Position numbers and translations under genes: made by a program. 64,000 nucleotides of DNA from Verrucomicrobiales bacterium (GTDB lineage Bacteria; Verrucomicrobiota; Verrucomicrobiia; Limisphaerales; UBA11320), in contig JAEUHE010000183.1 in the NCBI GenBank assembly GCA_016793885.1, positions 1-64,000 on the forward strand. The letters are read 5' to 3'. Of the stretch, positions 1 through 64,000 are shown piece by piece (within the stretch, counting starts at the first letter, position 1; each line of letters starts with the position of its first letter). Under the pieces are notes generated by a model. It was not told the origin of the DNA. It ran no database searches and saw only the letters and a program-made list of their open reading frames with translations.

Positions 1-369
1 GGTGAGGATGTGCTCAGGCTGTGTCTGGAGCACCGGTAGATCTCGGAACGTATCAAGCGCAGCCTGCTTGAGCCCTCGTTCATAGCGAGCGGCGGTGCTC
101 GGATCATTCCCAGCTTTCGAGCTTACGAGGGCATCCATCACAACTTGCCAGGTTCGCGTGGCAACGGTTGGATCCGCCGCAGAGAGGTAGGTGCGCGCCA
201 GGTGAATGTTGAAACCAGGATGATAGGCGGATTCGTTCTTGGCGTTGAGCAGCCGAACTGCCTCGGCTTTGTCGGATGTCCCGAGGCTCTCCTGCTTGTT
301 CGTTGTGCGGTCCTGGGCGTAGTAACGACCGCTGGCACCCCGTCGATACAATCGGTATGTTGGCTTCAT
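1..369 (-). CDS. Tyrosine recombinase/phage integrase-like protein, N-terminal part (runs off window)
   Basis: An open frame of 123 codons starts at an ATG (367-369) and continues past the left edge with no stop. The N-terminus has the alternating basic/aromatic pattern of an integrase Arm-DNA-binding domain (YRLYRRGASGRYYAQD, then SLGTSDKAEAVRLLNAKNE). It is followed by a helical stretch (TYLSAADPTVATRTWQVVMD, RYERGLKQAALDTF) like the SAM-like core-binding domain of tyrosine recombinases. The catalytic domain (R-H-R-Y) would lie outside the window, so activity cannot be judged. Overlapping frames in the same stretch are shadows: this frame alone gives a protein-like sequence. An inverted repeat at 450-471 lies upstream of the start and could be an operator or part of an att/arm site. 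Family assignment rests on pattern only. Confidence 0.65.
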   Translation of the reverse strand, partial: MKPTYRLYRRGASGRYYAQDRTTNKQESLGTSDKAEAVRLLNAKNESAYHPGFNIHLARTYLSAADPTVATRTWQVVMDALVSSKAGNDPSTAARYERGLKQAALDTFRDLPVLQTQPEHILT

Positions 370-449
370 AATCTTTGTCGGTTATGAGCCTAAGGCGCTG
401 AAGCCAGTCCGCGTTAGCGAGCAGTGACGGAGTATCGCCACCCTTATCC

Positions 450-471
450 AGAGCTACTCCGTAGTAGCTCT
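450..471. repeat. 8-bp-stem inverted repeat upstream of the integrase-like gene
   Basis: AGAGCTAC - 6-nt spacer - GTAGCTCT, about 80 bp upstream of the integrase-like start. It could be an operator for autoregulation or a recombinase arm site; nothing in the sequence decides between these. The rest of 370-552 holds no convincing gene. Confidence 0.4.
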
Positions 472-552
472 TTCGCTGGCCAATCCGCTGGCAAACCCCG
501 CTAGAACAAAAAGCAACCAGTTGATGCACACGCACCTCGGTTGAGGAAGAAA

Positions 553-697
553 GGGCCGACACGGCCCACACTACACTGTAGCGACGTCCGTCCTCGGACG
601 TTCCAACCCCGATGGGCCGACACGGCCCACACTACACTGTAGCGACGTCCGTCCTCGGACGTTCCAAACCCGATGGGCCGACACGGCCCACACTACA
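553..697. repeat. 61-bp palindrome-rich tandem repeat, about 2.4 copies
   Basis: Copies start at 553, 614 and 675, an exact 61-bp period; the third breaks off after 23 bp. Each unit contains three small hairpins: GGGCCG-ACA-CGGCCC, CTACA-C-TGTAG and CGTCCG-TCCT-CGGACG. The stop codon of the minus-strand phosphatase gene (693-695) lies inside the truncated third copy. The array could act as a strong terminator on both strands or be a REP-like mobile repeat. Confidence 0.9.
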
Positions 698-2189
698 TCC
701 CGGTCGTCCCGGCTTTGCTCTCGATATTGATCACCCGCATCCTCCAATCCTCGAACGATGGCTCCGTTCGCAAAATGCAGAACGCATCGAATTCGTATCC
801 CAGCCGCAAACCATAAGGAGTATCTGGCGACACATTCACCGTCCACACCGATCCCTCGGCAATCCGCCGTCCCACCTCAGCGTCCACCTTCGGGTCCAAC
901 TCCTTGGCCGGAGCGGTTGGCTCTTCCTGCCAATGCCGATACACCCCTCGATTGGCGAGTAAACGACTCATCATCGGGTTCAGAACGGTTGAATGTTGAT
1001 GGGCACGAAACACCGCGCGAAGACGCGTATTGGGCCCAGAGCCCAGCCGAAGTATGGCCTGCGTGGGACCCGGGCCGAAGATGGACGAGCGACCGGGATC
1101 GTAGGCCAGTGCCGGTTCTTCAGAGGTCACCGTGAAGTCGTTCCACATGAAGCCCAGGTTGACGGGCACCGTCGGGCTGGAGGGCACGCAATCGATGAAA
1201 CGAGGTGAAAGCTCAGACCAAGCCAGGCCGTCCACCCCCTTCAGCACGTCGGGATGCTCGCGAAAAAAAGTCGCCTGCCGTAAAGCCGCGATCCGCTGAT
1301 ACCGCACCGTTGCCGGAGCCTCCAACAGGCCGGCTGGGTTGTAGCCGGGCTCGACCCCTCCATGATTGCACTGGGCGTAATTGGTGCCGCTGCCTAGATA
1401 CAACGCGACCGGAAGAAAATCGAAGATTCGGGCGATCTTGACCGGGTTGAAGCTTCGGCCGTACTTAGAGACGCCTTCCTGGAAGAATCCGTAGCTGGCC
1501 GCGAGACGATAATCCTCATGATTGCCGCGCACCAGAATCACCTGCTGCGGATTCTCAAGCTTCAGCCGCAGAATGGTGTACAGGACCTCGACACCATAAA
1601 CCCCGCGGTCGACATAGTCCCCCAAGAACACCAAGCGAACCTCGGGGCGGATCACTTTGAAGCCGCTCAAGTAGCCCTTCTGATTCAACCAGGCCAGCCG
1701 TCCCAGGATGGAGTGAATATCTCCATGCAAGTCGCCATTGAGGATGACCTCCGTTCCTGGACCAACTTGCTCCCGTTGAACAAAAGGTTCAAAGGCGCTG
1801 GGCTGGCGGAAGAAGTGCCCGCGTTGCAGATCGTAAAAGTCAGGACTGGGCGGGGTACCCAGCCAAAGTTCGGTTCGGGCCAGAGCGCCTGTGCGACTGG
1901 TCGCGCCGAAGGAGTCCAGCAAAGCATCCAAAGGGGCGAAAGAGCGCAACGGCAGCAGCTCGGTTGCCGGCAACCGTCCGCGCAAGACCCGGTTTTGTGG
2001 CAGTTTTGCGCAAGCCGCCTGCCAATCCGCATAGGAGGGTTGGAGCGAGTCGGGAGGGGCGAGTGGCTGCGCCAAGGCACCACCCCAGGCGATTGACCAG
2101 AGCAGGCAGAGAGCGTATTGCACCGCAGCGCGCCGAGAACGCCGGCGGCTCGTCTCCAACCACTTCAAATGGAATCGTTGTGGATTCAC
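693..2189 (-). CDS. Exported PPP-family (calcineurin-like) metallophosphatase
   Basis: A 498-residue protein. A basic N-terminus is followed by a hydrophobic segment (about 22-40) ending in ALAQP, consistent with a signal peptide. The metal-binding signatures of PPP-type serine/threonine phosphatases appear in order: GDLHGD (152-157), GDYVDRG (190-196), RGNHE (221-225), then a histidine in CNHGG and the late FRAHQH histidines. The PPP fold binds two metal ions and hydrolyses phosphomonoesters. The signal peptide suggests a periplasmic or extracellular substrate rather than cytoplasmic phosphoprotein signalling, but that is inference. The gene stands alone and its stop codon lies in the 61-bp repeat. 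An ATG at 2189 starts the strongly basic leader; no clear Shine-Dalgarno sequence is seen, which is common in this window. Confidence 0.85.
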   Translation of the reverse strand: MNPQRFHLKWLETSRRRSRRAAVQYALCLLWSIAWGGALAQPLAPPDSLQPSYADWQAACAKLPQNRVLRGRLPATELLPLRSFAPLDALLDSFGATSRTGALARTELWLGTPPSPDFYDLQRGHFFRQPSAFEPFVQREQVGPGTEVILNGDLHGDIHSILGRLAWLNQKGYLSGFKVIRPEVRLVFLGDYVDRGVYGVEVLYTILRLKLENPQQVILVRGNHEDYRLAASYGFFQEGVSKYGRSFNPVKIARIFDFLPVALYLGSGTNYAQCNHGGVEPGYNPAGLLEAPATVRYQRIAALRQATFFREHPDVLKGVDGLAWSELSPRFIDCVPSSPTVPVNLGFMWNDFTVTSEEPALAYDPGRSSIFGPGPTQAILRLGSGPNTRLRAVFRAHQHSTVLNPMMSRLLANRGVYRHWQEEPTAPAKELDPKVDAEVGRRIAEGSVWTVNVSPDTPYGLRLGYEFDAFCILRTEPSFEDWRMRVINIESKAGTTGM

Positions 2190-2298
2190 TCAGGTCATTA
2201 CGGACTTGCCATGCCACCCTAGCGACCGACGGCCAGTTTCCCAGCAAGAACTGGAGGTGATCGAACCCCGTAGCAGTATGGAGTTGATCGGGCACCGA

Positions 2299-2413
2299 TC
2301 CGACGAGGGTTATAGTTCCATAGTCCTGTAGCCCTCTGCAGCTTTTCGGCACCCCCGGAGGGGGATCCCAGCTACGCCGGGAGGACCCAAGCGGCAGAGG
2401 TCTGCCGCACTCC
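2299..2413 (-). repeat. Rearranged copy of the MITE-like intergenic repeat
   Basis: Positions 2299-2350 are the near-exact reverse complement of about 44327-44378 (the block running from GCCGAAAAGCTGTAGAGGG to CCCTCATCGG). Positions 2389-2413 (AAGCGGCAGAGGTCTGCCGC and flanks) match the reverse complement of the GCGGCAG-CTGCCGC palindrome of that element. The two blocks occur in the opposite relative order and no terminal repeats are visible, so this is a rearranged or decayed copy. The rest of 2190-2554 contains no convincing gene. Confidence 0.75.
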
Positions 2414-2554
2414 CTATTCGTCTGCCCCCCACCAGGAAATCATCACACCCGGTTTCGAGATTGAAAGCATCGGCCAAATGACCTATAAATAAACTCTGCT
2501 GATACGCATGATCCAACACCGGCCGAGTGAATAGTCTATTCTGACTGCGCTCCC

Positions 2555-5500
2555 TTGAACGCCCCCACTTTGCAACCCACTCGCGCGAGCTTCAAAACGA
2601 GATCGATCCCTCTGCTCTTGGCGCTAACCCTAAATGCCGGCACCTTGGATCTCCACAGCGCTCAGCCCGGCGGATGGCTGGAGGGGGAAGGATTTCGCTC
2701 CCAACCTCTTCGGGTCGCTGGCCCCGGGCCAGGCAAGGCAGGTTTCTCGAAGATGCCCGCCAGCGAGACTGGCCTGAACTTCACCAACATCCTTTCCCTC
2801 GCGCAGGCTTCCAAAAACCGGATCCTTTACAACGGCTCTGGTGTCGCAGCCGGGGATGTGAATGGCGATGGCTGGTGCGATCTCTATTTCTGTCGGCTCG
2901 AAGGCCCCAACCAGCTCTATCTGAATCGAGGCGGGTGGAAGTTCGAACTCAGCTCCGCCAATGAGACCATTGCTTGCGAAGGCCAGTTCTCCAGCGGGGC
3001 GTGCCTGGCCGATCTCGATGGCGATGACGATGTGGACCTGCTGGTCTCCAGTATCGGCAAAGGTGTGCGCAGTTTCCTCAACGACGGCACAGGCAAGTTT
3101 CAGGAATCCACCGCTGGCAGCGGCTTGGCGCAACAGTTCGGCAGCCATTCCATGGCTTTCGCCGATATCGACAACGACGGCGACCTCGATCTCTATGTGG
3201 TGAATTATCGCACCACGACCATCAAGGACGGAGGACTCACGCGCTTCGGCCTCAAGCGGGAAGGCAACCGCATCATCGTCCCCCCTGAGCACCGGGATCG
3301 ATTTCGGATTCTCAAGAACGGCGACGACATCTCGGCCGTTGAGATCGGCGAACCCGATCTGCTCTATCTCAACGACGGTCATGGAACGTTCACCCTCTCC
3401 TCCTGGACCGAAGGCCGGTTCTTGGATGAGGCCGGCGATCCGCTCAAGGAAGCCCCTCACGGCTGGGGGCTGTCAGCCATGTTCCACGACGTCAATGCAG
3501 ATGGCGCTCCCGATCTGTACGTTTGCAATGACTTCTTTTCACCCGACCGACTCTGGCTCAACGACGGAAAAGGCACTTTTCGTTCTGCTCCCGGACTCAC
3601 GCTGCGCAAAACGCCCCTCTCTTCGATGGCCGTCGATTTTGCCGATATCAACCGCGACGGCTGGGACGACTTCTTCGTGGTCGACATGCTCAGCCGTCAA
3701 GCCGTGGATCGCCAAACAGAGCGCAGCAACTTCGAAAACGCCTTGGTGCCGTGGTGGGGATGGCCGCTCGACATCAACGCAATGGACTCCCGCCCACCCG
3801 TCCAGCGCAATACCCTTTTCCTCAATCAGGGAGATGGACGCTACACCGAAATCGGCCAGCTGGCCGGACTGGAGGCTTCCGGTTGGTCCTGGGGTTGCAC
3901 GTTCGTCGATGTCGATCTCGATGGCTATCCCGACGTGTTGGTACCCAACGGCCACGGCCAAAACGCCATAGATTCCGATGTGCTCAAGGCCCGCGGCCGA
4001 CGCGAACGCGAGCTGGGAGAAGCCGCCGCACAGGAGCCGTGGCCGGCGTTACGAACGCCCAATGTTGCGTTCCGAAATCAAGGCGATCTCACCTTCGAGG
4101 AAGTGGGGAAGGCCTGGGGATTCGACCTCCCCGGGATATCAAACGGCATGGTCGTGTCCGACCTGGACAACGATGGGGACCTCGATGTCGCGCTGAACAA
4201 TCTCAACGAGCCAGCCACGCTGCTACGCAACGACGCCACCGGCTCGCGCATCGCGCTTCGGTTGCGCGGAACTGCTCCCAACACGCAAGGCATCGGCAGC
4301 CGTATTGAAGTGAGCGGATTCGGCGCACCACAAAGTCAGGAGGTACTGGCCGGAGGAAGATATCTCTCGGGAGACGATCCATTAAGGGTGTTCGCCACCG
4401 GGAGCCGAACCAACTCGCTCAGCATCCAAGTCACCTGGCGTTCGGGAGCGGTCAGCCGCATCACTCAGGTGAGTCCTGACCATGCTTACCTCATTCAGGA
4501 ACCCGCCCGGGCGGCCGCTACAGTCGTCGCCTCCCCATCCCCTGCTGCAGCCGCACCGCCGCTCCGCACGTGGTTCGAAGAATCCACCCCACCGCTCCGT
4601 CACCAGCACGTGGTTTCAGAAACCGGAGGAGATGCACGGCAGCCTCTGCTCCCTCGCAACCTCAGCCATTCAGGTCCGGGCGTTACCTGGGCCGACCTCA
4701 ACTCCGATGGACAACTCGATCTGGTGGTGGGCGCAGGAAAAGGCACCACGCCAGGAATCTTTATCAACAATCGACGAGGCAGCTTCAATCCGGTGCAGGC
4801 ACCCGCCTTTCAACTCCAATCTCCCGAGGATCTATCCGGCATCGTCTGCTGGGCCACGGCCGGAAGTACCAACCGATTGCTTATGGGCATTTCCTCACAC
4901 CAAGCCGTCAGCCCAGACCACGGATCCATGCTGGAGTTCGTGCTCACCGGCCAAGGCCCGGAGCGGCTGCCGAATTGGGAAGGCGGAGAAATCAATCCAG
5001 GCCCGCTCGCCATGGGCGACATCGATGGGGATGGCGACCTGGATTTGTTCGTGGGCGGCCTGAGCGTTCCTGGACGATATCCTCGAGCCACGCCCTCCCG
5101 ACTCTACCGGCAATCGGGAGGCCGATTCTCAGCAGACACCGGCAACACCAAGATTCTTAGCCAGGCCGGCCTGGTTAACGGAGCGGTGTTCACCGATCTG
5201 GACGCTGACGGGTTGCCCGAGCTGGTACTCGCCTGCGACTGGGGCCCAGTTCGGGTGTTCCAGAATCGGGGTGGACAGTTTACCGAAGCCACGACGTCGC
5301 TGGGATTGGATCGCTGGATCGGCTGGTGGACTGGTGTCTCAGCGGGGGATTTCGATGGCGACGGACGAATGGATCTAGTCGCCGCGAATTGGGGTCGCAA
5401 CCATAAGTATCAAGCCCATCTCAACCACGGACTCCGGATCTATTCCGGCGATCTCGATGAGAATGGCACCTGGGATATTGTGGAAGCCTATCTCGAACCC

Positions 5501-8050
5501 CGACTGGGGAAGGAGGTCCCACTGCGCGATTTCAAAACCCTCTCCCAAGCCATGCCTTTTCTGCGTGAATCGTTCGAAACGTACCGCGCCTTCGCCTCAG
5601 CCAGCACCGGCGAGATGTTCGGGGATCGCCTTAAGGCGACTACCATCCACACAGTCAACTGGCTCGATTCCACCCTATTCCTCAACCGCGGCACCCGATT
5701 CGCCGCCCAGAGCCTCCCCATCGAAGCGCAATTCTCACCCGCGTTCGCCGTTTGCGTTGGCGATGCGAATGGCGATGGCCACGAAGATGTTTTCCTCAGT
5801 CAGAACTTCTTCGGAGTAGATCGCGAAACCGGCCGCTACGACGGTGGCCGAGGACTGTGGCTCCAGGGCGATGGGCAAGGAGGATTCACGGCGGTTGCCC
5901 CCCGTGAATCAGGCGTGCAGGTCTACGGAGAGCAACGAGGCGCCTCCCTAGGGGACTTCGATGGCGACGGCAGATTGGACTTGGTCGTGACCCAGATGGG
6001 AGCCAGCACCAGGGTCTGGCGCAATAGGAGCGCTCAACCGGGTCTGCGCATCAGCCTGAAGGGGCCAGCCGAGAATCGGAACGGCTTTGGAGCTCAACTC
6101 CGCTTCGTTCAGGGAACTCGGAGCGGGCCGATCCATGAGCTGCACTGTGGATCGGGATTCCTGTCCTCAGAAAGCCCAGTCGTGGTCCTCGGCTGGCCGA
6201 AGGGTCCAGCGCAGCTGTGGGTTCGCTGGCCCGGCGGAAAGACCATGCTGAAGGATGTGCCCGCCGGCACCCTGAATCTTCAGGTGAGTTTCGAGGCCAC
6301 CACGACACCCCCAGCTTCCAACCCGGATCCCGCAACCGCACAACCTCCCCGACTGCCCGGCTATTCGCACGAAGCCAAAAAGCGTCTCATCGAGCGATTG
6401 CCCAAACCCATGTTCCGGGAGGTTTCCAGGGAGGTCGGCTTGAACTTTCGCCACTCGAGCAACCCAGCCTCCATTCCCAAACGCGCTGTCCTGGAGATCC
6501 CCATGGACATCGCGGGAGGAGGCGTATCCGCCGGTGACTACGATGGAGACGGGTTCGACGATCTCTTCTTCGCGGGCTTCGGGGGGGGCCGACTCTTTCA
6601 CAACGAAGCTGGCCTACGGTTTACCGATGCCACCGCAAGCGCCGGACTGGCGCTCACCGGGGAGAGCCGGGCGGCCTACTGGGTGGACTACGACAACGAC
6701 GGTGACCTGGATCTGTTCATCACCGGAGTGGCTCAACCCTGCCGGCTCTTTCAGAACTTGGGAGGCGGCCGTTTCGCTGACGTGAGTGACGAATCGGGTT
6801 TCTCTAGGCATGCAGACATCACCCACGAAGCCGTTTGGTTCGATGCCGACAACGACGGCTGGCTCGATGTCTACACGGCCAGTTTCGGTCGATGGGACCA
6901 GGGCCATGGACCGATCCGCAGCCAGCAGAATACCAACGCTGAACCCAACCGACTCTATTACCATCGCGTCGAAGGTGGGCGCCATCGCTTCGAAGACATC
7001 GGGCCGCAAGCGGGGGTCAACGACACCGGCTGGACACACTCGGTGGGAGCTTGGGATTTCGATCGCGACGGAAAGCCGGATCTCTTCTCGTTGAACGACT
7101 TTGGAAACGCCCGGATCTATCGGAATCTGGGGCAGCTGAAATTCCAGGAATGCAGCGAGCAAATCCAGTTTCAACCGCTCAACAATGGGATGGGATTCTC
7201 CGTCATGGATTTGGATCGAGACGGAAGTTTCGAAGCCTTCGTATCGGAGATCAGCATACCCGTGTATCAGGAAGGCCAGGCGATCCGGTATCGGATGGAT
7301 CCAGGAACCATTACCCTTCCCGATGACACGCTGCATTTCCTGTCCGTCACCGTGAACAACCGCCTCTACACTGAAACTGGACGCGGCACCCTGACCAACC
7401 GCTTCGCTTCGCTGTTCGAGCCCGCCGAGATGGGATGGTCCTGGGATGGCAGCGCCATCGACTACGACAACGACGGGACGCTGGATTTCTCGATCCTGAA
7501 CGGCACCGAGGAGCGCACCCCTCGCCTGAAGGGAGAGCGACGCGAGATGCACCTGGCGCAGGCCCGCTTCATCAACCGCTATGCCAACGAGCCCAACCTG
7601 TTTTTCATGCACCAGGAAGGCCATTGGTATCATGTGGGAGATTTCTCCCAGACGGACTATGCGGGCAATTCCCGTGGCTGCGCCGTGTTCGACTTCGATG
7701 GCGACGGAGATCTAGACGTGGCCATCAATGATTTCGAGGCACCCTGCAAACTCTTCAGAAACGAACAAAACCTCGGCAACTCCTGGATCCGCCTTCAACT
7801 TATCGGACGAAGATCCAACCGCAATGCAATCGGTGCCCGCGTAGAGCTCCAGGACAGCCGGGGTGAGCGCCATCACGCGTTAGTCGTCTCACGAAAAGGT
7901 TTTCTATCTCAAGATCCGATCACTCTCCACTTCGGCCTCGGCAAAGCGGAAGGAGTCACGAACGGGGTCATTCACTGGCCGAGCGGTGCGACGCAGAGCC
8001 TGGGCGTTCTCGCTGGACGAAAGAAACACCAGATCGAAGAACCGCGCTAA
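2555..8050 (+). CDS. Giant exported CRTAC1-like protein: three FG-GAP/VCBS propellers each with ASPIC/UnbV domain
   Basis: The protein has 1831 residues. A TTG start gives a leader with a hydrophobic stretch (SIPLLLALTLNAGTLDL). Calcium-binding-type repeats of the form D-x-N/D-x-D-G-x-x-D-L occur throughout, for example DVNGDGWCDLYF, DIDNDGDLDLYV and DYDNDGDLDLFI, as in FG-GAP/VCBS beta-propellers. Three ASPIC/UnbV-like segments end successive modules, near residues 580-650, 1150-1240 and 1740-1825 (GSRIEV..., NGFGAQLRFV..., NAIGARVELQ...). Each is followed by a W-x-S/G-G-A/K motif (VTWRSGAV, VRWPGGKT, IHWPSGAT). The usual family member has one such module in 500-700 residues, so this is a tandem triplication or fusion. 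The likely site is the cell surface or periplasm; the ligand is unknown. No ATG precedes the propeller in frame, so the start is uncertain. Confidence 0.88.
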   Translation: MNAPTLQPTRASFKTRSIPLLLALTLNAGTLDLHSAQPGGWLEGEGFRSQPLRVAGPGPGKAGFSKMPASETGLNFTNILSLAQASKNRILYNGSGVAAGDVNGDGWCDLYFCRLEGPNQLYLNRGGWKFELSSANETIACEGQFSSGACLADLDGDDDVDLLVSSIGKGVRSFLNDGTGKFQESTAGSGLAQQFGSHSMAFADIDNDGDLDLYVVNYRTTTIKDGGLTRFGLKREGNRIIVPPEHRDRFRILKNGDDISAVEIGEPDLLYLNDGHGTFTLSSWTEGRFLDEAGDPLKEAPHGWGLSAMFHDVNADGAPDLYVCNDFFSPDRLWLNDGKGTFRSAPGLTLRKTPLSSMAVDFADINRDGWDDFFVVDMLSRQAVDRQTERSNFENALVPWWGWPLDINAMDSRPPVQRNTLFLNQGDGRYTEIGQLAGLEASGWSWGCTFVDVDLDGYPDVLVPNGHGQNAIDSDVLKARGRRERELGEAAAQEPWPALRTPNVAFRNQGDLTFEEVGKAWGFDLPGISNGMVVSDLDNDGDLDVALNNLNEPATLLRNDATGSRIALRLRGTAPNTQGIGSRIEVSGFGAPQSQEVLAGGRYLSGDDPLRVFATGSRTNSLSIQVTWRSGAVSRITQVSPDHAYLIQEPARAAATVVASPSPAAAAPPLRTWFEESTPPLRHQHVVSETGGDARQPLLPRNLSHSGPGVTWADLNSDGQLDLVVGAGKGTTPGIFINNRRGSFNPVQAPAFQLQSPEDLSGIVCWATAGSTNRLLMGISSHQAVSPDHGSMLEFVLTGQGPERLPNWEGGEINPGPLAMGDIDGDGDLDLFVGGLSVPGRYPRATPSRLYRQSGGRFSADTGNTKILSQAGLVNGAVFTDLDADGLPELVLACDWGPVRVFQNRGGQFTEATTSLGLDRWIGWWTGVSAGDFDGDGRMDLVAANWGRNHKYQAHLNHGLRIYSGDLDENGTWDIVEAYLEPRLGKEVPLRDFKTLSQAMPFLRESFETYRAFASASTGEMFGDRLKATTIHTVNWLDSTLFLNRGTRFAAQSLPIEAQFSPAFAVCVGDANGDGHEDVFLSQNFFGVDRETGRYDGGRGLWLQGDGQGGFTAVAPRESGVQVYGEQRGASLGDFDGDGRLDLVVTQMGASTRVWRNRSAQPGLRISLKGPAENRNGFGAQLRFVQGTRSGPIHELHCGSGFLSSESPVVVLGWPKGPAQLWVRWPGGKTMLKDVPAGTLNLQVSFEATTTPPASNPDPATAQPPRLPGYSHEAKKRLIERLPKPMFREVSREVGLNFRHSSNPASIPKRAVLEIPMDIAGGGVSAGDYDGDGFDDLFFAGFGGGRLFHNEAGLRFTDATASAGLALTGESRAAYWVDYDNDGDLDLFITGVAQPCRLFQNLGGGRFADVSDESGFSRHADITHEAVWFDADNDGWLDVYTASFGRWDQGHGPIRSQQNTNAEPNRLYYHRVEGGRHRFEDIGPQAGVNDTGWTHSVGAWDFDRDGKPDLFSLNDFGNARIYRNLGQLKFQECSEQIQFQPLNNGMGFSVMDLDRDGSFEAFVSEISIPVYQEGQAIRYRMDPGTITLPDDTLHFLSVTVNNRLYTETGRGTLTNRFASLFEPAEMGWSWDGSAIDYDNDGTLDFSILNGTEERTPRLKGERREMHLAQARFINRYANEPNLFFMHQEGHWYHVGDFSQTDYAGNSRGCAVFDFDGDGDLDVAINDFEAPCKLFRNEQNLGNSWIRLQLIGRRSNRNAIGARVELQDSRGERHHALVVSRKGFLSQDPITLHFGLGKAEGVTNGVIHWPSGATQSLGVLAGRKKHQIEEPR

Positions 8051-8101
8051 AAGCTCGACCACTGATAGTTGTAGCATGACGTTTACTGCCCTTCGTCTTC
8101 C

Positions 8102-8240
8102 GACCCCCGTGGGGGTCATAAAAATAAGCCGGGCGATCGAAGATCCCCGGAATCGACGCCCAAAAAGCAAAAGCATCGCGCAGCGATGCCACGTCTTGGA
8201 AAGGGAAGGGTGGCACCCCCATGCGGGGGTGCGGGGTTTT
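8102..8240. repeat. Cluster of palindromes in the gap 8051-8333
   Basis: Three strong hairpins occur in 130 bp: GACCCCC-GT-GGGGGTC (8102-8117), GCATCGC-GCA-GCGATGC (8173-8189) and GCACCCCC-ATGC-GGGGGTGC (8213-8232). A GGACCCCGAACCCTTCAGG stretch follows. A related-looking GACCCTGAACCCTT string occurs near 17650. The gap lies between the convergent giant-protein and sigma-factor genes, so bidirectional termination is plausible, but the density of palindromes also fits a dispersed repeat. No convincing gene is present in 8051-8333. Confidence 0.6.
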
Positions 8241-8333
8241 CGGACCCCGAACCCTTCAGGTTCCTGACGGACCATTCCGCTGCCCGTGTTCCGAGGGAGG
8301 ATCTCACTCGTCCAAATCACCTCCCCGCCTACC

Positions 8334-8948
8334 TCATCGATTGCTCTCTAAACGTTTCACGATTTTCTTCACTAGCGATCCAACCCGATGTTTCGTCAGG
8401 TAGACCTGAGCCGACGACACGCGCAGGGCCTTAGCAACTTCACTGGCACTCATCCCTTTGGCCATGAGCAGATAAAAGATTTGGAACTGCCGCGGCGTGA
8501 CTTCGGACTTCACCCGATCCAGAGCCGCCTGAAAGAGGTTCTCCTTCCACTCCTTTTCCCAGTAAGCCTCGAGTCCGAATCCGGAAGGGTCGGCAACCTT
8601 GTTCACGGGACCTGTTGTGCTTTCGTGGTCGACCTTGGGTGCAGGCTGAACATGCGCAGGCGGGCGTTTACGCAACACATCAATGATCCGTCGATGGGTG
8701 ATCTTGAGCAGCCAGGACTTAAAAGAGCCCCGTTCGGCCTTGGTCTCCAGACCCGGTATTGACTTAAACACCGAGATAACCGTCTCTTGAACAACATCCT
8801 GAGCCTCGGTTTCCGTGCAACCCATCTTGCGCGCTGCCGAATAGATCAGACGCCAATAGGCATCGAAGAAGTCCTGCCAGGAACGGGAATCCTCCGTCTT
8901 CTTCAGGCGCTCGATCAGCGTCCACCGGGTGGGTGCAAGGTCATCCAT
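8334..8948 (-). CDS. ECF-subfamily RNA polymerase sigma factor
   Basis: A 204-residue protein. The region-2 core (about 25-95) has FFDAYWRLIYSAARKMGC, then EAQDVVQETVISVFKSIPG and SFKSWLLKITHRRIIDVLRK, the typical sigma-2 helices for -10 binding and core contact. Region 4 (about 145-200) has a helix-turn-helix, TPRQFQIFYLLMAKGMSASE followed by VAKALRVSSAQVYLTKHRVG. The residues between them form a linker. ECF sigma factors direct RNA polymerase to small stress or surface regulons. No anti-sigma factor or kinase gene adjoins it, so the signal is unknown. The ATG at 8948 gives a full-length region 2. Confidence 0.9.
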   Translation of the reverse strand: MDDLAPTRWTLIERLKKTEDSRSWQDFFDAYWRLIYSAARKMGCTETEAQDVVQETVISVFKSIPGLETKAERGSFKSWLLKITHRRIIDVLRKRPPAHVQPAPKVDHESTTGPVNKVADPSGFGLEAYWEKEWKENLFQAALDRVKSEVTPRQFQIFYLLMAKGMSASEVAKALRVSSAQVYLTKHRVGSLVKKIVKRLESNR

Positions 8949-9149
8949 GGGTATCGGGTCTGAGTTTTAGGCCATGGAGCTACTCGAGGGAAGACCACGG
9001 CTTCTTTCAAACAAAAACGAAATGGTGATAAACGGCACCAAAGACACTCGCGCCGAAACCTACGCCCAAAGGCGAATGGCGCACACCCAGTGCCCGTGAC
9101 ACCATTCACCGACTCAGCGAGTGAGAGACCCGAACAACGCAACGACAGA

Positions 9150-9653
9150 ATGAACCCGATTACCCTTCAAGGCCTCGCCACCGGCTTCATCGCCACTAGC
9201 ATCGCGATGGGCCTTCCCTCCCTAGCCACGCTGCTGCTCTATGCGGGCCATCAGATCCGGAATCGCCTGACCGCCCCAACGGCCGAACCCAACTTCGGCG
9301 ACAACCCAGATGCGATTCTGCTGATGCTCAAAGGGATGACCCAAGCCATTGGCCTGCTGGGGCGAGCCGCAGGAGCGTTAGGACAAATGGCCATGAACCT
9401 CCTGGCCGGGGTCTCAGTGGTTGCGTTCGTGCTCGCAGTCGCCCTCTGGTTTACCGGACGTGGCCTGCAAGCCGAGGCCAACTGGGCGCGCATCAGCGGC
9501 TTCATCCTACTCTTACTTGCCCTACTCCCGTCGCTCCTGCTCGCTCTGTCGTTCCATTCCATCGGCCGGCTGCTCATGATCACCCTGATCGTCCTCTGCG
9601 CCCTGGGAATGCACGCGCTTTGGATGGGCTACACGCCCCAGCCCCAGGGATAG
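9150..9653 (+). CDS. Small integral membrane protein, four predicted TM segments
   Basis: Function not recognised. Reading from ATG 9150 gives 167 residues with four hydrophobic segments: GLATGFIATSIAMGLPSLAT, LLAGVSVVAFVLAVALWF, ISGFILLLLALLPSLLLAL and LLMITLIVLCALGMHALW. A polar loop after the first segment contains PTAEPNFGDNPD. A GTG at 9090 would add 20 polar residues before the first membrane segment and is less likely. It lies divergent from the sigma-factor gene (about 200 bp between starts), so the two could share a regulatory region. Inner-membrane location is inferred from hydropathy only. Confidence 0.6.
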   Translation: MNPITLQGLATGFIATSIAMGLPSLATLLLYAGHQIRNRLTAPTAEPNFGDNPDAILLMLKGMTQAIGLLGRAAGALGQMAMNLLAGVSVVAFVLAVALWFTGRGLQAEANWARISGFILLLLALLPSLLLALSFHSIGRLLMITLIVLCALGMHALWMGYTPQPQG

Positions 9654-9683
9654 TTCATTGTCCATTGCACCAAGTCCGAAACC

Positions 9684-10976
9684 TCACGCCTCAGCCACGA
9701 GGGTGCGACCCTGGGCGTCTCGATGAAGCCGGGTCAAGAATCGGCACTCTTCATCCAAATCGATGCCGTGATCCGCTTTCAAGCGCTCGGTTACCGCTTC
9801 GCGCCAGGCAGACGGAAACAACGACGCTCCGTGAATGGCACCCACGATAGCACCGACTAGCTGGGCGTAGGAGTCGGTGTCGTGTCCCCATTCCATGGAA
9901 AGTTGAAGCGCTGCCAGAGGATCGTAGTCCGCCAACTCCAGACACGCGAACGCCACCACAAACGGGACCTGGGCCTCCCACTTCGTGGTCTGGGCGAATT
10001 CGTGATCGAGCGAGACGAACAATCGGGCGGGCTGACCCTCAGCCGATTTCACCATCGACGCCGCCAGGTTCAGCCATCGGTTGACCGCTCGCTCGGACCA
10101 TCGGATCTTCTGAAACCGAAGCGGGTCGGTCTCGCGCATGGACTTCACCAGGGCCTGATAGGGAGCCGATTGAGCGCCGGGTTCATAAGAAACCGTAAGC
10201 GCGTGTGCCAGGCCCGCCACCAAAGCCGCGTTTAAATCCTTCCCGATGCCATTGTCGAAAAATCCCAACGTATACGCCGCCCGATAGGCCGCCGTCGGCT
10301 GCCCAGCATACAACACCGCCAACGGCAAGAGAGTCATCTGACCACAGCACGTGGCCAACCCTTGCCACATTCGCTCCGGTGGCAGCGCCTGCAGCAGATC
10401 TCGTTCTCCCAAAACCCATCTCGCGCCCAGCTGCCACTCCTCCAGCCAGTCTTTGGCCAGCTCCGCGTAACCGGCCCGGCCCACGACCGCCGCAGAACTG
10501 GGCCACGTCAGAAAGGCTTGCGCTAGATCCTTCACCGTGAACGGCCATCGCTTTTCACGATCAACCTGATGCAGCCCATGAAGCAGCACCAACTTGTGGC
10601 GGGAGTCGTCGGTGATCGTTCCGGGCAAGGAGTTGGGGTTCCATTGTCCATAGGACTCCGTCCCCGGACGCAGATCCCGATAGGATCGTAGCCGTAACCG
10701 AGCTGCGGCAGCCGCCCGCCCATCCGCATCCAACGTTTCACCATTCCGCCAGACCTTGGGGGGATCCGTCAGACCCTGAACCCGCTCACGAGCCTGGAAC
10801 TCAATAGGCCCGCCCAATGCGTCACCAATGACCGTTCCAAAAACCAGGCCTCGAATACGATCCCCCAAATCTACCGGCGGACGCGCATCGGCTCCGACAC
10901 CGAGCCGAGGAAGGGCACCCCACGCCAGACTCGCAGCGCCTAGAGTCAGAAATTTGCGCCGATGGATTCCTCTCAT
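9684..10976 (-). CDS. Exported ADP-ribosylglycohydrolase family protein
   Basis: A 430-residue protein. The N-terminus has a twin-arginine-like signal (RRKF at 6-9, then TLGAASLAWGALP). Family signatures follow: GTVIGDALGGPIEF (47-60), TDDSRH (122-127, first metal-ligand site) and HDTDS followed by GAIVGAIHG (365-383, second metal-ligand site). This is the ARH/DraG all-alpha fold that binds two metal ions and cleaves ADP-ribose linkages. The gene starts inside the stop of the upstream kinase gene (4-nt overlap, 10973-10976), so the two are very probably translationally coupled. A Tat-type leader is unusual for this family, whose known substrates are cytoplasmic; the true substrate may be another N-glycoside. 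Confidence 0.87.
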   Translation of the reverse strand: MRGIHRRKFLTLGAASLAWGALPRLGVGADARPPVDLGDRIRGLVFGTVIGDALGGPIEFQARERVQGLTDPPKVWRNGETLDADGRAAAAARLRLRSYRDLRPGTESYGQWNPNSLPGTITDDSRHKLVLLHGLHQVDREKRWPFTVKDLAQAFLTWPSSAAVVGRAGYAELAKDWLEEWQLGARWVLGERDLLQALPPERMWQGLATCCGQMTLLPLAVLYAGQPTAAYRAAYTLGFFDNGIGKDLNAALVAGLAHALTVSYEPGAQSAPYQALVKSMRETDPLRFQKIRWSERAVNRWLNLAASMVKSAEGQPARLFVSLDHEFAQTTKWEAQVPFVVAFACLELADYDPLAALQLSMEWGHDTDSYAQLVGAIVGAIHGASLFPSAWREAVTERLKADHGIDLDEECRFLTRLHRDAQGRTLVAEA

Positions 10977-12088
10977 AAGTTCCCGGACTGCTGAGCTTCA
11001 ACGAGGCGCAGCAGGCTCTGCTGCGGCTCAAGAACCATCTGCCGAGAGATCCGAAGCAATTCAGACTTCCGATCCAACCCGTATCCCACCGGCAATTGCG
11101 CGTAGCCAATGATGCGCCGCATGATCTCCACGCCCGCCAGTTGGATCATGAGCCTGTCGTCGAATGGGGCAGGAGCGAGATACGCGCGACGCCAGAGATC
11201 ACGCAGATGCGCGGGTTGGCTAGAGAGGAGGAGATGAGCAAGAAAAACACCCACATCGAATTCCGCCGGGCCGTAAAATCCGAATTCAGGATCGATCACC
11301 CGCGGCCCACCGGCAGTGCGAAGCAGGCTGCCAGGATAGAAATCGCCATGCAGCAGGCTGTCGCCATCCGCAAGATAAACTTCCCGCCCCAAACGTGCCA
11401 CCTCGCGCACATAGCCTTGATCGCCCTTCAAGATCCGGCTTTGCGCCGCCAGCCCATCCGTGATCGCATCCAGATCCAAACCATTGTCGACGGCTAGCGG
11501 AATCTCGAAGAGATGAGCATGATTCAAGGCGCGCATCTCGCGATTGGGCAGACGTGAGCCGTTGGAGTTGCGCCTCTCATCACGGTGAAGGCGCGACAGA
11601 AATTCGGCCAAAACCTCGATCTCCCGAGAGGAGATCTGCTGCCCGCGATACATCCCAGTATAGTCGCTGGCGATTCCCAGATCCTCGAGCACGATGACAT
11701 GTGCCACCGGATCAAACGCTATCAGACGCGGCATGAGGCTCGCCAATGGGGGGTGCGCGTCCACGATGCGATAGAACTCCGCCTCGCTGAACGCACGCTC
11801 CCAGGGAGCGGCAAACTGAGGATACTTTTCAACCCAGGGCCGCGCCTGCTTCACAATCAGCGAGCTGTCTGTGGTCTCGACCCTTAGGGTGCAGTTCATA
11901 TTGCCATCCCCGGCCCTGGCGGCTGACCGAACCTTTTGACCCGGACTCAGGATTTTCAGCGACAACAGGTAACCCTCAAGTTCCGATGGCTCCCCGGCAT
12001 CGAGGAAGAATAGGTTCGGGCAGGTTTCCTGCCATCGGGCGCGCGGTGTAAGCTTCATAGAACCAGGTGTCGTGAGACCCTTAATCAT
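10973..12088 (-). CDS. Methylthioribose-kinase-like / APH-fold small-molecule kinase
   Basis: A 371-residue protein. It has an aminoglycoside-phosphotransferase fold with details of 5-methylthioribose kinases: LRVETTDSSLIVKQARPWVE (ATP-binding lysine), a long WERAFSEAEFY helix, the catalytic loop HGDFYPGS (247-254) and the metal-binding IDPEFGFYGPAEFDVG (265-280). MtnK phosphorylates methylthioribose in methionine salvage, but no other mtn gene is present here. Pairing with an ADP-ribosylglycohydrolase by a 4-nt overlap suggests a route in which a ribosyl group is released and then phosphorylated. The mismatch between an exported hydrolase and a cytoplasmic kinase is unresolved. The kinase fold call is firm; the substrate is not. 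Confidence 0.75.
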   Translation of the reverse strand: MIKGLTTPGSMKLTPRARWQETCPNLFFLDAGEPSELEGYLLSLKILSPGQKVRSAARAGDGNMNCTLRVETTDSSLIVKQARPWVEKYPQFAAPWERAFSEAEFYRIVDAHPPLASLMPRLIAFDPVAHVIVLEDLGIASDYTGMYRGQQISSREIEVLAEFLSRLHRDERRNSNGSRLPNREMRALNHAHLFEIPLAVDNGLDLDAITDGLAAQSRILKGDQGYVREVARLGREVYLADGDSLLHGDFYPGSLLRTAGGPRVIDPEFGFYGPAEFDVGVFLAHLLLSSQPAHLRDLWRRAYLAPAPFDDRLMIQLAGVEIMRRIIGYAQLPVGYGLDRKSELLRISRQMVLEPQQSLLRLVEAQQSGNL

Positions 12089-12144
12089 CCCTACCTCCTC
12101 AGCACCCTGTCAAGCGACCGATGGTGGATTGCGATCCCCCTCCT

Positions 12145-12408
12145 TCAGTTGGGGGATCCCGAGGGAATCGGCTTCTCAGCCAACACCGGCCATCCCGGCG
12201 GTTCAAGACCTAAGAACACCGGATCGGGTGGCGCCGACTGATAGGTCGAGTTAAGAAAATCTGCATGGACCGTGATCGATTCTCCTTCCAAGACCGTTCG
12301 ATTGACGAAGTCATCATTGACCGCCGGAGTTCCAAAACCCGTGCTATCCAGGAACCACGCTGCGACGAACACGCCGAGCCGCCACCTCATCCATGAGTTG
12401 TGTGCCAT
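12145..12408 (-). pseudogene. N-terminal remnant of a large exported protein
   Basis: An 87-residue frame with a signal-peptide-like start (MRWRLGVFVAAWFLD) followed by NDDFVNRTVLEGESITV. This N-D-D-F-x-N-R-x-x-L-x-G pattern opens many long verrucomicrobial surface proteins. The frame then stops where hundreds of further residues would be expected. It sits just upstream of the kinase gene and is best read as a truncated relic; a genuine short exported protein cannot be excluded. Confidence 0.4.
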
Positions 12409-12429
12409 AGGATTCAGAGTTCTATTCAA

Positions 12430-12976
12430 TCATGCTCGCAATTCACGCCATGATCCAGCCATTCGTTTACTCTGACGGCGTGTTGAACCCATGCACACGC
12501 TGTCCGTACGCTTCGAATCTCGTGCCAGCGTTTACAAAGCTTAACTACCTTACCGAAGGCCGTTCAGACCAAGCAGGTGTTCAACATGTTACTCGGACTC
12601 GGCTTTGCCAATCTTTCAAAGATTCTTAACCACTCCACCAACCGTTCACTTGATCCGCCAGCTCCGCCTAACAGAGTCGCTCGTTCATGCGGGCTAATGA
12701 GACAGTGTACCTTGTTACTGTCCATATGAGATTGCACCCTGCCAGCGACTAACCTATACAGACCGATGCCAGGCCATTCCCGTTTCTAGGTTAAAGTGGG
12801 TGAGATCAGTCGTTCCACCATTAGGGTTGCCGACTCCGTCGGCGGAAAAAAGCTGTAGAGGGCTACAGCAGTCCACGCCACAAGGATCCATGGGACACCC
12901 GAACCTTCGCGGGGAGTTGCCAGAGGCTTCGGACAGGCTAGTTTAAAGCGCGCATATGAACTAGCCATGCCGACTT
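12430..12976. other. Gap without recognisable gene apart from a repeat copy
   Basis: I see no protein-like frame, tRNA or rRNA here. A TTCGAATC string near 12510 looks like a T-loop but the flanking bases do not form a T-stem. The right part carries a partial MITE-like copy from 12792. Confidence 0.6.
12792..12880 (+). repeat. Partial copy of the MITE-like intergenic repeat
   Basis: It begins with TAAAGTGGGTGAGATCA (12792-12808), identical to the reverse complement of the right terminal repeat of the 44294-44496 element. After an unrelated spacer it continues with GACTCCGTCGGCGG and AAAGCTGTAGAGGGCT, as in that element. The opposite terminus is missing. Short open frames across it are repeat-derived. 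Confidence 0.75.
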
Positions 12977-13909
12977 ATGACCACCGTTGAACAGGAATCC
13001 ATTCTCACTCTCGCGCTCCAGGCCGCCTTCGCCGATGGGGCTAAACACGACGCCGAGCGGGCCGAAATCAAACGCATCGCCGAGGGTTTTCCGCACTCCG
13101 AGGTAAATCCGGCGGCGCTTTACCAGCGGGTGCTGCTCAAACAGGTCACGCCGGCGCAAGCCGCGGCCCAGCTCCAATCCCCCGAACTGCGCCAACTCGC
13201 GTACGAAATGGCGGTCTGCGTCTGCGATGCCGACGGCGCCCAGACGGAGGCTGAGAAGTCCTTTCTGACGGGACTGAGGCAAGAACTGAAGCTGGCGGAG
13301 TCAGCAACGGCGCCCGTCACCCACGCGGCCGAAGCGCTCGCTCTCGAACCGCTGGCGGACACGACACAGCCGCTCGGGCTCCCTTCCGCATCCCAGAACG
13401 CGGACGTGGAGAAAATGGTGATGAACTACGCCATTCTCAACGGCGCACTGGAACTGCTGCCCGAATCACTCGCCACCATGGCGATTGTGCCTCTGCAAAT
13501 GAAAATGGTCTATCGCATTGGCAAAAGCTACGGCCATGAGCTGGGCCGCGGCCACATTAAGGAGTTGTTGGCAGCGGCGGGGGTCGGCCTGACTTCTCAA
13601 GTGCTGGAGGGCTATGCGCGGAAGCTCCTGGGGGGATTGTTGGGCAAGGTAGGCGGCGGAATGGTGAAGACGATCGGCAATCAAGCCACCAGCTCGGTGA
13701 TGTCCTTCGCCACAACCTGGGCATTAGGCAAGTTGGCTCAGCAGTATTATTCGGGTGGACGACAACTGTCGGCCATCGAGCTGCGCTCGACCTACGGATC
13801 CCTCGTCGAACAGGCTCGAACGCTTTACTCTCGCTACGCGGGCGATATCCAGCAGAAGTCCCGAGGCGTCAACGTCAGCCAACTGCTGCCCCTCATCCGC
13901 GGGCAGTAA
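12977..13909 (+). CDS. TerB/DUF533-like N-terminus with DUF697-like C-terminus
   Basis: A 310-residue protein. Residues 1-115 form a helical domain with acidic helices (LALQAAFADGAKHDAERAEI and AVCVCDADGAQTEAEKSFLT), the spacing expected of a TerB/tellurite-resistance-like fold. After a linker, residues 160-270 resemble the DUF697/YcjF-type membrane-associated module: IVPLQMKMVYRIGKSYGHEL, then ELLAAAGVGL, a glycine-rich LLGGLLGKVGGGMVKTIG and ATTWALGKLAQQYYSGG. The protein is probably associated with the inner membrane through these amphipathic or hydrophobic helices. Function is unknown; TerB-like domains occur in metal- and stress-response proteins. It is convergent with the GT81 gene, with element 13951-14042 between them. 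Confidence 0.7.
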   Translation: MTTVEQESILTLALQAAFADGAKHDAERAEIKRIAEGFPHSEVNPAALYQRVLLKQVTPAQAAAQLQSPELRQLAYEMAVCVCDADGAQTEAEKSFLTGLRQELKLAESATAPVTHAAEALALEPLADTTQPLGLPSASQNADVEKMVMNYAILNGALELLPESLATMAIVPLQMKMVYRIGKSYGHELGRGHIKELLAAAGVGLTSQVLEGYARKLLGGLLGKVGGGMVKTIGNQATSSVMSFATTWALGKLAQQYYSGGRQLSAIELRSTYGSLVEQARTLYSRYAGDIQQKSRGVNVSQLLPLIRGQ

Positions 13910-13950
13910 AGCCAACCACCTATCTAGACTCTCCCCATGAACCTTTTCCT

Positions 13951-14042
13951 CTCCGCGTTCTCCGCGCCTCCGCGAGAAAAGATCCTTCCCCTGACTCGGA
14001 AGGGCTGCCGGAATCCCTCGCGGAGGCGCGGAGAACGCGGAG
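13951..14042. repeat. Heptamer-triplet inverted repeat A (26-bp perfect arms, 40-nt loop)
   Basis: The left arm 13951-13976 reads CTCCGCG-TT-CTCCGCG-C-CTCCGCG-AG. The right arm 14017-14042 is its exact reverse complement. It lies between convergent genes. The arm is three identical heptamers at 8-9-nt spacing, an architecture shared with three other inverted repeats in the window. It may serve as a bidirectional terminator, a structured RNA or a mobile element. The rest of 13910-14197 contains no convincing gene. Confidence 0.92.
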
Positions 14043-14197
14043 GAGCACTAAATGAGTGAGAACCGAAGGATCGTGCAAATCAGCCCGATCATAGCCAGCT
14101 CCCCTCCATGAACCAAGCCTCGTCACCTCGGCTCCTACACTTCGGACTGTAGGGAACGCTCGTCCCGCTATAGCCTCGGCGACGGCGGTGGCTTCTG

Positions 14198-15415
14198 CTA
14201 GAGTGAGTTCCCATTGTCGAGCTGGACTGCTTCTCGCATCTGTTCGAGGAAGTTTGGTAGAGCAGATTGAACGCGATTCCAATTCGGGATGGGCGGAGTT
14301 CCGAGCGGATCTTCCATAAATGCCTTGGCCGCAGCTCGAATACTGCGCACGAAGGTGTTAACCGCTACCTCCTCTTCGTGACGATCGTAAGAAAGACCGT
14401 TGATCAGGGCGTCCGCGTTGTAATGCCGCAAGGTATCCTCGGCTCTCCGGATGTAGGCGCTGTAGAGCGTGTCGAAGAGTCCGGCGTCGAGTTTGATTCC
14501 TTCTGCCGCCATCACCCGAAAGATTGTCTTGGCAATGTCGGTTGCCATCCGATTGAGACCCTTGTCCACATCGCGAGCCGAGAGCTCCTGGTGCTTGTGG
14601 TCATATCGATCCGAAAGCCCCGACTGGCAAATTGCCCGGGGTGCAGAGTTGCGATAAACCTCCGCCAGCATCCCTACCTCCAGACCCCAATCAGAGGGCA
14701 CGCGAACGCGCCGCACCAAGTCAAGGTCCAGGCAAATTTCACCCGAAAGGGGATAACGGAAGGTGTCCAAATAGATCAGCAAGGGTTGTGAACCCAGGAT
14801 GCTCTCCAACGAACGAATGAGCGGCGTAAACATCAACCGCATGACTCTCCCGTGCAGCCGAGTGCTATAGCGCGCCGTGTAGCCCTTGCAAAAATCGAGT
14901 CCCAGGTTCGGATGGGCGACCGGGTAGCACAGCCTGGCCAGCATTTCTCTCGAGTACGTCAGAATATCGCAATCGTGTGACGCAACGATGGTGGCCCTCT
15001 CTGCGGCCAGGACATATCCAAAACAGGTCCACACGTTACGCCCCTTGCCGGGGAGCCCCAACTCGAGGTCAGCATCCGCGAGTTGAGCCTGAAGCCGTTG
15101 CATCCGCGGCCCATCATTCCACAACAAGACGGGCTTCTGAGGCAGGGATGAGAAGAGCTTCTGAGCGCGCTTCCAGTCCCGCGAGCTAGCTCCATCGATA
15201 CCAACGACAATTTGGCTGAGATACTTCACTTGCTTCAGCTCCTTCAAGATGAGCCGGAGCGCAGTCGTCCCGAGTTCCCGAACATGGCATGGAAGCACCA
15301 GCGCAATGGGCGTTTCCTCCGCAAACTTCGCCAACTCACCCTCCATTCGCGTGAGGTTGGTAGGGCCGAGACGATGCAAGGTGGCGATGGCGCCGGTTTG
15401 AAAAAAGTCAGACAT
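14198..15415 (-). CDS. gpgS: Glucosyl-3-phosphoglycerate synthase-like glycosyltransferase (GT81)
   Basis: A 405-residue protein. The N-terminus (DFFQTGAIATLHRLG) matches the start typical of this family. A GT-A core follows: IALVLPCHVRELGTTALR, VVGIDGASSRDWKRA, LPGKGRNVWTCFGYVLA (121-137) and the D-x-D-type metal site SHDCDI (146-151). Acceptor-side motifs are LCYPVAHPNLGLDFCKGY, YPLSGE, PSDWGLEVGMLAEVYR and SDRYDHKHQELS. GpgS joins UDP- or GDP-glucose to 3-phosphoglycerate, the first step to the compatible solute glucosylglycerate and its mannosylated derivative. It is the last gene of a minus-strand run after MscS (21-nt gap), which fits osmoadaptation. A HAD phosphatase and a GT4 enzyme that could complete the pathway lie on the opposite strand 2-4 kb away. 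No signal peptide, so cytoplasmic. Confidence 0.8.
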   Translation of the reverse strand: MSDFFQTGAIATLHRLGPTNLTRMEGELAKFAEETPIALVLPCHVRELGTTALRLILKELKQVKYLSQIVVGIDGASSRDWKRAQKLFSSLPQKPVLLWNDGPRMQRLQAQLADADLELGLPGKGRNVWTCFGYVLAAERATIVASHDCDILTYSREMLARLCYPVAHPNLGLDFCKGYTARYSTRLHGRVMRLMFTPLIRSLESILGSQPLLIYLDTFRYPLSGEICLDLDLVRRVRVPSDWGLEVGMLAEVYRNSAPRAICQSGLSDRYDHKHQELSARDVDKGLNRMATDIAKTIFRVMAAEGIKLDAGLFDTLYSAYIRRAEDTLRHYNADALINGLSYDRHEEEVAVNTFVRSIRAAAKAFMEDPLGTPPIPNWNRVQSALPNFLEQMREAVQLDNGNSL

Positions 15416-15436
15416 AAAATCGATGGGGCTGCACGC

Positions 15437-16696
15437 TCAGGAAGCACTCTGCTGGGGCTTCTGCTCCTGTTTAAGGTGAAGTGTTTGGGTGGGAAAGGCG
15501 AACTCGATTCCGGCTTGATCGAAGCGTTCCTTGAGCCGCAAGTTCATCTGCTGAAGTCCGGCCAGGTAAGCTTTGTAGTCCGTATTACCCCACCAGTGCA
15601 CCACGAGGATGTTGAGGGAAGAGCTCTCGAATCGGTTAAAACTAACAATTAAATCGGAGGTGTTTTCATGCTGCCGATAAACTTCCTCAATGATCCTGAC
15701 CGCTGCATCGACGCCCTGGGTTGAAGTGTCATAAGTGATCCCGATGTTCATCACGGTTTTGATGTTGGGTCGGGCGGTGATGTTGACAATCGTCGCATTG
15801 CCCATCGTTTTGTTGGGGACGGTAACCAGATGACCGTCGAGGTTCCTCACTCGAGTGCTTCGGAACCCGATCGTCTCGACCGTGCCGTCGACTGCATCCA
15901 GCTGAATTCGGTCTCCCACTTTGAAAGGCTTGTCCACCAAAACAGCCACAGCACCGAACAGGTTGGCCAGGGTATCCTGGGCCGCAAGACCTACAGCCAG
16001 CCCTCCAATGGATAGAGAAGCTATCAAACCGGTGACGTCAAAACCCAAGTTTTGAGAGGTCACCAGCGCCACGACGATGATAATGAAGAGTTTCAAACTC
16101 TTGCCAATCAGCGGCAAGAGTTGCTTGCCGAACTGCTCATTCTCGGGCGTCGTCGTCCGTTGGTACCACAAGCCCACCACCAGATCCATCGCCTTCAGGA
16201 GAACGTAGGTGATGGAAACCGCCACAATGATCTTGGAGGACTTAGAAAACACCTCCGCAAGCACATCGGGCCAGGAGTAGACCCGCATCCCGATGTGCAG
16301 CAGGATCACGAAGGATATGATCTTGACCGGCCCACGGAGCAACTGGACTAGCAGGTCATCCAGTTTCGTCGAGGTGCCCTCTGCCCATCGTCTGACTCGT
16401 CCCGCAATGAACAGGTCCAGCACCTTGGACACGTAAAAAGCCAGGAAGATGTAGATGAGCGAAGCCATGTATTGCCACAGCGGGATCCCCGCGACCGGCG
16501 CCTGATGGAGCCACTCGATCCGATCGAGCCCAAAGGTTAACCAAATCTGCGGGCTTGCGGCCGACGTGGTGGGCAACGATGGAGGTGAAACGGGAACTCC
16601 GTTAGACTGGGCGTCCACGGCGATCACGCCGCTCAGAGCCGAGATCACCATCACGAGACAACACATGCAAAGGCTACTGATTCGACCGGTGATCAT
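15437..16696 (-). CDS. MscS-family mechanosensitive channel with signal peptide
   Basis: Reading from ATG 16696 gives 419 residues. This start overlaps the stop of the upstream gene in an ATGA and has GGGAGGAGG about 10 nt ahead, so it is preferred over an in-frame start 57 nt upstream. A signal-peptide-like stretch (CMCCLVMVISALSGVIAVDA) is followed by three membrane segments and the pore-lining MscS helix, GLIASLSIGGLAVGLAAQDTL (split by one residue for length). The beta domain follows (KPFKVGDRIQLD, GTVETIGFRSTRVRNLDG, VPNKTM), then an alpha/beta C-terminus. Such channels open on hypo-osmotic shock to release solutes. Its place in an operon with a compatible-solute synthase gives matched synthesis and release functions. 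Confidence 0.92.
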   Translation of the reverse strand: MITGRISSLCMCCLVMVISALSGVIAVDAQSNGVPVSPPSLPTTSAASPQIWLTFGLDRIEWLHQAPVAGIPLWQYMASLIYIFLAFYVSKVLDLFIAGRVRRWAEGTSTKLDDLLVQLLRGPVKIISFVILLHIGMRVYSWPDVLAEVFSKSSKIIVAVSITYVLLKAMDLVVGLWYQRTTTPENEQFGKQLLPLIGKSLKLFIIIVVALVTSQNLGFDVTGLIASLSIGGLAVGLAAQDTLANLFGAVAVLVDKPFKVGDRIQLDAVDGTVETIGFRSTRVRNLDGHLVTVPNKTMGNATIVNITARPNIKTVMNIGITYDTSTQGVDAAVRIIEEVYRQHENTSDLIVSFNRFESSSLNILVVHWWGNTDYKAYLAGLQQMNLRLKERFDQAGIEFAFPTQTLHLKQEQKPQQSAS

Positions 16697-17193
16697 CTCC
16701 GTCGTGCCTCCTCCCCGTTCGGTAGACTGGCGCGCCTTCGAGCCGACTTCCACTCCTCGGACTCGGAAGCACCAGTCGCATCTCTCGTGGAGGCTCGTGA
16801 TCGGAGGTCAGCGGAGGACGTTGATGAATCCAGCATGAGGGTTACCCCAATGTGGGCCACCGCCATCAAGGTTCCGACGGTAATTACAACCATCACAGTC
16901 GCCAGGATCGCCAGGTTTCGAGTCCCGGCGACCGGGTCGCCTGCCGGCAGCCAGTTCATGACGGCTTGCGATATCATGACGAACGCCGTGGCGGAAAGAG
17001 TCAACATGGCCCAGCCACGCTGGGGCTTCCCCCAAAAGCCGAGTAGTGCCCATAGCACACTGAAACCGCCGCCCAGCAAGCCCACAATCCCACTGAGGCG
17101 GCTCAAATCGGGAACCGTCTGAAGTGCTAGGAATCCCAGCAAAATCGAAAGTAGGCCGTGAGAAAGAAGCACCGAAGGAACAAGTTTTTTCAT
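16693..17193 (-). CDS. Small integral membrane protein upstream of MscS
   Basis: Function not recognised. ATG 17193 gives 166 residues beginning MKKLVPSVLLSHGLLSILLG. An earlier in-frame start would add 38 residues rich in arginine and is less likely. Four hydrophobic segments follow: SVLLSHGLLSILLGFLAL, IVGLLGGGFSVLWALLGFW, MLTLSATAFVMISQAVMNW and LAILATVMVVITVGTLMAVA. A polar, arginine-rich tail (SSADLRSRASTRDATGASES) follows. Its TGA shares an A with the MscS start (ATGA), implying translational coupling. It may modulate the channel or simply share its regulation. Confidence 0.6.
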   Translation of the reverse strand: MKKLVPSVLLSHGLLSILLGFLALQTVPDLSRLSGIVGLLGGGFSVLWALLGFWGKPQRGWAMLTLSATAFVMISQAVMNWLPAGDPVAGTRNLAILATVMVVITVGTLMAVAHIGVTLMLDSSTSSADLRSRASTRDATGASESEEWKSARRRASLPNGEEARRR

Positions 17194-17307
17194 GGACCAA
17201 TCAGGGTTGTTGATCGCACGGATGCAAAGCACCACCGGCTCGTAGCGCCACCAGGCATCGACCCGCGCCCGCCGACGCTGCGACATGATGCGCCGCATCC
17301 TCGCCAA

Positions 17308-17818
17308 TCAAGTCAGTGTAGAGAGTGGCGGCCCGACCACTCCGATTGCCTTCAGAATCTAGCGACTCCGAACCCTTAGGCCGCCCGATGCCCAGCGGAC
17401 ATCAACCGGCTCCGGACGAACGAACCACTCGGTTCAATGGATGAGGAAAACCAAATCTCTCAGGGAGGCATCGATGGGGAGCAGCTTCCCCTGAATGAAT
17501 ACCGGCTCGGCTGCGGAGAGGATCGTGAGATCCGAAAGCCCAACAAAGCCGAACAAAAGGTCAAACAATTCCAATGAGGAGACATGGCCACAGTTTACCC
17601 GACGTTATGGAATGGCGGCCCGACCATTCATGTAGCCTCCAGGATCATTAGACCCTGAACCCTTTGTGAAGCTGCGACGGACACTGAAGCTTCAATGTTC
17701 ACAATAGACAGTCTGCCACCCGTCGCTGTCAAGTGTCACATTCCAGTCTCCCACCACGAAACACAGCGCATCGAGAAATCTCTTCGCTCCCTGTTGGTCC
17801 CGCGCTTACAGTGTCCCC
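17308..17818. other. Gap with no convincing gene; possible short minus-strand frame
   Basis: This separates the divergent osmotic operon and the GT4 gene, so promoters for both are expected here but no clear -35/-10 pair stands out. One minus-strand frame, 17434-17586, reads as a protein-like 50-residue peptide (SLELFDLLFGFVGLSDLTIL, then KLLPIDASLRDLVFLIH) but lacks an ATG. It may be a relic. A GACCCTGAACCCTT string near 17650 resembles part of the repeat at 8240. Confidence 0.45.
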
Positions 17819-19414
17819 GTGCAACTGGTCATCCTCCACTATCACTTCCGCACCGGAGGAGTCCGCCGTGTCATCGAGTTGGGGACCGCGGCGCTGTCCA
17901 GCGCATTGGGCTCCTCGCTTACGGAGGTAGTGCTGCTAGGAGGTGAAGCCCCTGCTTCACTCTGGCTCCGAATGTTCCGTGAACAGATCCGCCCAGCCAA
18001 GGTGCATCACCACATCGACTCCTCTCTGGGCTATCTCGCTGAACAGACCTCCCCCCTCCCTCGCATCCGCTCTCGCCTCAGAAACTTCTTCGACATGCTG
18101 GCCGGTCGGATCGATGTTTCGAACTGCCTGGTTTGGGCACACAATCTCGGGCTCGGTCGAAATCTGCTGCTGGCCCGCGAGTTGACTCAGTTCTGCGAAC
18201 GGACGAATGTCCGACTCCTGCTGCATCACCATGATTGGTGGTTTGATCATCGGTGGAGTCGCTGGAGCGAGATGAAGAAAAGTGGCTATCGATCCATCCA
18301 GGAAGTCGCGAAAACACTCCTACCGAACAAACCATTCATCAGGCACGCGACGATCAATCATCGAGATTTCTCCGTCCTGAATCGGCACTTTCGTGGGAGA
18401 GTGGGGTGGCTGCCTAACCCCAGCTCGCCAGGCTCACCCCCCTCACCGGCACGACAACGACAGACCACCCGATGGATACAGAAATCATTAGATCAGCGTC
18501 CTGGTCCGATCTGGCTTTTGCCCTGCCGGATGCTCCGGAGAAAGAATGTTTGCGAAGCCCTTCTGTTGACCCGTTGGCTCCGTCCCGAAGCATGGCTGAT
18601 AACGACCGCTGGCGTTAGCTCGGCCGATGAGTCTCGTTATGCGGAGCAGCTGGCACTTGCGGCTCAGAAATCAGGTTGGCATCTTCGCTTGAGCCTGCTG
18701 GACCACGCGGGTGAGAGAGCCCCCAGCGTGAGGGAACTGATGGCCGCCAGCGAAGCAATACTCCTGACCTCCATCCAGGAAGGATTCGGCCTCCCGTACC
18801 TCGAGGCAGCCGCGGCTCAACGTCCTTTGATCTGCCGCACACTCCCCAATGTCGCTCCGGATCTGGACCGTCTCGGGTTTCAGTTCCCGCAAGCGTACCA
18901 GGACATCCTCATCGACACGCATCTGTTCGATTGGTCCCGTGAGCAGGCGCGTCAGCAAGAGCGCTTCAAACAATGGCGAACAGCGCTTCCCCAACGAGTG
19001 CACAGTCTGGTTCATTCCCCAACCTGGCTGTCACGGGCCACCGCCCCATCATCCCTGCCGTTCAGTCGTTTGACATTGGAAGCTCAGATCGAGGTACTGT
19101 CCCAGCCCGTCGCCCAATCTTGGCGACGGTGCGCGCCGCTCAATCCCTTCTTGTCGAAATGGCGACGACGCGCGGCCGAGGGACGCCTGCAGTCGCCACC
19201 ATGGCCAGCCCAGGCCGGACGCCGGCTTTCCGGAGCTGCCTACGCCGAGCGGCTGCTCCGTCTCGCCGAGACGGGTTCTCCGCCCGCCGCACCCGCCAGA
19301 GCCCCCAGGGCCAGAAACGTCGCGGATTCAATAGAATCACAACGCTGTCAGCACGAGTTTATCCGGACGGCCTCGCGCCCCGATTCCATGTTCCCCCTCC
19401 TCTGGACCCGCTGA
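17819..19414 (+). CDS. GT4-type (GT-B) glycosyltransferase
   Basis: The protein has 531 residues from a GTG start that immediately opens the first Rossmann strand of a GT-B enzyme (LVILHYHFRTGGVRRVIELG). Residues 100-170 carry LVWAHNLGLGRNLLLARELT and LLLHHHDWWFDH. The donor domain includes IWLLPCRMLRRKNVCEALLL, WLITTAG and the E-x7-E-type motif SIQEGFGLPYLEAAAAQRPL (EGFGLPYLE). The C-terminal 100 residues are proline/arginine-rich and less typical. It is followed after 1 nt by a HAD phosphatase and then by a transporter overlapping it by 4 nt. Given the nearby GT81 gene, a role in extending glucosylglycerate (for example mannosylation) is a reasonable guess, not shown by sequence. Confidence 0.72.
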   Translation: MQLVILHYHFRTGGVRRVIELGTAALSSALGSSLTEVVLLGGEAPASLWLRMFREQIRPAKVHHHIDSSLGYLAEQTSPLPRIRSRLRNFFDMLAGRIDVSNCLVWAHNLGLGRNLLLARELTQFCERTNVRLLLHHHDWWFDHRWSRWSEMKKSGYRSIQEVAKTLLPNKPFIRHATINHRDFSVLNRHFRGRVGWLPNPSSPGSPPSPARQRQTTRWIQKSLDQRPGPIWLLPCRMLRRKNVCEALLLTRWLRPEAWLITTAGVSSADESRYAEQLALAAQKSGWHLRLSLLDHAGERAPSVRELMAASEAILLTSIQEGFGLPYLEAAAAQRPLICRTLPNVAPDLDRLGFQFPQAYQDILIDTHLFDWSREQARQQERFKQWRTALPQRVHSLVHSPTWLSRATAPSSLPFSRLTLEAQIEVLSQPVAQSWRRCAPLNPFLSKWRRRAAEGRLQSPPWPAQAGRRLSGAAYAERLLRLAETGSPPAAPARAPRARNVADSIESQRCQHEFIRTASRPDSMFPLLWTR

Positions 19415-19415
19415 T

Positions 19416-20135
19416 ATGAACCCACAAGCCATCATTTTCGACCTCTACAACACCCTGTTACGCGTAGCGCTGCCCAGGACCGATGCCGATGAAGAATGGA
19501 CGAAGCTCTGCAGCGAGATGCTAGGGTCGCCTCCGCCTCGGTCTCACCTCGAGTTCTCCCTGGCCTGCCGGGAAGCGGTCTCGAAAAAACAACAAGAGGT
19601 CAGAGCGCAGGGAATCGCCTTTCCGGAAGTCGACTGGCCTCAAATAGTAGCCACAGCCTTGCCCGCCTTCAGCTCACTCTCATCTCATCAGCAACGAGAA
19701 TTCATCCGACGGCAGATCGCCCTCGTTCACACGATCAGTCTCGTTCCGGAGGCGGTGGCCGTTCTGAAAAAGATGAGCGATCGCGGTGTTCTCCTCGGAA
19801 TCGCCTCGAATGCCCAAGCTTACTCCCTCAATGAACTCGCGGATGAACTGGCTCCCCATGGCCTTGGACTCAACCTCTTCGCGAAGGAACTCTGCTTTTG
19901 GTCTTTCGAACATGGATTTAGCAAACCGGATCCTCATGTGTTTCGCATACTCACCGCGCGCCTAGGCGCACGAGGCGTCGATCCGGACCGCGTTCTGATG
20001 GTCGGAGACCGATTGGACAACGATGTTGAACCCGCTAGGTCCCAGGGGTGGATGACCTGGCATATCACTCCTTCCCTCGATGACAGCTGGAAAGAGCTTC
20101 ATCTCGCACTCATCTCTAACCCCGTCTCCAGATGA
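19416..20135 (+). CDS. HAD-superfamily phosphatase
   Basis: A 239-residue protein with the four HAD motifs: IIFDLYNTLL (motif I, nucleophile Asp9), GIASNAQ (motif II, Ser131), GFSKPDPHVF (motif III, Lys170) and MVGDRLDNDVEPAR (motif IV, Asp198, with further Asp residues 201 and 203). The helical cap lies between residues 20 and 105. The Tyr at position +2 of motif I is that of the haloacid-dehalogenase/phosphatase branch. It follows the GT4 gene by 1 nt and overlaps the antiporter-like gene by 4 nt. As a candidate glucosyl-3-phosphoglycerate phosphatase it would complete the GpgS reaction; the family alone does not set the substrate. Confidence 0.82.
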   Translation: MNPQAIIFDLYNTLLRVALPRTDADEEWTKLCSEMLGSPPPRSHLEFSLACREAVSKKQQEVRAQGIAFPEVDWPQIVATALPAFSSLSSHQQREFIRRQIALVHTISLVPEAVAVLKKMSDRGVLLGIASNAQAYSLNELADELAPHGLGLNLFAKELCFWSFEHGFSKPDPHVFRILTARLGARGVDPDRVLMVGDRLDNDVEPARSQGWMTWHITPSLDDSWKELHLALISNPVSR

Positions 20136-21406
20136 CCCCATCCTCCTCCGAACTCCTGGCATCCGTCCTCTTCGGACTCGCGGTGCTGCACACCTTCTCC
20201 GTGAAACGATTTGCCCACTGGGCACACCACTATCCTCCGGGATCCGTGCAGCATCAACTTCTGCATTTCCTGGCGGAGACCGAAGTCGTCTTCGGGCTCT
20301 GGGCAGCGGCTCTGTTCATGGGCATCGCTGGATTGAAGGGATCGATTCACGACGCCGTCGCCTATGTGGAGTCGCTCAACTACACCGAACCGAAGTTTGT
20401 CCTGGTGGTCATGGTCGTGGCCGCGACACGCCCAGTGGTTACGTTGGCCGAGCAGTGCATCTCGCTGGCTGCACGTTGGCTGCCGGTTCGCGAGGGCATC
20501 GGGTTCTATTTGGCAGCGCTGATCCTGGGTCCGCTGCTCGGTTCGTTCATCACGGAGCCAGCGGCCATGACGTTGCTGGCCCTGCTGCTGAAGCGTCGCT
20601 ATTTTGATCGCGCCATCAGCCGAAGGCTGGCGTATGCCACCCTAGGCCTGCTTTTTGTCAACGTTTCGATCGGGGGCACGCTCACGCATTTCGCCGCTCC
20701 TCCGGTTCTCATGGTGGCGGCCAAATGGAATTGGGACATGGCGTTCATGCTGCAGACCTTCGGCTGGCGGGCCGCGGCCGCATGTGTCGTGTCGACCGTA
20801 GTCGTGGTTGGGCTCTTCCGAAAGGAACTCAGCGCCCTGGAGCCGGAGCGCCAGCCATCACGTCCCATCCCCGTGTGGTTGACGACCGCCCACCTGATGT
20901 TCTTGGCGGCAGTGGTGGGTTTCGCTCACCATCCCGATGTATTCTTCGGAGTGCTCATGCTCTTCTTGGGGCTGGTGACCGCCACACGCGAGCACCAGGA
21001 CGACCTCAAACTTCGCGAGGGGCTGCTGGTGGGATTCTTTCTCGCCGGCCTGGTCACCCTTGGATCGCTGCAGGCCTACTGGCTTAAGCCACTACTGACC
21101 AGTCTTAGCGGAAGCGCCTTGTTCTTTGGCGCAACCGGACTCACTGCGCTCACCGATAACGCCGCGCTCACTTACTTGGGTTCGCTGGTCGAAGGACTCT
21201 CGGACGAACTCAAGTATGCCCTGGTGGCCGGGGCGGTGACCGGAGGCGGTTTGACGGTCATCGCCAATGCGCCCAACCCCGCCGGAGTAGGCATTCTGCG
21301 GGACGCCAAGGTCTTCGAGGACGAGGGCATCAGTCCGTTAGGCCTGTTCCTGGGGGCATTGATGCCGACCACTGTTGCCATTCTGTTCTTTTGGATCTTG
21401 CACTAG
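20132..21406 (+). CDS. Putative Na+/H+ antiporter, multi-spanning
   Basis: A 424-residue protein with about 10-12 hydrophobic segments. It resembles the bacterial putative Na+/H+ antiporter family: a HFLAETEVVFGLWAAALFM block, repeated inverted motifs FITEPAAMTLLALLL and GLTALTDNAALTYLG, TLTHFAAPPVLMVAAKWNWD, and a glycine-rich VAGAVTGGGLTVIANAPNPA. The paired EPAAMT and TDNAALT motifs, each entering a membrane segment, are the kind of internal repeat seen in ion antiporters of the IT superfamily. The ATG overlaps the HAD stop by 4 nt. A cation P-type ATPase starts 6 nt after its stop, so the GT4-HAD-antiporter-ATPase run is probably one transcript for salt or ion stress. Transported ion is inferred. 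Confidence 0.72.
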   Translation: MTPSSSELLASVLFGLAVLHTFSVKRFAHWAHHYPPGSVQHQLLHFLAETEVVFGLWAAALFMGIAGLKGSIHDAVAYVESLNYTEPKFVLVVMVVAATRPVVTLAEQCISLAARWLPVREGIGFYLAALILGPLLGSFITEPAAMTLLALLLKRRYFDRAISRRLAYATLGLLFVNVSIGGTLTHFAAPPVLMVAAKWNWDMAFMLQTFGWRAAAACVVSTVVVVGLFRKELSALEPERQPSRPIPVWLTTAHLMFLAAVVGFAHHPDVFFGVLMLFLGLVTATREHQDDLKLREGLLVGFFLAGLVTLGSLQAYWLKPLLTSLSGSALFFGATGLTALTDNAALTYLGSLVEGLSDELKYALVAGAVTGGGLTVIANAPNPAGVGILRDAKVFEDEGISPLGLFLGALMPTTVAILFFWILH

Positions 21407-21412
21407 ATCGTC

Positions 21413-24139
21413 ATGGAGAATCGAAGCACAATTTCCTGGCACGAGTTGTCGACCGCAGAAGTCGCACGCCTGCTCGAGGTCGATTTTGCGGCCGGACTCT
21501 CGGCGGATGAGGTTTCGAGCCGACGCCAGAAGTCCGGCTTCAATCGCGTCACCTCTAGGCCCGCGACGCCGGCGTGGCTCAAATGGATGCGGCAGTTCAA
21601 TCAGCCGCTGGTTTACATCTTGCTGGTGGCGGTCGGGGTCACGGCCTTCCTTGGCGAATGGGTGGATTCGTCGGTCATCTTCGGCGTCGTGCTGATCAAT
21701 GCCGTGGTCGGTTTCCTGCAGGAGGCGAAAGCCGAGAAAGCGATCGAGGCGCTCGCCAAGATGGTCGCTACCGAAACCACCGTGCGGCGCGACGGACGGA
21801 AGTCGCGCATCCACTCGGAGCAACTGGTGCCGGGGGATGTGGTCCTGCTTCAGGCCGGCGACCGCGTGCCCGCCGACCTGCGCCTGTTCCAGGTGCGGAA
21901 CCTGCAAGCGGATGAGTCTGCCTTGACCGGCGAATCGCTTCCCGTGACCAAGCATGTTGGCGCCCTCGCGCGGGACACGATCCTGGCTGATCGGAAGAAC
22001 CTCGCCTACACCGGCACCCTCGTCACGAGCGGCGAGGCGGCAGGCGTGGTGTGGGCCATCGGAGACGAAACGGAAACCGGACGAATCTCGCATCTCATTT
22101 CCAGCGCGGTGGAGTTGTCCACCCCGTTGACGAAAAAAATCGCGCAGTTCAGCAAACTGGTGCTGTGGGTCATTGTTGGACTGGCAGTAGCCACCTTCGC
22201 GCTCGGTGTGGGACGAGGTGAGAAGCCAGTCGAGATGTTCATGGCGTCAGTGGCTCTGGCAGTTGGGGCAATTCCTGAAGGCCTTCCGGCGGCGGTCACC
22301 ATTGTCCTGGCCATCGGCGTTTCTCGCATGGCCAAGCGGCAGGCCATTATCCGTAAGTTGCCCGCCGTCGAAACCCTGGGCAGCACCACCATCATCTGCT
22401 CCGACAAGACCGGCACCCTTACTGAGAACCAGATGACGGTACAGGAGATCTTCGCGGGGGGAAGGCTATACCAGGTGACGGGGGCCGGCTATGAACCCGC
22501 AGGTGAGATTCTCTTCGATGCGAAGTCGGCAAATTTGCAGGAACATCCCGCGCTCGCGGAATGCCTGCTCGCCGGAGTGCTGTGCAATGCGTCGCAACTC
22601 CTGCGCGAGGACGGACGACTCCGAGTCCAGGGCGACCCCACCGAGGCGGCGCTGCTCGTCGCCGCCGAAAAAGGCGGAGTCATTCACGCCGACGTGCACA
22701 GCCGGACGCCAGTCATTGACACGATCCCCTTCGAGTCCGAGCACATGTTCCGCGCCACCTTGCATGAAGCACGCGAGGGCCGGGTGATTTACAAAATCGG
22801 CGCGCTGGAACGATTGCTGGAACGTTGCACCGACGCGCTCGGGGATGACGGGGCGCTCACCACACTCGATAAAGACGCCGTCCACCGTGCCGCCGAGGCC
22901 ATGGCAGTGAGAGGACTCCGCGTCCTGGCCATGAGCCGGCGTGAAGTGGAGTCGCACCACGCCAGCCTTGAGCACTCCCATGTGACGCAGGGATTCACCT
23001 TTCTGGGCTTGCAGGCGATGATGGATCCCCCGCGGCCGGCCGCCATCGCGGCCGTACAGCAGTGCCAGCGGGCTGGCATTGCCGTGAAGATGATTACCGG
23101 CGACCATCTTGTCACCGCGCGCGCCATCGCCGGCAAGATCGGGTTGAAAGGTCGAGAGGAGCACGGGAGCCTAGTCGCCTTGTCTGGACGGGAGTTAGAG
23201 GCGCTTTCCGATCAAGAGCTTCTCAATGTCGCTGAACACACCGCCGTTTTCGCTCGGGTCGCGCCCGAGCAGAAGCTGCGCTTGGTGAAAGCGCTGCAGG
23301 CCCGCGGGCATGTCGTTGCCATGACCGGCGATGGAGTGAACGACGCCCCGGCACTCAAGCAGGCCGACATCGGGGTGGCCATGGGCATCAGCGGAACCGA
23401 TGTCGCCAAGGGTGCTGCGGCCATGATCCTCACCGATGACAATTTCGCCAGCATCCAAGCAGCCGTGGAGGAAGGCCGCGGAGTATTCGACAATCTGACC
23501 AAATTCATCGTCTGGACCCTGCCGACCAATGCAGGCGAGGCGATGATCCTATTGTCAGCGATCGTCCTGGGGACTCAGCTGCCGGCCGTGCCGGTGCAAC
23601 TTTTGTGGGTGAACATGATGACGTCCATCCTGCTTGGGCTGATGCTGGTCTTCGAGCCCAAGGAGCACGACTTAATGGAGCGTCCACCTCGGCGGCCTGA
23701 GCGCCCACTGCTGACCTACCCACTGATCATGCGCACCGGGCTGGTGTCGCTCATCATGCTAGCCGGGGCGTTCTGGCTGTTCTACTGGGAGCTAAAAATG
23801 GAGGGTGAAACCCTGGCTGAAGCGCGCACCGCCGTCATCAACGTCATCGTGCTCGTGGAAATTGCTTACCTGTTCAGCTGCCGCTCCCTCAACCACTCCG
23901 TCTTTACCATTGGACTGTTCACCAATCGGTGGGCCATCGGTGGCGCGCTGGCAATGCTCTCCGCGCAACTCCTGTTTACTTACGCTCCGGTGATGAACAG
24001 GCTGTTCCACACCGCACCGATCAGCGCGGAATCCTGGCTGCGGATCATTCTGGTGGCGGTTGCCGCCTTTGCTGCGGTGGAGTTAGAAAAGTGGATCCGG
24101 TTCGGCGGGCGCCGCGGAGAGCATACCATCCCCGAATGA
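21413..24139 (+). CDS. P2-type cation-transporting ATPase
   Basis: A 908-residue protein of normal length for the PacL/SERCA-like class. Visible features: N-terminal cation-ATPase domain; TGES actuator loop (172-175); membrane helix 4 PEGLP (288-292); phosphorylation site DKTGTLT starting at Asp331; nucleotide-binding domain to about 560; TGDGVND hinge starting at 638; then six C-terminal helices. Helix 5 has TNAGEAMILLSAIV and helix 6 LLWVNMMTSILLGLML. The PEGLP motif is that of Ca2+- and Na+-type pumps, but helix 6 lacks the N-x-x-T-D sequence of SERCA calcium site II (NMMTS here), so calcium is not certain. It pumps a cation across the inner membrane using ATP. Last gene of the plus-strand run, ending 8 nt from the convergent ABC operon. 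Confidence 0.9.
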   Translation: MENRSTISWHELSTAEVARLLEVDFAAGLSADEVSSRRQKSGFNRVTSRPATPAWLKWMRQFNQPLVYILLVAVGVTAFLGEWVDSSVIFGVVLINAVVGFLQEAKAEKAIEALAKMVATETTVRRDGRKSRIHSEQLVPGDVVLLQAGDRVPADLRLFQVRNLQADESALTGESLPVTKHVGALARDTILADRKNLAYTGTLVTSGEAAGVVWAIGDETETGRISHLISSAVELSTPLTKKIAQFSKLVLWVIVGLAVATFALGVGRGEKPVEMFMASVALAVGAIPEGLPAAVTIVLAIGVSRMAKRQAIIRKLPAVETLGSTTIICSDKTGTLTENQMTVQEIFAGGRLYQVTGAGYEPAGEILFDAKSANLQEHPALAECLLAGVLCNASQLLREDGRLRVQGDPTEAALLVAAEKGGVIHADVHSRTPVIDTIPFESEHMFRATLHEAREGRVIYKIGALERLLERCTDALGDDGALTTLDKDAVHRAAEAMAVRGLRVLAMSRREVESHHASLEHSHVTQGFTFLGLQAMMDPPRPAAIAAVQQCQRAGIAVKMITGDHLVTARAIAGKIGLKGREEHGSLVALSGRELEALSDQELLNVAEHTAVFARVAPEQKLRLVKALQARGHVVAMTGDGVNDAPALKQADIGVAMGISGTDVAKGAAAMILTDDNFASIQAAVEEGRGVFDNLTKFIVWTLPTNAGEAMILLSAIVLGTQLPAVPVQLLWVNMMTSILLGLMLVFEPKEHDLMERPPRRPERPLLTYPLIMRTGLVSLIMLAGAFWLFYWELKMEGETLAEARTAVINVIVLVEIAYLFSCRSLNHSVFTIGLFTNRWAIGGALAMLSAQLLFTYAPVMNRLFHTAPISAESWLRIILVAVAAFAAVELEKWIRFGGRRGEHTIPE

Positions 24140-24147
24140 GACCCGTT

Positions 24148-24843
24148 TTACTTCAACCGTCCGTCCTCCATCTCGACGATGCGATCAAAGATTTCGAGGG
24201 CGCGTGCGTCGTGGGTGACGACGATGACCGCCGCGTTCTGCTCGTGCGCCACCTTGGCGAAAAGCTCCATCACCTGCCGACCCCGGTGACTGTCGAGCGC
24301 AGCCGTGGGCTCGTCGGCCAGAATCAAGCTCGGCTGGTTGGCTAGCGCGCGCGCCACGGCAATGCGCTGTTGCTCGCCACCAGATAGCGCATCCGGCAGG
24401 TTGTCGGCCCGATGAGCGACACCCAAATAGTCCAGCAATCCCATTGCACGCTGGCGGGCGACGTTGGAGGGAACATCGTTGATCTCAAGCGCCACTTGAA
24501 CGTTCTCCCGCGCATCCAGGAACGGGATGAGATTGGCTTTCTGGAAAACGAAGCCAAGGTGCTGCCGCCGAAAGGCGCGCAGATCCACCAAGGCGGTTGG
24601 GCCATCCATCACCAACTTTCCACCGATGCGAATCTGGCCGGCGGTCGGCGGATTGATGAGCGCCATCGCGGTCAGCAAGGTGGACTTCCCCGCCCCGCTG
24701 GGGCCGAGCAAGGCCACAATCTCCCCACGCGCCACGCTGATCGTCACATCTCTCACAGCCACGACCTCGGTATGTCCGCGCCCATACACCTTCGTCAACC
24801 CGGTCGCCTCAACCCCGACGGATGGCTCAGTGGCGACGCTCAT
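24148..24843 (-). CDS. ABC transporter ATP-binding protein (MacB/LolD/DevA type)
   Basis: A 231-residue protein with Walker A GPSGAGKST (47-55), Q-loop FVFQKANLIPFLDARENV, signature LSGGEQQR (153-160), Walker B LILADEPTAALD (173-184) and switch histidine in VVTHDARALEIFD. Sequence and size match the ATPases that serve MacB/FtsX-type mechanotransmission permeases. Its start overlaps the permease stop by 4 nt and it is the last gene of the arsD-arsA-HlyD-permease-ATPase operon. It would power the permease rather than ArsA, which has its own ATP sites. Confidence 0.92.
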   Translation of the reverse strand: MSVATEPSVGVEATGLTKVYGRGHTEVVAVRDVTISVARGEIVALLGPSGAGKSTLLTAMALINPPTAGQIRIGGKLVMDGPTALVDLRAFRRQHLGFVFQKANLIPFLDARENVQVALEINDVPSNVARQRAMGLLDYLGVAHRADNLPDALSGGEQQRIAVARALANQPSLILADEPTAALDSHRGRQVMELFAKVAHEQNAAVIVVTHDARALEIFDRIVEMEDGRLK

Positions 24844-26054
24844 GTGGACAGGACGGTGTTAGCCTCGACGTTCAGCGCCTTCCAGATACCCAGAACACTC
24901 GCCAGCATCGATATCCCGAGGACGATAAACGCGAGCTGAATGAGATCGGGTGTCTCAATCACGACGAGGCGTGGAAAGTGCGGAAAGGCGAAGCTGCCCA
25001 TCCACCAGGCAAGACCGTAGCCGAAAGCTCCCATGAGCAAAGCCTGCTGGAAGATGAGCCCCACAATGACGCGATTGCGCGCACCAATTAACTTCAGCAG
25101 GGCGATGTCACGGATCTTGTCGATCGTCAGGGTGTAAATGATGAGGGCGATGATGATGGTAGAAATGATGATGAGCAGCACGCGGAAGAGCCCAAGTTGA
25201 CGCGTTGCTTTGTCGACCATGCCGGACAGCAGCAGATCCTTTTGTTGCTGGGTGGTGTACACAGTGATATCGGGCCAGGTCGAAAGGGTTGCAGCCACGC
25301 GCCCAGGCTCCTCGCCGGCCCGCAGTGTGACCAGCACCGCGCTGACCATGGGCGGGGCCAGGGCCGGAAGGCCGCTGGCTGGACCCACCGCTCGTTCGAG
25401 TAGCAGCGGTTGCACTCGTCCAATATCGAGACCTTCGGCGCGGGAGCGGCGGGATGCGCGTTCGAGGCGAACAGCCTCGCCCGGCATATCGAACTGAATC
25501 GCCATCGCATCGCTGACCGTGAAGAACGAAAGGCCATCGCCGCTCGATCCCACCATCCCCCGAGTGATACCCACGACCTGATAGATGTCCTTGCCAAGCT
25601 GAACTTTCTCGCCGATCGGAAGTCCCAATGTTTGGTCAGCAATCATTTCGTAGTGCGCCTGACCAAGCGGCCGACCCGCTTCCAAGGGAACCCAGCGGCC
25701 ATTGTCTTCGGGCCACGACAGGCCTTGCACCACCATTCGCAACGGCCGGCCCAGGTGCTCGCGCTGGATGGTGTGCGACACGAACCGTCGTGCTCCGATG
25801 ACGCCGGGAACCGCACGCACGCGGTCCTCTAAGGTGGCTGGCAGCCGAGAGACCTCGGCGAAGGGCCCGCGCGTGTTCCCCTGCACCACCCAGAGATCGG
25901 CGCCCACGCGATCCACAAGCAGCGTCGCTTCATAGATCAGCCCTCGATAAATCCCGCCCATGCCCATCACGATCATGAGCAACAGCCCGATGCCGATCGT
26001 TGTGAAGGCAAAACGGCCGAAATTGTGGCGCACATCTCGAAGGGCGAGGTTCAT
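24840..26054 (-). CDS. FtsX/MacB-type ABC permease (DevC-like)
   Basis: A 404-residue protein. An N-terminal membrane helix (GRFAFTTIGIGLLLMIVMGM) is followed by a large periplasmic MacB-PCD-like domain (about 45-270, including GADLWVVQGNTRGPF and VGITRGMVGSSGDGLSF). Three C-terminal helices follow (VLLIIISTIIIALIIYTLTI, FQQALLMGAFGYGLAWWMG, IQLAFIVLGISMLASVLG). The cytoplasmic loop DKIRDIALLKLIGARNRVI is the FtsX coupling helix. This class works by mechanotransmission with a periplasmic adaptor, here the HlyD protein encoded just upstream (4-nt overlap). Close to the DevC branch, which in cyanobacteria exports glycolipid; the substrate here is unknown. Confidence 0.9.
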   Translation of the reverse strand: MNLALRDVRHNFGRFAFTTIGIGLLLMIVMGMGGIYRGLIYEATLLVDRVGADLWVVQGNTRGPFAEVSRLPATLEDRVRAVPGVIGARRFVSHTIQREHLGRPLRMVVQGLSWPEDNGRWVPLEAGRPLGQAHYEMIADQTLGLPIGEKVQLGKDIYQVVGITRGMVGSSGDGLSFFTVSDAMAIQFDMPGEAVRLERASRRSRAEGLDIGRVQPLLLERAVGPASGLPALAPPMVSAVLVTLRAGEEPGRVAATLSTWPDITVYTTQQQKDLLLSGMVDKATRQLGLFRVLLIIISTIIIALIIYTLTIDKIRDIALLKLIGARNRVIVGLIFQQALLMGAFGYGLAWWMGSFAFPHFPRLVVIETPDLIQLAFIVLGISMLASVLGIWKALNVEANTVLST

Positions 26055-27277
26055 GGCGTGCTGACACGTTGCCCCTCCGACAGTGGCCCCTGCCGTACGG
26101 CAAGCGGTCGGATAATCTGTTCTCCCGCGGACAGACCCTGGACCACCTCGAGTGTTTGAGCCCCGCGTAGTCCCAGGGCAAGGTCCCGCCAGCGCGCTCT
26201 GCCGTGGTCGTTAACGAACGTGCCCGGCTTGCCTTCACGCCACACGACAAACGGTGCAGGTATGATCACAACACCGGACCGCCGCCCCGTTTCGATAAGC
26301 ACTTCAGCGCGCTGCCCTACCGTCCAGTTGGACGGCAGTTGGCGCACTCGCACGTCCACCAAGAACTCACGCGTCTCTCGATCCGCTTCACGGCCCAGGC
26401 GTGCCAGTTCACCGACAAAGCTCCGGGCAGGCTCAGATCTAAAAACCACACGCGCAGTCTGGTTCGTGGCCAGGGTCGACATCGCCGTTTCATCCACCCA
26501 GGCGCTGATCCAGATTTCGTTCGTCGCGATGAGCTGCAGGAGCGAGCCACCCGGCATGACCACGCCACCAGGGTCGCGGTCGCGACGCGTGATGAGGCCG
26601 TCGTAGGGACTCCGAAGCTCGGTGAACGCCAGCTGCTCCCGGCGATACAGAAGGCTCTTCTCAGCCGTAAACACCTGGCTTTCGGCTTCAACAATGGTGG
26701 CCTGCGACCGCTTCAAATCCGCCTCAGCCAGCAGGAGAGATTCCACGGCTTTGTCGAAGTCAGATTGCGAGGCTACCTTGGTTGCCATCAGGTCCCCTAC
26801 ACGTTTGTGATCCAGCTGCGCTTGTTGGATCACCGCCCGGGCACGGGACTCATCGGCCCGGACCCGCTCGACGGTGGCTCGAGCTGACCCTAGCGCGGCT
26901 TCAGCGACAGCGACCTGCTGTTTGAGTTCCGCGTCGTCGAGCCGAGCGAGCAATTGCCCCGCCTTCACGGCATCGCCCTGGTCGACCAGCACCTCGGCCA
27001 ATCGTTCCTGAATCCGCGGGCTGATGGTGGTCTTGATCCGCGCCTCCAACGTGCCCGTGCCCATGACTTCGCCATGAACTTCGCCGGTGAGGACAGTATG
27101 GACGGCAGCCAGGGACGGCCGGAACTTGATACGGTAAACGCCGAAAGCGACCACCACCAGAGCAGTCAACCACAGAAGCCCTCGCCGGACCAGCAGGCTC
27201 CTCCCGGGGGGCTGGCTGGTAGTACGTTCCGCGGCGCCCTGGGCGGAAGGCTTAGGAGTTACGGGGGCAGTGCTCAT
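26051..27277 (-). CDS. HlyD/MacA-type periplasmic adaptor (membrane fusion protein)
   Basis: A 408-residue protein. A cytoplasmic tail of about 25 residues is followed by one membrane helix (LLWLTALVVVAFGVYRI) and a periplasmic body. The lipoyl half-motif is VLVDQGDAVKAGQLLARLDD; its partner is AFTELRSPYDGLITRRDRD. A long alpha hairpin lies between them (about 115-215, heptad-rich, for example AVAEAALGSARATVERVRAD). A beta-barrel domain with WISAWVDETAMSTLA and a membrane-proximal domain complete the fold. It would bridge the permease to an outer-membrane channel; no TolC gene is present here. It lies 3 nt downstream of arsA and overlaps the permease gene by 4 nt, so the operon layout directly couples it to arsenite-ATPase genes. 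Confidence 0.92.
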   Translation of the reverse strand: MSTAPVTPKPSAQGAAERTTSQPPGRSLLVRRGLLWLTALVVVAFGVYRIKFRPSLAAVHTVLTGEVHGEVMGTGTLEARIKTTISPRIQERLAEVLVDQGDAVKAGQLLARLDDAELKQQVAVAEAALGSARATVERVRADESRARAVIQQAQLDHKRVGDLMATKVASQSDFDKAVESLLLAEADLKRSQATIVEAESQVFTAEKSLLYRREQLAFTELRSPYDGLITRRDRDPGGVVMPGGSLLQLIATNEIWISAWVDETAMSTLATNQTARVVFRSEPARSFVGELARLGREADRETREFLVDVRVRQLPSNWTVGQRAEVLIETGRRSGVVIIPAPFVVWREGKPGTFVNDHGRARWRDLALGLRGAQTLEVVQGLSAGEQIIRPLAVRQGPLSEGQRVSTP

Positions 27278-27280
27278 AGT

Positions 27281-29086
27281 TCACATCGAGGGGAAGGCGG
27301 GGTGGACACCCGACGCCGCCAGCCGAGCCAGGGCGTCAGGCCCGACGGGTTCCTCGGGTTGCCACGGCAGCCACGCAGTGCGGGTGGAATGCTGTTCCAC
27401 CACCTCGCTCAAGTAGCGATGCTCGGCCTGCTCGCGGCGCTGGAGCAGTGGATCGCATGACCCGCTGCGGAGTAAACTTTGGTTAATCACCCAGCCGAAC
27501 GGCTCAATGTGGGCGCGGCGCAAATCTTCCTGCAACGCCGCCGCCTCATGCACCGGTGTTGCCTCCGGCAAGGTCACCAGCAAGATGCGCGTAAATCCGG
27601 GATCGCGGAGCCGTTCCAGCAGGTGCAAGACCGCCTCTGGTTGGGAGCTGCGGGACTGACGTTGAAGTTCACGGTTGTACGCCTCGCTGGCATCGAGCAG
27701 CAGAAGTGTGTGGCCGGTGGGTGCGGTATCCAGCACCACAAAACGGTCGGCACCCTGCCCCACCTCGCGGGCGAATGCGCGAAACACAGCGATCTCTTCC
27801 GTGCAGGGCGAGCGCAAGTCCTCTTCCAAAAGAGCGCGACCGGCCTTGTCCATGGTTGCGCCCTGAGCGCGCATGACTTCCTGTTGATAGGCAGCCGTCT
27901 CGGCCAAGGGATCTATCTTGCTGAGCGTGAGGCCATCCACCTGCCCCGCCAGTGTCTGAGCCACATGCGCGGCGGGATCGGTCGTGCTCAAATGCACGGC
28001 ATGGCCGCGTCGCGTCAGCATCACCGCGATGGCGGCAGCCACCGTGGTTTTGCCGACGCCCCCTTTACCCATGGTCATGATGACGCCGTTGCCCTGCCTT
28101 TCGAGGTCAACCACCAGGGACTCGAGGCTCTCCAGATGGGGTGGTGCCCACTCGATCTGGCACTGCGGAGCCGAAGCGACTTCCGCCTCCCCGTCCAACA
28201 ATCCGCGCAAGCCGCCCAGTCCAAGGATGTTGATCGGTCGGAGCGGCACAACGAAACTCGGTAAACTGGCGATGAAATCCCGCGCGGATTCCAAGGCCGC
28301 TTCGCCGCGCTGCTGCATAGCTTGCGACGTCAAGTCGTCGGGACAGTTCGTTTCGAAGAGGCCGTTGATGACCAGCCACTGGTTACCCACGCCGAGGGCA
28401 CGGAGTTCTTTCGAGGTCCGCTCCGCTTCGTGAAGAGCGGCCAACTGCGGACGACTGACCAGCACCAGCCTTGTGGCCGAGGGATCACCCAAAAGTGCGA
28501 CGGTCCGTTCATAAACGGCGCGCTGCTTTTCCAAACCAGCCAAGGGACCAAGACAGGATGTGCCGCTCGTGTTCTTATCGAGGAACTGGTCCCACGCTTT
28601 CGCCAAACTCATCAAGCGCAGCGTGTGTCCGGTTGGCGCGGTATCGAAGACGATATGGTCGTAGTCCTTTGCCGCCTCCGGATCTCCGATCAAGCCGGAG
28701 AATTCGTCGAAGGCCGCAATCTCGATCGTACAGGATCCCGAAAGCTGCTCTTCCATGCTGCGTAGGGCCGCCTCCGGCAAAAGCCCCCTCATGGGACCTA
28801 TCAATCGCTCCCGATAGGCCGAGGCTGCTTCGACCGGATTGATGTTCATCGCATCGAGTCCCGGCACACCCAGGATGGAGGTGGGTTGGTTTGTAAGTTT
28901 CGTCTCCAGCACCTCATCCAGATTGGACGCAGGATCAGTACTGACCAGCAATACGCGTTTGCCGGATTCGGCAAGTCTCAATGCCGTGGCGCAGGAAAGC
29001 GAAGTCTTACCCACGCCGCCCTTGCCGGTAAAAAACAGATAGCGTGTCGTGGACTGGGTATCACTCTGGTATAAAGGAAGCTTCAC
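27281..29086 (-). CDS. arsA: Arsenical pump-driving ATPase ArsA (two-domain)
   Basis: A 601-residue protein, close to the classical two-domain length (583 in E. coli R773). Halves A1 and A2 each carry the deviant P-loop GKGGVGKT (21-28 and 340-347) and the DTAPTGHT signal-transduction motif (148-155 and near 457). All three metalloid-binding cysteines are in their expected contexts: Cys119 (SGSCTIEIAAFDEF), Cys178 (SCLGPLAGLEKQR) and Cys428 (RSPCTEEIAVFRAF). It is therefore a genuine As(III)/Sb(III)-stimulated ATPase rather than a Get3-type single-domain homologue. In known systems ArsA docks on ArsB (or Acr3) to energise efflux. Neither gene is in this operon, where an ABC exporter occupies that position instead. 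Overlaps arsD by 4 nt. Confidence 0.96.
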   Translation of the reverse strand: MKLPLYQSDTQSTTRYLFFTGKGGVGKTSLSCATALRLAESGKRVLLVSTDPASNLDEVLETKLTNQPTSILGVPGLDAMNINPVEAASAYRERLIGPMRGLLPEAALRSMEEQLSGSCTIEIAAFDEFSGLIGDPEAAKDYDHIVFDTAPTGHTLRLMSLAKAWDQFLDKNTSGTSCLGPLAGLEKQRAVYERTVALLGDPSATRLVLVSRPQLAALHEAERTSKELRALGVGNQWLVINGLFETNCPDDLTSQAMQQRGEAALESARDFIASLPSFVVPLRPINILGLGGLRGLLDGEAEVASAPQCQIEWAPPHLESLESLVVDLERQGNGVIMTMGKGGVGKTTVAAAIAVMLTRRGHAVHLSTTDPAAHVAQTLAGQVDGLTLSKIDPLAETAAYQQEVMRAQGATMDKAGRALLEEDLRSPCTEEIAVFRAFAREVGQGADRFVVLDTAPTGHTLLLLDASEAYNRELQRQSRSSQPEAVLHLLERLRDPGFTRILLVTLPEATPVHEAAALQEDLRRAHIEPFGWVINQSLLRSGSCDPLLQRREQAEHRYLSEVVEQHSTRTAWLPWQPEEPVGPDALARLAASGVHPAFPSM

Positions 29087-29415
29087 GACGTAGCCCCCGC
29101 TCCATCAGCGAGGACCGCATGCGCCAATGTCACGCGCTCTTCATGGGTCAGGTAGCGGCCTTTCAAGTACACCGCGCCATCCAGCAAAACTACCGGCAGA
29201 GCCTCCGTGCCCTCTTGGTCAATCATGGCCTTGACGATTGGATTCTGCACGAACGCCATCGGCTGCTGTCCCATGTTGTAGCGCTCCACCTTCACGCCCT
29301 TCTGCCCCAGCTCAGTGAGCAGGGCGGCAAAGCTCACCAGCGCGGGATCAATTACAGTGCCGCAGAGACCGGTCGAGCAGCACATCGGCGGATCAAAGAC
29401 TTGGATGGTTTTCAT
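29083..29415 (-). CDS. arsD: Arsenite metallochaperone ArsD
   Basis: A 110-residue protein with the ArsD start MKTIQVFDPPMCCSTGLCG. It places Cys12, Cys13 and Cys18 exactly where the As(III)-binding trio of ArsD lies. A thioredoxin-like fold follows (VERYNMGQQPMAFVQNPIVK, ALPVVLLDGAVYLKGRYLT). ArsD receives As(III) from glutathione-type thiols, passes it to ArsA and raises ArsA affinity. The C-terminal vicinal cysteine pairs of the R773 protein are absent, as in many chromosomal ArsD, so it is not expected to be an effective repressor. First gene of the five-gene operon; its stop overlaps the arsA start. Confidence 0.96.
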   Translation of the reverse strand: MKTIQVFDPPMCCSTGLCGTVIDPALVSFAALLTELGQKGVKVERYNMGQQPMAFVQNPIVKAMIDQEGTEALPVVLLDGAVYLKGRYLTHEERVTLAHAVLADGAGATS

Positions 29416-29812
29416 AGGGTGGACATTTCCATTGCAAATTGCGGTTATTGGGCCCCCAGACTTCGCCTCCCCAGTCCCCGGTGCTGGCGTTCACGGCCTC
29501 GATGCACTCAAATAAGTTGAGCACGCCAGGCATCCGCAGTCGGCGAAAGACTAACAAGCCAGGTTTCTCATCCTCCGGAAGACCGGCATTGCACGATTAG
29601 TTCAGGTGCCTAGAGGATCAATAGCCGATGGGTAAGGACTCAGCTCCACAGGGTTTGTCCGATGCCAAACGCGGCTTGTGAAACGGATTTCGAGCCAGCG
29701 GATGTCGACTGGCTTTTCTAGCACGTGAACGACCCGCAATTCCCGCATTCGCACAAGTCACGAGCGAGCTTGAGATTTCCTTGTCCGAGCTTGAGCAGAC
29801 CTGTTACAGGCT
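29416..29812. other. Divergent intergenic region between the ars operon and the PVC dehydrogenase gene
   Basis: Promoters for both directions must lie here. I see no ArsR-type operator (long imperfect dyad) that I would defend and no gene for a regulator. A direct repeat CGAGCTTGAG occurs at about 29763 and 29787, 25-50 bp before the plus-strand start. Nothing else is recognisable. Confidence 0.5.
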
Positions 29813-32800
29813 ATGAATATGACACGTCCCTGGCGCCTCTGTGTTTTTGCGATCAGCCTGGCAGCGACCGTTTGGGTTCCAGCGGCCGAGCCCGCGGCGT
29901 TTAATCCAAAGATTGAACCGGCGTCCGATGCCCCCGAAAAAGCGATGCGAGCGATGAAGTTGCCGGAGGGTTTTGGCATTGAGTTGTTCGCCGCAGAACC
30001 GATGGTGTCGAGTCCAGTGGGGATTGCAGTGGATGAAAAGGGCGCGGTTTACGCGGCGGAAACCTTCCGGCATGGGACGTCGGTGCGAGGACACTTTGAG
30101 TGGCTGGAGGACGATCTGGCGGCGCGGACCGTGGAAGATCGTGTTGCCTTCACGCGCCGTCTCGCCCCGGACATCAGCCTTTACACTCGGGAGCACGAGC
30201 GGGTGCGGATGTTGGTAGACACGGATGGGGACGGGCGGGCAGACCGGTCCACGGTGTTTGCGGATGGGTTCAACGACATCGCGGCAGGGTTGGGGGCTGA
30301 TGTGATGGCGCGACGAGGGAAAGTCTATTTCGCGTGCGTGCCGGACTTGTGGCTGTTGGAGGATAAAGATGGGGATGGGCGGGCTGATGACCGGAAGAGT
30401 CTGCACCATGGGTATGGCGTTCATATTGGTTACACGGCCCACGACCTCCACGGATTAGAGATGGGGCCGGACGGAAAGATCTATTTCACGATGGCGGATC
30501 GGGGAATGCATGTAGTTCATGAAGGAAAAACGTTTCCTTACCCGGATACTGGCACGGCGCTGCGCTGCAATCCGGACGGATCTGAATTGGAGGTCTTTGC
30601 CATCGGATTGCGCAACCCGCAGGATTTGGCCTTTGATGAGTTTGGCAACTTGTTCACCGGCGACAACAACGCCGATGGGGGTGACAAAGCGCGGGTGGTT
30701 TACATCGTGGAGGGCGGGGACAGCGGCTGGCGGATTGGGTATCAGTTTATCCCTCCGGCCAACCGGCCATGGAACGCCGAACGGTTATGGCATCTCCCAT
30801 TCTCGGGGCAGGCGGCGTATTTAATTCCGCCCATTGGGCATTTGGCGTCCGGGCCGTCGGGGCTGGAGTATTATCCTGGATTGGGTTTTGGGGACGAGTA
30901 TCGGGGATCGTTCTTTCTTTGTGATTATCGCTATAGCCCCTCAGCAAGCACGCTGTTTCGCTTTACGGTGCAGACCCAAGGCGCGGGGTTTGGAATGGGG
31001 CTGGTGGAGAATTTCTTGAAGGGATCGGTGCCGACGGACGTGGAGTTCGGACCGGACGGCTGTTTGTACGTGTCGGAGATGGACGGCGCGCCGCCTTCAG
31101 TCAATCGAGGTCGCGTGTATCGGGTATTTGATCGGGCGCGGCGAACGGACGCCGCGGTGATGGAGACGAAGGCGCTGTTTGCGGCGGGTTTCGAGTCGCG
31201 ATCCGAAACGGAATTGGAGAAGTTGTTAGCCCACTCGGACATGCGTGTTCGGTTGGAGGCGCAGTTTGCGCTGGCGGAACGGGGAGCGGCAACTGTGTTG
31301 ACGCGGGTGCTTCAAGACTCGTCGCATCGACTGGCCCGGCTGCACGCCATCTGGGGCGTTGGACAACTGGCGCGCAAGGCGGCCTCGGCCGCCACGCCGC
31401 TCACTGGGGTTTTGAGCGATCGGGATCCGGAGGTGCGGGCGCAGGCAGCCAAGGTGTTGGGTGAAGCCCGCTGTCTTGCGGCATTCGAAGCGCTGGCGGC
31501 GCGGTTGAAGGATGAGAATCCTCGAGTGCGATTCTTCGCGGCGCTGAGTTTGGGAAAACTGGGGCGAATCGAAGCCATCGGCCCGCTCCTGGGTATGCTG
31601 CGGGAGAACACGGGAAACGATCCATACCTCCGCCACGCAGGCGTGATGGGTCTGGCTGGGATGGGAACGCCGGAGAAACTTTTATCGGCAGTTCGCGGCG
31701 CTTCGGGCGCGGAGCGGATGGGCGTGTTGTTGGCACTACGCCGCCTGCAGCACCCTGGTGTCTCGGAGTTCTTGGGCGACTCGGATCCGCTCATCGTGGT
31801 GGAGGCTGCACGGGCCATCTACGACATGCCGATTACTCCGGCGCTGCCGGCTTTGGCGGGATTATGGGATAGCGCGAAGGGGGGCTTGGCTCGCGTGGGA
31901 GACGATAGCAGCGCGCTGATGCGCCGCGTCATCAGCGCCAACTACCGACTAGGCGAGGCGGAACACGCGCAAGCATTAGCCCGCATCGCCACTGACGCGG
32001 AGTTGACGTCCGGTTTACGAGAGGAAGCCATTGATTTGTTGACGCGCTGGGCCAAGCCTTCAGGTCGCGACTCCTACCTGGGGATTTGGCGGCCCTTGCC
32101 CCCGCGTCCAGGACGAATTGCCCGGGAAGCGCTTCAAGGGTCGGTGGGGAGCCTGTTGCGTCAAACCGCGGAAATTGCGGTTGCAGCAGCGCGATTTGCC
32201 GGCGAGCACGGTGTGAACGAAGCCAGCGAGGCGCTCTTTGACGCGGTGCAGGCCGCGGGACGTCCGCCGGAACTGAAAGTGGCGGCGTTGAAAGCGTTGG
32301 AGCAGCTGGGGAGCAGGCGTTTGACCGAGGCGGTGATGCTGGCGACGGAAGCTCCCCATGCGGCGGTGCAGGCCGAGGCCAGCCGACTGATCCCCAAGAT
32401 AGCCCCCGACAAAGCCGTTGAATTATTGGAAAAGTCGTTAAGGAGTTCCTCCATTCGCGTTCAGCAAAGCGCCCTGACGGCCTTAACCGCATTGCCGGTA
32501 TCGCGAGCGGATGAGGTCCTGATCTCCCTTTTTGAGAAGATGGAGAAAGGAGAGCTGCCGCCCGAGCTGCATCTGGAACTCTTGACGGCAATGGAAGAAC
32601 GAAAAACCTCAGAACTAAAGACACGACTGGCATCGCGCGCGCGGGGTCTCTCCCCCACGGATCCACTGGCGGGGTATCGGGAGACGCTGGCCGGAGGGGA
32701 CGCGGGCCGGGGACGAAAGCTTTTCTTCGAGAAAGCGCAGGCGCAATGCGTGCGCTGCCACGTTGCAGAGAGAACCGGAGGCGAAGTTGGCCCCGACTTG

Positions 32801-33127
32801 TCGGCACTGGGCAAGCGAGCCAATCGGGAACAGATATTGGAATCACTCCTGGATCCGAACCGCACGATTGTTCCAGGCTATGCCAACGTCGAACTAACCC
32901 TTAAGGACCAGGAGAGCGTCACAGGAGTGTTGAAGAGCGAAGGGGCCGAAGCGCTAGAACTGGTGGATTTGAGTGGAAACAAAGTCCGAGTACCCAAGGA
33001 TCATATTGTCGGGCGCCGGGAGGGTCTCTCCTCGATGCCAACAAATATGGCGGAGTTTTTGACCAAGGCCGAGATACGCGATTTAGTGGAGTTCCTCGCG
33101 AATTTAGGAGTTCCAAAGATTCGGTGA
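29813..33127 (+). CDS. PVC-type membrane-bound dehydrogenase with HEAT repeats and C-terminal haem domain
   Basis: A 1104-residue protein. A signal peptide (MTRPWRLCVFAISLAATVWV) precedes a six-bladed NHL/sorbosone-dehydrogenase-like propeller (about 50-440). Its family strings include LPEGFGIELFAAEPMVSSP, GIAVDEKGAVYAAET, LVDTDGDGRAD and RNPQDLAFDEFGNLFTGDNN. HEAT-type helical repeats fill about 450-930. The C-terminus is a Planctomycete/Verrucomicrobium haem-binding domain with CVRCH at 979-983 and a distal methionine candidate in SSMPTNM. Such proteins are thought to oxidise sugars or sugar alcohols in the periplasm and pass electrons to the fused cytochrome. By eye the gene uses more G- and T-ending codons than its neighbours. 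It stands alone. Confidence 0.9.
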   Translation: MNMTRPWRLCVFAISLAATVWVPAAEPAAFNPKIEPASDAPEKAMRAMKLPEGFGIELFAAEPMVSSPVGIAVDEKGAVYAAETFRHGTSVRGHFEWLEDDLAARTVEDRVAFTRRLAPDISLYTREHERVRMLVDTDGDGRADRSTVFADGFNDIAAGLGADVMARRGKVYFACVPDLWLLEDKDGDGRADDRKSLHHGYGVHIGYTAHDLHGLEMGPDGKIYFTMADRGMHVVHEGKTFPYPDTGTALRCNPDGSELEVFAIGLRNPQDLAFDEFGNLFTGDNNADGGDKARVVYIVEGGDSGWRIGYQFIPPANRPWNAERLWHLPFSGQAAYLIPPIGHLASGPSGLEYYPGLGFGDEYRGSFFLCDYRYSPSASTLFRFTVQTQGAGFGMGLVENFLKGSVPTDVEFGPDGCLYVSEMDGAPPSVNRGRVYRVFDRARRTDAAVMETKALFAAGFESRSETELEKLLAHSDMRVRLEAQFALAERGAATVLTRVLQDSSHRLARLHAIWGVGQLARKAASAATPLTGVLSDRDPEVRAQAAKVLGEARCLAAFEALAARLKDENPRVRFFAALSLGKLGRIEAIGPLLGMLRENTGNDPYLRHAGVMGLAGMGTPEKLLSAVRGASGAERMGVLLALRRLQHPGVSEFLGDSDPLIVVEAARAIYDMPITPALPALAGLWDSAKGGLARVGDDSSALMRRVISANYRLGEAEHAQALARIATDAELTSGLREEAIDLLTRWAKPSGRDSYLGIWRPLPPRPGRIAREALQGSVGSLLRQTAEIAVAAARFAGEHGVNEASEALFDAVQAAGRPPELKVAALKALEQLGSRRLTEAVMLATEAPHAAVQAEASRLIPKIAPDKAVELLEKSLRSSSIRVQQSALTALTALPVSRADEVLISLFEKMEKGELPPELHLELLTAMEERKTSELKTRLASRARGLSPTDPLAGYRETLAGGDAGRGRKLFFEKAQAQCVRCHVAERTGGEVGPDLSALGKRANREQILESLLDPNRTIVPGYANVELTLKDQESVTGVLKSEGAEALELVDLSGNKVRVPKDHIVGRREGLSSMPTNMAEFLTKAEIRDLVEFLANLGVPKIR

Positions 33128-33463
33128 AATTCTCTGGACCCAGGACTCTGCGCCGCCACATCAAGAGTGGTTTGATGGACCGAGCATGGGCAGCTGAGGG
33201 GCTCGAGGCGATCACAACTCGGCTGGGCACCTGTCACCTGATCACATCTGCACCACACCTCGAGCGATGCCATGAGCGTCAAGTCGAGGCAGGCCCCAAT
33301 CATCACCGGTTCGAGATACCCCCTTTGATGTGATCCGAACTTTGGGCTTTCGGAGTAGCGGCGGATGAACTATACATGCTCGGTTCCGGAGCTGGGTGCC
33401 GATCTCTTGGCACGAAGGATTCCAGGATACACTCGCAGGGCTAACCTAGGCTGTTCATGACGT
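33128..33463. other. Gap with no recognisable gene
   Basis: Short frames on both strands read as low-complexity shadows with no family resemblance. I see no repeat shared with the rest of the window. Promoter elements for the following secreted-protein gene are expected near its right end but are not distinct. Confidence 0.5.
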
Positions 33464-34474
33464 ATGTTGTACAAGCGCTTATTATTCAGATTGGGACTTG
33501 GGAACTTCACAACCTCACTGGTATGCACCGCGTCAATTCTTGGCACTGTGGCTTCCGGGGCTGCGCTCTTCGAAGACGTACCCGCGCTGTCATCAGAGGC
33601 CCGCAGCTTGCTCGTCGCCTACTATGATGGCCGAGTCGGCATTCTGACCGACGGCTCTCATCGCGTGCTTTCCTGGACGCCGGTCGACGGCAATGGGATG
33701 CCCCTCGCGTCCATGGTAGTCACCCAGAGCGGTTCCGGGCTCGACTTCATCACCTCCGATGGGTCGGGCAAGTTGGCCTTCTCATCGACGGATGGAAGCA
33801 CCAGCCGCCAGCTCCAGGGCAGGCTGGTCGTGACAGCGGGCACTGCCTATACCATCCTTTGGAAAGGCTCCCACTCCACTCCAGCTCCGTTCCAAGGTCA
33901 GGGCAACTATGTCTACAACATCGGAAATGAGCTCAATCATCAACGTCAGGTCGCGTCGGGCGTGCCCGCAGTCGAGTTGTACGATGGTTCCACCACCCAT
34001 CGGGGCACGGTGAACGTCAATGTGATCGACAACGCCACCACGGTGTGGTCGACTATCTATAATGGGCGCACTCATCAAGCCTACGCGGATGGGTTCAACT
34101 TGGGAATTCCCGGCACTCCCAACTACAACGTCCCAGCGAACCCCGTTATTTTCATCGGAGCTTTCAATCCGGATGGCTTCAACTTCAACGGCCGACTGAG
34201 CGACCTGATTATCTTCAAAGGAGCGTTAGGCGAAACCGATCGCCTTCTACTGGAACAACACCTCACCAAGCCCGAGCTTGCCATCACGCGACTCGAGTCG
34301 GCGGCCCGTCTCGTTTGGCCGGCGTCCGCCGGACAGTTCGTGCTCGAGGCAGCAACCAGCGTTGAAGCACCTGATTGGAAGCCGGTGCCGATCACACCCA
34401 TCTTGACGCGTGGGAAATGGGCCGTCACCAACTCGACATCGGAGGCCCGCATGATTTTCCGCCTAGTGCCATGA
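33464..34474 (+). CDS. Secreted LamG/concanavalin-like protein with verrucomicrobial C-terminal domain
   Basis: A 336-residue protein with an N-terminal signal peptide (LGNFTTSLVCTASILGTVAS, cleavage near SGAA). The middle (about 55-275) is rich in beta strands and ends with FNFNGRLSDLIIFKGALGET then RLLLEQHLTK. This ending (a loose description of a structure attached to an edge-counting residue tail) is typical of LamG-like lectin folds in this phylum. The last 60 residues (LVWPASAGQFVLEAATSVEA, then MIFRLVP) match the short C-terminal beta domain that many verrucomicrobial secreted proteins share (L-x-W-P...F-x-L-E...F-x-R-L). Carbohydrate or cell-surface binding is a reasonable guess; no catalytic motif is visible. 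Confidence 0.6.
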   Translation: MLYKRLLFRLGLGNFTTSLVCTASILGTVASGAALFEDVPALSSEARSLLVAYYDGRVGILTDGSHRVLSWTPVDGNGMPLASMVVTQSGSGLDFITSDGSGKLAFSSTDGSTSRQLQGRLVVTAGTAYTILWKGSHSTPAPFQGQGNYVYNIGNELNHQRQVASGVPAVELYDGSTTHRGTVNVNVIDNATTVWSTIYNGRTHQAYADGFNLGIPGTPNYNVPANPVIFIGAFNPDGFNFNGRLSDLIIFKGALGETDRLLLEQHLTKPELAITRLESAARLVWPASAGQFVLEAATSVEAPDWKPVPITPILTRGKWAVTNSTSEARMIFRLVP

Positions 34475-34557
34475 GCCAGGTTGGACGCGGGGCAGCCCTA
34501 TGGAGCGCGGTGGCACGACCTCAGCATTGCCCACAAGTTCAGAAGATATTCGACCCC

Positions 34558-34966
34558 TATCCCAACGGGATAACGCCTCCAAGCCCAGGGTTGCGAGGCA
34601 CGAGCTACCCTGGGAAAAAGCCCCATCTAATCCAACCCCAAGGTGAGTTGCGAATTTTCACCCGCTCGTTCGAGAGCCGGGATAGACCCGAGAGCCGGCA
34701 TGGGGTGAACCACGGATTTCTCGGATGACACGGATTATAAACCAGGTTCCTGAATTGATCGATGGGTAATGGCGATCTTCAGGTGGAAAGTGCCCATGCT
34801 TTTCCATCCGTGTCATCCGAGAAATCCGTGGTCACCGTTGGCGTTTCTAGTCTGAAGTCTGATCCGCAACCCACCTTGGGGTTGTCCGAATACGCACAAC
34901 TCACCCAGGGTAGGCGCTCGTGCCTCACGCCGACCCTGGGCTTTGCGGCGGAATCCCTTCGGGATA
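34558..34966. repeat. Nested inverted repeat: outer imperfect arms around a perfect inner pair
   Basis: The left outer arm (34558-34655) and right outer arm (34861-34966) are diverged reverse complements. Shared blocks are CCCAGGGTAG, CTCGTGCCTC, CCCTGGGCTT, the ATCCC...GGGATA pair and CCTTGGGGTTG. Inside lie the 27-bp perfect arms of element B (34709-34735 / 34806-34832). The whole roughly 410-bp palindrome fills most of the gap between the convergent genes ending at 34474 and 35314. Confidence 0.75.
34709..34832. repeat. Heptamer-triplet inverted repeat B (27-bp perfect arms, 70-nt loop)
   Basis: The left arm reads AC-CACGGAT-TT-CTCGGAT-GA-CACGGAT, three heptamers at exact 9-nt spacing. 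The right arm (34806-34832) is the perfect reverse complement. It shows the same architecture as the elements at 13951, 50268 and 53286 despite different sequence. Confidence 0.92.
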
Positions 34967-35084
34967 CGGCGCGGCAATCGGGTCTGCAGACCGAAAAGAT
35001 GCGGGTAATGCTCAGGGCAAGACACCGCCTTCCCTGTACCGTCCACCAGGGCTTTGGGGGATTACAAGGTTACCAGCGCAGACG

Positions 35085-35324
35085 CCCGGCTCTCTTGACA
35101 CAAATTTTCAAGCTCAACTGCCTGAAAACTTCGTGTACCAATTCTTCCGGCCGCTCGCCGTCCAGCCGGACGGGAGGATTGTTGTCGGGGGCTACTGAAG
35201 TCTACAGGGCGAGGCTGGATCACGGTTCCTCGCACGACTAAAACCGAACGGCTCCCTAGATCAGAGCTTCAACCCAGTTGGGATTACTTGTGAATGGGGT
35301 GGGGACGCTATTTTCAAGGCCTGA
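35085..35324 (+). pseudogene. Delta-60-repeat protein remnant with internal stop
   Basis: The frame reads PGSLDTNFQAQLP, then LAVQPDGRIVVGGY, an in-frame TGA at 35196-35198, then SLQGEAGSRFLARLKPNGSL and DQSFNP. G-S-L-D-x-x-F ... L-A-V-Q-P-D-G-K/R-I-x-V-G-G-x-F ... R-L-x-x-D/N-G-S-L-D is the delta-60 repeat of large secreted propeller proteins. The stop replaces the aromatic residue that normally follows GGY. Neither signal peptide nor further repeats are present, and the end overlaps the convergent gene by 11 nt. It is a relic. Confidence 0.75.
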
Positions 35325-37341
35325 CGCGTAGGCGCATGAAAAGCTCAGGCACTCCCATCGGCAATTCCGCCCAATAGAGGTCGGTATTGGAGACCTTGCC
35401 CTGGGGTACATTCTGAGTCCACGGGGTTTTTGTTAGGGAGGGCGTCGCCTGAGGTTCGAGGCGATAGGCGTTCCCGGTGCCCAGGGCGGCATTCGCGGCG
35501 CTGAGACGGTATTCCATTCGGAGGTAACCCTTCTTCGGTGCCAGTCGCGGAGCCCGCGCGGCGGCGGGATCGGTGCCGCCCGCGGAGCTGTTCAGAAGGG
35601 GATTCGTGCCGCAGAGGAACTCCACAACATTGACGAAGCTGTCCCCGTCTGGATCTGCGTTGGGCTCGCCGGACGGCCCAGCCAGGGACGGGTACTGCCC
35701 CCGCCAGACGCTGTAAGCGTGACCCTCGCTGTGGTAACTGAGAATGGTGAGTTGCGTAGGGCTCCCCACGGGCAGCGGCAGCGCGAGGGCACCGCCGTAA
35801 GCACCATATTCCACCGGGAAAATCGACGCGGCGTCATAGACAGCAAATCCAAACCGATACGTCCCTTCCTGGTAATCGGTACCCACATTGAAGGTGGTGC
35901 TCCACGTGCCGTCCTGAGCCGTTCCGGCAGTGCGGGTCATGAAGCGAGTTCTCTGGGAGGAGGGGCGGTCGGAATCCTGGAATCGAAGCTCCACCTTACT
36001 CACCCCCACGTCGTCGGTGACCCGCGCGGTGATCGTAACGGGCACGGAGGTGAATTCGACGGGTCTGATCTCCAGCGGTGACAACGTGTTCGACATCAGT
36101 ACCGGCCTCGCCGCTTCTACCGGCCCCGTGTTTTGCACCGTAAGCTCATCGGAAACGCCTCCGGGAAATGGCAGACCTCCAAATCCATAAACAGACTCGC
36201 GTGCCTGACCATCCAGGCTGACTACCCTCCAGCGATAGGTCCCGGGAGCGATGTAACGCGGCACCGTAGCTCCGATGGTCTCTTCCACCGGAGTGGCCGG
36301 GTAGGGTGGACTGCCGGAGAAAAACGGGATGTCGAGGGTGTTCTCGCCCCGCGCATTGATCAGAAACAGCCGGGCGCCTCTCAGGCCGGAAGGAGTATCG
36401 TGGACGGTGACCGTGGCAATGACCTGCTGCGAAGCCGCAGTCACATTCACCGAGCTGCGCGAGAACGAAATCGCGGTGACCACCGGCCCCGACGTGTCAG
36501 CGGATCCCGTATTCACCACGGTGAGCGTGGGCTGAGCGGCCGGCGGCGGCACAAGCCCGCTGCCTTGAACGTAGGTCCGCCCTCGGTTGGAGCGGTCGAA
36601 AACCTCATAGCGAATTCTCCACTCTCCCGCCGGGGAGAAGGGGGGGAGCTTCACGGTTCGGCGCCAGGTGCCCGACTGTCGGTTGCCGGAAATGATCGTG
36701 GAGGCGTTAAGGGAGTGGTATTGCACCGAGCCCGTGGGAGGAACCAGGCCCACCCGAATGTCCTGCAGTTCGCGATCGTCGGAGGCTTGCACGGTGACGA
36801 CCAGGTCCTGCTCCGTGCCGCCCGAAGTCACTGGATTGGGAGTAACCGATCCGGAGATGAGCACCGGCCACTGGGTATCGGCCACCCCGGAATTCACAAA
36901 GGTGACCGAACTCGTGGAGCCCGCAGGGAGCGCGGGATTGCCCGGGCCGCCGTAAACGGTCTTCACGTTGTTTTGATCCGTCAATTCTACCATTACCTGC
37001 CACTCCCCGGGCGCCCGTCCCTGGGCGAGGAAGATCTCCCGGGAGAAGGTGCTGCCCGAGTAGGAAGGAATGGGTGCTGGATAACCCAGATCCACGAAGC
37101 TAACCACTTTGTCACCGGCCGCATTGACGAAATTCACGTAGGCCAGTTTGAGCAGACCAGGAGCCGTGAACTGAATCTCAACGCCAATCTTCGGACTGCC
37201 GGTGGTTATGTCCACGCTGCTGGCGGCGAGGGTCACTCGTTGCAGGGAGGGTGCCTGAGCCAAAACCGTCGTCACCGGCAGGACAACGGCTAGCAAGGCC
37301 AAGAGCCACGGATAAGCCGGACGAGAGTAAGATATACCCAT
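35314..37341 (-). CDS. Secreted multi-Ig-like protein with C-terminal EF-hand-like segment
   Basis: A 675-residue protein. A signal peptide (AYPWLLALLAVVLPVTTVLA) ends at AQAP. Four beta-rich modules of roughly 120 residues follow, each closing with a conserved linker such as VTFVNSGVADTQWPVLISGS, VVNTGSADTSGPVVTAIS or VQNTGPVEAARPVLMS. Within each, a G-x-W/Y-R-x-x-Y/V-x-D sequence gives the repeat frame (APGEWQVMVELTD, PAGEWRIRYEVFD, APGTYRWRVVSLDG, QEGTYRFGFAVYD). The C-terminus has a calcium-binding-like ADPDGDSFVNVVEFLCGTNP, common before the end of exported verrucomicrobial proteins. Likely a surface or matrix protein; no catalytic motif. It lies head-to-tail with the NAGPA protein gene (73-nt gap), probably co-transcribed. 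Confidence 0.75.
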   Translation of the reverse strand: MGISYSRPAYPWLLALLAVVLPVTTVLAQAPSLQRVTLAASSVDITTGSPKIGVEIQFTAPGLLKLAYVNFVNAAGDKVVSFVDLGYPAPIPSYSGSTFSREIFLAQGRAPGEWQVMVELTDQNNVKTVYGGPGNPALPAGSTSSVTFVNSGVADTQWPVLISGSVTPNPVTSGGTEQDLVVTVQASDDRELQDIRVGLVPPTGSVQYHSLNASTIISGNRQSGTWRRTVKLPPFSPAGEWRIRYEVFDRSNRGRTYVQGSGLVPPPAAQPTLTVVNTGSADTSGPVVTAISFSRSSVNVTAASQQVIATVTVHDTPSGLRGARLFLINARGENTLDIPFFSGSPPYPATPVEETIGATVPRYIAPGTYRWRVVSLDGQARESVYGFGGLPFPGGVSDELTVQNTGPVEAARPVLMSNTLSPLEIRPVEFTSVPVTITARVTDDVGVSKVELRFQDSDRPSSQRTRFMTRTAGTAQDGTWSTTFNVGTDYQEGTYRFGFAVYDAASIFPVEYGAYGGALALPLPVGSPTQLTILSYHSEGHAYSVWRGQYPSLAGPSGEPNADPDGDSFVNVVEFLCGTNPLLNSSAGGTDPAAARAPRLAPKKGYLRMEYRLSAANAALGTGNAYRLEPQATPSLTKTPWTQNVPQGKVSNTDLYWAELPMGVPELFMRLRVRP

Positions 37342-37414
37342 CTCTGCACCCTAGCGGCTCGGAGAGTTACCAGCGAGTCTTTTTCTGCGGCTGATAGAAG
37401 GATTATGGGCAATC

Positions 37415-39364
37415 TCATGGACCGCGCAGCCGAAAAAAGGCCGTGTCCTCGAATGGGATGAACTGCGGGCTAATCGTCGCGTTCCCGGGAAGGTCTTCCC
37501 AAGCTTCCGGATTGTTCGCGATGGTTTTCAATCGCTGGAGGGTGTATCCTTGACCGTTCCAGTAAAGCACAACGCCCGCGCCGTCCACCACCGCGCGCAG
37601 CAGCGGAGGTAAGGCCTGAGGCCGGAGCGCGCTCAACGCGCAACCAAACACGATGTCAGGGCTGCCGCGACTGTAGTTGTGGACCTCCACCGCGAGCACA
37701 TTCTCAGCGGCCAATAATCCTTCGAGAAGCCCAGGCTCAACTGTAAACACTTGGGGACAGTCTGGCGTTGCATCGCCACCGCATCCGTAACTCGTCGCCA
37801 ACGTTTGATTCGATACCACCATCGACGATGTCAGGTGCAGCCGGTGAATCTCCCTTCCGTTGAGGTAAAACACCGCTCCATCGTCGAGGAAGTTCGAAAA
37901 CACCAGGGAAACACCGGACCGCTCGCCCTCGAATGGGAACCGGGTTCGGAAGTAATAGGTAACAGGGAGCCGTCCCCCGATCCCGGGTGGGAGCAATGTG
38001 CTTTTTGGGGATACCGGATTGGCCGCGTCCTCGACGTATAACAGCCCCGAACCGGAGCCGAGCCAGTCGTCCTCGGAATGGGTCGGCGCGGTCCAGTCCA
38101 CCGCGTCAAGGTTGTTGGTGGTATAGGTCCAGACCTGAGTCATGCCGAACACCGGCGTCGCCTGCCAGCCGGCAGAACTGGAATTGTGGAAGCGGCAGGC
38201 CACTTCATTGGTCTCTCTCGTTGAGACCGAGCGCGCTCGAAAGTAGTAGAAACGATCGGGGGCAAGATCGCGAAGGGTGACGACATGTCGCGTCATCAGA
38301 CGGATCTCCGATCGATGCGAGCTTCCGTAGGCGGATGTCAGTCCATAGTCCACCTCGGTCGAGGCCGGAGCGGCGGTGCGCCAGGTCAATGTCGCCGTGC
38401 CTCCGCCAATATCCACATCCAGATCCAGCAGGCCGCGGTGGTAAGGGGGAGCCGCGACCCCAAAATGGCTTCCGATGTAACGCTCGCGGCCCCGAGATCC
38501 CACGTAGCTTGAGTGGTTGACTGCCATGGGATTTCCCTCGCAATCGGACCGATACAGCGCGACGGATCCCCCGCCGTCCATGTTGATCGCATCGGCAGCA
38601 CCAAACTGGATCATCCACGCGGCGGATTCGGCATCCAGGGCGCCCTCACTATAGCCCGACTGCCTTCCATCGATGGTCATGACGAAGAGGTATCGTTTGT
38701 CACCAGAGACTCCGAAAACCGTGCGCGGCTGGGGATCATGGATGGAGCTGTCGGGATAAGCGCTCCGAGCCACGGCACCGATGTTCACCCCGTTACTCAG
38801 AATGGGATAGTACCCCGATACGGCCGTGTAGATCCCCTCGAGACTGGCTCCCGGGGGGCGGTTGTGGAAGGCGACGATCGGTTGGTTGTTGGTGGTGAAT
38901 AGGATGGCAGCGTGGCGGCCGTTAGAGTCGGGACCCGATTCCGGCAGAGAGACGACCGCCCCGGTGCAGACCTGCAAGCCGTAAACCCATCCCGGGACAC
39001 CCTCGGAGCCGACATCGGTTCCACTATTCGAGTCGTAGAAATTGCAATTGGAAGCAACGGCAAGTTTTTGTTCCTTGAGAAAATTGCTCACGCTGAGGAA
39101 GAGCGTTTCGCGGGTTCCACTCACATAGTTCGGTGCGGGAGGCGTGGTAAAAAGCCGGACATCGGGATCCTGTAGATCGACCCGAAAGCAATGGGCCACC
39201 TGTCGTCGCGGGATAGTGATGTCAGCGATGTTCGTTCCAACCGAGTGGTCAATTCCCTTGAAAGCCGGCACCCACGGGCTGAGTAGCATCTCACCCCGCG
39301 CCGCACTCAGATACACGAGGCATCCGAGCCCCAGCAGTAGTCCGCTGATACTTCGTTGCATCAT
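37415..39364 (-). CDS. Secreted NAGPA-domain phosphodiester glycosidase with fibronectin-type and C-terminal beta domains
   Basis: A 649-residue protein with signal peptide SISGLLLGLGCLVYLSAARG. Residues 35-300 match the NAGPA (phosphodiester alpha-GlcNAcase/exopolysaccharide-type) domain: FRVDLQDPDVRLFTTPP, ASNCNFYD, GWVYGLQVCTG, RTVFGVSGDKRYLFVMTIDG and the hallmark AADAINMDGGGSVALY. A fibronectin-III-like module (ATLTWRTAAPASTEVDYGLT ... YYFRARSVS) spans about 315-385, followed by a beta-sandwich (YYFRTRFPF, DDGAVFYLNGREIHR, LAVEVHNYS) and a short C-terminal beta domain ending FFRLRGP. NAGPA enzymes release sugars from phosphodiester-linked glycans. Divergent from the beta-repeat protein gene, about 230 bp apart. 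Confidence 0.85.
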   Translation of the reverse strand: MMQRSISGLLLGLGCLVYLSAARGEMLLSPWVPAFKGIDHSVGTNIADITIPRRQVAHCFRVDLQDPDVRLFTTPPAPNYVSGTRETLFLSVSNFLKEQKLAVASNCNFYDSNSGTDVGSEGVPGWVYGLQVCTGAVVSLPESGPDSNGRHAAILFTTNNQPIVAFHNRPPGASLEGIYTAVSGYYPILSNGVNIGAVARSAYPDSSIHDPQPRTVFGVSGDKRYLFVMTIDGRQSGYSEGALDAESAAWMIQFGAADAINMDGGGSVALYRSDCEGNPMAVNHSSYVGSRGRERYIGSHFGVAAPPYHRGLLDLDVDIGGGTATLTWRTAAPASTEVDYGLTSAYGSSHRSEIRLMTRHVVTLRDLAPDRFYYFRARSVSTRETNEVACRFHNSSSAGWQATPVFGMTQVWTYTTNNLDAVDWTAPTHSEDDWLGSGSGLLYVEDAANPVSPKSTLLPPGIGGRLPVTYYFRTRFPFEGERSGVSLVFSNFLDDGAVFYLNGREIHRLHLTSSMVVSNQTLATSYGCGGDATPDCPQVFTVEPGLLEGLLAAENVLAVEVHNYSRGSPDIVFGCALSALRPQALPPLLRAVVDGAGVVLYWNGQGYTLQRLKTIANNPEAWEDLPGNATISPQFIPFEDTAFFRLRGP

Positions 39365-39593
39365 GCTGAAACTGCCATACTGCCGCGTCCCTGGGAACGG
39401 ATTTCATGTGCCAAAATGGTTACGTCCCTCCAAACCGATCGAGCATCGCCCATCTCAATTCCAAAATAAGAACTACCCATCGGGCTTGCAAAACCACCCT
39501 GGAACGTTCAAAGTCAGACATCCCCGTGAAGAAGCTTGTTCCAGTCGATCACTCAACAGCAGCCCTGCACAGAAGCACCTCCCCTTCAAAACT

Positions 39594-41417
39594 ATGAAAC
39601 CCTGCACTACTGTTCTAGCGGTCAGCATGATGCTGGCAGCCGTCACACCTTGGCAAACGCGCGCCGCCGAGAACTTATGGAATAACAGTTCGGCCAATTC
39701 CCTGTGGGATCTGGCCAGCGCCAACTGGACCTTGCCGACGATCTGGTCTGATGGCGACGATGCGATCTTCGGACCGACGGGAGCGGGTACCGTCATGCTC
39801 GGCGGCCCCATCACCGCTCAGCGCCTGAACTTTACTGCGGCTGGTTACACCCTTGAGGGGAATGGCAACGCTCTGACCCTGGCCGGCGCGAGCCCGACCT
39901 TGACGGCCACCGAGGACGTGACGATTGCAGCGAGCATTGTGGGGGAGAACGGTCTAGTGATTCAAGGGTCCAAAACGATCCTGCTCGCCGGCGACGCCTC
40001 CGTCCCGGATGCCAACCATTACACCGGCGGCACCTACATCCGGAGCGGCACGCTGATCCTCCAGGCGGCCGGTGCAGGCAACGGAGCCACCGCGGGAAGC
40101 CCTCACGCCGTGGACAGCATCGAAGCCTTGGACACCGGCGCCACTCTAAAATTCGGCACGACCTTCGACGACTCCGCACCCCTCGCCAGCCAATGGGTAT
40201 CGGCGCCCGGTGAACAAATTGGAGCCCGGATCCTGGGGACACGAATGGTCATGACCGGCGGCACACTGGATCTCAACAATGACCCGAAGAACGAAGTGAT
40301 CCGGGTTCCAGAAGGTTTTGGATTGATCGTCAACAACGGTTCGAGCGTTCAAGCGGGACTGAATGTCATCATGGATGGCCTGGACCACACCTTCTCTGGT
40401 GTAATCGCCGACGGCAACAATGGGGTGCTTGTTGGTGACAATTTCGCCGCTGGCGCCACACCGCAAGGGCCAGGCTACCAGATCGGCATCGTCAGCATCT
40501 CGGGAACCGCTGGCTCCACCTGGACCCTGGCAGGCGACAACACCTACTCGGGATCCACCCGCATTGACGGAGGCACCATTGTCAAGCTGGCGGGCAACCA
40601 TAGCCTGGGCATCCCGACGCTCACTGGAAGTCTCACTGGCCCCTTGCGAATTCAAAATGGTTCCGCTCTCGATCTTAATGGGCGTGATCAAACCATCGCG
40701 CTGATGACGGCCGGACAACCGGGCGCGAAAATCTACAATAGCGCGGTCGGAACCGTTTCCACCCTGACGGTGGGCTACGGGAATGAACAAGCCGGTCGGA
40801 ACGCTCCCTACCAACTCATGGACAACCCGGGCGTGGGCGGCATTCTCGCCTTGAGAAAGATCAACACCCAGCCGTACGACCTGGTGCAATCCAACATCAC
40901 CACTCTCGAAGTCACCACCACCCGTGTTACCGGATGCACCCAGGGGCTGCGCAATGACTGCGTGGCGACTTACAGCGGGGACACCTCCATCGAAAGCGGC
41001 ACCTTGGATGTGCAAGGTCTGACCGCGATTAGTGCGAACAGCGCCTACCGTATCACAACGACCGGGGCGTTCGGACCTGGCGTGTTGAAACTGAGCTACG
41101 AAGGCGACGCCCTTTGCCGTCAGTTGTGGATCGACGGAGTTCAACAACCCAACGGCACTTATGGCGCAGGAACTGCCGGCATTGATCCCAACAGCACCGG
41201 CACGATCACCGTCACGGGCTTTGCACCAGCGACCATCGCCGTGGTGCAGTCCGGCAGCACTCTCAACCTCTCATGGGGCGGCGTCTACAAGTTGCAGTCC
41301 AGCACCAACAACATTCTCGGACCCTATCACGATCACGTTGGAGGCGGTTTGAACACCGCAGTCATACCCATGAATCCGGAAGTCGGAGCAGTGTACTACC
41401 GTCTGGCGACCTACTAA
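39594..41417 (+). CDS. Secreted protein with autotransporter-associated beta-strand repeats
   Basis: Starting at ATG 39594 gives 607 residues with a clear signal peptide (MKPCTTVLAVSMMLAAVTPW, ending QTRAAENLW). The frame is open for 450 nt upstream but that stretch reads as antisense of the NAGPA gene and was not used. The body is a beta-helix-like passenger: SANSLWDLASANWTLP start motif, then repeats of the T-Y/H-x-G-x-T-x-I-x-x-G-T-L/I form (YTGGTYIRSGTLILQAAG, TYSGSTRIDGGTIVKLAGN, TYSGDTSIESGTLDVQG). No autotransporter barrel is present. The C-terminus (LNLSWGGVYKLQSSTN ... GAVYYRLATY) is the short verrucomicrobial C-terminal beta domain, probably for sorting or anchoring. Confidence 0.85.
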   Translation: MKPCTTVLAVSMMLAAVTPWQTRAAENLWNNSSANSLWDLASANWTLPTIWSDGDDAIFGPTGAGTVMLGGPITAQRLNFTAAGYTLEGNGNALTLAGASPTLTATEDVTIAASIVGENGLVIQGSKTILLAGDASVPDANHYTGGTYIRSGTLILQAAGAGNGATAGSPHAVDSIEALDTGATLKFGTTFDDSAPLASQWVSAPGEQIGARILGTRMVMTGGTLDLNNDPKNEVIRVPEGFGLIVNNGSSVQAGLNVIMDGLDHTFSGVIADGNNGVLVGDNFAAGATPQGPGYQIGIVSISGTAGSTWTLAGDNTYSGSTRIDGGTIVKLAGNHSLGIPTLTGSLTGPLRIQNGSALDLNGRDQTIALMTAGQPGAKIYNSAVGTVSTLTVGYGNEQAGRNAPYQLMDNPGVGGILALRKINTQPYDLVQSNITTLEVTTTRVTGCTQGLRNDCVATYSGDTSIESGTLDVQGLTAISANSAYRITTTGAFGPGVLKLSYEGDALCRQLWIDGVQQPNGTYGAGTAGIDPNSTGTITVTGFAPATIAVVQSGSTLNLSWGGVYKLQSSTNNILGPYHDHVGGGLNTAVIPMNPEVGAVYYRLATY

Positions 41418-41429
41418 GAAATCCCCCGC

Positions 41430-42812
41430 TCAGCGGTCGGTGCGGAACAGGTTCACCGGCAATCCCTCGGCCGTGAACAGGTTGGGGATCGCGTCGCAGG
41501 TGAACGCGAAGCGGACGGCGACCGGACTGGGCACCTCCGGACTGGAGACGACCACCGACTTGCCGTCGATCACGGCCTGAGCTTCGACGAATCGGCCGTC
41601 GGAACCGGCCACCTTGAAGTGCGTGGGCGGTCCGCCGCGCGAGACCAGCGTGGTCGGAACCGGATTGAACTCCACGCGGATGGAGGATCCCTCCACACGA
41701 TGCGAGCGATAGGTGGGGCTCCGGTGTTCAGACCCCGGGACGGCATAGGTCTCGGCCAAGGCGTAACGGGCCAGCCGAGCGGCTACCTCGCGCTTCATCT
41801 GCGGATGGATGTCCTTCACGTTATCGACCAGGTCGCTGGTCACCACCATGCCCGTCTTGGGGTGCGCGGCCGCCTGGGTCTGCGCCTCGCGCAGGAAGGC
41901 CGCCCGGGTCGGGTCATCGTAAGTGTAAGGGGCGATCTGCGCGAAGTAGAAGGGCAGTTCAGCCTTCCACGCCGTGCGCCAACCGTCGATCATCCGGGTG
42001 AAGAGCTTGCGGTAAGTGTCGTGGGTCGGGACGTTGCTCTCGCCCTGGTACCAAATAACCCCCGCGATCCGGAACAGGGTGATGGGGTGGATCATCGCGT
42101 TGAAGGCCACCCCCGGCTCATGAGGCCACCAGGCGAACGGCTTGAGCTTCGCCGCCGCGGCCCGCAGGTCCGGATCTTCCTCGACGATCTCGCGCGGCGT
42201 CCACACCTCGGCCGGGGTGCCGCCCCAGTTACTGTTGATGAGCCCCACGGGCACCCCGAGCTTATCGTTGAGGAGCTTGCCGAAGAAATACCCGACCGCG
42301 CTGAAGTGCAACATCTCCTCGGGCGAACAAACGACCCAACGGGCCGACACATGATCCTGCGGCGTCGCAGAGGTAGCCTTGGGAATGTAGAAGAACCGGA
42401 TCATGGAGTTCGTGGCGTGTGGAGCCTCCTCCTTGCACTGAGCCAAACCCTGATCGCCCGACCATTCCATATTGCTCTGACCACTACAGACCCACACCTC
42501 GCCTATCAGCACGTCCTCGAGCACGATTTCGTTCCCTCCACGGATGCGGATCGTATGCGGACCCGCTGCCTGCGGGGTCTCGATCTCGGTGGACCAACGC
42601 CCGCCGTTGGATGCGGTCGTTTTCCAGGTGTCGGTGGACCAACTGACCGACACCGTGACGGCCTCGGCCGGTGCGGCCCACCCCCAGAGGGCGGCCTTAG
42701 GCCCGCGCTGCAAAACCATGTGCGAGCCGATGACCGCCGGCAGTCGGACGGCGGCGGCAAGCGGAGCGGCCAGCATGACCAGGGCGGCGAGAGAGAGGAG
42801 CAGTCGTTTCAT
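41430..42812 (-). CDS. Sialate O-acetylesterase family (SGNH-like) exported esterase
   Basis: A 460-residue protein with signal peptide MKRLLLSLAALVMLAAPLAA. Family blocks: IGSHMVLQRGPKAALWGWA, GEVWVCSGQSNMEW (block I, Ser113 nucleophile in GQSNM 111-115), LINSNWGGTPAEVWT, IWYQGESN (253-260) and DIHP (334-337) holding the catalytic Asp-His. It removes O-acetyl groups from sialic acids or, in polysaccharide-utilising bacteria, from plant glycans. It precedes (in transcription) nothing within 12 nt other than the convergent beta-repeat gene and follows the Gfo/Idh gene by 49 nt on the same strand, so these two are probably co-transcribed. Confidence 0.93.
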   Translation of the reverse strand: MKRLLLSLAALVMLAAPLAAAVRLPAVIGSHMVLQRGPKAALWGWAAPAEAVTVSVSWSTDTWKTTASNGGRWSTEIETPQAAGPHTIRIRGGNEIVLEDVLIGEVWVCSGQSNMEWSGDQGLAQCKEEAPHATNSMIRFFYIPKATSATPQDHVSARWVVCSPEEMLHFSAVGYFFGKLLNDKLGVPVGLINSNWGGTPAEVWTPREIVEEDPDLRAAAAKLKPFAWWPHEPGVAFNAMIHPITLFRIAGVIWYQGESNVPTHDTYRKLFTRMIDGWRTAWKAELPFYFAQIAPYTYDDPTRAAFLREAQTQAAAHPKTGMVVTSDLVDNVKDIHPQMKREVAARLARYALAETYAVPGSEHRSPTYRSHRVEGSSIRVEFNPVPTTLVSRGGPPTHFKVAGSDGRFVEAQAVIDGKSVVVSSPEVPSPVAVRFAFTCDAIPNLFTAEGLPVNLFRTDR

Positions 42813-42861
42813 GGCGATGCGGCAAAGGCGATGGACGGATGTTTAATGGAGAGTGACTCGT

Positions 42862-44220
42862 TCACGCTCGGTGCGAATAGGGCAGCTTCCAGGGCTTCCG
42901 ATATTTGACGCCGACGAGGCGGTCCGCCTCAGGGCTGTTGGTCACCCGCTCCTTTGCGGCATCCCAAACCAGTTTGGTCTCCGAGCGAAACGCAATATTG
43001 CCCAGATGCGCGAGGGTGGAGACATGGTGTCCGAGTTCAGCGTCGAGCACGGGACGTTGACGCGACCGGACGCAGTCCAGGAAATTGCGCACGTGCGCCG
43101 GATGAGCGTTGCCAGTGCTGGGACGTTTGAAGGGCTCGAGATTGGCCTTGCGCCGTTCCACTAAGAGTTGCCACCCCTCGTCGTTCATGAGAACGGTACC
43201 TTCGGTGCCGCTCCAAGAAACACCCCAGGAACGGCCATTCATGCCCAAGCCCACGCCGCTCTTGTGTTCCCACTGGAGCATAAAGTCCGGAAACTCATAC
43301 AACGCTATCTGCGAATCCGGCGTGTCTCTCATGTCAGTCTGGACGTAAGTGCCCCCGCTCGAACACACCGTCTTGGGCGAAACCACAGGCATACCCATCA
43401 TGGCCATGTTGATGAGGTGCACGCCCCAGTCGGTCATCAACCCGCCGGCGTAATCCCAGAACCAGCGGAAGTTGTAATGGAACCGGTTCTGATTGAAGGG
43501 GCGTTTCGGAGCCGGCCCGAGCCACAAGTCATAGTCTACGCCAGACGGCGGCGCGCTGTCCGCAGGACGCCCGATCTCTGGTTGCCAATCCAGCCAGGCC
43601 CAAGCTCGAACCATGCTGACTTTCCCCAGTCGGCCGGACTTCACAAATTCCGCCGCATCAATGATGTGCTGGCAGCTCTTCCACTGAGATCCCATCTGCA
43701 CGATGCGCTGGTGCTTCTGAGCAGCCGTAACGATGGCCCGCCCTTCGTCGATGGTCGAGGCCAGCGGCTTTTCCACATACACATCCTTGCCGGCCTGGCA
43801 GGCCATGACGGTAGGAAGGGCGTGCCAGTGGTCAGGCGTCGCCACCAGCACGATGTCAACGTCCTTGCGGTCGAGCACGCGTCGGAAATCGCGGACGGTG
43901 TCCGGCTTGGTCTTCCGATGTTTGGCCACGATCTCCGCTCCCTTGGCAGCCCGCGCGTCGTCGACATCGGCGATGATGACACAGTCCACCTCTGGATTGC
44001 GCAGGAAGGCATCCAGGTCGCCACCTCCTTGCCCCCCACAGCCAATCACCCCGAGGCGCAATCGACTGTTGGCTCCAGGCTCGCCAGCGCGGGCCAGGTT
44101 GAAGGACGATGGGCCGGCCAAGGCGATTCCCCCGGCGGCCACAGCGGCAGTCCGAAGGAACTGGCGGCGATTGGGAGTGTCATCTTGGCAGGCTCTGGAT
44201 GTGAGATGCGGGATGTTCAT
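42862..44220 (-). CDS. Tat-exported Gfo/Idh/MocA-family oxidoreductase
   Basis: A 452-residue protein. A twin-arginine signal (NRRQFLRTAAVAAGGIALAG) precedes the Rossmann fold with LGVIGCGGQGGG (56-67). The motifs VATPDHWHALP and DVYVEKPLA (EKP at 150-152, catalytic-lysine motif) follow. The C-terminal sheet domain has FNQNRFHYNFRWFWDYAGG and LMTDWGVHLINMAMM. The family oxidises or epimerises sugars with NAD(P). Exported members in this phylum are abundant, with cofactor presumably pre-bound before Tat export. Probably co-transcribed with the esterase gene downstream. The precise sugar is unknown. Confidence 0.92.
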   Translation of the reverse strand: MNIPHLTSRACQDDTPNRRQFLRTAAVAAGGIALAGPSSFNLARAGEPGANSRLRLGVIGCGGQGGGDLDAFLRNPEVDCVIIADVDDARAAKGAEIVAKHRKTKPDTVRDFRRVLDRKDVDIVLVATPDHWHALPTVMACQAGKDVYVEKPLASTIDEGRAIVTAAQKHQRIVQMGSQWKSCQHIIDAAEFVKSGRLGKVSMVRAWAWLDWQPEIGRPADSAPPSGVDYDLWLGPAPKRPFNQNRFHYNFRWFWDYAGGLMTDWGVHLINMAMMGMPVVSPKTVCSSGGTYVQTDMRDTPDSQIALYEFPDFMLQWEHKSGVGLGMNGRSWGVSWSGTEGTVLMNDEGWQLLVERRKANLEPFKRPSTGNAHPAHVRNFLDCVRSRQRPVLDAELGHHVSTLAHLGNIAFRSETKLVWDAAKERVTNSPEADRLVGVKYRKPWKLPYSHRA

Positions 44221-44293
44221 GGGCTGATTGATAGCCGCCCTAGCGCCGACAAGAAAGGGGAAAGGTGGAATAGGACGACTTCGGGGTATGATT

Positions 44294-44496
44294 TAAGGTG
44301 GGTGAGATCACCCGACTCCGTCGAGTGCCGAAAAGCTGTAGAGGGCTGCAGGACTATGGAACTATAACCCTCATCGGACCGCTTCGCGTTCAACTCCAAG
44401 ACGCTTCGCGGCGCGCTTGACCATTTGGAGTGCGGCAGGCCTCTGCCGCTTTTGTCCCCACGACGAAGTCGGGATCCCCTGATCTCACCCACTTTA
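44294..44496. mobile_element. MITE-like element, 203 bp with 17-bp terminal inverted repeats
   Basis: The left end is TAAGGTGGGTGAGATCA (44294-44310); the right end is TGATCTCACCCACTTTA (44480-44496), its reverse complement with one mismatch. There is no coding capacity. Internal features are the block GCCGAAAAGCTGTAGAGGG ... CCCTCATCGG and the palindrome GCGGCAG-GCCT-CTGCCGC. Related sequence occurs at 2299-2413 (rearranged) and 12792-12880 (left part). No clear target-site duplication is seen. Short frames crossing it encode repeat-derived junk. The rest of 44221-44620 shows nothing else. Confidence 0.8.
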
Positions 44497-44620
44497 CCCC
44501 CCCCGATTGAGGAAGGTCAGCTGGCGTTAAATGAACAGCGAACTGAATTTCCAAGCGCCAGCCGCAGTCCAGTAAACCACCACTCACACGGGTTGATTAG
44601 GCTCAAACTCTCGGACCGTT

Positions 44621-47326
44621 ATGGAAAGAAGAACCTTTCTCCAGGTTGTCGGGCAAGCATGCACCGCTGTGTGTCTCGCGCCGGAAGTCGTCGGCGCGGA
44701 CGCCAGTCAGAGTTTACTGCCCCGCTCCCGATCATCCGGGCAACCTGGGTCGATGCCTGATGCGTCGGATTGGGAGACGATCTCGGTGCTGCTCGACAGC
44801 GCCTCCTCCACCTACAGCGAACCCTGGGATGACGCCACCTGCCGAACGTTGATGAAGGGCGGTTACCTGGGCAACGGCGACTTCGGAGCCCATCTCGGCG
44901 GCACGAGGCACTCCCTGAAATACTATTTGGGGAAGAACGGATTTCATGCGGGGAATGACGTAGTAGGGTTTCGCGGTGGCGACGACCCGGCCCCCGGGCC
45001 ATACAAGCAACACATCCTGAACCTCGCGATCTGGACGATCGAAGCAGCGTCCGGCATGGAATCAGGGAGCGCTTATCGCGTCACCCAGGACCTGAGAAAC
45101 GCAGAGATTCGGGCCGATTGCACCATGGCAGGGGCTCCGGTCCTGACGAGAGCCTATCTGTCCGCATCCAGCAACGCGCTGGTGTTGGAGTTGTCTACCA
45201 ACGGGGGTGCCGACGTACGGCTGCAGGCCACCCTCTCGATTGTTGGCAATCAGTATGTCGCCAAAAGCGCGGGCACCTCCGGCGAGGTGATCTGGGTCAC
45301 CAAGGAACCTAACGCCGAAGGCGCGCCTTTTTATGTGAAGGGCGCAGTAGCCGCCCGGGTCTTGGGCGCAACGAGCCTGGCAACCACCGACGACCGCAAC
45401 TATTCCAGGTTGACCTTCACCCTGCCCGCCAACGGCGGAATCGTGAGACTTTTCCTTCAAGCCGAACACACAAAGAATGCCCCTTCTCCCCTCGCGGCGG
45501 TGTTGGCCTCCGCTCGGGATACGACGGAAGTGGGTGTGGCCGATCTCTCCGCTCAGAACCGAGCCTGGTGGAAACAGTTCTGGCTACGATCTTATATCCA
45601 CTTGGACGATGAGGTGCAGCGCTACTGGTATAACCACCTCTACATGATCGGTTCCGCCGCACGAAGCGGCAGCGACAATGGTCCCGGCAAAGCACCCGGG
45701 CATTGGGGTCCTTGGAACCGGACCGACGATATGAAGTGGTTCGGGAATCTGGGTATGAACTACAATGCCCAGAATCCCTACTATGGGACCTTCGCCGCCA
45801 ACCACATCGATCTGGTCGATCCCTATATCCAGACGATCAAATACTATGCGGAGAACACGGCCAGAAAACGTGTCGCCAACCGGTGGGTCTCTCCGGAAAT
45901 CGCCGCCCGGATGCCTGCAAATTGTCGAGGTGTTCAGTTTGAAGGGTCATTCACGGCCCACGGCACGCCATCCACCGGAGGGGGCACCAATGGGAGTGAG
46001 GATTGCTGCATGGCCACCAATGCGGTCTTTGGCATACTGCCCCTCGTCTGGAAGTGGAAGTATGGCCAGGACCGCTCCTTCCTGTCCGAGACTTGTTATC
46101 CACTCATGCAGGAGGTCACGGATTTCTTCGACGATTACATCGGCAAGCCGGTCAACGGGCGTTACGACGTCTACGGCTCGGTACACGAAGGGGCGAACTG
46201 GTTCGCGAAAAATGACATGTTCAGTCTCGGAGCCATGCGATTTCTCTACCGTGAGATCATCGCGGCAAGCGTGCATCTCGGACGGGACGCGAACCGACGA
46301 GCCCACTGGCAGGACATTCTGGACAACTTGAGCGAGTATCCACTGCAGGCCTGGGAGAACAAAGTGACCTTCAGACCCGATGCGGTCCATGACATCATGG
46401 AAGCCCTGCACTATCAGGGCGGAGCCCGGAACACGGGCGTGATGTTTACCACCACCTTCGACAACATCAGCCATAGAACCCTGCCTGCCTACAAACTCGC
46501 GACCTGCCACACCCTCGACAAGGGGAATATGTTTCATCCCCAACGCTGGTGCGGTTGGCAAAATGGAAATGACTTCGGCATGATGTTTGTTATGGCCGTC
46601 CGGGCTGGCTACCGCCCCGATCGCGTGCTCGAGGCGATCAAGAAGTGGAAACCCGAACCCAATGGCGTCGTGTCCCAGAAGGATGGAGGGGGGATCGAAA
46701 CCGCAGGGATTATCGAGGCCATCAACAACATGTTGCTGCAGAGCCACGACGGCGTCATCAGGGTATTTCCCAACTGGGACCGAACACGGGACGCGGCATT
46801 CAAGGGGCTCCGGGCAGTGGGTGCTTTTCTCGTCGGCGCAAGATACCGCTCGGCAGCGCAAACAATTGACTCAGTGCGGATCTTCAGCGAAAGGGGCAAT
46901 CCGTGTGCGCTGCAAAGCCCATTCGACGGAGACTGCATTACCGTAACGCGAGCGGACAATCGGCAGTCGGTCCCGGTCGTCCAAAACGAGGATGAGTTCA
47001 CTTTTAACACTGAGTCCGGCGTGACCTATCAGATCTCGCGAGCTGACTGTCCAAGCCCATCGGCCGAGGCACCGGTCATCACGGCCCAACCCGAGGACGC
47101 AACAGTCGTACTGTCCGAGACAGCCACGTTCAGAGTTTCAGCCACCGGCCAGAACCTGCGCTACCAGTGGCAGAAGAACCGGGTCGATATCCCCGAAGCG
47201 ACCTCACCCAGCTACACCTCGCCCAAGACGACGCTGTGGGATATCGGCAGCACGTATCGATGCGTGGTATCCGATGGTTCACTCGCGACCCGAAGTCGTC
47301 CCGGAACCCTTCGGGCAAAGGAGTGA
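44621..47326 (+). CDS. Exported GH95-like (six-hairpin) glycoside hydrolase with C-terminal Ig-like domain
   Basis: A 901-residue protein. The N-terminus MERRTFLQVVGQACTAVCLA looks Tat-like. An N-terminal beta-sandwich (WETISVLLDSASSTYSEPWD ... KGGYLGNGDFGAHLGG) leads into an (alpha/alpha)6-type catalytic region (about 330-700): WFGNLGMNYNAQNPYYGTFA, SEDCCMATNAVFGILPLVWK, YDVYGSVHEGANWFAKND. It ends with HDGVIRVFPNWDRTRDAAFK, which resembles the closing beta domain of GH95 alpha-L-fucosidases/galactosidases. An Ig-like domain (PVITAQPEDATVVLSETATF ... YQWQKNRVDIPEA ... YRCVVSDG) spans about 815-900. Catalytic residues cannot be assigned confidently by eye. Divergent from the Gfo/Idh gene across the MITE. 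Confidence 0.7.
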   Translation: MERRTFLQVVGQACTAVCLAPEVVGADASQSLLPRSRSSGQPGSMPDASDWETISVLLDSASSTYSEPWDDATCRTLMKGGYLGNGDFGAHLGGTRHSLKYYLGKNGFHAGNDVVGFRGGDDPAPGPYKQHILNLAIWTIEAASGMESGSAYRVTQDLRNAEIRADCTMAGAPVLTRAYLSASSNALVLELSTNGGADVRLQATLSIVGNQYVAKSAGTSGEVIWVTKEPNAEGAPFYVKGAVAARVLGATSLATTDDRNYSRLTFTLPANGGIVRLFLQAEHTKNAPSPLAAVLASARDTTEVGVADLSAQNRAWWKQFWLRSYIHLDDEVQRYWYNHLYMIGSAARSGSDNGPGKAPGHWGPWNRTDDMKWFGNLGMNYNAQNPYYGTFAANHIDLVDPYIQTIKYYAENTARKRVANRWVSPEIAARMPANCRGVQFEGSFTAHGTPSTGGGTNGSEDCCMATNAVFGILPLVWKWKYGQDRSFLSETCYPLMQEVTDFFDDYIGKPVNGRYDVYGSVHEGANWFAKNDMFSLGAMRFLYREIIAASVHLGRDANRRAHWQDILDNLSEYPLQAWENKVTFRPDAVHDIMEALHYQGGARNTGVMFTTTFDNISHRTLPAYKLATCHTLDKGNMFHPQRWCGWQNGNDFGMMFVMAVRAGYRPDRVLEAIKKWKPEPNGVVSQKDGGGIETAGIIEAINNMLLQSHDGVIRVFPNWDRTRDAAFKGLRAVGAFLVGARYRSAAQTIDSVRIFSERGNPCALQSPFDGDCITVTRADNRQSVPVVQNEDEFTFNTESGVTYQISRADCPSPSAEAPVITAQPEDATVVLSETATFRVSATGQNLRYQWQKNRVDIPEATSPSYTSPKTTLWDIGSTYRCVVSDGSLATRSRPGTLRAKE

Positions 47327-47501
47327 TCCAGAGACTGTTCACGATGGGAAAGCAGGGGGCTTTACCCCTAGGTATCGTACACCGACGCACCGTTTGCTCG
47401 GTGCCGCCAAAATTCCCAGCTGACTGCGAACGGGTCGCCAGTGGGTCCGAAGCTCAGATCTTGCCCTACACCCTTAAATTCCGTCAGATTCAAGAACTGG
47501 C

Positions 47502-50249
47502 ATGCTATTCACCGAGAAAAACCATTCCGAATCGCGACTGGGAACGGTAAATCTCCTCAAGGCGGAAATCCGTCGGTTGATCAGCTTGAGTGCCCTCCTG
47601 CTGGTCTATTCAGTTCCGATCGCCTTGGGGGAGACAGTGTTTCCCGGCCTGGCTTCCAGCCCGCTCGATCCGCAGCTGAAGGGGCTGGTGCTGATCGAAG
47701 AGTTGAATTGTGTCGCTTGCCACCGGGGTGACACATCCATATTCGCTCGCTCTAAGAAGGCACCTCGCCTGGCGGAAATCGGCTCCCGGGTGAATCCGCA
47801 CTACCTCGAGTCGTTCATCAACGATCCGCAGGGGACCAAGGCAGGCACCACGATGCCAGACGTGCTGACGCAGTTGAGTTCTGAGGAGAGGAAACGGACA
47901 GCCACCGAGTTGACCCACTTCCTGCTTTCGTTGAAGCCAGCAGAGTTCAATTTGCAGCCGCCGGATGCCGTGGCTGCGCAGCTCGGGAAGAAGCTGTTTC
48001 ATTCCCGCGGATGCGCCGCTTGCCATTCACCCCGCGACGATCAAGGAACGGAGTTGCTTACCCAGGCCTCCGTGCCGCTGGGAGCATTGGATCGCAAATA
48101 CAGCTTCAGGAGTCTGGTCGAGTTTCTCCGTCAACCGCACAGCAGCCGACCATCGGGTCGGATGCCAGATCTGCGGCTGCCCGGCCGGGAACTCGAACGG
48201 ATCGCCCATTACCTGCTGCAGGACATTCAGGTGCCAGGCCATCTGAAGTACACCCTGTATCGCGGCGATGTGTGGGAGGGCTTAGCGAGCGAAAACGTGA
48301 CTCCGGAACGGGCAGGCCACGTGAAAGATTTCCAACTGGAAAGTCTAGGCAAGCCACAACATCACACGGCAGTTCGCTTCGAAGGTTGGATCAACCTCGC
48401 CAACCCGGGGCGCTACAGGTTCTTCGTGACCATGAACGGAGGAGCGCTCACGGTGAACGGCACGCAACTCATCCAGCTCGACCCCAGCGACCGGCGCGGG
48501 GTGAAGCAACTCGAGGGCTCGGCTGAGCTCAACGCGGGCCGGCATGCCATCCAGCTCACGTACATCCACACCGGCCACTCACCTAGGTTCTCGTTCGAAA
48601 TGGAAGGCCCGCAGTTCGCTCGAGCAACGATTCCGTCGTCGGCCCTGTCCGTTTCCAGGGAACCCATCCCGGCTTTTGAACCGCTCCCAGTGAACACCGA
48701 GCTCGCGATGCGCGGACAGGAACGGTTTGGAAAACTTGGCTGCGCGAACTGTCATGATGATCTCAAGGTTGCGGCCAGCTCGTTCACCGCTCTAGCCAAG
48801 CTGGATTCGAGCCGTGGATGCCTGAGCAAGGCTTCCGGCGCTTGGCCTCGCTTCGACCTGAGCGAGGAGCAACGCGGTTGGATCACCAAGGCATTGCCTC
48901 GCGTGGAAAACCTGCAACTCGACGACCAGCAGCAAGTTCACAAGACACTTGTCACGTTCAACTGCATCGCCTGCCACGAACGGGCCGGCGTCGGCGGCAT
49001 CGCTCCCGAGCGCAACTCCCTCTTCACCGGGACTCAGCCGTCACTCGGCGATCAAGGGCGCCTGCCGCCGCCTCTGACTCACGTGGGCGCGAAGCTGACC
49101 ACTCACTGGCTCGCGGAGGTGCTGCTGCGCGGAAAGCGGCAGCGAGACTACCTTGACGCCGCCATGCCGCAATTCGGCGAAGCCAACGTTCACCATCTCG
49201 TCGAGTTGTTTGGCAAGGTTGACGCCCTAGAGAGCGCGTCGATTCCCCCTGTAGCGAGCGTTCCGGACTCGAAGAATGCCGGCCACGACATGGTGGGCAG
49301 CACGGGGCTAAGTTGCATCGCGTGCCATGAGTTCAACGGACAGAAGCCAGGCGAAATGAGCGCGCTCGATCTCGCGCAGGTGACCAGTCGTCTGAAGAAG
49401 AACTGGTTTCACCTTTACCTCCGTCAACCTTCCCGCTTTCACGCGAATGTGATCATGCCCACCTACTGGCCGGACGGTGAGTCCACATTGAAGAACATCC
49501 TGGACGGCGACGCCGGACAACAGATCGAGGCGCTCTGGGCCTTTCTGGAGGACGGACCACGCGCCAAGAAGCCGATCGGATTGTCGCGGCAATCCAGCGA
49601 GCTTCGCGTCGGCGATGTGACCGAGATCTGCCGAGGGCAGAGTCCGGTGGGATATCGTGGCATCGGGGTGGGTTATCCGGAGCGCATCAACCTGGCGTTC
49701 GACGCGGGCGAGATGGCGCTGCGCCAGCTCTGGAAAGGCGAGTTCGCCAGCGTGGAGCCCGGTCATTTCCGCCCGCGCGGAACGGACCCCATTTCCCTTC
49801 CTCCGGGCATTCCATTTCATCGCTTGAAATCACTCGAGGACCAATGGCCCTATAAAGGGAAGGCCAACCATGCTTTCCCGCAGGATCACGGCTACCAGTT
49901 CGGCGGCTATCGTCTTGATGCTGCTCGCCGTCCGACGCTGCTCTACCGCTACGGCGACATCGCGGTGGAGGATTTCTTCGAAGACGTGCGAGGCCAGGAC
50001 GGCAAGGCGTACTTTAAGCGAATTCTCCGCTTCGAGGCCGCCGCCGAGCAGCCGCCATTCTATTTCCGCGCCGCGGCTGGGAAGAAGCCAACCGCGCAAT
50101 CTGAGCGCACATTCACCATCGATAAACTCCGTCTTCGGATCCTCAGCGACCACACGGGAACCGTCCGCGAAGGTGAAGTAGGCGACGTGTTGATTCCTCT
50201 GACGGTTCCCAAAGGTCGCTCCACACTCATCCTGGAATACCAATGGTGA
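47502..50249 (+). CDS. Exported pentahaem cytochrome with internal PA14 domain
   Basis: A 915-residue protein with signal peptide LISLSALLLVYSVPIALGE. Five CXXCH haem sites: CVACH (70), CAACH (171), CANCH (414), CIACH (488) and CIACH (605). Between haems 2 and 3 a PA14-like beta domain (about 250-385: YTLYRGDVWEGL, AVRFEGWINLANPGRYRFFV, IQLTYIHTGHSPRFSFE) suggests carbohydrate binding. The C-terminal 250 residues hold a beta domain (GYRGIGVGYPERINLAFDAG, YQFGGYRLD, FFEDVRGQDGKAYFKRILRF). This fits a periplasmic electron-transfer partner for a sugar-oxidising dehydrogenase. Its stop overlaps the start of the propeller gene that follows, by 7 nt as that gene is read, so the two probably act together. 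Confidence 0.88.
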   Translation: MLFTEKNHSESRLGTVNLLKAEIRRLISLSALLLVYSVPIALGETVFPGLASSPLDPQLKGLVLIEELNCVACHRGDTSIFARSKKAPRLAEIGSRVNPHYLESFINDPQGTKAGTTMPDVLTQLSSEERKRTATELTHFLLSLKPAEFNLQPPDAVAAQLGKKLFHSRGCAACHSPRDDQGTELLTQASVPLGALDRKYSFRSLVEFLRQPHSSRPSGRMPDLRLPGRELERIAHYLLQDIQVPGHLKYTLYRGDVWEGLASENVTPERAGHVKDFQLESLGKPQHHTAVRFEGWINLANPGRYRFFVTMNGGALTVNGTQLIQLDPSDRRGVKQLEGSAELNAGRHAIQLTYIHTGHSPRFSFEMEGPQFARATIPSSALSVSREPIPAFEPLPVNTELAMRGQERFGKLGCANCHDDLKVAASSFTALAKLDSSRGCLSKASGAWPRFDLSEEQRGWITKALPRVENLQLDDQQQVHKTLVTFNCIACHERAGVGGIAPERNSLFTGTQPSLGDQGRLPPPLTHVGAKLTTHWLAEVLLRGKRQRDYLDAAMPQFGEANVHHLVELFGKVDALESASIPPVASVPDSKNAGHDMVGSTGLSCIACHEFNGQKPGEMSALDLAQVTSRLKKNWFHLYLRQPSRFHANVIMPTYWPDGESTLKNILDGDAGQQIEALWAFLEDGPRAKKPIGLSRQSSELRVGDVTEICRGQSPVGYRGIGVGYPERINLAFDAGEMALRQLWKGEFASVEPGHFRPRGTDPISLPPGIPFHRLKSLEDQWPYKGKANHAFPQDHGYQFGGYRLDAARRPTLLYRYGDIAVEDFFEDVRGQDGKAYFKRILRFEAAAEQPPFYFRAAAGKKPTAQSERTFTIDKLRLRILSDHTGTVREGEVGDVLIPLTVPKGRSTLILEYQW

Positions 50250-51832
50250 CACCCCGAGCTTACACCGCAGAGGCGGGACAAGGACGCAGAGAAGAAGTTC
50301 AGCTCCTTTACACTACCCCTCTGCGCCCATCCCGCCTCTGGGGTGACTATCTCCGGTTGTTCTCAGTTCTGGCCTTGGCCCTCACCCCACTGCTCCGCGC
50401 CGAGGAAGAACTAGGCGCGATGTGGGGCACCGCCGCGGAGGAGGCGAACTATTACCCCATCGTCAACATCTCGATTCCCGCCGGAGTCCCGATGAAGCCG
50501 GGCAGTTTTGAGGTTCTTCCCGATGGACGGCTGGCGGTGGGAACCCGACGTGGCGACATCTATTTCGTCAAGGGCGCGTTCGAGACTCCACCGAAGCCGG
50601 ACTACCACCTGTTCGCCAGCGGTCAGGATGAAATCTTCGCGCTCTCGTGGAGGAACGGCGCGATGACCGCCACCACCTGGGGCGAGGTCACCCGCATCTC
50701 CGATGTCGACGGCGATGAGGTCGCGGACCGCTACGACACCTTGACGAGCAATTGGGGCTACGCCGAAGGGCATGAGTTCGCCTTCGGCTCCAAGCCCGAT
50801 CCGGAAGGCAACATCTGGGTGGCGCTGGGCCTCAGCGGATCCTACGAGTCGCACAACCTATTCCGGGGTTGGGCGGTCAAGGTGACCCCCAAAGGAGTGA
50901 TGATCCCGATTTGCAGCGGGCTGCGCAGCCCGGGCGGGGTGGGCGGGAATGCGGAGGGCGCGATGTTCGTCACCGAAAGCCAGGGACCCTGGAATGGATG
51001 CTGTTCGCTCAAACATCTCAAGGAGGGCGGCTTCCTCGGGCATCCCGCGAGTTACAACTGGTATCCGTTCGTACCGGGCAGGAAAGCTCCAGAAGTTGAA
51101 CCTAACGACAATTCGCGCCTGAGCGTCGAAAGAAAGCGTATCAAGGAACTCGTGCCTCCGGCCGTGAAGTTTCCTTACATCAAGATGGGAAGATCCGTCT
51201 CCGGCTTTCGGCTGAACAACACTGGCGGGAAGTTTGGCCCGTTCGAGAATCAGCTTTTTCTGGGCGACTATAGCCTCAGCCTGATCATGCGCGCGACGAC
51301 CGAGCAGATTAATGGGGTATGGCAGGGCGCGTGCTATCCCTTCCGCGAGGGATTGGCGACCGGGATCATGAACGTGGAGTTCTCGCCCCAAGGACAACTG
51401 TTCGCCGGAGGCTTCACCACCAGTAGGCAGTGGCCCGTGCGTGGGACGGCACCCTTCGCCATCCAACGCATCGATTGGAATGGCGTCGTACCGTTCGAGA
51501 TCCAGGAGATCAACATCAAGAAGGAGGGCTTCCTCATCACCTTCACCAAGCCAGTGGACCGCCAGGTCGCCGCGACAGCGGAGTCGTATAAAATCACCAC
51601 TTACACGCATGTGTACCACGCCGGCTACGGCAGTCCCGAAGTGGACCACACCACGGCGCGTGTAACCCGGGCGATTCCCTCAACCGACGGGATGTCGGTA
51701 GCGTTACACCTAGAGAAGATCATGGAGGATCACATCCACGATTTCGATCTCGGCGCAATCACGGCGCCGGACGGCCAGCGCCTGCTTCACCAGAAAGCCT
51801 ACTACACGGTGAATGAAATACCGAGAGACTAG
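50243..51832 (+). CDS. Exported propeller-type dehydrogenase-like protein, partner of the cytochrome
   Basis: A 529-residue frame. The first 35-40 residues are encoded by inverted-repeat element C (50268-50340) and are probably not ancestral. The signal-peptide-like stretch LRLFSVLALALTPLLRAEEE only starts after it, and an in-frame TTG at 50356-50358 would start there. The body is a six-bladed propeller as in PVC sorbosone/glucose-dehydrogenase-like proteins: FEVLPDGRLAVGTRRGDIYF, WGEVTRISDVDGDEVADRYD, SGLRSPGGVGGNAEGAMFVT, QLFLGDYSLS and VEFSPQGQLFAGGFTTSRQW. A C-terminal beta domain follows (about 410-525). Likely periplasmic; oxidation of a sugar feeding the pentahaem cytochrome is inferred from gene order. 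Confidence 0.78.
   Translation: MVTPRAYTAEAGQGRREEVQLLYTTPLRPSRLWGDYLRLFSVLALALTPLLRAEEELGAMWGTAAEEANYYPIVNISIPAGVPMKPGSFEVLPDGRLAVGTRRGDIYFVKGAFETPPKPDYHLFASGQDEIFALSWRNGAMTATTWGEVTRISDVDGDEVADRYDTLTSNWGYAEGHEFAFGSKPDPEGNIWVALGLSGSYESHNLFRGWAVKVTPKGVMIPICSGLRSPGGVGGNAEGAMFVTESQGPWNGCCSLKHLKEGGFLGHPASYNWYPFVPGRKAPEVEPNDNSRLSVERKRIKELVPPAVKFPYIKMGRSVSGFRLNNTGGKFGPFENQLFLGDYSLSLIMRATTEQINGVWQGACYPFREGLATGIMNVEFSPQGQLFAGGFTTSRQWPVRGTAPFAIQRIDWNGVVPFEIQEINIKKEGFLITFTKPVDRQVAATAESYKITTYTHVYHAGYGSPEVDHTTARVTRAIPSTDGMSVALHLEKIMEDHIHDFDLGAITAPDGQRLLHQKAYYTVNEIPRD
50268..50340. repeat. Heptamer-triplet inverted repeat C, within a coding junction
   Basis: The right arm (50319-50340) reads CTCTGCG-CC-CATCCCG-C-CTCTG. 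The left arm (50268-50291) is its imperfect complement, CAGAGGCGGGA, a 6-nt mismatch region, then CGCAGAG; the loop is 27 nt. It lies just after the pentahaem cytochrome stop and inside the apparent N-terminal codons of the next gene. Confidence 0.8.
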
Positions 51833-51935
51833 TTTATAGCGCGGAGGCGGGTATTTCTACCACCTCCGAAACCAAACTCGATTCTCGGTGTTTCCACTCT
51901 GCGCACGCACAGACAAGGCGAATGGCATCAATAGG

Positions 51936-52589
51936 ATGAACTTTATATTCAAATCAAACGGTTGGGATGGGGCGAAACGAAACGTTCTGGGACTTACGCT
52001 GGTCTCCGCAGTGCTGCTCTGCGCCGAGCTAGCGGCGGCTGGGGCCGCCGGGGAGTTGAGCGCGGTAGCACCGCGGGACGATATTAATCCGGCTTTGCTC
52101 TACTGGCAGGCATTCGATCGGCGAGTGGAACTTCCCACAGACATTCACAAGGGGATGTTTGCCGAACCACCGACCCTGGCGCTGGCGGAAGCCGAACCGC
52201 ACGTCGTCAAGTATGATGTCATGTTTGAATGCCTGCGCCGCGCGGCTCAGATGCGAGTGCCGTGCGATTGGGGATCGGATCCGGCGGACGGCCCGGGCGC
52301 ATACATCCCAAACCTGCTGACCCTGCGGAAGACGGCCCAGATCGTGCCGGTTCGGGTGCACTACGCCGTCGAGGCGGGCCGCGATCAGCGAGCTGTGGAT
52401 GACGCCATGGCCATACTCATCCTGGGACGTCACACGGGGCGGGCGCTGACTCTGGTCCCGACCATGATCGGCATGTCGATCGAGAGCCTGGCGCTGAGGA
52501 CGGTGGCAGATCATTTTCAGCAATTGGATCCGGCCGCGTTGAAGTCGCTGGAGGCGCAGCTGGATGCAGCCCAGCCCGGGCGACCGTAA
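51936..52589 (+). CDS. N-terminal part of a frameshift-split exported protein
   Basis: ATG 51936 (AGGA just ahead) gives 217 residues with a signal-like segment (NVLGLTLVSAVLLCAELAAA) and a helical domain (DINPALLYWQAFD, LTLRKTAQIVPVRVHYAVEA, IGMSIESLALRTVADHFQQL). It ends KSLEAQLDAAQPGRP at a TAA (52587-52589). In the frame used by the next gene, the same DNA just upstream of that gene's ATG reads PARATVKQAMAMERTRFLDW without interruption. Joining there gives a continuous helical protein. A one-base indel near 52570-52580 is the simplest explanation. Function unknown; not a sequence I recognise beyond being a conserved-looking PVC exported helical protein. Confidence 0.65.
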   Translation: MNFIFKSNGWDGAKRNVLGLTLVSAVLLCAELAAAGAAGELSAVAPRDDINPALLYWQAFDRRVELPTDIHKGMFAEPPTLALAEAEPHVVKYDVMFECLRRAAQMRVPCDWGSDPADGPGAYIPNLLTLRKTAQIVPVRVHYAVEAGRDQRAVDDAMAILILGRHTGRALTLVPTMIGMSIESLALRTVADHFQQLDPAALKSLEAQLDAAQPGRP

Positions 52590-52597
52590 AGCAGGCG

Positions 52598-53173
52598 ATG
52601 GCAATGGAACGAACGCGGTTCCTAGACTGGACGATAGCCCGCCTCGAGGGAGTGCGGAGGGAGTATGGCGGCGACCCTACGAAAGCGTCTGAAGAATGTC
52701 GTGCGACGATGGAACGAATCCTAAATCAGGAAATCCGCGACGGGCTTGCCCCCGCGGGCCGATCGCTGGACCAGATGGTCGCCCTCTTCAGGGCAGCACG
52801 TCCGATTTATGACTGGCTGGAACCGATCATGTCAGCGACACCGGACAGGCTTGCGTGGGAGCACGCGGAGTTTCAGCGAAAGATCGACGCGCTCAAGAAT
52901 CCGCTCGTGGAAGTGTTAGTGCCAAACATTCTCAAGGCGCGACAAACGGAGCTACGCCTCGAGGCTCACCTGGCGATGCTCCGCGCCGCCATTGCCCTTC
53001 GGTCTGGCGGCGAGGGGGCATTCCGGCAAATCCGCGATCCGTTCGGCGACGGCCCCTTCATTCTGCGGCGTTTTGGCTCCGGCGAGCACGCCTCGTTCGA
53101 GCTGAGCTCGAACCTTCGCGAACCCGACAAGCGGGAGGTAGCCCTGAAGTTTGTCGGGAGCCGCTCCGAGTAG
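52598..53173 (+). CDS. C-terminal part of the frameshift-split exported protein
   Basis: A 191-residue frame starting MAMERTRFLDWTIARLEGV. It has no signal peptide and its helices (RLEAHLAMLRAAIALRSG) continue the pattern of the preceding frame. The closing part FRQIRDPFGDGPFILRRFGS then FELSSNLREPDK is typical of the end of such exported helical proteins. The frame is open upstream into the previous gene for at least 11 codons with no alternative start signal, which supports one ancestral gene of about 410 codons. Whether this is a sequencing error, a recent mutation or programmed frameshifting cannot be told from one sequence. Confidence 0.6.
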   Translation: MAMERTRFLDWTIARLEGVRREYGGDPTKASEECRATMERILNQEIRDGLAPAGRSLDQMVALFRAARPIYDWLEPIMSATPDRLAWEHAEFQRKIDALKNPLVEVLVPNILKARQTELRLEAHLAMLRAAIALRSGGEGAFRQIRDPFGDGPFILRRFGSGEHASFELSSNLREPDKREVALKFVGSRSE

Positions 53174-53209
53174 TCGCTGGCGCGCGGCGGAGCGAGGGCA
53201 GGCTATCCC

Positions 53210-53249
53210 GGGGCCGACATGATTGCGGGATGCGCCCGGTGTCGGCCCC
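53210..53249. terminator. Stem-loop 37 nt after the 53173 stop
   Basis: GGGGCCGACA - 20-nt loop - TGTCGGCCCC, a 10-bp perfect GC-rich stem with an inner CGGG/CCCG stem. No U-run follows, so intrinsic termination is only possible, not certain. Confidence 0.5.
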
Positions 53250-53285
53250 GAGGATGTGTGGAATGAACCCGCCAAAGCAGGGAGA

Positions 53286-53391
53286 CTTAGCCGCAAAATA
53301 CGAAAGATGCCGAAAAAAGAGTGCAACCCATCGATTCTCCGACCCTGTATCTGTTCCGGTTTTTCGTCGTCTTTGGTTCTTTGCGGCTAAG
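53286..53391. repeat. Heptamer-triplet inverted repeat D (imperfect 34-nt arms)
   Basis: The left arm (53286-53319) reads CTTAGC-CGCAAAA-TA-CGAAAGA-TG-CCGAAAA. The right arm (53358-53391), reverse-complemented, reads CTTAGC-CGCAAAG-AA-CCAAAGA-CG-ACGAAAA. Both show 9-nt heptamer spacing. It lies between the convergent genes ending at 53173 and 53458. Confidence 0.85.
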
Positions 53392-53457
53392 GGCCGTGCA
53401 AACCTAGATTCAGGTTTTGCTGGAGGAACCCCAACCGCACTTCCCGGTTCACATGCG

Positions 53458-54753
53458 TCAGCCCAACTTCCACTCACCGCGATAGTTGACTGCTTTGAGC
53501 AGTTTGTCGGCGGTCGGATCATCGATAACCTGTTCGCTTTTCGGATCCCACTTCAAGGCTCGACCCAGGGCGGCGGAAACGTATCCGAGATGGCCCGGCG
53601 TGATCGAACGATGGGCGGTCTCGGCGGGCGCGATGCATTCCTTGCGGGATCGAACCCCCTCGAGGAAGTTCGCATGATGATCTCCGGAGACATAGGCCTT
53701 GATGGGGCCCCGGTTGAAATCGGGACGAATCCATTCCTCATTGGAGGCTTCAATCTTGCCGCGATCCACGAAAATCCAACCGTTTTGCCCAACCCACTTG
53801 GTGCCCATCCGGTTTTTGTTGGAAAGGGAAGAAGTGATGCCCCCTTCGAACTCGCACTTGACCTCGTAGTTGATGGGATTGTCCCACATTCCCTTCTCGG
53901 GATAGGTAAATCCGACAGCCTCGACTTTGGTCGGTCCGCTCTTGTCCATTCCGAGGCCCCAATGAGCGATGTCGTTATGATGGCCGATCCAGTCCATGAG
54001 CTGTCCGCCGCCGTAGTCCAAGCACCATCTCCAATTCCAATGCAGGCGGTCCGGATGAAAGGGCAGATAGCGACTGGGGCCGCACCAGAGATCGTAGTCG
54101 AGGTCGGCGGGAATCGGGAGGCCGACCCTGCCTTCCTTGTCCGTTTTATTGCCAGTGGGCAGACCGATCTCGACATGCTGAATCTTGCCCAAAAGCCCAT
54201 TTTGAACCGCTTCCACGGCAATGCGAAAATTTCGGTCGGACCGCTGTTGCGAACCCGTCTGGAAGATCGCCTTCCGCTTGGCGACCTCCTTGTAGATAGC
54301 CTGGCCTTCGCCGAAGAGATGAGTGATAGGTTTCTCGCAATAGACATCCTTGCCGTTGCGCAGCGCTTCCATCACAGCCAAGGCATGCCAATGATCTGGC
54401 GTGCCCACGATAACTGCATCAATGTCACGACGCGCGCACAGTTCCCGAAAATCGCGATAAGCGTCGCAGCCTTTGTAAACACCGCTGTCCTTCTTTTCAG
54501 CGTAGTATTTCTCTACATTGGCCTTAACGGAATTACGGCTCGCAGACACGTCACAGACGGCCACGATTTGGAAGCCGCTCCGTTTCATCATGCTGTTCAT
54601 CACCCCAGTTCCTTGGCCTCCCGCTCCAACGAGTCCAACATTGACACGTTCACCGGGTGAGATGGTCTTGCCTTGTCCGAGGGCTGAGGAGGGAATGAAC
54701 GTGGGAGCCACAATGGCCCCCGCCGCTAGTTTGACAAATTGCCTTCGCTTCAT
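53458..54753 (-). CDS. Tat-exported Gfo/Idh/MocA-family oxidoreductase
   Basis: A 431-residue protein. Twin-arginine signal MKRRQFVKLAAGAIVAPTFI. Rossmann motif VGLVGAGGQGTG (39-50), then VGTPDHWHALAV and DVYCEKPIT (EKP at 140-142). The C-terminal domain has DLDYDLWCGPSRYLPFHPDR and WNWRWCLDYGGGQLMDWIGH. It differs from the 42862-44220 protein along most of its length, so this is a distinct paralogue rather than a recent duplicate. A large plus-strand frame over the same DNA is an antisense shadow. Substrate unknown; a periplasmic sugar or cyclitol is likely for the family. Confidence 0.92.
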   Translation of the reverse strand: MKRRQFVKLAAGAIVAPTFIPSSALGQGKTISPGERVNVGLVGAGGQGTGVMNSMMKRSGFQIVAVCDVSASRNSVKANVEKYYAEKKDSGVYKGCDAYRDFRELCARRDIDAVIVGTPDHWHALAVMEALRNGKDVYCEKPITHLFGEGQAIYKEVAKRKAIFQTGSQQRSDRNFRIAVEAVQNGLLGKIQHVEIGLPTGNKTDKEGRVGLPIPADLDYDLWCGPSRYLPFHPDRLHWNWRWCLDYGGGQLMDWIGHHNDIAHWGLGMDKSGPTKVEAVGFTYPEKGMWDNPINYEVKCEFEGGITSSLSNKNRMGTKWVGQNGWIFVDRGKIEASNEEWIRPDFNRGPIKAYVSGDHHANFLEGVRSRKECIAPAETAHRSITPGHLGYVSAALGRALKWDPKSEQVIDDPTADKLLKAVNYRGEWKLG

Positions 54754-54831
54754 GTGACGAAAGGTATCCGCTCATTCCCCCACTTCAACGAAAATGTACA
54801 GATGTCTGTTCGGAGGCAGACCGGGGTGTGA

Positions 54832-57090
54832 TTATTTCTCGGAGAGGACTTCGTCCGGGAGCATGCTCCCGCGCCAGACTTTGAAGTGGTGCGGGATCGT
54901 GCTGCTGGCGGTCAGGTCCCAAAGGGATGTTTTCATCTGGCGCAACGCCAGCACGGAGAGAATCTCGCCCGAAATCCAACCCGTCTCCATGCTGTAAAGG
55001 CTCCACCCGATGTCGGCATCGCTACCCCAGTATTCCCAGCGACGATAGTCGAACCCGCGGAACCATCCACCGTCGAGCTGAGGCTGGGCTTCGCTCTTCA
55101 CCTGCACTCGGCATAAGAAACGCACGATCTTGTCTGCAGCCTCGCGATAGAGCTCCTCGCCGGTGGCCGCAAAGGCTTCGTGTAGGCCCACCAGGGCGAA
55201 GTTCACGGTGTAGAGTAAGTCGGTGTTCGGATCCCCGTTGGCTTGAACAAGGGTGGTCTCCCCGGTGCCATACGCTTCGTTGCTGGCGGGACCCTGTTTG
55301 ATCTTCGTAAGGATCGCACCGCAGGGATCCATGTCGCTGGTGAGATCCGTCGCCATGCGCCGCAGCCACTCCCGATGTTCCGGCGTATCGTCCAACCGGA
55401 CCAACCAAGCCAGCGCCAGCAGCATCCGGGCGCGCTCCTGATTGTACTGGTCGTTGGTCGCCGACCACCCTTGCGGATAGGTCTCCATCATTCGTCGGAT
55501 GCCTTTGGTGGCGCGCTCCCGGAAGAGTGGGAATCCGGTGGCTTTGGCCCCCCACAGAAGACATGCCTGCACGTAGGACTGGTAGTGCGGCGACAGGTCT
55601 TCGGACGCCCCCTTGAAGAGGTGTTCCCACCCTCCACTGGCCAGGGCTGGCAGCTCAGTGTGCGGAACGGTGAAGCCCTTGCGCCCGGTCAGTCGCAGCA
55701 TCGCGAGAAGCTGCTGAGTCAATCGTTCGTCGAAGCGATCGGTCCGTAATGCTGCTGCGGTTCGTAGCAAGCCAAGCCAGGCCCGCGCGTTGTCATCGGC
55801 CCACAACTGGTGATACCCGTGCGCACCGCCGAAGTATCGCGGAACGTCGTTCCACCCCGCTAGGCCGAAGGCCGCATGCTTCGGATCGGTAAACGCTCCG
55901 GTGTAGAGCACCGATTGACTCGTCAGCCAGTCGGCGAGATTCGATCCGATGCGGGTAAATTCCGGCTGGTTCAGCACGGAACCCGCCAGAGCGAGCGCTC
56001 CGGCCGATTCACCGTGATTGTCCGCGCGACGCCACCACAGCACCGATTGCGATCCGTCGTAGTAGATCTTCGAACGAAATCCCTCGAGCAAACCCAGACT
56101 GCCATCACCGGTTGCCGTGTCCCTAGGCACCCCAGGTCCCGCGCGATGGCCATCGGGCCAGTCCGCGGTAGCTGGGCCTTGATTGGACGGGCGATCGTAA
56201 CGCGCCCGCCACGACGGATGAACCAGTAGACCAGACTTTCGATACCACTCGGCTCCGCGCTGCAGAGCCCGTCGTTCCACATCCGCCGGCAACCCAGCCT
56301 CCCGGCCGAACGATGGATGGACGGTCGGTTTCCAACGAAGCGTCGGGACTTCGGCATCCGGCTGCACCCACTTCAGGATCATCCGCCACACCGGCTCCCA
56401 GGCATCCAAAGGCGCATAGCGAGCTGTCACGAACTGGCTGAGCTTGGTGGTCGCGACCAACACTCCGCCACCAGGAAGCTCGAAAAGGATTGGGTAAACG
56501 TTGGTTTTCGGGAGCCCATACAACGCGTCGTCATAACCTGCGACCCGGGCGATCACGACATGCGGCTGGGCGGCCTCGACAGGCAGATAGTGGCAATCGT
56601 GAATCATCAGGATGCGCATTTCTTTCAGCGCGGCGCCGAAGGCGTCGCCGACCACGACCGTTCGTTCCAGGATGTTACCCCAGTGGCCGGTCTTCAGGGT
56701 CGCTGGTGCGCCAAGTTTTAGCGCGGGAACGAACGATGGGTATTCCACGTAGAGCCGAAGCTTCTTGTCGCGGACCTGATCAAACCATTCGGGAGTGACG
56801 CGAGTGGTTTGCTGCGGATACTGATCCGCCAGCACCAGCACGCCGGCACCCTCCGGTGACTGCTTCACGGCGGCGGCAGCATCGTCGAATCGTTCCACTT
56901 TTGCCCCGGCATCTTGTAGCACGCGGACGACATCGTTGTCGGCCCGGGCGACGATGCGCCAGGACAGCTCAGCTCCGGTAGCCTGCGTCACGAAGTAGCC
57001 GGACAACCACAGGAGGATAAGGTGGACGATGCGTTTCCGTCCGTAACAGGTTGGCTGGGTCATGCCAAGGGTGCGATCAAGGACATTCAT
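54832..57090 (-). CDS. Exported protein: ThuA/GATase-like N-terminus and (alpha/alpha)-barrel C-terminus
   Basis: A 752-residue protein. A hydrophobic leader (RIVHLILLWLSGYFVTQATG) is followed by residues 40-270 with an alternating beta/alpha pattern (GVLVLADQYPQQ, LRLYVEYPSFVPALKLGAPA, HDCHYLPVEAAQPHVVIARV, PILFELPGGGVLVATTKLSQ). This fits the glutamine-amidotransferase-like fold also used by ThuA and beta-galactosidase trimerisation domains. From about 290 to 730 helices with aromatic, glycine-containing turns (ESAGALALAGSVLNQPEFTR, YHQLWADDNARAWLGLLRTA, NTDLLYTVNFALVGLHEAFA, DIGWSLYSMETGWISGEILS) suggest an (alpha/alpha)6 toroid as in glycoside hydrolases/lyases. I do not recognise a characterised family. 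ATG 57063 is an alternative start, closer to the leader. Role in glycan breakdown is inferred from fold and neighbours. Confidence 0.6.
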   Translation of the reverse strand: MNVLDRTLGMTQPTCYGRKRIVHLILLWLSGYFVTQATGAELSWRIVARADNDVVRVLQDAGAKVERFDDAAAAVKQSPEGAGVLVLADQYPQQTTRVTPEWFDQVRDKKLRLYVEYPSFVPALKLGAPATLKTGHWGNILERTVVVGDAFGAALKEMRILMIHDCHYLPVEAAQPHVVIARVAGYDDALYGLPKTNVYPILFELPGGGVLVATTKLSQFVTARYAPLDAWEPVWRMILKWVQPDAEVPTLRWKPTVHPSFGREAGLPADVERRALQRGAEWYRKSGLLVHPSWRARYDRPSNQGPATADWPDGHRAGPGVPRDTATGDGSLGLLEGFRSKIYYDGSQSVLWWRRADNHGESAGALALAGSVLNQPEFTRIGSNLADWLTSQSVLYTGAFTDPKHAAFGLAGWNDVPRYFGGAHGYHQLWADDNARAWLGLLRTAAALRTDRFDERLTQQLLAMLRLTGRKGFTVPHTELPALASGGWEHLFKGASEDLSPHYQSYVQACLLWGAKATGFPLFRERATKGIRRMMETYPQGWSATNDQYNQERARMLLALAWLVRLDDTPEHREWLRRMATDLTSDMDPCGAILTKIKQGPASNEAYGTGETTLVQANGDPNTDLLYTVNFALVGLHEAFAATGEELYREAADKIVRFLCRVQVKSEAQPQLDGGWFRGFDYRRWEYWGSDADIGWSLYSMETGWISGEILSVLALRQMKTSLWDLTASSTIPHHFKVWRGSMLPDEVLSEK

Positions 57091-57594
57091 TTCTGATCAG
57101 TAACGGAGGTTTGCGTGGATCGGACGAGGTGTCAGGCCGATCGACCAGATTTCGGCTAGGAAAAGTCATACTGTAGCGGAGTTGCCAAAGCAAATCCCTT
57201 CGCGACGAAAGGATGGTGAGTGTCATGTGTCAATGCCGGATGGAGCAGTTGGATGGGACTTCGGGAGGGTCGCCGAAGTAGCTCTTGAGTGCTACGCAGA
57301 GACGATCTCATTTCCCTCCGGGATTTTGGGGTACTCCGCTGCGCTAAGGTCTCCGAAGGCGGTAAAAGCGGGTCGGCTGAAGCATCCACGGGAGACGTCG
57401 CCAAGGTAGGGAGAGACTCCGTCGAGCCCATGCATGCCCAATGTTTGAAAAGGAGACATGAGTCACGGCGAAAAGCCACGATGGGTGATCGAAGTCAAAA
57501 GACTTTAACGGGCTGCCCTGTTGCTTGGAGGCGAGCCTGGGGCCATTGAAGGCTCGACGAGATCAGAACTCCTCCTCCATTTCACTTTCTAGGT
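57091..57594. other. Gap with no recognisable gene
   Basis: Frames on both strands are low-complexity. Small hairpins (CTTCGG-CCGAAG near 57260; GTAGC-GCTAC near 57280) and phrases such as GACTCCGTCGAGCCCATG suggest decayed repeat DNA. No pair within the window proves a family. Confidence 0.4.
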
Positions 57595-57819
57595 TCAACA
57601 GGGCTGATGGCCCCAGTCGTTCTCCTTCAGGTCCTTTTCATACAGGGCCATCTGTTCCTCCGCCGATAGCTTCGCTGGAGGCGTCGCCTCGCCCAAGCAT
57701 GCAGAGTCTGCTTCACTCACTAGGGGCGACCCGGTGCCATTGGCAGTGGTGCGGGCCTTAGTGTCCCCAGGGGTGTTCGACACAGAATCGGGCGCATCCT
57801 CATGTCCCTTGTTCGTCAT
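57595..57819 (-). CDS. Small hypothetical protein ending DWGHQPC
   Basis: Function not recognised. ATG 57819 gives 74 residues, mostly polar and disordered-looking, ending in a helix and a distinctive tail (KLSAEEQMALYEKDLKENDW then GHQPC). The tail looks conserved-type rather than random, which is the main reason to call it. A GTG at 57942 would extend the frame over sequence that includes the direct repeat GTCACGATCG (57854-57863 and 57878-57887), more likely an upstream regulatory site. Confidence 0.45.
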   Translation of the reverse strand: MTNKGHEDAPDSVSNTPGDTKARTTANGTGSPLVSEADSACLGEATPPAKLSAEEQMALYEKDLKENDWGHQPC

Positions 57820-57853
57820 AACAAACGCCAAATTAGCCTGAAAGGACGGCCCT

Positions 57854-57887
57854 GTCACGATCGTTCCTCCCTTTGAAGTCACGATCG
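57854..57887. promoter_or_regulatory. Direct repeat GTCACGATCG x2, 24-bp spacing
   Basis: Two identical 10-mers, two helical turns plus a few bases apart, 35-70 bp upstream of the proposed 57819 start. This is the arrangement expected of a tandem activator or sigma/regulator binding site, but no regulator is known. Confidence 0.35.
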
Positions 57888-57938
57888 CGGGCCGAAAACA
57901 CTTTTCGCCCCCCCCATCTACCGCAGCCCAACCAAGGC

Positions 57939-58359
57939 TCACACTTCGTTCGGAATGCGGTAATGCTTCCGATACGCCGGCTTCAGCAGCGCGTTGGCCG
58001 CGTCGCTAGTCGTGTCCGAGCCAGGCATCCCAGTCGAGGTCAGGTGGCGGTTCGCGGTCGGCGATTCGCTGAGGCACACGTTTCTGGACCTTTTCGAGAT
58101 CCTTCATGATGCCTGCGCCGCGATCCTTCCAGATGTCGCAGACGTACTTGAACTCGACTCCGGGCAATCGCGACATCCCGCCCGAATGGGATGCCGCGCG
58201 CCCGCCCGCGCCGATGAGCGCGAGGACGATCTGGTCACCCACGCTTTGGGCGCGGGCGATGCGGGGAAAGCTGAGCGCGGCTGAACCGGCGGCGAGAGTG
58301 GCGCTAACCTTTCCGGATGACGCAATGAAATGACGGCGGGCGATGGGTTTTTCGAACCG
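57939..58359 (-). pseudogene. Gfo/Idh/MocA oxidoreductase pseudogene with large internal deletion
   Basis: Reading back from 58359 gives a Tat-type leader without a proper ATG (RFEKPIARRHFIASSGKVSA, ending SFPRIARAQ). The Rossmann start follows (GDQIVLALIGAGGRAASHSG, VEFKYVCDIWKDRGAGIMKD). At VQKRVPQRIADR it jumps directly to the mid-protein string PPPDLDWDAWLGHD and stops. In another frame the family C-terminus follows (SDTTSDAANALLKPAYRKHY, RIPNEV, stop 57939-57941). About 140 of some 430 expected codons remain. It is a relic of a third family member in this window. Confidence 0.8.
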
Positions 58360-58393
58360 AGCGCCGCAAGTCGTCGCATGATCCGGTTGCGCG

Positions 58394-59416
58394 TTATCTA
58401 TAGGCCGAGACCGGCTTCGGAACGACGCCGAGTTGCTTGTAGTTGAAACCGCTGTCGAGCGGCTGGTAAGTGCCGACGATGTCCACGCTGCGAGTCGGGG
58501 TGATAGCGGATTCCAGGCCCATACCCCAATAGGCGGCGTTGATAATGAGCCGGCGCAGCCCGGCGGACTGCAGATCGTGCGCGCTGCCCATGGTGGTGTG
58601 AAACACGCGAGCCTGCTTGCCTTCGCTGGTCTGCCAATACTTGAACCACGCGACGGGCAGCGGCTCCAGCTTCGGATTCGGCGGGTCGTCGGGTTTCCGG
58701 CCCAGGAGCGGCTGGCCCCAGACCAACGCGGTGCAATTGGTGGGCAGGCTCGTGCCTTCCTTGTAGGTGCGGTACACGTCCGACTTGCCCCAGATGTTGC
58801 TCACGCCGATCAAGATGGGATGATCTTTTTGTTGGGGCACGATGGTGCCGCGAGTGGAGTCGGCCTGCCAGCGGCCGTGGTGCTCCAAGAACGATCCACC
58901 GAGCACATCCTCGCCCCAGCGGACCTGCTTCCCGTTGATCTTATAGGGCAACGCGGCGTGAAAGCCGTGGTTGCCCGTCCGGATGGACATGATGGGCCGG
59001 CCGGAATCGATATACTTCACGATGAGCTGGCGTTCCGACAAGGGGAGCGTGAGCAGGCGGGGAAAGAAAATGACGAGATCGGCCAAGGCGAGTTGCTCCA
59101 GGCCGGGAATGTGATGCTCTTTGAACTCCTTACCTTTCTCAGGATAGACCGGCATCGTGGGATCGACTTCGCCCTTTTCGTTCACCGCGAACAATACCGT
59201 GCAGTCGAAGCCGTGATGCTGGCTGAGAATCTTCGCCATCATGGGCATCGATTCCTCGCTGCGATACTCCTGATCGGCGGCGATCAGCACGATGCGCTTG
59301 CCCCTGCCCGGGCCGTCACCGCCGGTGTATGTCAGCCATGGCGTGCCGTTATCGGCCGACGCGACGACGGCGAACCCGAGCAGCGCCGCTCGGAAGAGAT
59401 GTCGGTTCATTTTCAT
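58394..59416 (-). CDS. Exported ThuA-like domain protein
   Basis: Starting at ATG 59416 gives 340 residues with signal peptide MKMNRHLFRAALLGFAVVAS. A GTG at 59440 overlaps the preceding stop (GTGA) and may also be used. The ThuA/GATase-like fold is seen as KRIVLIAADQEYRSEESMPM, GFDCTVLFAVNEKGEVDPTM, LADLVIFFPRLLTLPLSERQ, GRPIMSIRTGNHGFH and ARVFHTTMGSAHDLQSAGLR. The closing RRLIINAAYWGMGLE is characteristic. ThuA-like proteins accompany sugar utilisation genes; catalysis is unproven. Coupled to the FG-GAP gene upstream on the same strand. Confidence 0.85.
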   Translation of the reverse strand: MKMNRHLFRAALLGFAVVASADNGTPWLTYTGGDGPGRGKRIVLIAADQEYRSEESMPMMAKILSQHHGFDCTVLFAVNEKGEVDPTMPVYPEKGKEFKEHHIPGLEQLALADLVIFFPRLLTLPLSERQLIVKYIDSGRPIMSIRTGNHGFHAALPYKINGKQVRWGEDVLGGSFLEHHGRWQADSTRGTIVPQQKDHPILIGVSNIWGKSDVYRTYKEGTSLPTNCTALVWGQPLLGRKPDDPPNPKLEPLPVAWFKYWQTSEGKQARVFHTTMGSAHDLQSAGLRRLIINAAYWGMGLESAITPTRSVDIVGTYQPLDSGFNYKQLGVVPKPVSAYR

Positions 59417-59436
59417 TACGGATATCGGACCTACTC

Positions 59437-60633
59437 TCACCGTTTGGCACCCAGGTTCTCATACCAAACCACATTGCCCGATGCGCGGCCGGCGTTCAGT
59501 AAATCGCCGTCGCCATCCCCATCCATGTCCACGGTGCGCAAATCATAGCTCTCCTGGTTGTCGTCCAATGTATGAATGGTGAATTTGCCTCTGCCGTCGT
59601 TTTCATACCAGCGGACCCACTTACTCTCGTAACCGCAGGACGCGGCATCCGTGTCGCCGTCCCCGTCGTGATCAAAAACGGTCAGGCTGTGAGGTTGGCG
59701 AATCTCGGTGTCGATCTGATGGATGTTCCAGCCGGGGTTTTCGAACCACAGCAGTCCTTTGCTGTGCCCACGGGATGCCAACCAGTCCACCTTGCCATCG
59801 CCATTCACATCGCACGGCAGGATGTTGGTCGCTGCCTCCTGATTCTCCGCCAGAATGACTTTCTTCCACGGGCCTTTGACGCCGTCTTTTCCGGGATTCT
59901 TCCAGAACGCAAACCAGTTGCCACCGGCGAAGGGTCCGCCCTTGGCCCCGACGGCGATTTCCTTCCAACCGTCGCCATCAATATCCCCGGCGCCCATGTA
60001 GTGGCTGCCTCCGCGGGCGTCCTTGTCAGCGAAGATGTGACGCTCCCATCTCTGCGCCGTGAGCGGCTCCTTCGGGATGCTGAACCAGGCAATGGAGTCG
60101 CCCAACCCCTTGTCAGGCTCGAAGTTGTTGATAATGAGATCCGCGCGACCGTCGTTATCGATGTCCGCACGGGTGATGCAATGGATGCCGACGATGTCAG
60201 GATCGATGAGGCGCGGGGTCCAGACGCGGTTAGCAAGACGCCCACGTCCCGGATTCTCCAACCAGATCGGAGCGGCATGCGACAGGGTACCCGCCCAATC
60301 CATGTCACCGTCGCCATCGACATCAATCACCTCGCTGTGAATGGCAGCGGCACCTTCGCCGCCTCCCTTGCCAAGGTAACGGTGAACGACGATTTCGCGC
60401 CAGTCCGGCGCCAGAAACAGGCTGACGCGTCCCTTGAAACTGGCAATGACGTCGAGCGCCTTGTCTCCGTTGGCATCAAGGGCGACGGCCGTGTAGCAGT
60501 CGCCCTGCTGAGTGATGAGATGCTTTCCCCAACCGGACCTCCTCTCCTGCGCCGTGGAGAAGGAGGCAAGGCTGGACGCGACCACGACGCAGGTGGCGAT
60601 GAATTTGAAAGTGTAGCAGGACGCGAATTTCAT
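59437..60633 (-). CDS. Exported FG-GAP/VCBS beta-propeller protein
   Basis: A 398-residue protein with signal peptide FIATCVVVASSLASFSTAQ. Seven-bladed-type FG-GAP repeats, each with a calcium loop: DANGDKALDVIASF, DVDGDGDMDWAGTL, DIDNDGRADLIINN, DIDGDGWKEIAVGA, DVNGDGKVDWLASR, DHDGDGDTDAASCG and DMDGDGDGDLLNAG. Each is followed by W-x-E/F-N-P/D (IWLENPGRG, LWFENPGW, RWYENDGRG, VWYENLG). It forms a single compact propeller, unlike the 1831-residue protein. Likely a periplasmic binding or structural protein paired with ThuA-like protein (about 4-nt overlap with its longest form). Confidence 0.88.
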   Translation of the reverse strand: MKFASCYTFKFIATCVVVASSLASFSTAQERRSGWGKHLITQQGDCYTAVALDANGDKALDVIASFKGRVSLFLAPDWREIVVHRYLGKGGGEGAAAIHSEVIDVDGDGDMDWAGTLSHAAPIWLENPGRGRLANRVWTPRLIDPDIVGIHCITRADIDNDGRADLIINNFEPDKGLGDSIAWFSIPKEPLTAQRWERHIFADKDARGGSHYMGAGDIDGDGWKEIAVGAKGGPFAGGNWFAFWKNPGKDGVKGPWKKVILAENQEAATNILPCDVNGDGKVDWLASRGHSKGLLWFENPGWNIHQIDTEIRQPHSLTVFDHDGDGDTDAASCGYESKWVRWYENDGRGKFTIHTLDDNQESYDLRTVDMDGDGDGDLLNAGRASGNVVWYENLGAKR

Positions 60634-60739
60634 GGTTGCATGTTTGGACGATGCCGACCGCGGCAGCGCTTCAAAAATGATATCAGCACTGGATTCAGAA
60701 GGGAATTCTCACTTTTTTACGCTGCTCAGCCTGTAAAGG

Positions 60740-61032
60740 TCATGCAGCGTGTGGACGCGCACGTCCTGCAATCGCGCCTTGGATCTGGCGGGTGCTGCCT
60801 TGATGAAGAGCCGACGCCAGATGGTTGAACGGCTTGAGATGAATCTGTCCGGTGCGGCGACCGAACAGAGGGCTTCGTTTCCCCAGCACCTCGCGCTCGA
60901 TGAACCTCAAGTAGGACCCGCACAGCACGAGAAAGAAGCTAGCTCTTTCCCACTCGACGGCGCCCATAGACGGGTATGAAGGCGCTCTTCGGAGCGGTCC
61001 AGGCTTCCTCGAGGAAGGCGAGTTCTCGCTGA
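60740..61032 (-). pseudogene. DUF234-type AAA ATPase pseudogene (internally deleted)
   Basis: Reading from 61030: DRQRELAFLEEAWTAPKSAF then IPVYGRRRVGKS, the N-terminus and Walker A of archaeal-ATPase/DUF234-type AAA proteins. A stop follows. In another frame the sequence resumes well downstream of Walker B with FFLVLCGSYLRFIEREVLGK, RSPLFGRRTGQIHLKPF, the conserved L-C-G-S ... P-L-x-G-R-R-T-G block of the same family. It degenerates after that. Over 350 codons are missing. The start overlaps the MFS stop, so the deletion left the remnant abutting that gene. Nothing else is seen in 60634-61035. Confidence 0.78.
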
Positions 61033-61035
61033 CGA

Positions 61036-62343
61036 TCATGTATCGAGCTTCTTTTCGGTGGTGTCAGGCGCCCACCAAATGACGATGAGCCCTAGAAGAT
61101 AGATAAGTCCGCAGGTCGCTCCGACTTTTGGATACGAACCGCCCATCGCGGCGAAAAGGCCACCGGCGGCCAATACACCCAGTGCAGTAGCGAAGCGGCC
61201 AACGTTATAAGCGATGCCGCTCCCGGCAGCGCGTACCCGCGTGGGAAACAGCTCCGGCAGATACAGGGGCAACCAGCCGAAGAACAACGTAGCGACGAAG
61301 CCCTGCGCGAACACGATGGGCAGGAATGACGCCTGCAGCGGCGCGGTGCCGAGGAACATCAATGACGTTATGGCCGTCGTGGCCGCGCTGATGATCGCGT
61401 AGGCACGGCGGCGTCCAAGCCAGGCGGCAATCTGTGCTCCAAAGAAGCTACCCATCACGGCGCCGAGCGCCCACCAACCCTGCGTGATAGCTTTGTAGCC
61501 CGCCTCAGCCGCGCCGCCGACCTTGTCCGCCCACGGAATCATCCACTTGCTCGCCGCCCACGCGCCAACCATGGGAACGGAGCCGAGAAGAATGCCGATT
61601 ACCGTGAGACGGAGCAGCGGCGGACGCAGGAGTTCGCGCAGGATCCCCTCAGAGCGTGCATTGGCAGAGGAGGCGAGGGAGCTCTGGCCTTCTTCGCCCA
61701 GAGCCCAGCGGGTCCCATTTCGTCTACCGTTGCGGGACGCCAGCCACAATGGCGACTCCGGAATCACCGTCAAGGCGAGCAAGCCGAGCACAGCGGGCGC
61801 GGCGGCGAGTTGAAAAATCCAACGCCAGGATTCCGGTGTGATGTGCCAGGTGCGGGCGATTTGCGAGAGCATGAGAATGCCGCCATTCAGGGCCGCGCCC
61901 ATGAGCCCGGCGATGATGGGACGCGACTTATCCGGCCAACACTCAGCGGCGAGAGCCACGGCATTCGGCCACACGCCGCCCACGCCCAGACCCACCATGA
62001 AACGCAGCACGAGCATTTGTTCCTGCGTTTTCACAAAGGCGCCAAGCCCGGCGAAGATCGAGTAAAACACCACGCTGACTCCGAGTGCCCGCGTGCGGCC
62101 AACCCGATCCCCCAGACTGCCAAGAACGATTCCCCCAACGGCCGCACCGAGCATCAGCGCTGCCGTGAATCGCGCAAACCAATCGCCGCCCAACGCCGGC
62201 GTGAAGGCGTCGCCCAGCAGGCTCTGCGATACAGACAGGGAAGCCACGGGCATCAGGCCCAACTCGACGCCATCGAACAGCAGGCCGCCGATGGCCGCGA
62301 ACAACACGACGAAACGCGAAGAGTTGGAAAGCGATGTGGCCAT
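61036..62343 (-). CDS. MFS transporter (sugar/organic acid type)
   Basis: A 435-residue protein with 12 hydrophobic segments. The MFS loop-2/3 motif is GSLGDRVGRTRALGVSVVFY, its second-half partner FGAQIAAWLGRRRAYAIISA, and segment 4 carries RFMVGLGVGGVWPNAVALAA. After segment 6 PESPLWLASR is the sugar-porter/aromatic-acid-type motif. The central loop (about 200-240) is short. It sits 6 nt downstream of the hydroxyisobutyrate-dehydrogenase-family gene on the same strand, so import of a hydroxyacid or sugar acid followed by NAD-linked oxidation is a reasonable guess. Inner membrane. Confidence 0.88.
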   Translation of the reverse strand: MATSLSNSSRFVVLFAAIGGLLFDGVELGLMPVASLSVSQSLLGDAFTPALGGDWFARFTAALMLGAAVGGIVLGSLGDRVGRTRALGVSVVFYSIFAGLGAFVKTQEQMLVLRFMVGLGVGGVWPNAVALAAECWPDKSRPIIAGLMGAALNGGILMLSQIARTWHITPESWRWIFQLAAAPAVLGLLALTVIPESPLWLASRNGRRNGTRWALGEEGQSSLASSANARSEGILRELLRPPLLRLTVIGILLGSVPMVGAWAASKWMIPWADKVGGAAEAGYKAITQGWWALGAVMGSFFGAQIAAWLGRRRAYAIISAATTAITSLMFLGTAPLQASFLPIVFAQGFVATLFFGWLPLYLPELFPTRVRAAGSGIAYNVGRFATALGVLAAGGLFAAMGGSYPKVGATCGLIYLLGLIVIWWAPDTTEKKLDT

Positions 62344-62349
62344 GCGTGC

Positions 62350-63276
62350 TCAGTCCACCGCTTCGAACACACGGATGATGGCGCAGTTGTCCAACGGACC
62401 GAGCCCTTTCGATTCCGCCTGCTGCAGCAACTGGGCGTGAACGTCAGTCAAAGGTATCCGTGCGTGGCTCAGCTCGGCGGCCCTCTGAATCAAACGAACG
62501 TCCTTCAAATGCTGCGAAAGCCGGGCCTGCGGCTCGAAGTCGGCAGCGATCATTTTGTCGCCCTTTGTATCCATGACCCGCGAGTAGGACATGCTATCCC
62601 GCAACACAACCAGGGTCTGCTCAAGATCGAGATGCAGTTTTCCCGCAAAGGCCAGTCCTTCAGCCAGGACCGCCCGGTTCAATCCTAGCACCAAATTGCT
62701 CACCAATTTCAACTTGGCGGCGCTGCCCCAATCGCCAACGTGGTGGATCTTTCTCGCGAAACAAACCAGCATATCGTTGCACAACGCCGCCGCCGCCGCG
62801 GTTCCGCTCGTCATAGCCAGGACCTCGCCACGCCGGACCTGGCTGCTGTTCCCGGAAATTGTGGCCTCCACATAGGCCACCCGGTGCCCGGCCAATCGGC
62901 GGCCGGCCGCGGCAGCAGCCTCCGGGCGACCGGTCGTCGTATCCAAGATCACCTGTCCGGGACGAAGAAGGGGCTGCAGCTCATCGAGCACGGTTCGAAC
63001 CACCTCACTATCCGGGAGGCTGAGGATAATCCGCCGGCAGGAAGTGATTAAATCGGTGACACTCGTTGCAGCACGCCCCCCTCGAGTGACGAACGCGGCC
63101 AAACAGCCGGGGTCGATGTCAAAGCCCTGCACCGTGAATCCATGGGCCAGCAGACGTTCCCCCATCGCGCTGCCCATCAGTCCCAAACCAATCAACCCAA
63201 TGGAATCGCGTTCACCGACTTCCTTCTTAACCGCGGCAATCGACGATGTTTCTGATCCATCAGGGGAAAAGGGCAT
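62350..63276 (-). CDS. 3-hydroxyisobutyrate dehydrogenase-family NAD(P)-dependent oxidoreductase
   Basis: A 308-residue protein. Rossmann motif IGLIGLGLMGSAM (26-38), NAD contact ILSLPDS (84-90) and substrate loop TISGNSSQVRRGEVLAM (139-155), where the usual S-G-G reads S-G-N. The catalytic-lysine motif is GSAAKLKLVSN with Lys190. The C-terminal all-alpha domain includes DTKGDKMIAADFEPQARLSQ then HLKDVRL, typical of the class that includes tartronate-semialdehyde and beta-hydroxyacid dehydrogenases. It reduces or oxidises a beta-hydroxyacid; the changed loop residue may shift specificity. Cytoplasmic; first gene of a pair with the MFS transporter. Confidence 0.9.
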   Translation of the reverse strand: MPFSPDGSETSSIAAVKKEVGERDSIGLIGLGLMGSAMGERLLAHGFTVQGFDIDPGCLAAFVTRGGRAATSVTDLITSCRRIILSLPDSEVVRTVLDELQPLLRPGQVILDTTTGRPEAAAAAGRRLAGHRVAYVEATISGNSSQVRRGEVLAMTSGTAAAAALCNDMLVCFARKIHHVGDWGSAAKLKLVSNLVLGLNRAVLAEGLAFAGKLHLDLEQTLVVLRDSMSYSRVMDTKGDKMIAADFEPQARLSQHLKDVRLIQRAAELSHARIPLTDVHAQLLQQAESKGLGPLDNCAIIRVFEAVD

Positions 63277-63389
63277 GCCGTGCAGCCTAGCCGTCGCATT
63301 CCGCTGTGGACATGCAAAAATGACGAAGCCAACGAGCGGATTCGCGGCGCGGGCGCGGCCCCATGGTCGTGGGCCTTCCTCTCGACCCC

Positions 63390-63414
63390 CCGCCCCGCTT
63401 CTACCGGGGGGCGG
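63390..63414. terminator. GC-rich hairpin 32 nt beyond the 63446 stop
   Basis: CCGCCCC - 11 nt - GGGGCGG, positioned as a possible terminator for the minus-strand propeller gene. No U-run, so the call is tentative. Nothing else is seen between 63277 and 63445. Confidence 0.35.
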
Positions 63415-63445
63415 CGATGCGGTGAGAAAGCAGATGCAACAGGTA

Positions 63446-64000
63446 TCACGGCTGGACCCGGCCTAGCCCGAACTGATCGCCCGTGCGCACCGGCTTGCCG
63501 CCGCGGAAATGAATCTCCACGATCTTCTCGCTCATGACGGGGCGATTCTCCTCGTCAGTGAGCCGCGCCACTACCTTGCGCGTGGCGATGTCGATGATGT
63601 CGCCCGTGGACGGCCAAGCGTGACGGCCATCGAGGCGGAAGGTGACCCAGCCCGGTTCATCCCGCACGGAGAGACTGGCCACCTGCTTCGGCGGCATGAC
63701 CGTGGCGTCGAAGACATGCATCCGCTGATTGTGCGCGTCGCACACCCAGAGCTCGCGCTCGTCCGGCGTGAGGCCGACCCCATGACTCGGGCAGCCGTGT
63801 CGCTTGACTGCTCCCTTGCTGAAACCGCTGACCTCGACGCGATGCAGCCTCTTCCCGGTCCTGAGATCACCGATCTCAAAGCCGAGCAGCTCGTTCACAT
63901 TGACAAACACCAGCGATTGCGCGCCGTTGACCGTGAACGGCCGAATGGGCTGGGTGAACGGCCCGACCTCGCGGACAATCTGGCGCTTCGCTGTCGCGGC
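63446..64000 (-). CDS. YVTN/NHL-type beta-propeller protein, C-terminal part (runs off window)
   Basis: The frame is open to the right edge (185 codons), so the true start lies outside the window; an internal GTG at 63910 is not a start. Repeats of a seven-bladed YVTN-like propeller are seen: PIRPFTVNGAQSLVFVNVNE, GFEIGDLRTGKRLHRVEVSG, GVGLTPDERELWVCDAHNQR, MHVFDAT, GWVTFRLDGRHAWPSTGDII and DIATRKVVARLTDEENRPVM. The closing V/I-E-I-x-F resembles VEIHFRGGKPV here. Such exported propellers are common beside PVC cytochromes. No catalytic residues are known for the family. Confidence 0.78.
   Translation of the reverse strand, partial: AATAKRQIVREVGPFTQPIRPFTVNGAQSLVFVNVNELLGFEIGDLRTGKRLHRVEVSGFSKGAVKRHGCPSHGVGLTPDERELWVCDAHNQRMHVFDATVMPPKQVASLSVRDEPGWVTFRLDGRHAWPSTGDIIDIATRKVVARLTDEENRPVMSEKIVEIHFRGGKPVRTGDQFGLGRVQP

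Follow-up and report, generated by a model that had tools for sequence, protein, structure and literature searches.

A putative sugar-glycerate osmolyte locus of Verrucomicrobiota, with an uncharacterised GT4-HAD gene pair linked to GpgS-type synthases

The window analysed here, a stretch of 64,000 nucleotides, comes from a genome of 8.7 Mb in 274 contigs that is 96% complete. The locus comprises the following features, in which three genes on the minus strand and four on the plus strand are transcribed away from each other:

14198..15415, minus strand: GT81 GpgS-like, putative glucosyl-3-phosphoglycerate synthase, 405 aa (NF040724 and conserved motifs)
15437..16696, minus strand: MscS-type mechanosensitive channel (PF00924/PF21082/PF21088)
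16693..17193, minus strand: small membrane protein, 166 aa, without family (homologues upstream of GpgS in relatives)
17194..17818, no strand: divergent intergenic region, 625 bp, bearing a 55-bp imperfect direct repeat
17819..19414, plus strand: uncharacterised GT4 glycosyltransferase, 531 aa, GpgS partner (GT-B/GT4 fold, motifs, gene order)
19416..20135, plus strand: HAD-IA family hydrolase, 239 aa, DxY motif I (PF00702, directly 3' of GT4)
20132..21406, plus strand: putative Na+/H+ antiporter, Na_H_antiport_3 (PF07399, 583 bits)
21413..24139, plus strand: P-type ATPase, Ca2+ (PMR1/SERCA) type (TIGR01522, 675 bits, cut-off 798)

All genes named in the sequence-only reading are present and correctly placed, with small corrections to the coordinates. 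The ATPase gene ends at 24139, beyond the end first given for the locus. The start initially assigned to the small membrane gene, 17307, is an upstream TTG, whereas its homologues begin at an internal Met at 17193; as they align from there, ATG 17193 is the probable start, and the untranslated divergent gap therefore extends over 17194-17818 rather than 17308-17818. The channel gene likely starts at ATG 16696, overlapping the stop of the small membrane gene as ATGA, and the GT81 gene begins 21 bp after it, so that the three appear to form a single unit. Of the plus-strand genes, HAD starts 1 bp past GT4 and overlaps the antiporter gene by 4 bp. That these neighbourhoods go beyond chance is indicated by the same genes being found together in many genomes.

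Over residues 5-401, the GT81 protein scores 328 bits with the NCBI model NF040724 (GpgS_Meth), whose equivalog cut-off is 700; with NF010496 it reaches 55 bits, the cut-off being 262. By these scores it is a member of the GpgS superfamily with a subfamily of its own, and because they lie below the equivalog cut-offs we name it GpgS-like. Relatives of 38-76% identity keep its GKG loop and its HDxD, GE, W-G-x-E-x-G and HKH motifs (alignment A1), and the active-site motifs (GKG loop, DxD, GE, GxExG, metal-site His) align to the sequences of GpgS and MpgS crystal structures. The GpgS active-site residues, whose lack in an alignment had been proposed as the point on which the assignment would fail, are thus in place. 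The gene is the sole intact gpgS copy in the genome; a second copy on contig C200 and another fragment on C69 are broken. The family is widespread, spanning Acidobacteria, Nitrospirota, Deltaproteobacteria, Planctomycetota, Aminicenantes and others.

The channel is recognized by PF21088 (TM2/3), PF00924 (beta; E 6e-21) and PF21082 (C-terminal), all above their cut-offs. Orthologues of 57-61% stand beside GpgS in two relatives (loci L085 and L081 of genomes G018 and G092), and one of 75% beside a GT81-HAD fusion in a third (L066, G033). The adjacency of channel and synthase, already noted from the sequence, recurs across phyla: 43 of 80 GpgS loci from many phyla have a mechanosensitive channel within 5 kb, 37 of them within 1.5 kb, whereas the 489 kb of flank farther out contain only 5 channels. 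The small membrane protein has no Pfam match; in three other genomes, its homologues are encoded ahead of GpgS, once each in L071 and L074 and as two copies in L073.

Are the cation transporters part of the same system, as had been proposed? For the antiporter, the link recurs, albeit weakly; for the ATPase it is absent from the order, as in no order relative does this gene lie beside GpgS or GT4, and its occurrences near GpgS (L162, L171, L207) are all in other phyla. That both are chance neighbours following the HAD gene, and that the locus has no role in ion transport, is an alternative to which we give somewhat less than even odds. It would explain why neither adjoins the GT4-HAD pair in any order relative, and why PF07399 antiporters mostly lie away from the genes of the window. 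However, the 4-bp overlap with the HAD gene suggests co-transcription, and an antiporter gene adjoins GpgS/GH13_18 in G016 (L073) and a GT81-HAD fusion in G003 (L116), the only two such relatives, and is divergent from the MscS orthologue in G030. In two further relatives (G029 and G085) it is TrkH-TrkA that accompany MggS-like genes, another association of ion transport with such loci.

The AF2 model of the GT4 protein (pLDDT 89) has the GT-B/GT4 fold, with VIA-align Z scores of 17-22 to GT4 enzymes and an rmsd of ~3.5-4.7 over ~300-370 residues, and R240-R241-K242 and E321-x7-E329 are invariant in the alignment. With the modelled GT-B fold and the R..K and E-x7-E motifs, it is predicted to be a retaining glycosyltransferase. 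HepE, BshA, PimA, MshA and SPS are among its many structural matches, which favour no single donor sugar, and no close characterised enzyme was found. The sequence-only reading had cast this protein as the second glycosyltransferase of a glucosylglycerate or mannosylglucosylglycerate pathway, to be compared with MggS. We reject an identity with MggS: the protein scores 33/640 bits with NF041101, and in the tree it falls into a clade apart from MggS-like proteins. This tree has three separate groups, namely GT4s with the window-type GpgS, GT4s with a mycobacterial-type GpgS, and MggS-like proteins; the placement of a few long branches in it is unsure. An MggS-like gene was not found in the window genome; in many relatives, the neighbours include a sucrose-phosphorylase-like gene of GH13_18 and an MggS-like GT4, the latter scoring 206-220/640 bits with the MggS model. 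Of GH13_18, the window genome retains only broken fragments, on contig C200.

What then ties GT4 and HAD to GpgS? Among 97 order relatives, 22 carry GpgS and 17 carry GT4, and all 17 belong to the 22, a co-occurrence with a Fisher p of 7e-15 when kinship is ignored. Wherever the contig extends past GT4, the HAD gene is the next one 3' of it, and the two mostly overlap by 4 bp. The directly divergent arrangement of GpgS and GT4 is kept in nine other relatives, with spacers of 94-396 bp. A profile search in 387 genomes of the phylum revealed divergent members of the GT4 family in 70. At 20 such loci, a mycobacterial-type GpgS lies within 0.5 kb in 17, with a 4-bp overlap in 7, and a HAD homologue lies within 0.9 kb downstream in 10. 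One of these GpgS proteins scores 384 bits, above the NCBI equivalog cut-off of 262, and the profiles of the two groups match each other with E values of 6e-79 for GT4 and 1.6e-41 for HAD. One GT4 family is thus linked with two distinct GpgS types. Conserved gene order and phylogenetic profile together place the GT4-HAD pair with GpgS and not with unrelated pathways, as had been anticipated, and it is this uncharacterised pair and its phylum-wide linkage to GpgS that are new. Of 50 GpgS-bearing genomes taken from the cross-phylum loci, 49 yielded no match to the GT4, the exception being a Verrucomicrobia record. GpgS and GT4 are missing from the four congeners searched, so that members of the genus can do without the locus.

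The HAD enzyme is the least straightforward member of the set. Its AF2 model (pLDDT 94) resembles haloacid dehalogenases and phosphatases alike, such that the fold does not settle the chemistry. The Mg-binding acidic motif IV is found as GDRxDND by pattern in 14 of 15 close homologues, the fifteenth having GDRIDSD. Motif I, in turn, reads DxYxT in all 15 (alignment A3) and DxY also in 9 of 9 divergent homologues where the motif could be found, whereas HAD phosphatases have DxDx(T/V), with the second Asp as general acid-base (PMC8069645). Because motif I is DxY wherever found, phosphatase activity is doubtful. The MPGP model (TIGR01486) is not among the matches of the protein at E 0.01, and family and DxY motif together exclude that it is a classical GpgP/MpgP of the HAD-IIB type. 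An MPGP/GpgP phosphatase had no match elsewhere either, in the window genome at E 1e-15, and the family is absent from 96 of the 97 relatives, the window genome included. Across phyla, by contrast, the MPGP family (FAM1) adjoins GpgS in 43 of 80 loci by cluster counts; these are used in place of a family count of MPGP versus glycerate kinase, one query of which was apparently a fused ORF. Since the canonical enzyme is missing, the HAD protein is left as the linked candidate. Its proposal as the phosphatase of the pathway therefore stands in its tie to GpgS, but is weakened by the family and by the DxY motif.

Could it nevertheless be a replacement GpgP, converting glucosyl-3-phosphoglycerate to glucosylglycerate, with GT4 then extending free glucosylglycerate in the manner of MggS? 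We consider this possible, though less likely than not. The genome-wide lack of a canonical MPGP/GpgP would be accounted for; G088, the sole MPGP-bearing relative, has this gene beside its own GpgS and no HAD; and G015 has GpgS and a HAD orthologue but neither GT4 nor an MggS-like gene, a combination that favours a GpgP-like role. Against it stand the DxY motif, the coupling of HAD gene order to GT4 rather than to GpgS, and the GpgS genomes G047 and G049, which are 82-83% complete and lack the HAD gene. Being so closely coupled to GT4, the HAD enzyme would more readily be expected to act on the GT4 product, and a route proceeding through phosphorylated intermediates would come slightly ahead of one with a GpgP-like HAD enzyme.

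We regard it as improbable that GpgS and GT4 instead begin a longer glucan or lipopolysaccharide primer, comparable to the methylglucose lipopolysaccharide (MGLP) of mycobacteria, and not a small osmolyte: while most of the phylum has a mycobacterial-type GpgS beside GT4, and mycobacterial GpgS acts in MGLP biosynthesis (PMC4555173, PMC2581804), methyl- and acyltransferase genes of the MGLP type were not identified among the neighbours examined, and GH13_18, mechanosensitive channels, genes for Trk K+ uptake and MggS-like genes are neighbours that fit a small solute.

Our preferred reading, to which we assign a probability of about 0.6, is that of a Verrucomicrobiota sugar-glycerate osmolyte locus, in which GpgS, GT4 and HAD would make a solute that the channel releases, with the antiporter adjusting ions. 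Judging from family and motifs, GpgS would use a nucleotide sugar to glucosylate 3-phosphoglycerate, yielding glucosyl-3-phosphoglycerate. From their conserved linkage we infer that GT4 attaches a second sugar to this compound, either as such or after dephosphorylation, and that the HAD hydrolase acts on the phosphorylated intermediate. The solute would accumulate under osmotic stress; MscS and the small membrane protein, whose genes are coupled to that of GpgS, would serve its release on down-shock, while the Na+/H+ antiporter, presumably co-transcribed, would adjust ions. Besides the DxY motif, gene content in some relatives counts against this reading: G015 has the HAD orthologue next to no GT4 gene in its genome, and the GpgS genomes G033, G047 and G049 have neither the HAD nor an MPGP phosphatase. 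The osmolyte interpretation is right in outline, for a solute of the glucosylglycerate type; the further assignments to MggS, to a phosphatase and to an exact solute were not established. As the genes stand, the product may be glucosylglycerate or a longer sugar-glycerate. A bolder version, which we deem rather unlikely, is that GpgS, GT4 and the DxY HAD enzyme make a new glycerate glycoside, neither glucosylglycerate nor mannosylglucosylglycerate, as a common Verrucomicrobiota osmolyte, the HAD step being something other than ordinary phosphate removal.

How does the proposed sugar-glycerate route compare with known ones? The GpgS/MggA route of Petrotoga proceeds through a phosphorylated intermediate, with a second glycosyltransferase and a late phosphatase. 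The proposed pathway is similar in design, with GT4 and HAD enzymes that belong to families of their own. With the GpgS/MggA/MggS routes to mannosylglucosylglycerate in Petrotoga mobilis it shares GpgS, a second glycosyltransferase, the need for a phosphatase and the logic of a glycerate-linked disaccharide; it differs from the MggS route in its GT4, which is not MggS by either NCBI model or tree, and in the family of its HAD enzyme. A further difference is that GpgS genomes sampled from other phyla lack the window-type GT4. MGG is a solute of Rhodopirellula baltica (PMC3694870). In picocyanobacteria, glucosylglycerate is made by the canonical gpgS-gpgP pathway, with an osmolyte role tied to salinity (PMC9361551); GpgS synthase and putative osmolyte role are common to both, yet the window genome lacks an MPGP-type phosphatase and has an extra GT4-HAD pair. 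GH13_18 includes glucosylglycerate phosphorylases, the genes of which tend to sit near glucosylglycerate genes (PMC11009771), and relatives resemble such loci in having sucrose-phosphorylase-like genes adjoining GpgS, whereas the remnants in the window genome lie on another contig. The packing of solute biosynthesis genes with a mechanosensitive channel is finally reminiscent of ectoine clusters, which carry MscS channels (Czech et al. 2022, cited in PMC13342039); as compared with those clusters, the proposed solute is a sugar-glycerate and a small membrane protein is additionally present.

Little is recorded about compatible solutes of Verrucomicrobiota in the literature searched. In this setting, the locus offers a specific and testable route, consisting of either GpgS type, one conserved GT4 and often the HAD enzyme, the DxY motif of which poses a concrete enzymological question. 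Beyond the phylum, mechanosensitive channels emerge as general companions of glucosylglycerate synthase genes, so that the association known between MscS and ectoine now covers a further solute.

The gap between the two gene groups had been put forward as the control region of a co-regulated locus. This is not borne out by promoter prediction, as sigma-70-like sites between 12 and 25 kb are no more frequent than by chance (3 found versus 3.0 expected), with none inside the gap. A repeat search did reveal that the copies of the 55-bp direct repeat, at 17323-17377 and 17610-17664, agree at 75%, and their core, GGCGGCCCGACCA, is particular to this gap within the window.

In relatives of the window genome, a SerB-like HAD, in which the DxDGT motif is normal, is fused to a GpgS-like domain, which scores 175 bits against the NCBI GpgS model NF010496 (cut-off 262 bits), in what looks like a synthase and a phosphatase combined in a single protein:

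L116 8810-10414, (-), congener G003: GT81-HAD fusion protein, 534 aa
L135 2702-4069, genome G006: GT81-HAD fusion protein
L066 977-2481, genome G033: GT81-HAD fusion protein

The fusion is adjoined by the PF07399 antiporter in L116, and by the MscS orthologue in L066. A GpgS-GT4 pair, its genes separated by 17 bp, is retained in the strongly reduced, single-contig verrucomicrobial genome G132 (0.9 Mb); of this pair, its congener G153 shows just a fragment of GT4:

L238 7766-10185, genome G132: GpgS-GT4 pair

The window genome itself apparently harbors a second, decayed locus, as represented by fragments on two further contigs:

L092 8865-11476, contig C200: another gpgS and a GH13_18 phosphorylase gene, both in broken pieces
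L091 ~3316-3516, contig C69: broken fragment of another gpgS

Within the divergent gap between the small membrane gene and GT4 lies a repeat whose 13-bp core has no further copy elsewhere in the window, and which could possibly represent regulator sites or a dispersed repeat:

window 17323-17377 and 17610-17664: 55-bp imperfect direct repeat, 75%

Other genes of the window include:

2555-8050, (+): 1831-aa protein containing 12 stretches of FG-GAP_3 repeats, together with three ASPIC/UnbV domains
9684-12088, (-): ADP-ribosylglycohydrolase gene and APH-fold kinase gene

The latter two overlap by 4 bp, and the kinase resembles methylthioribose kinase (122/275 bits).
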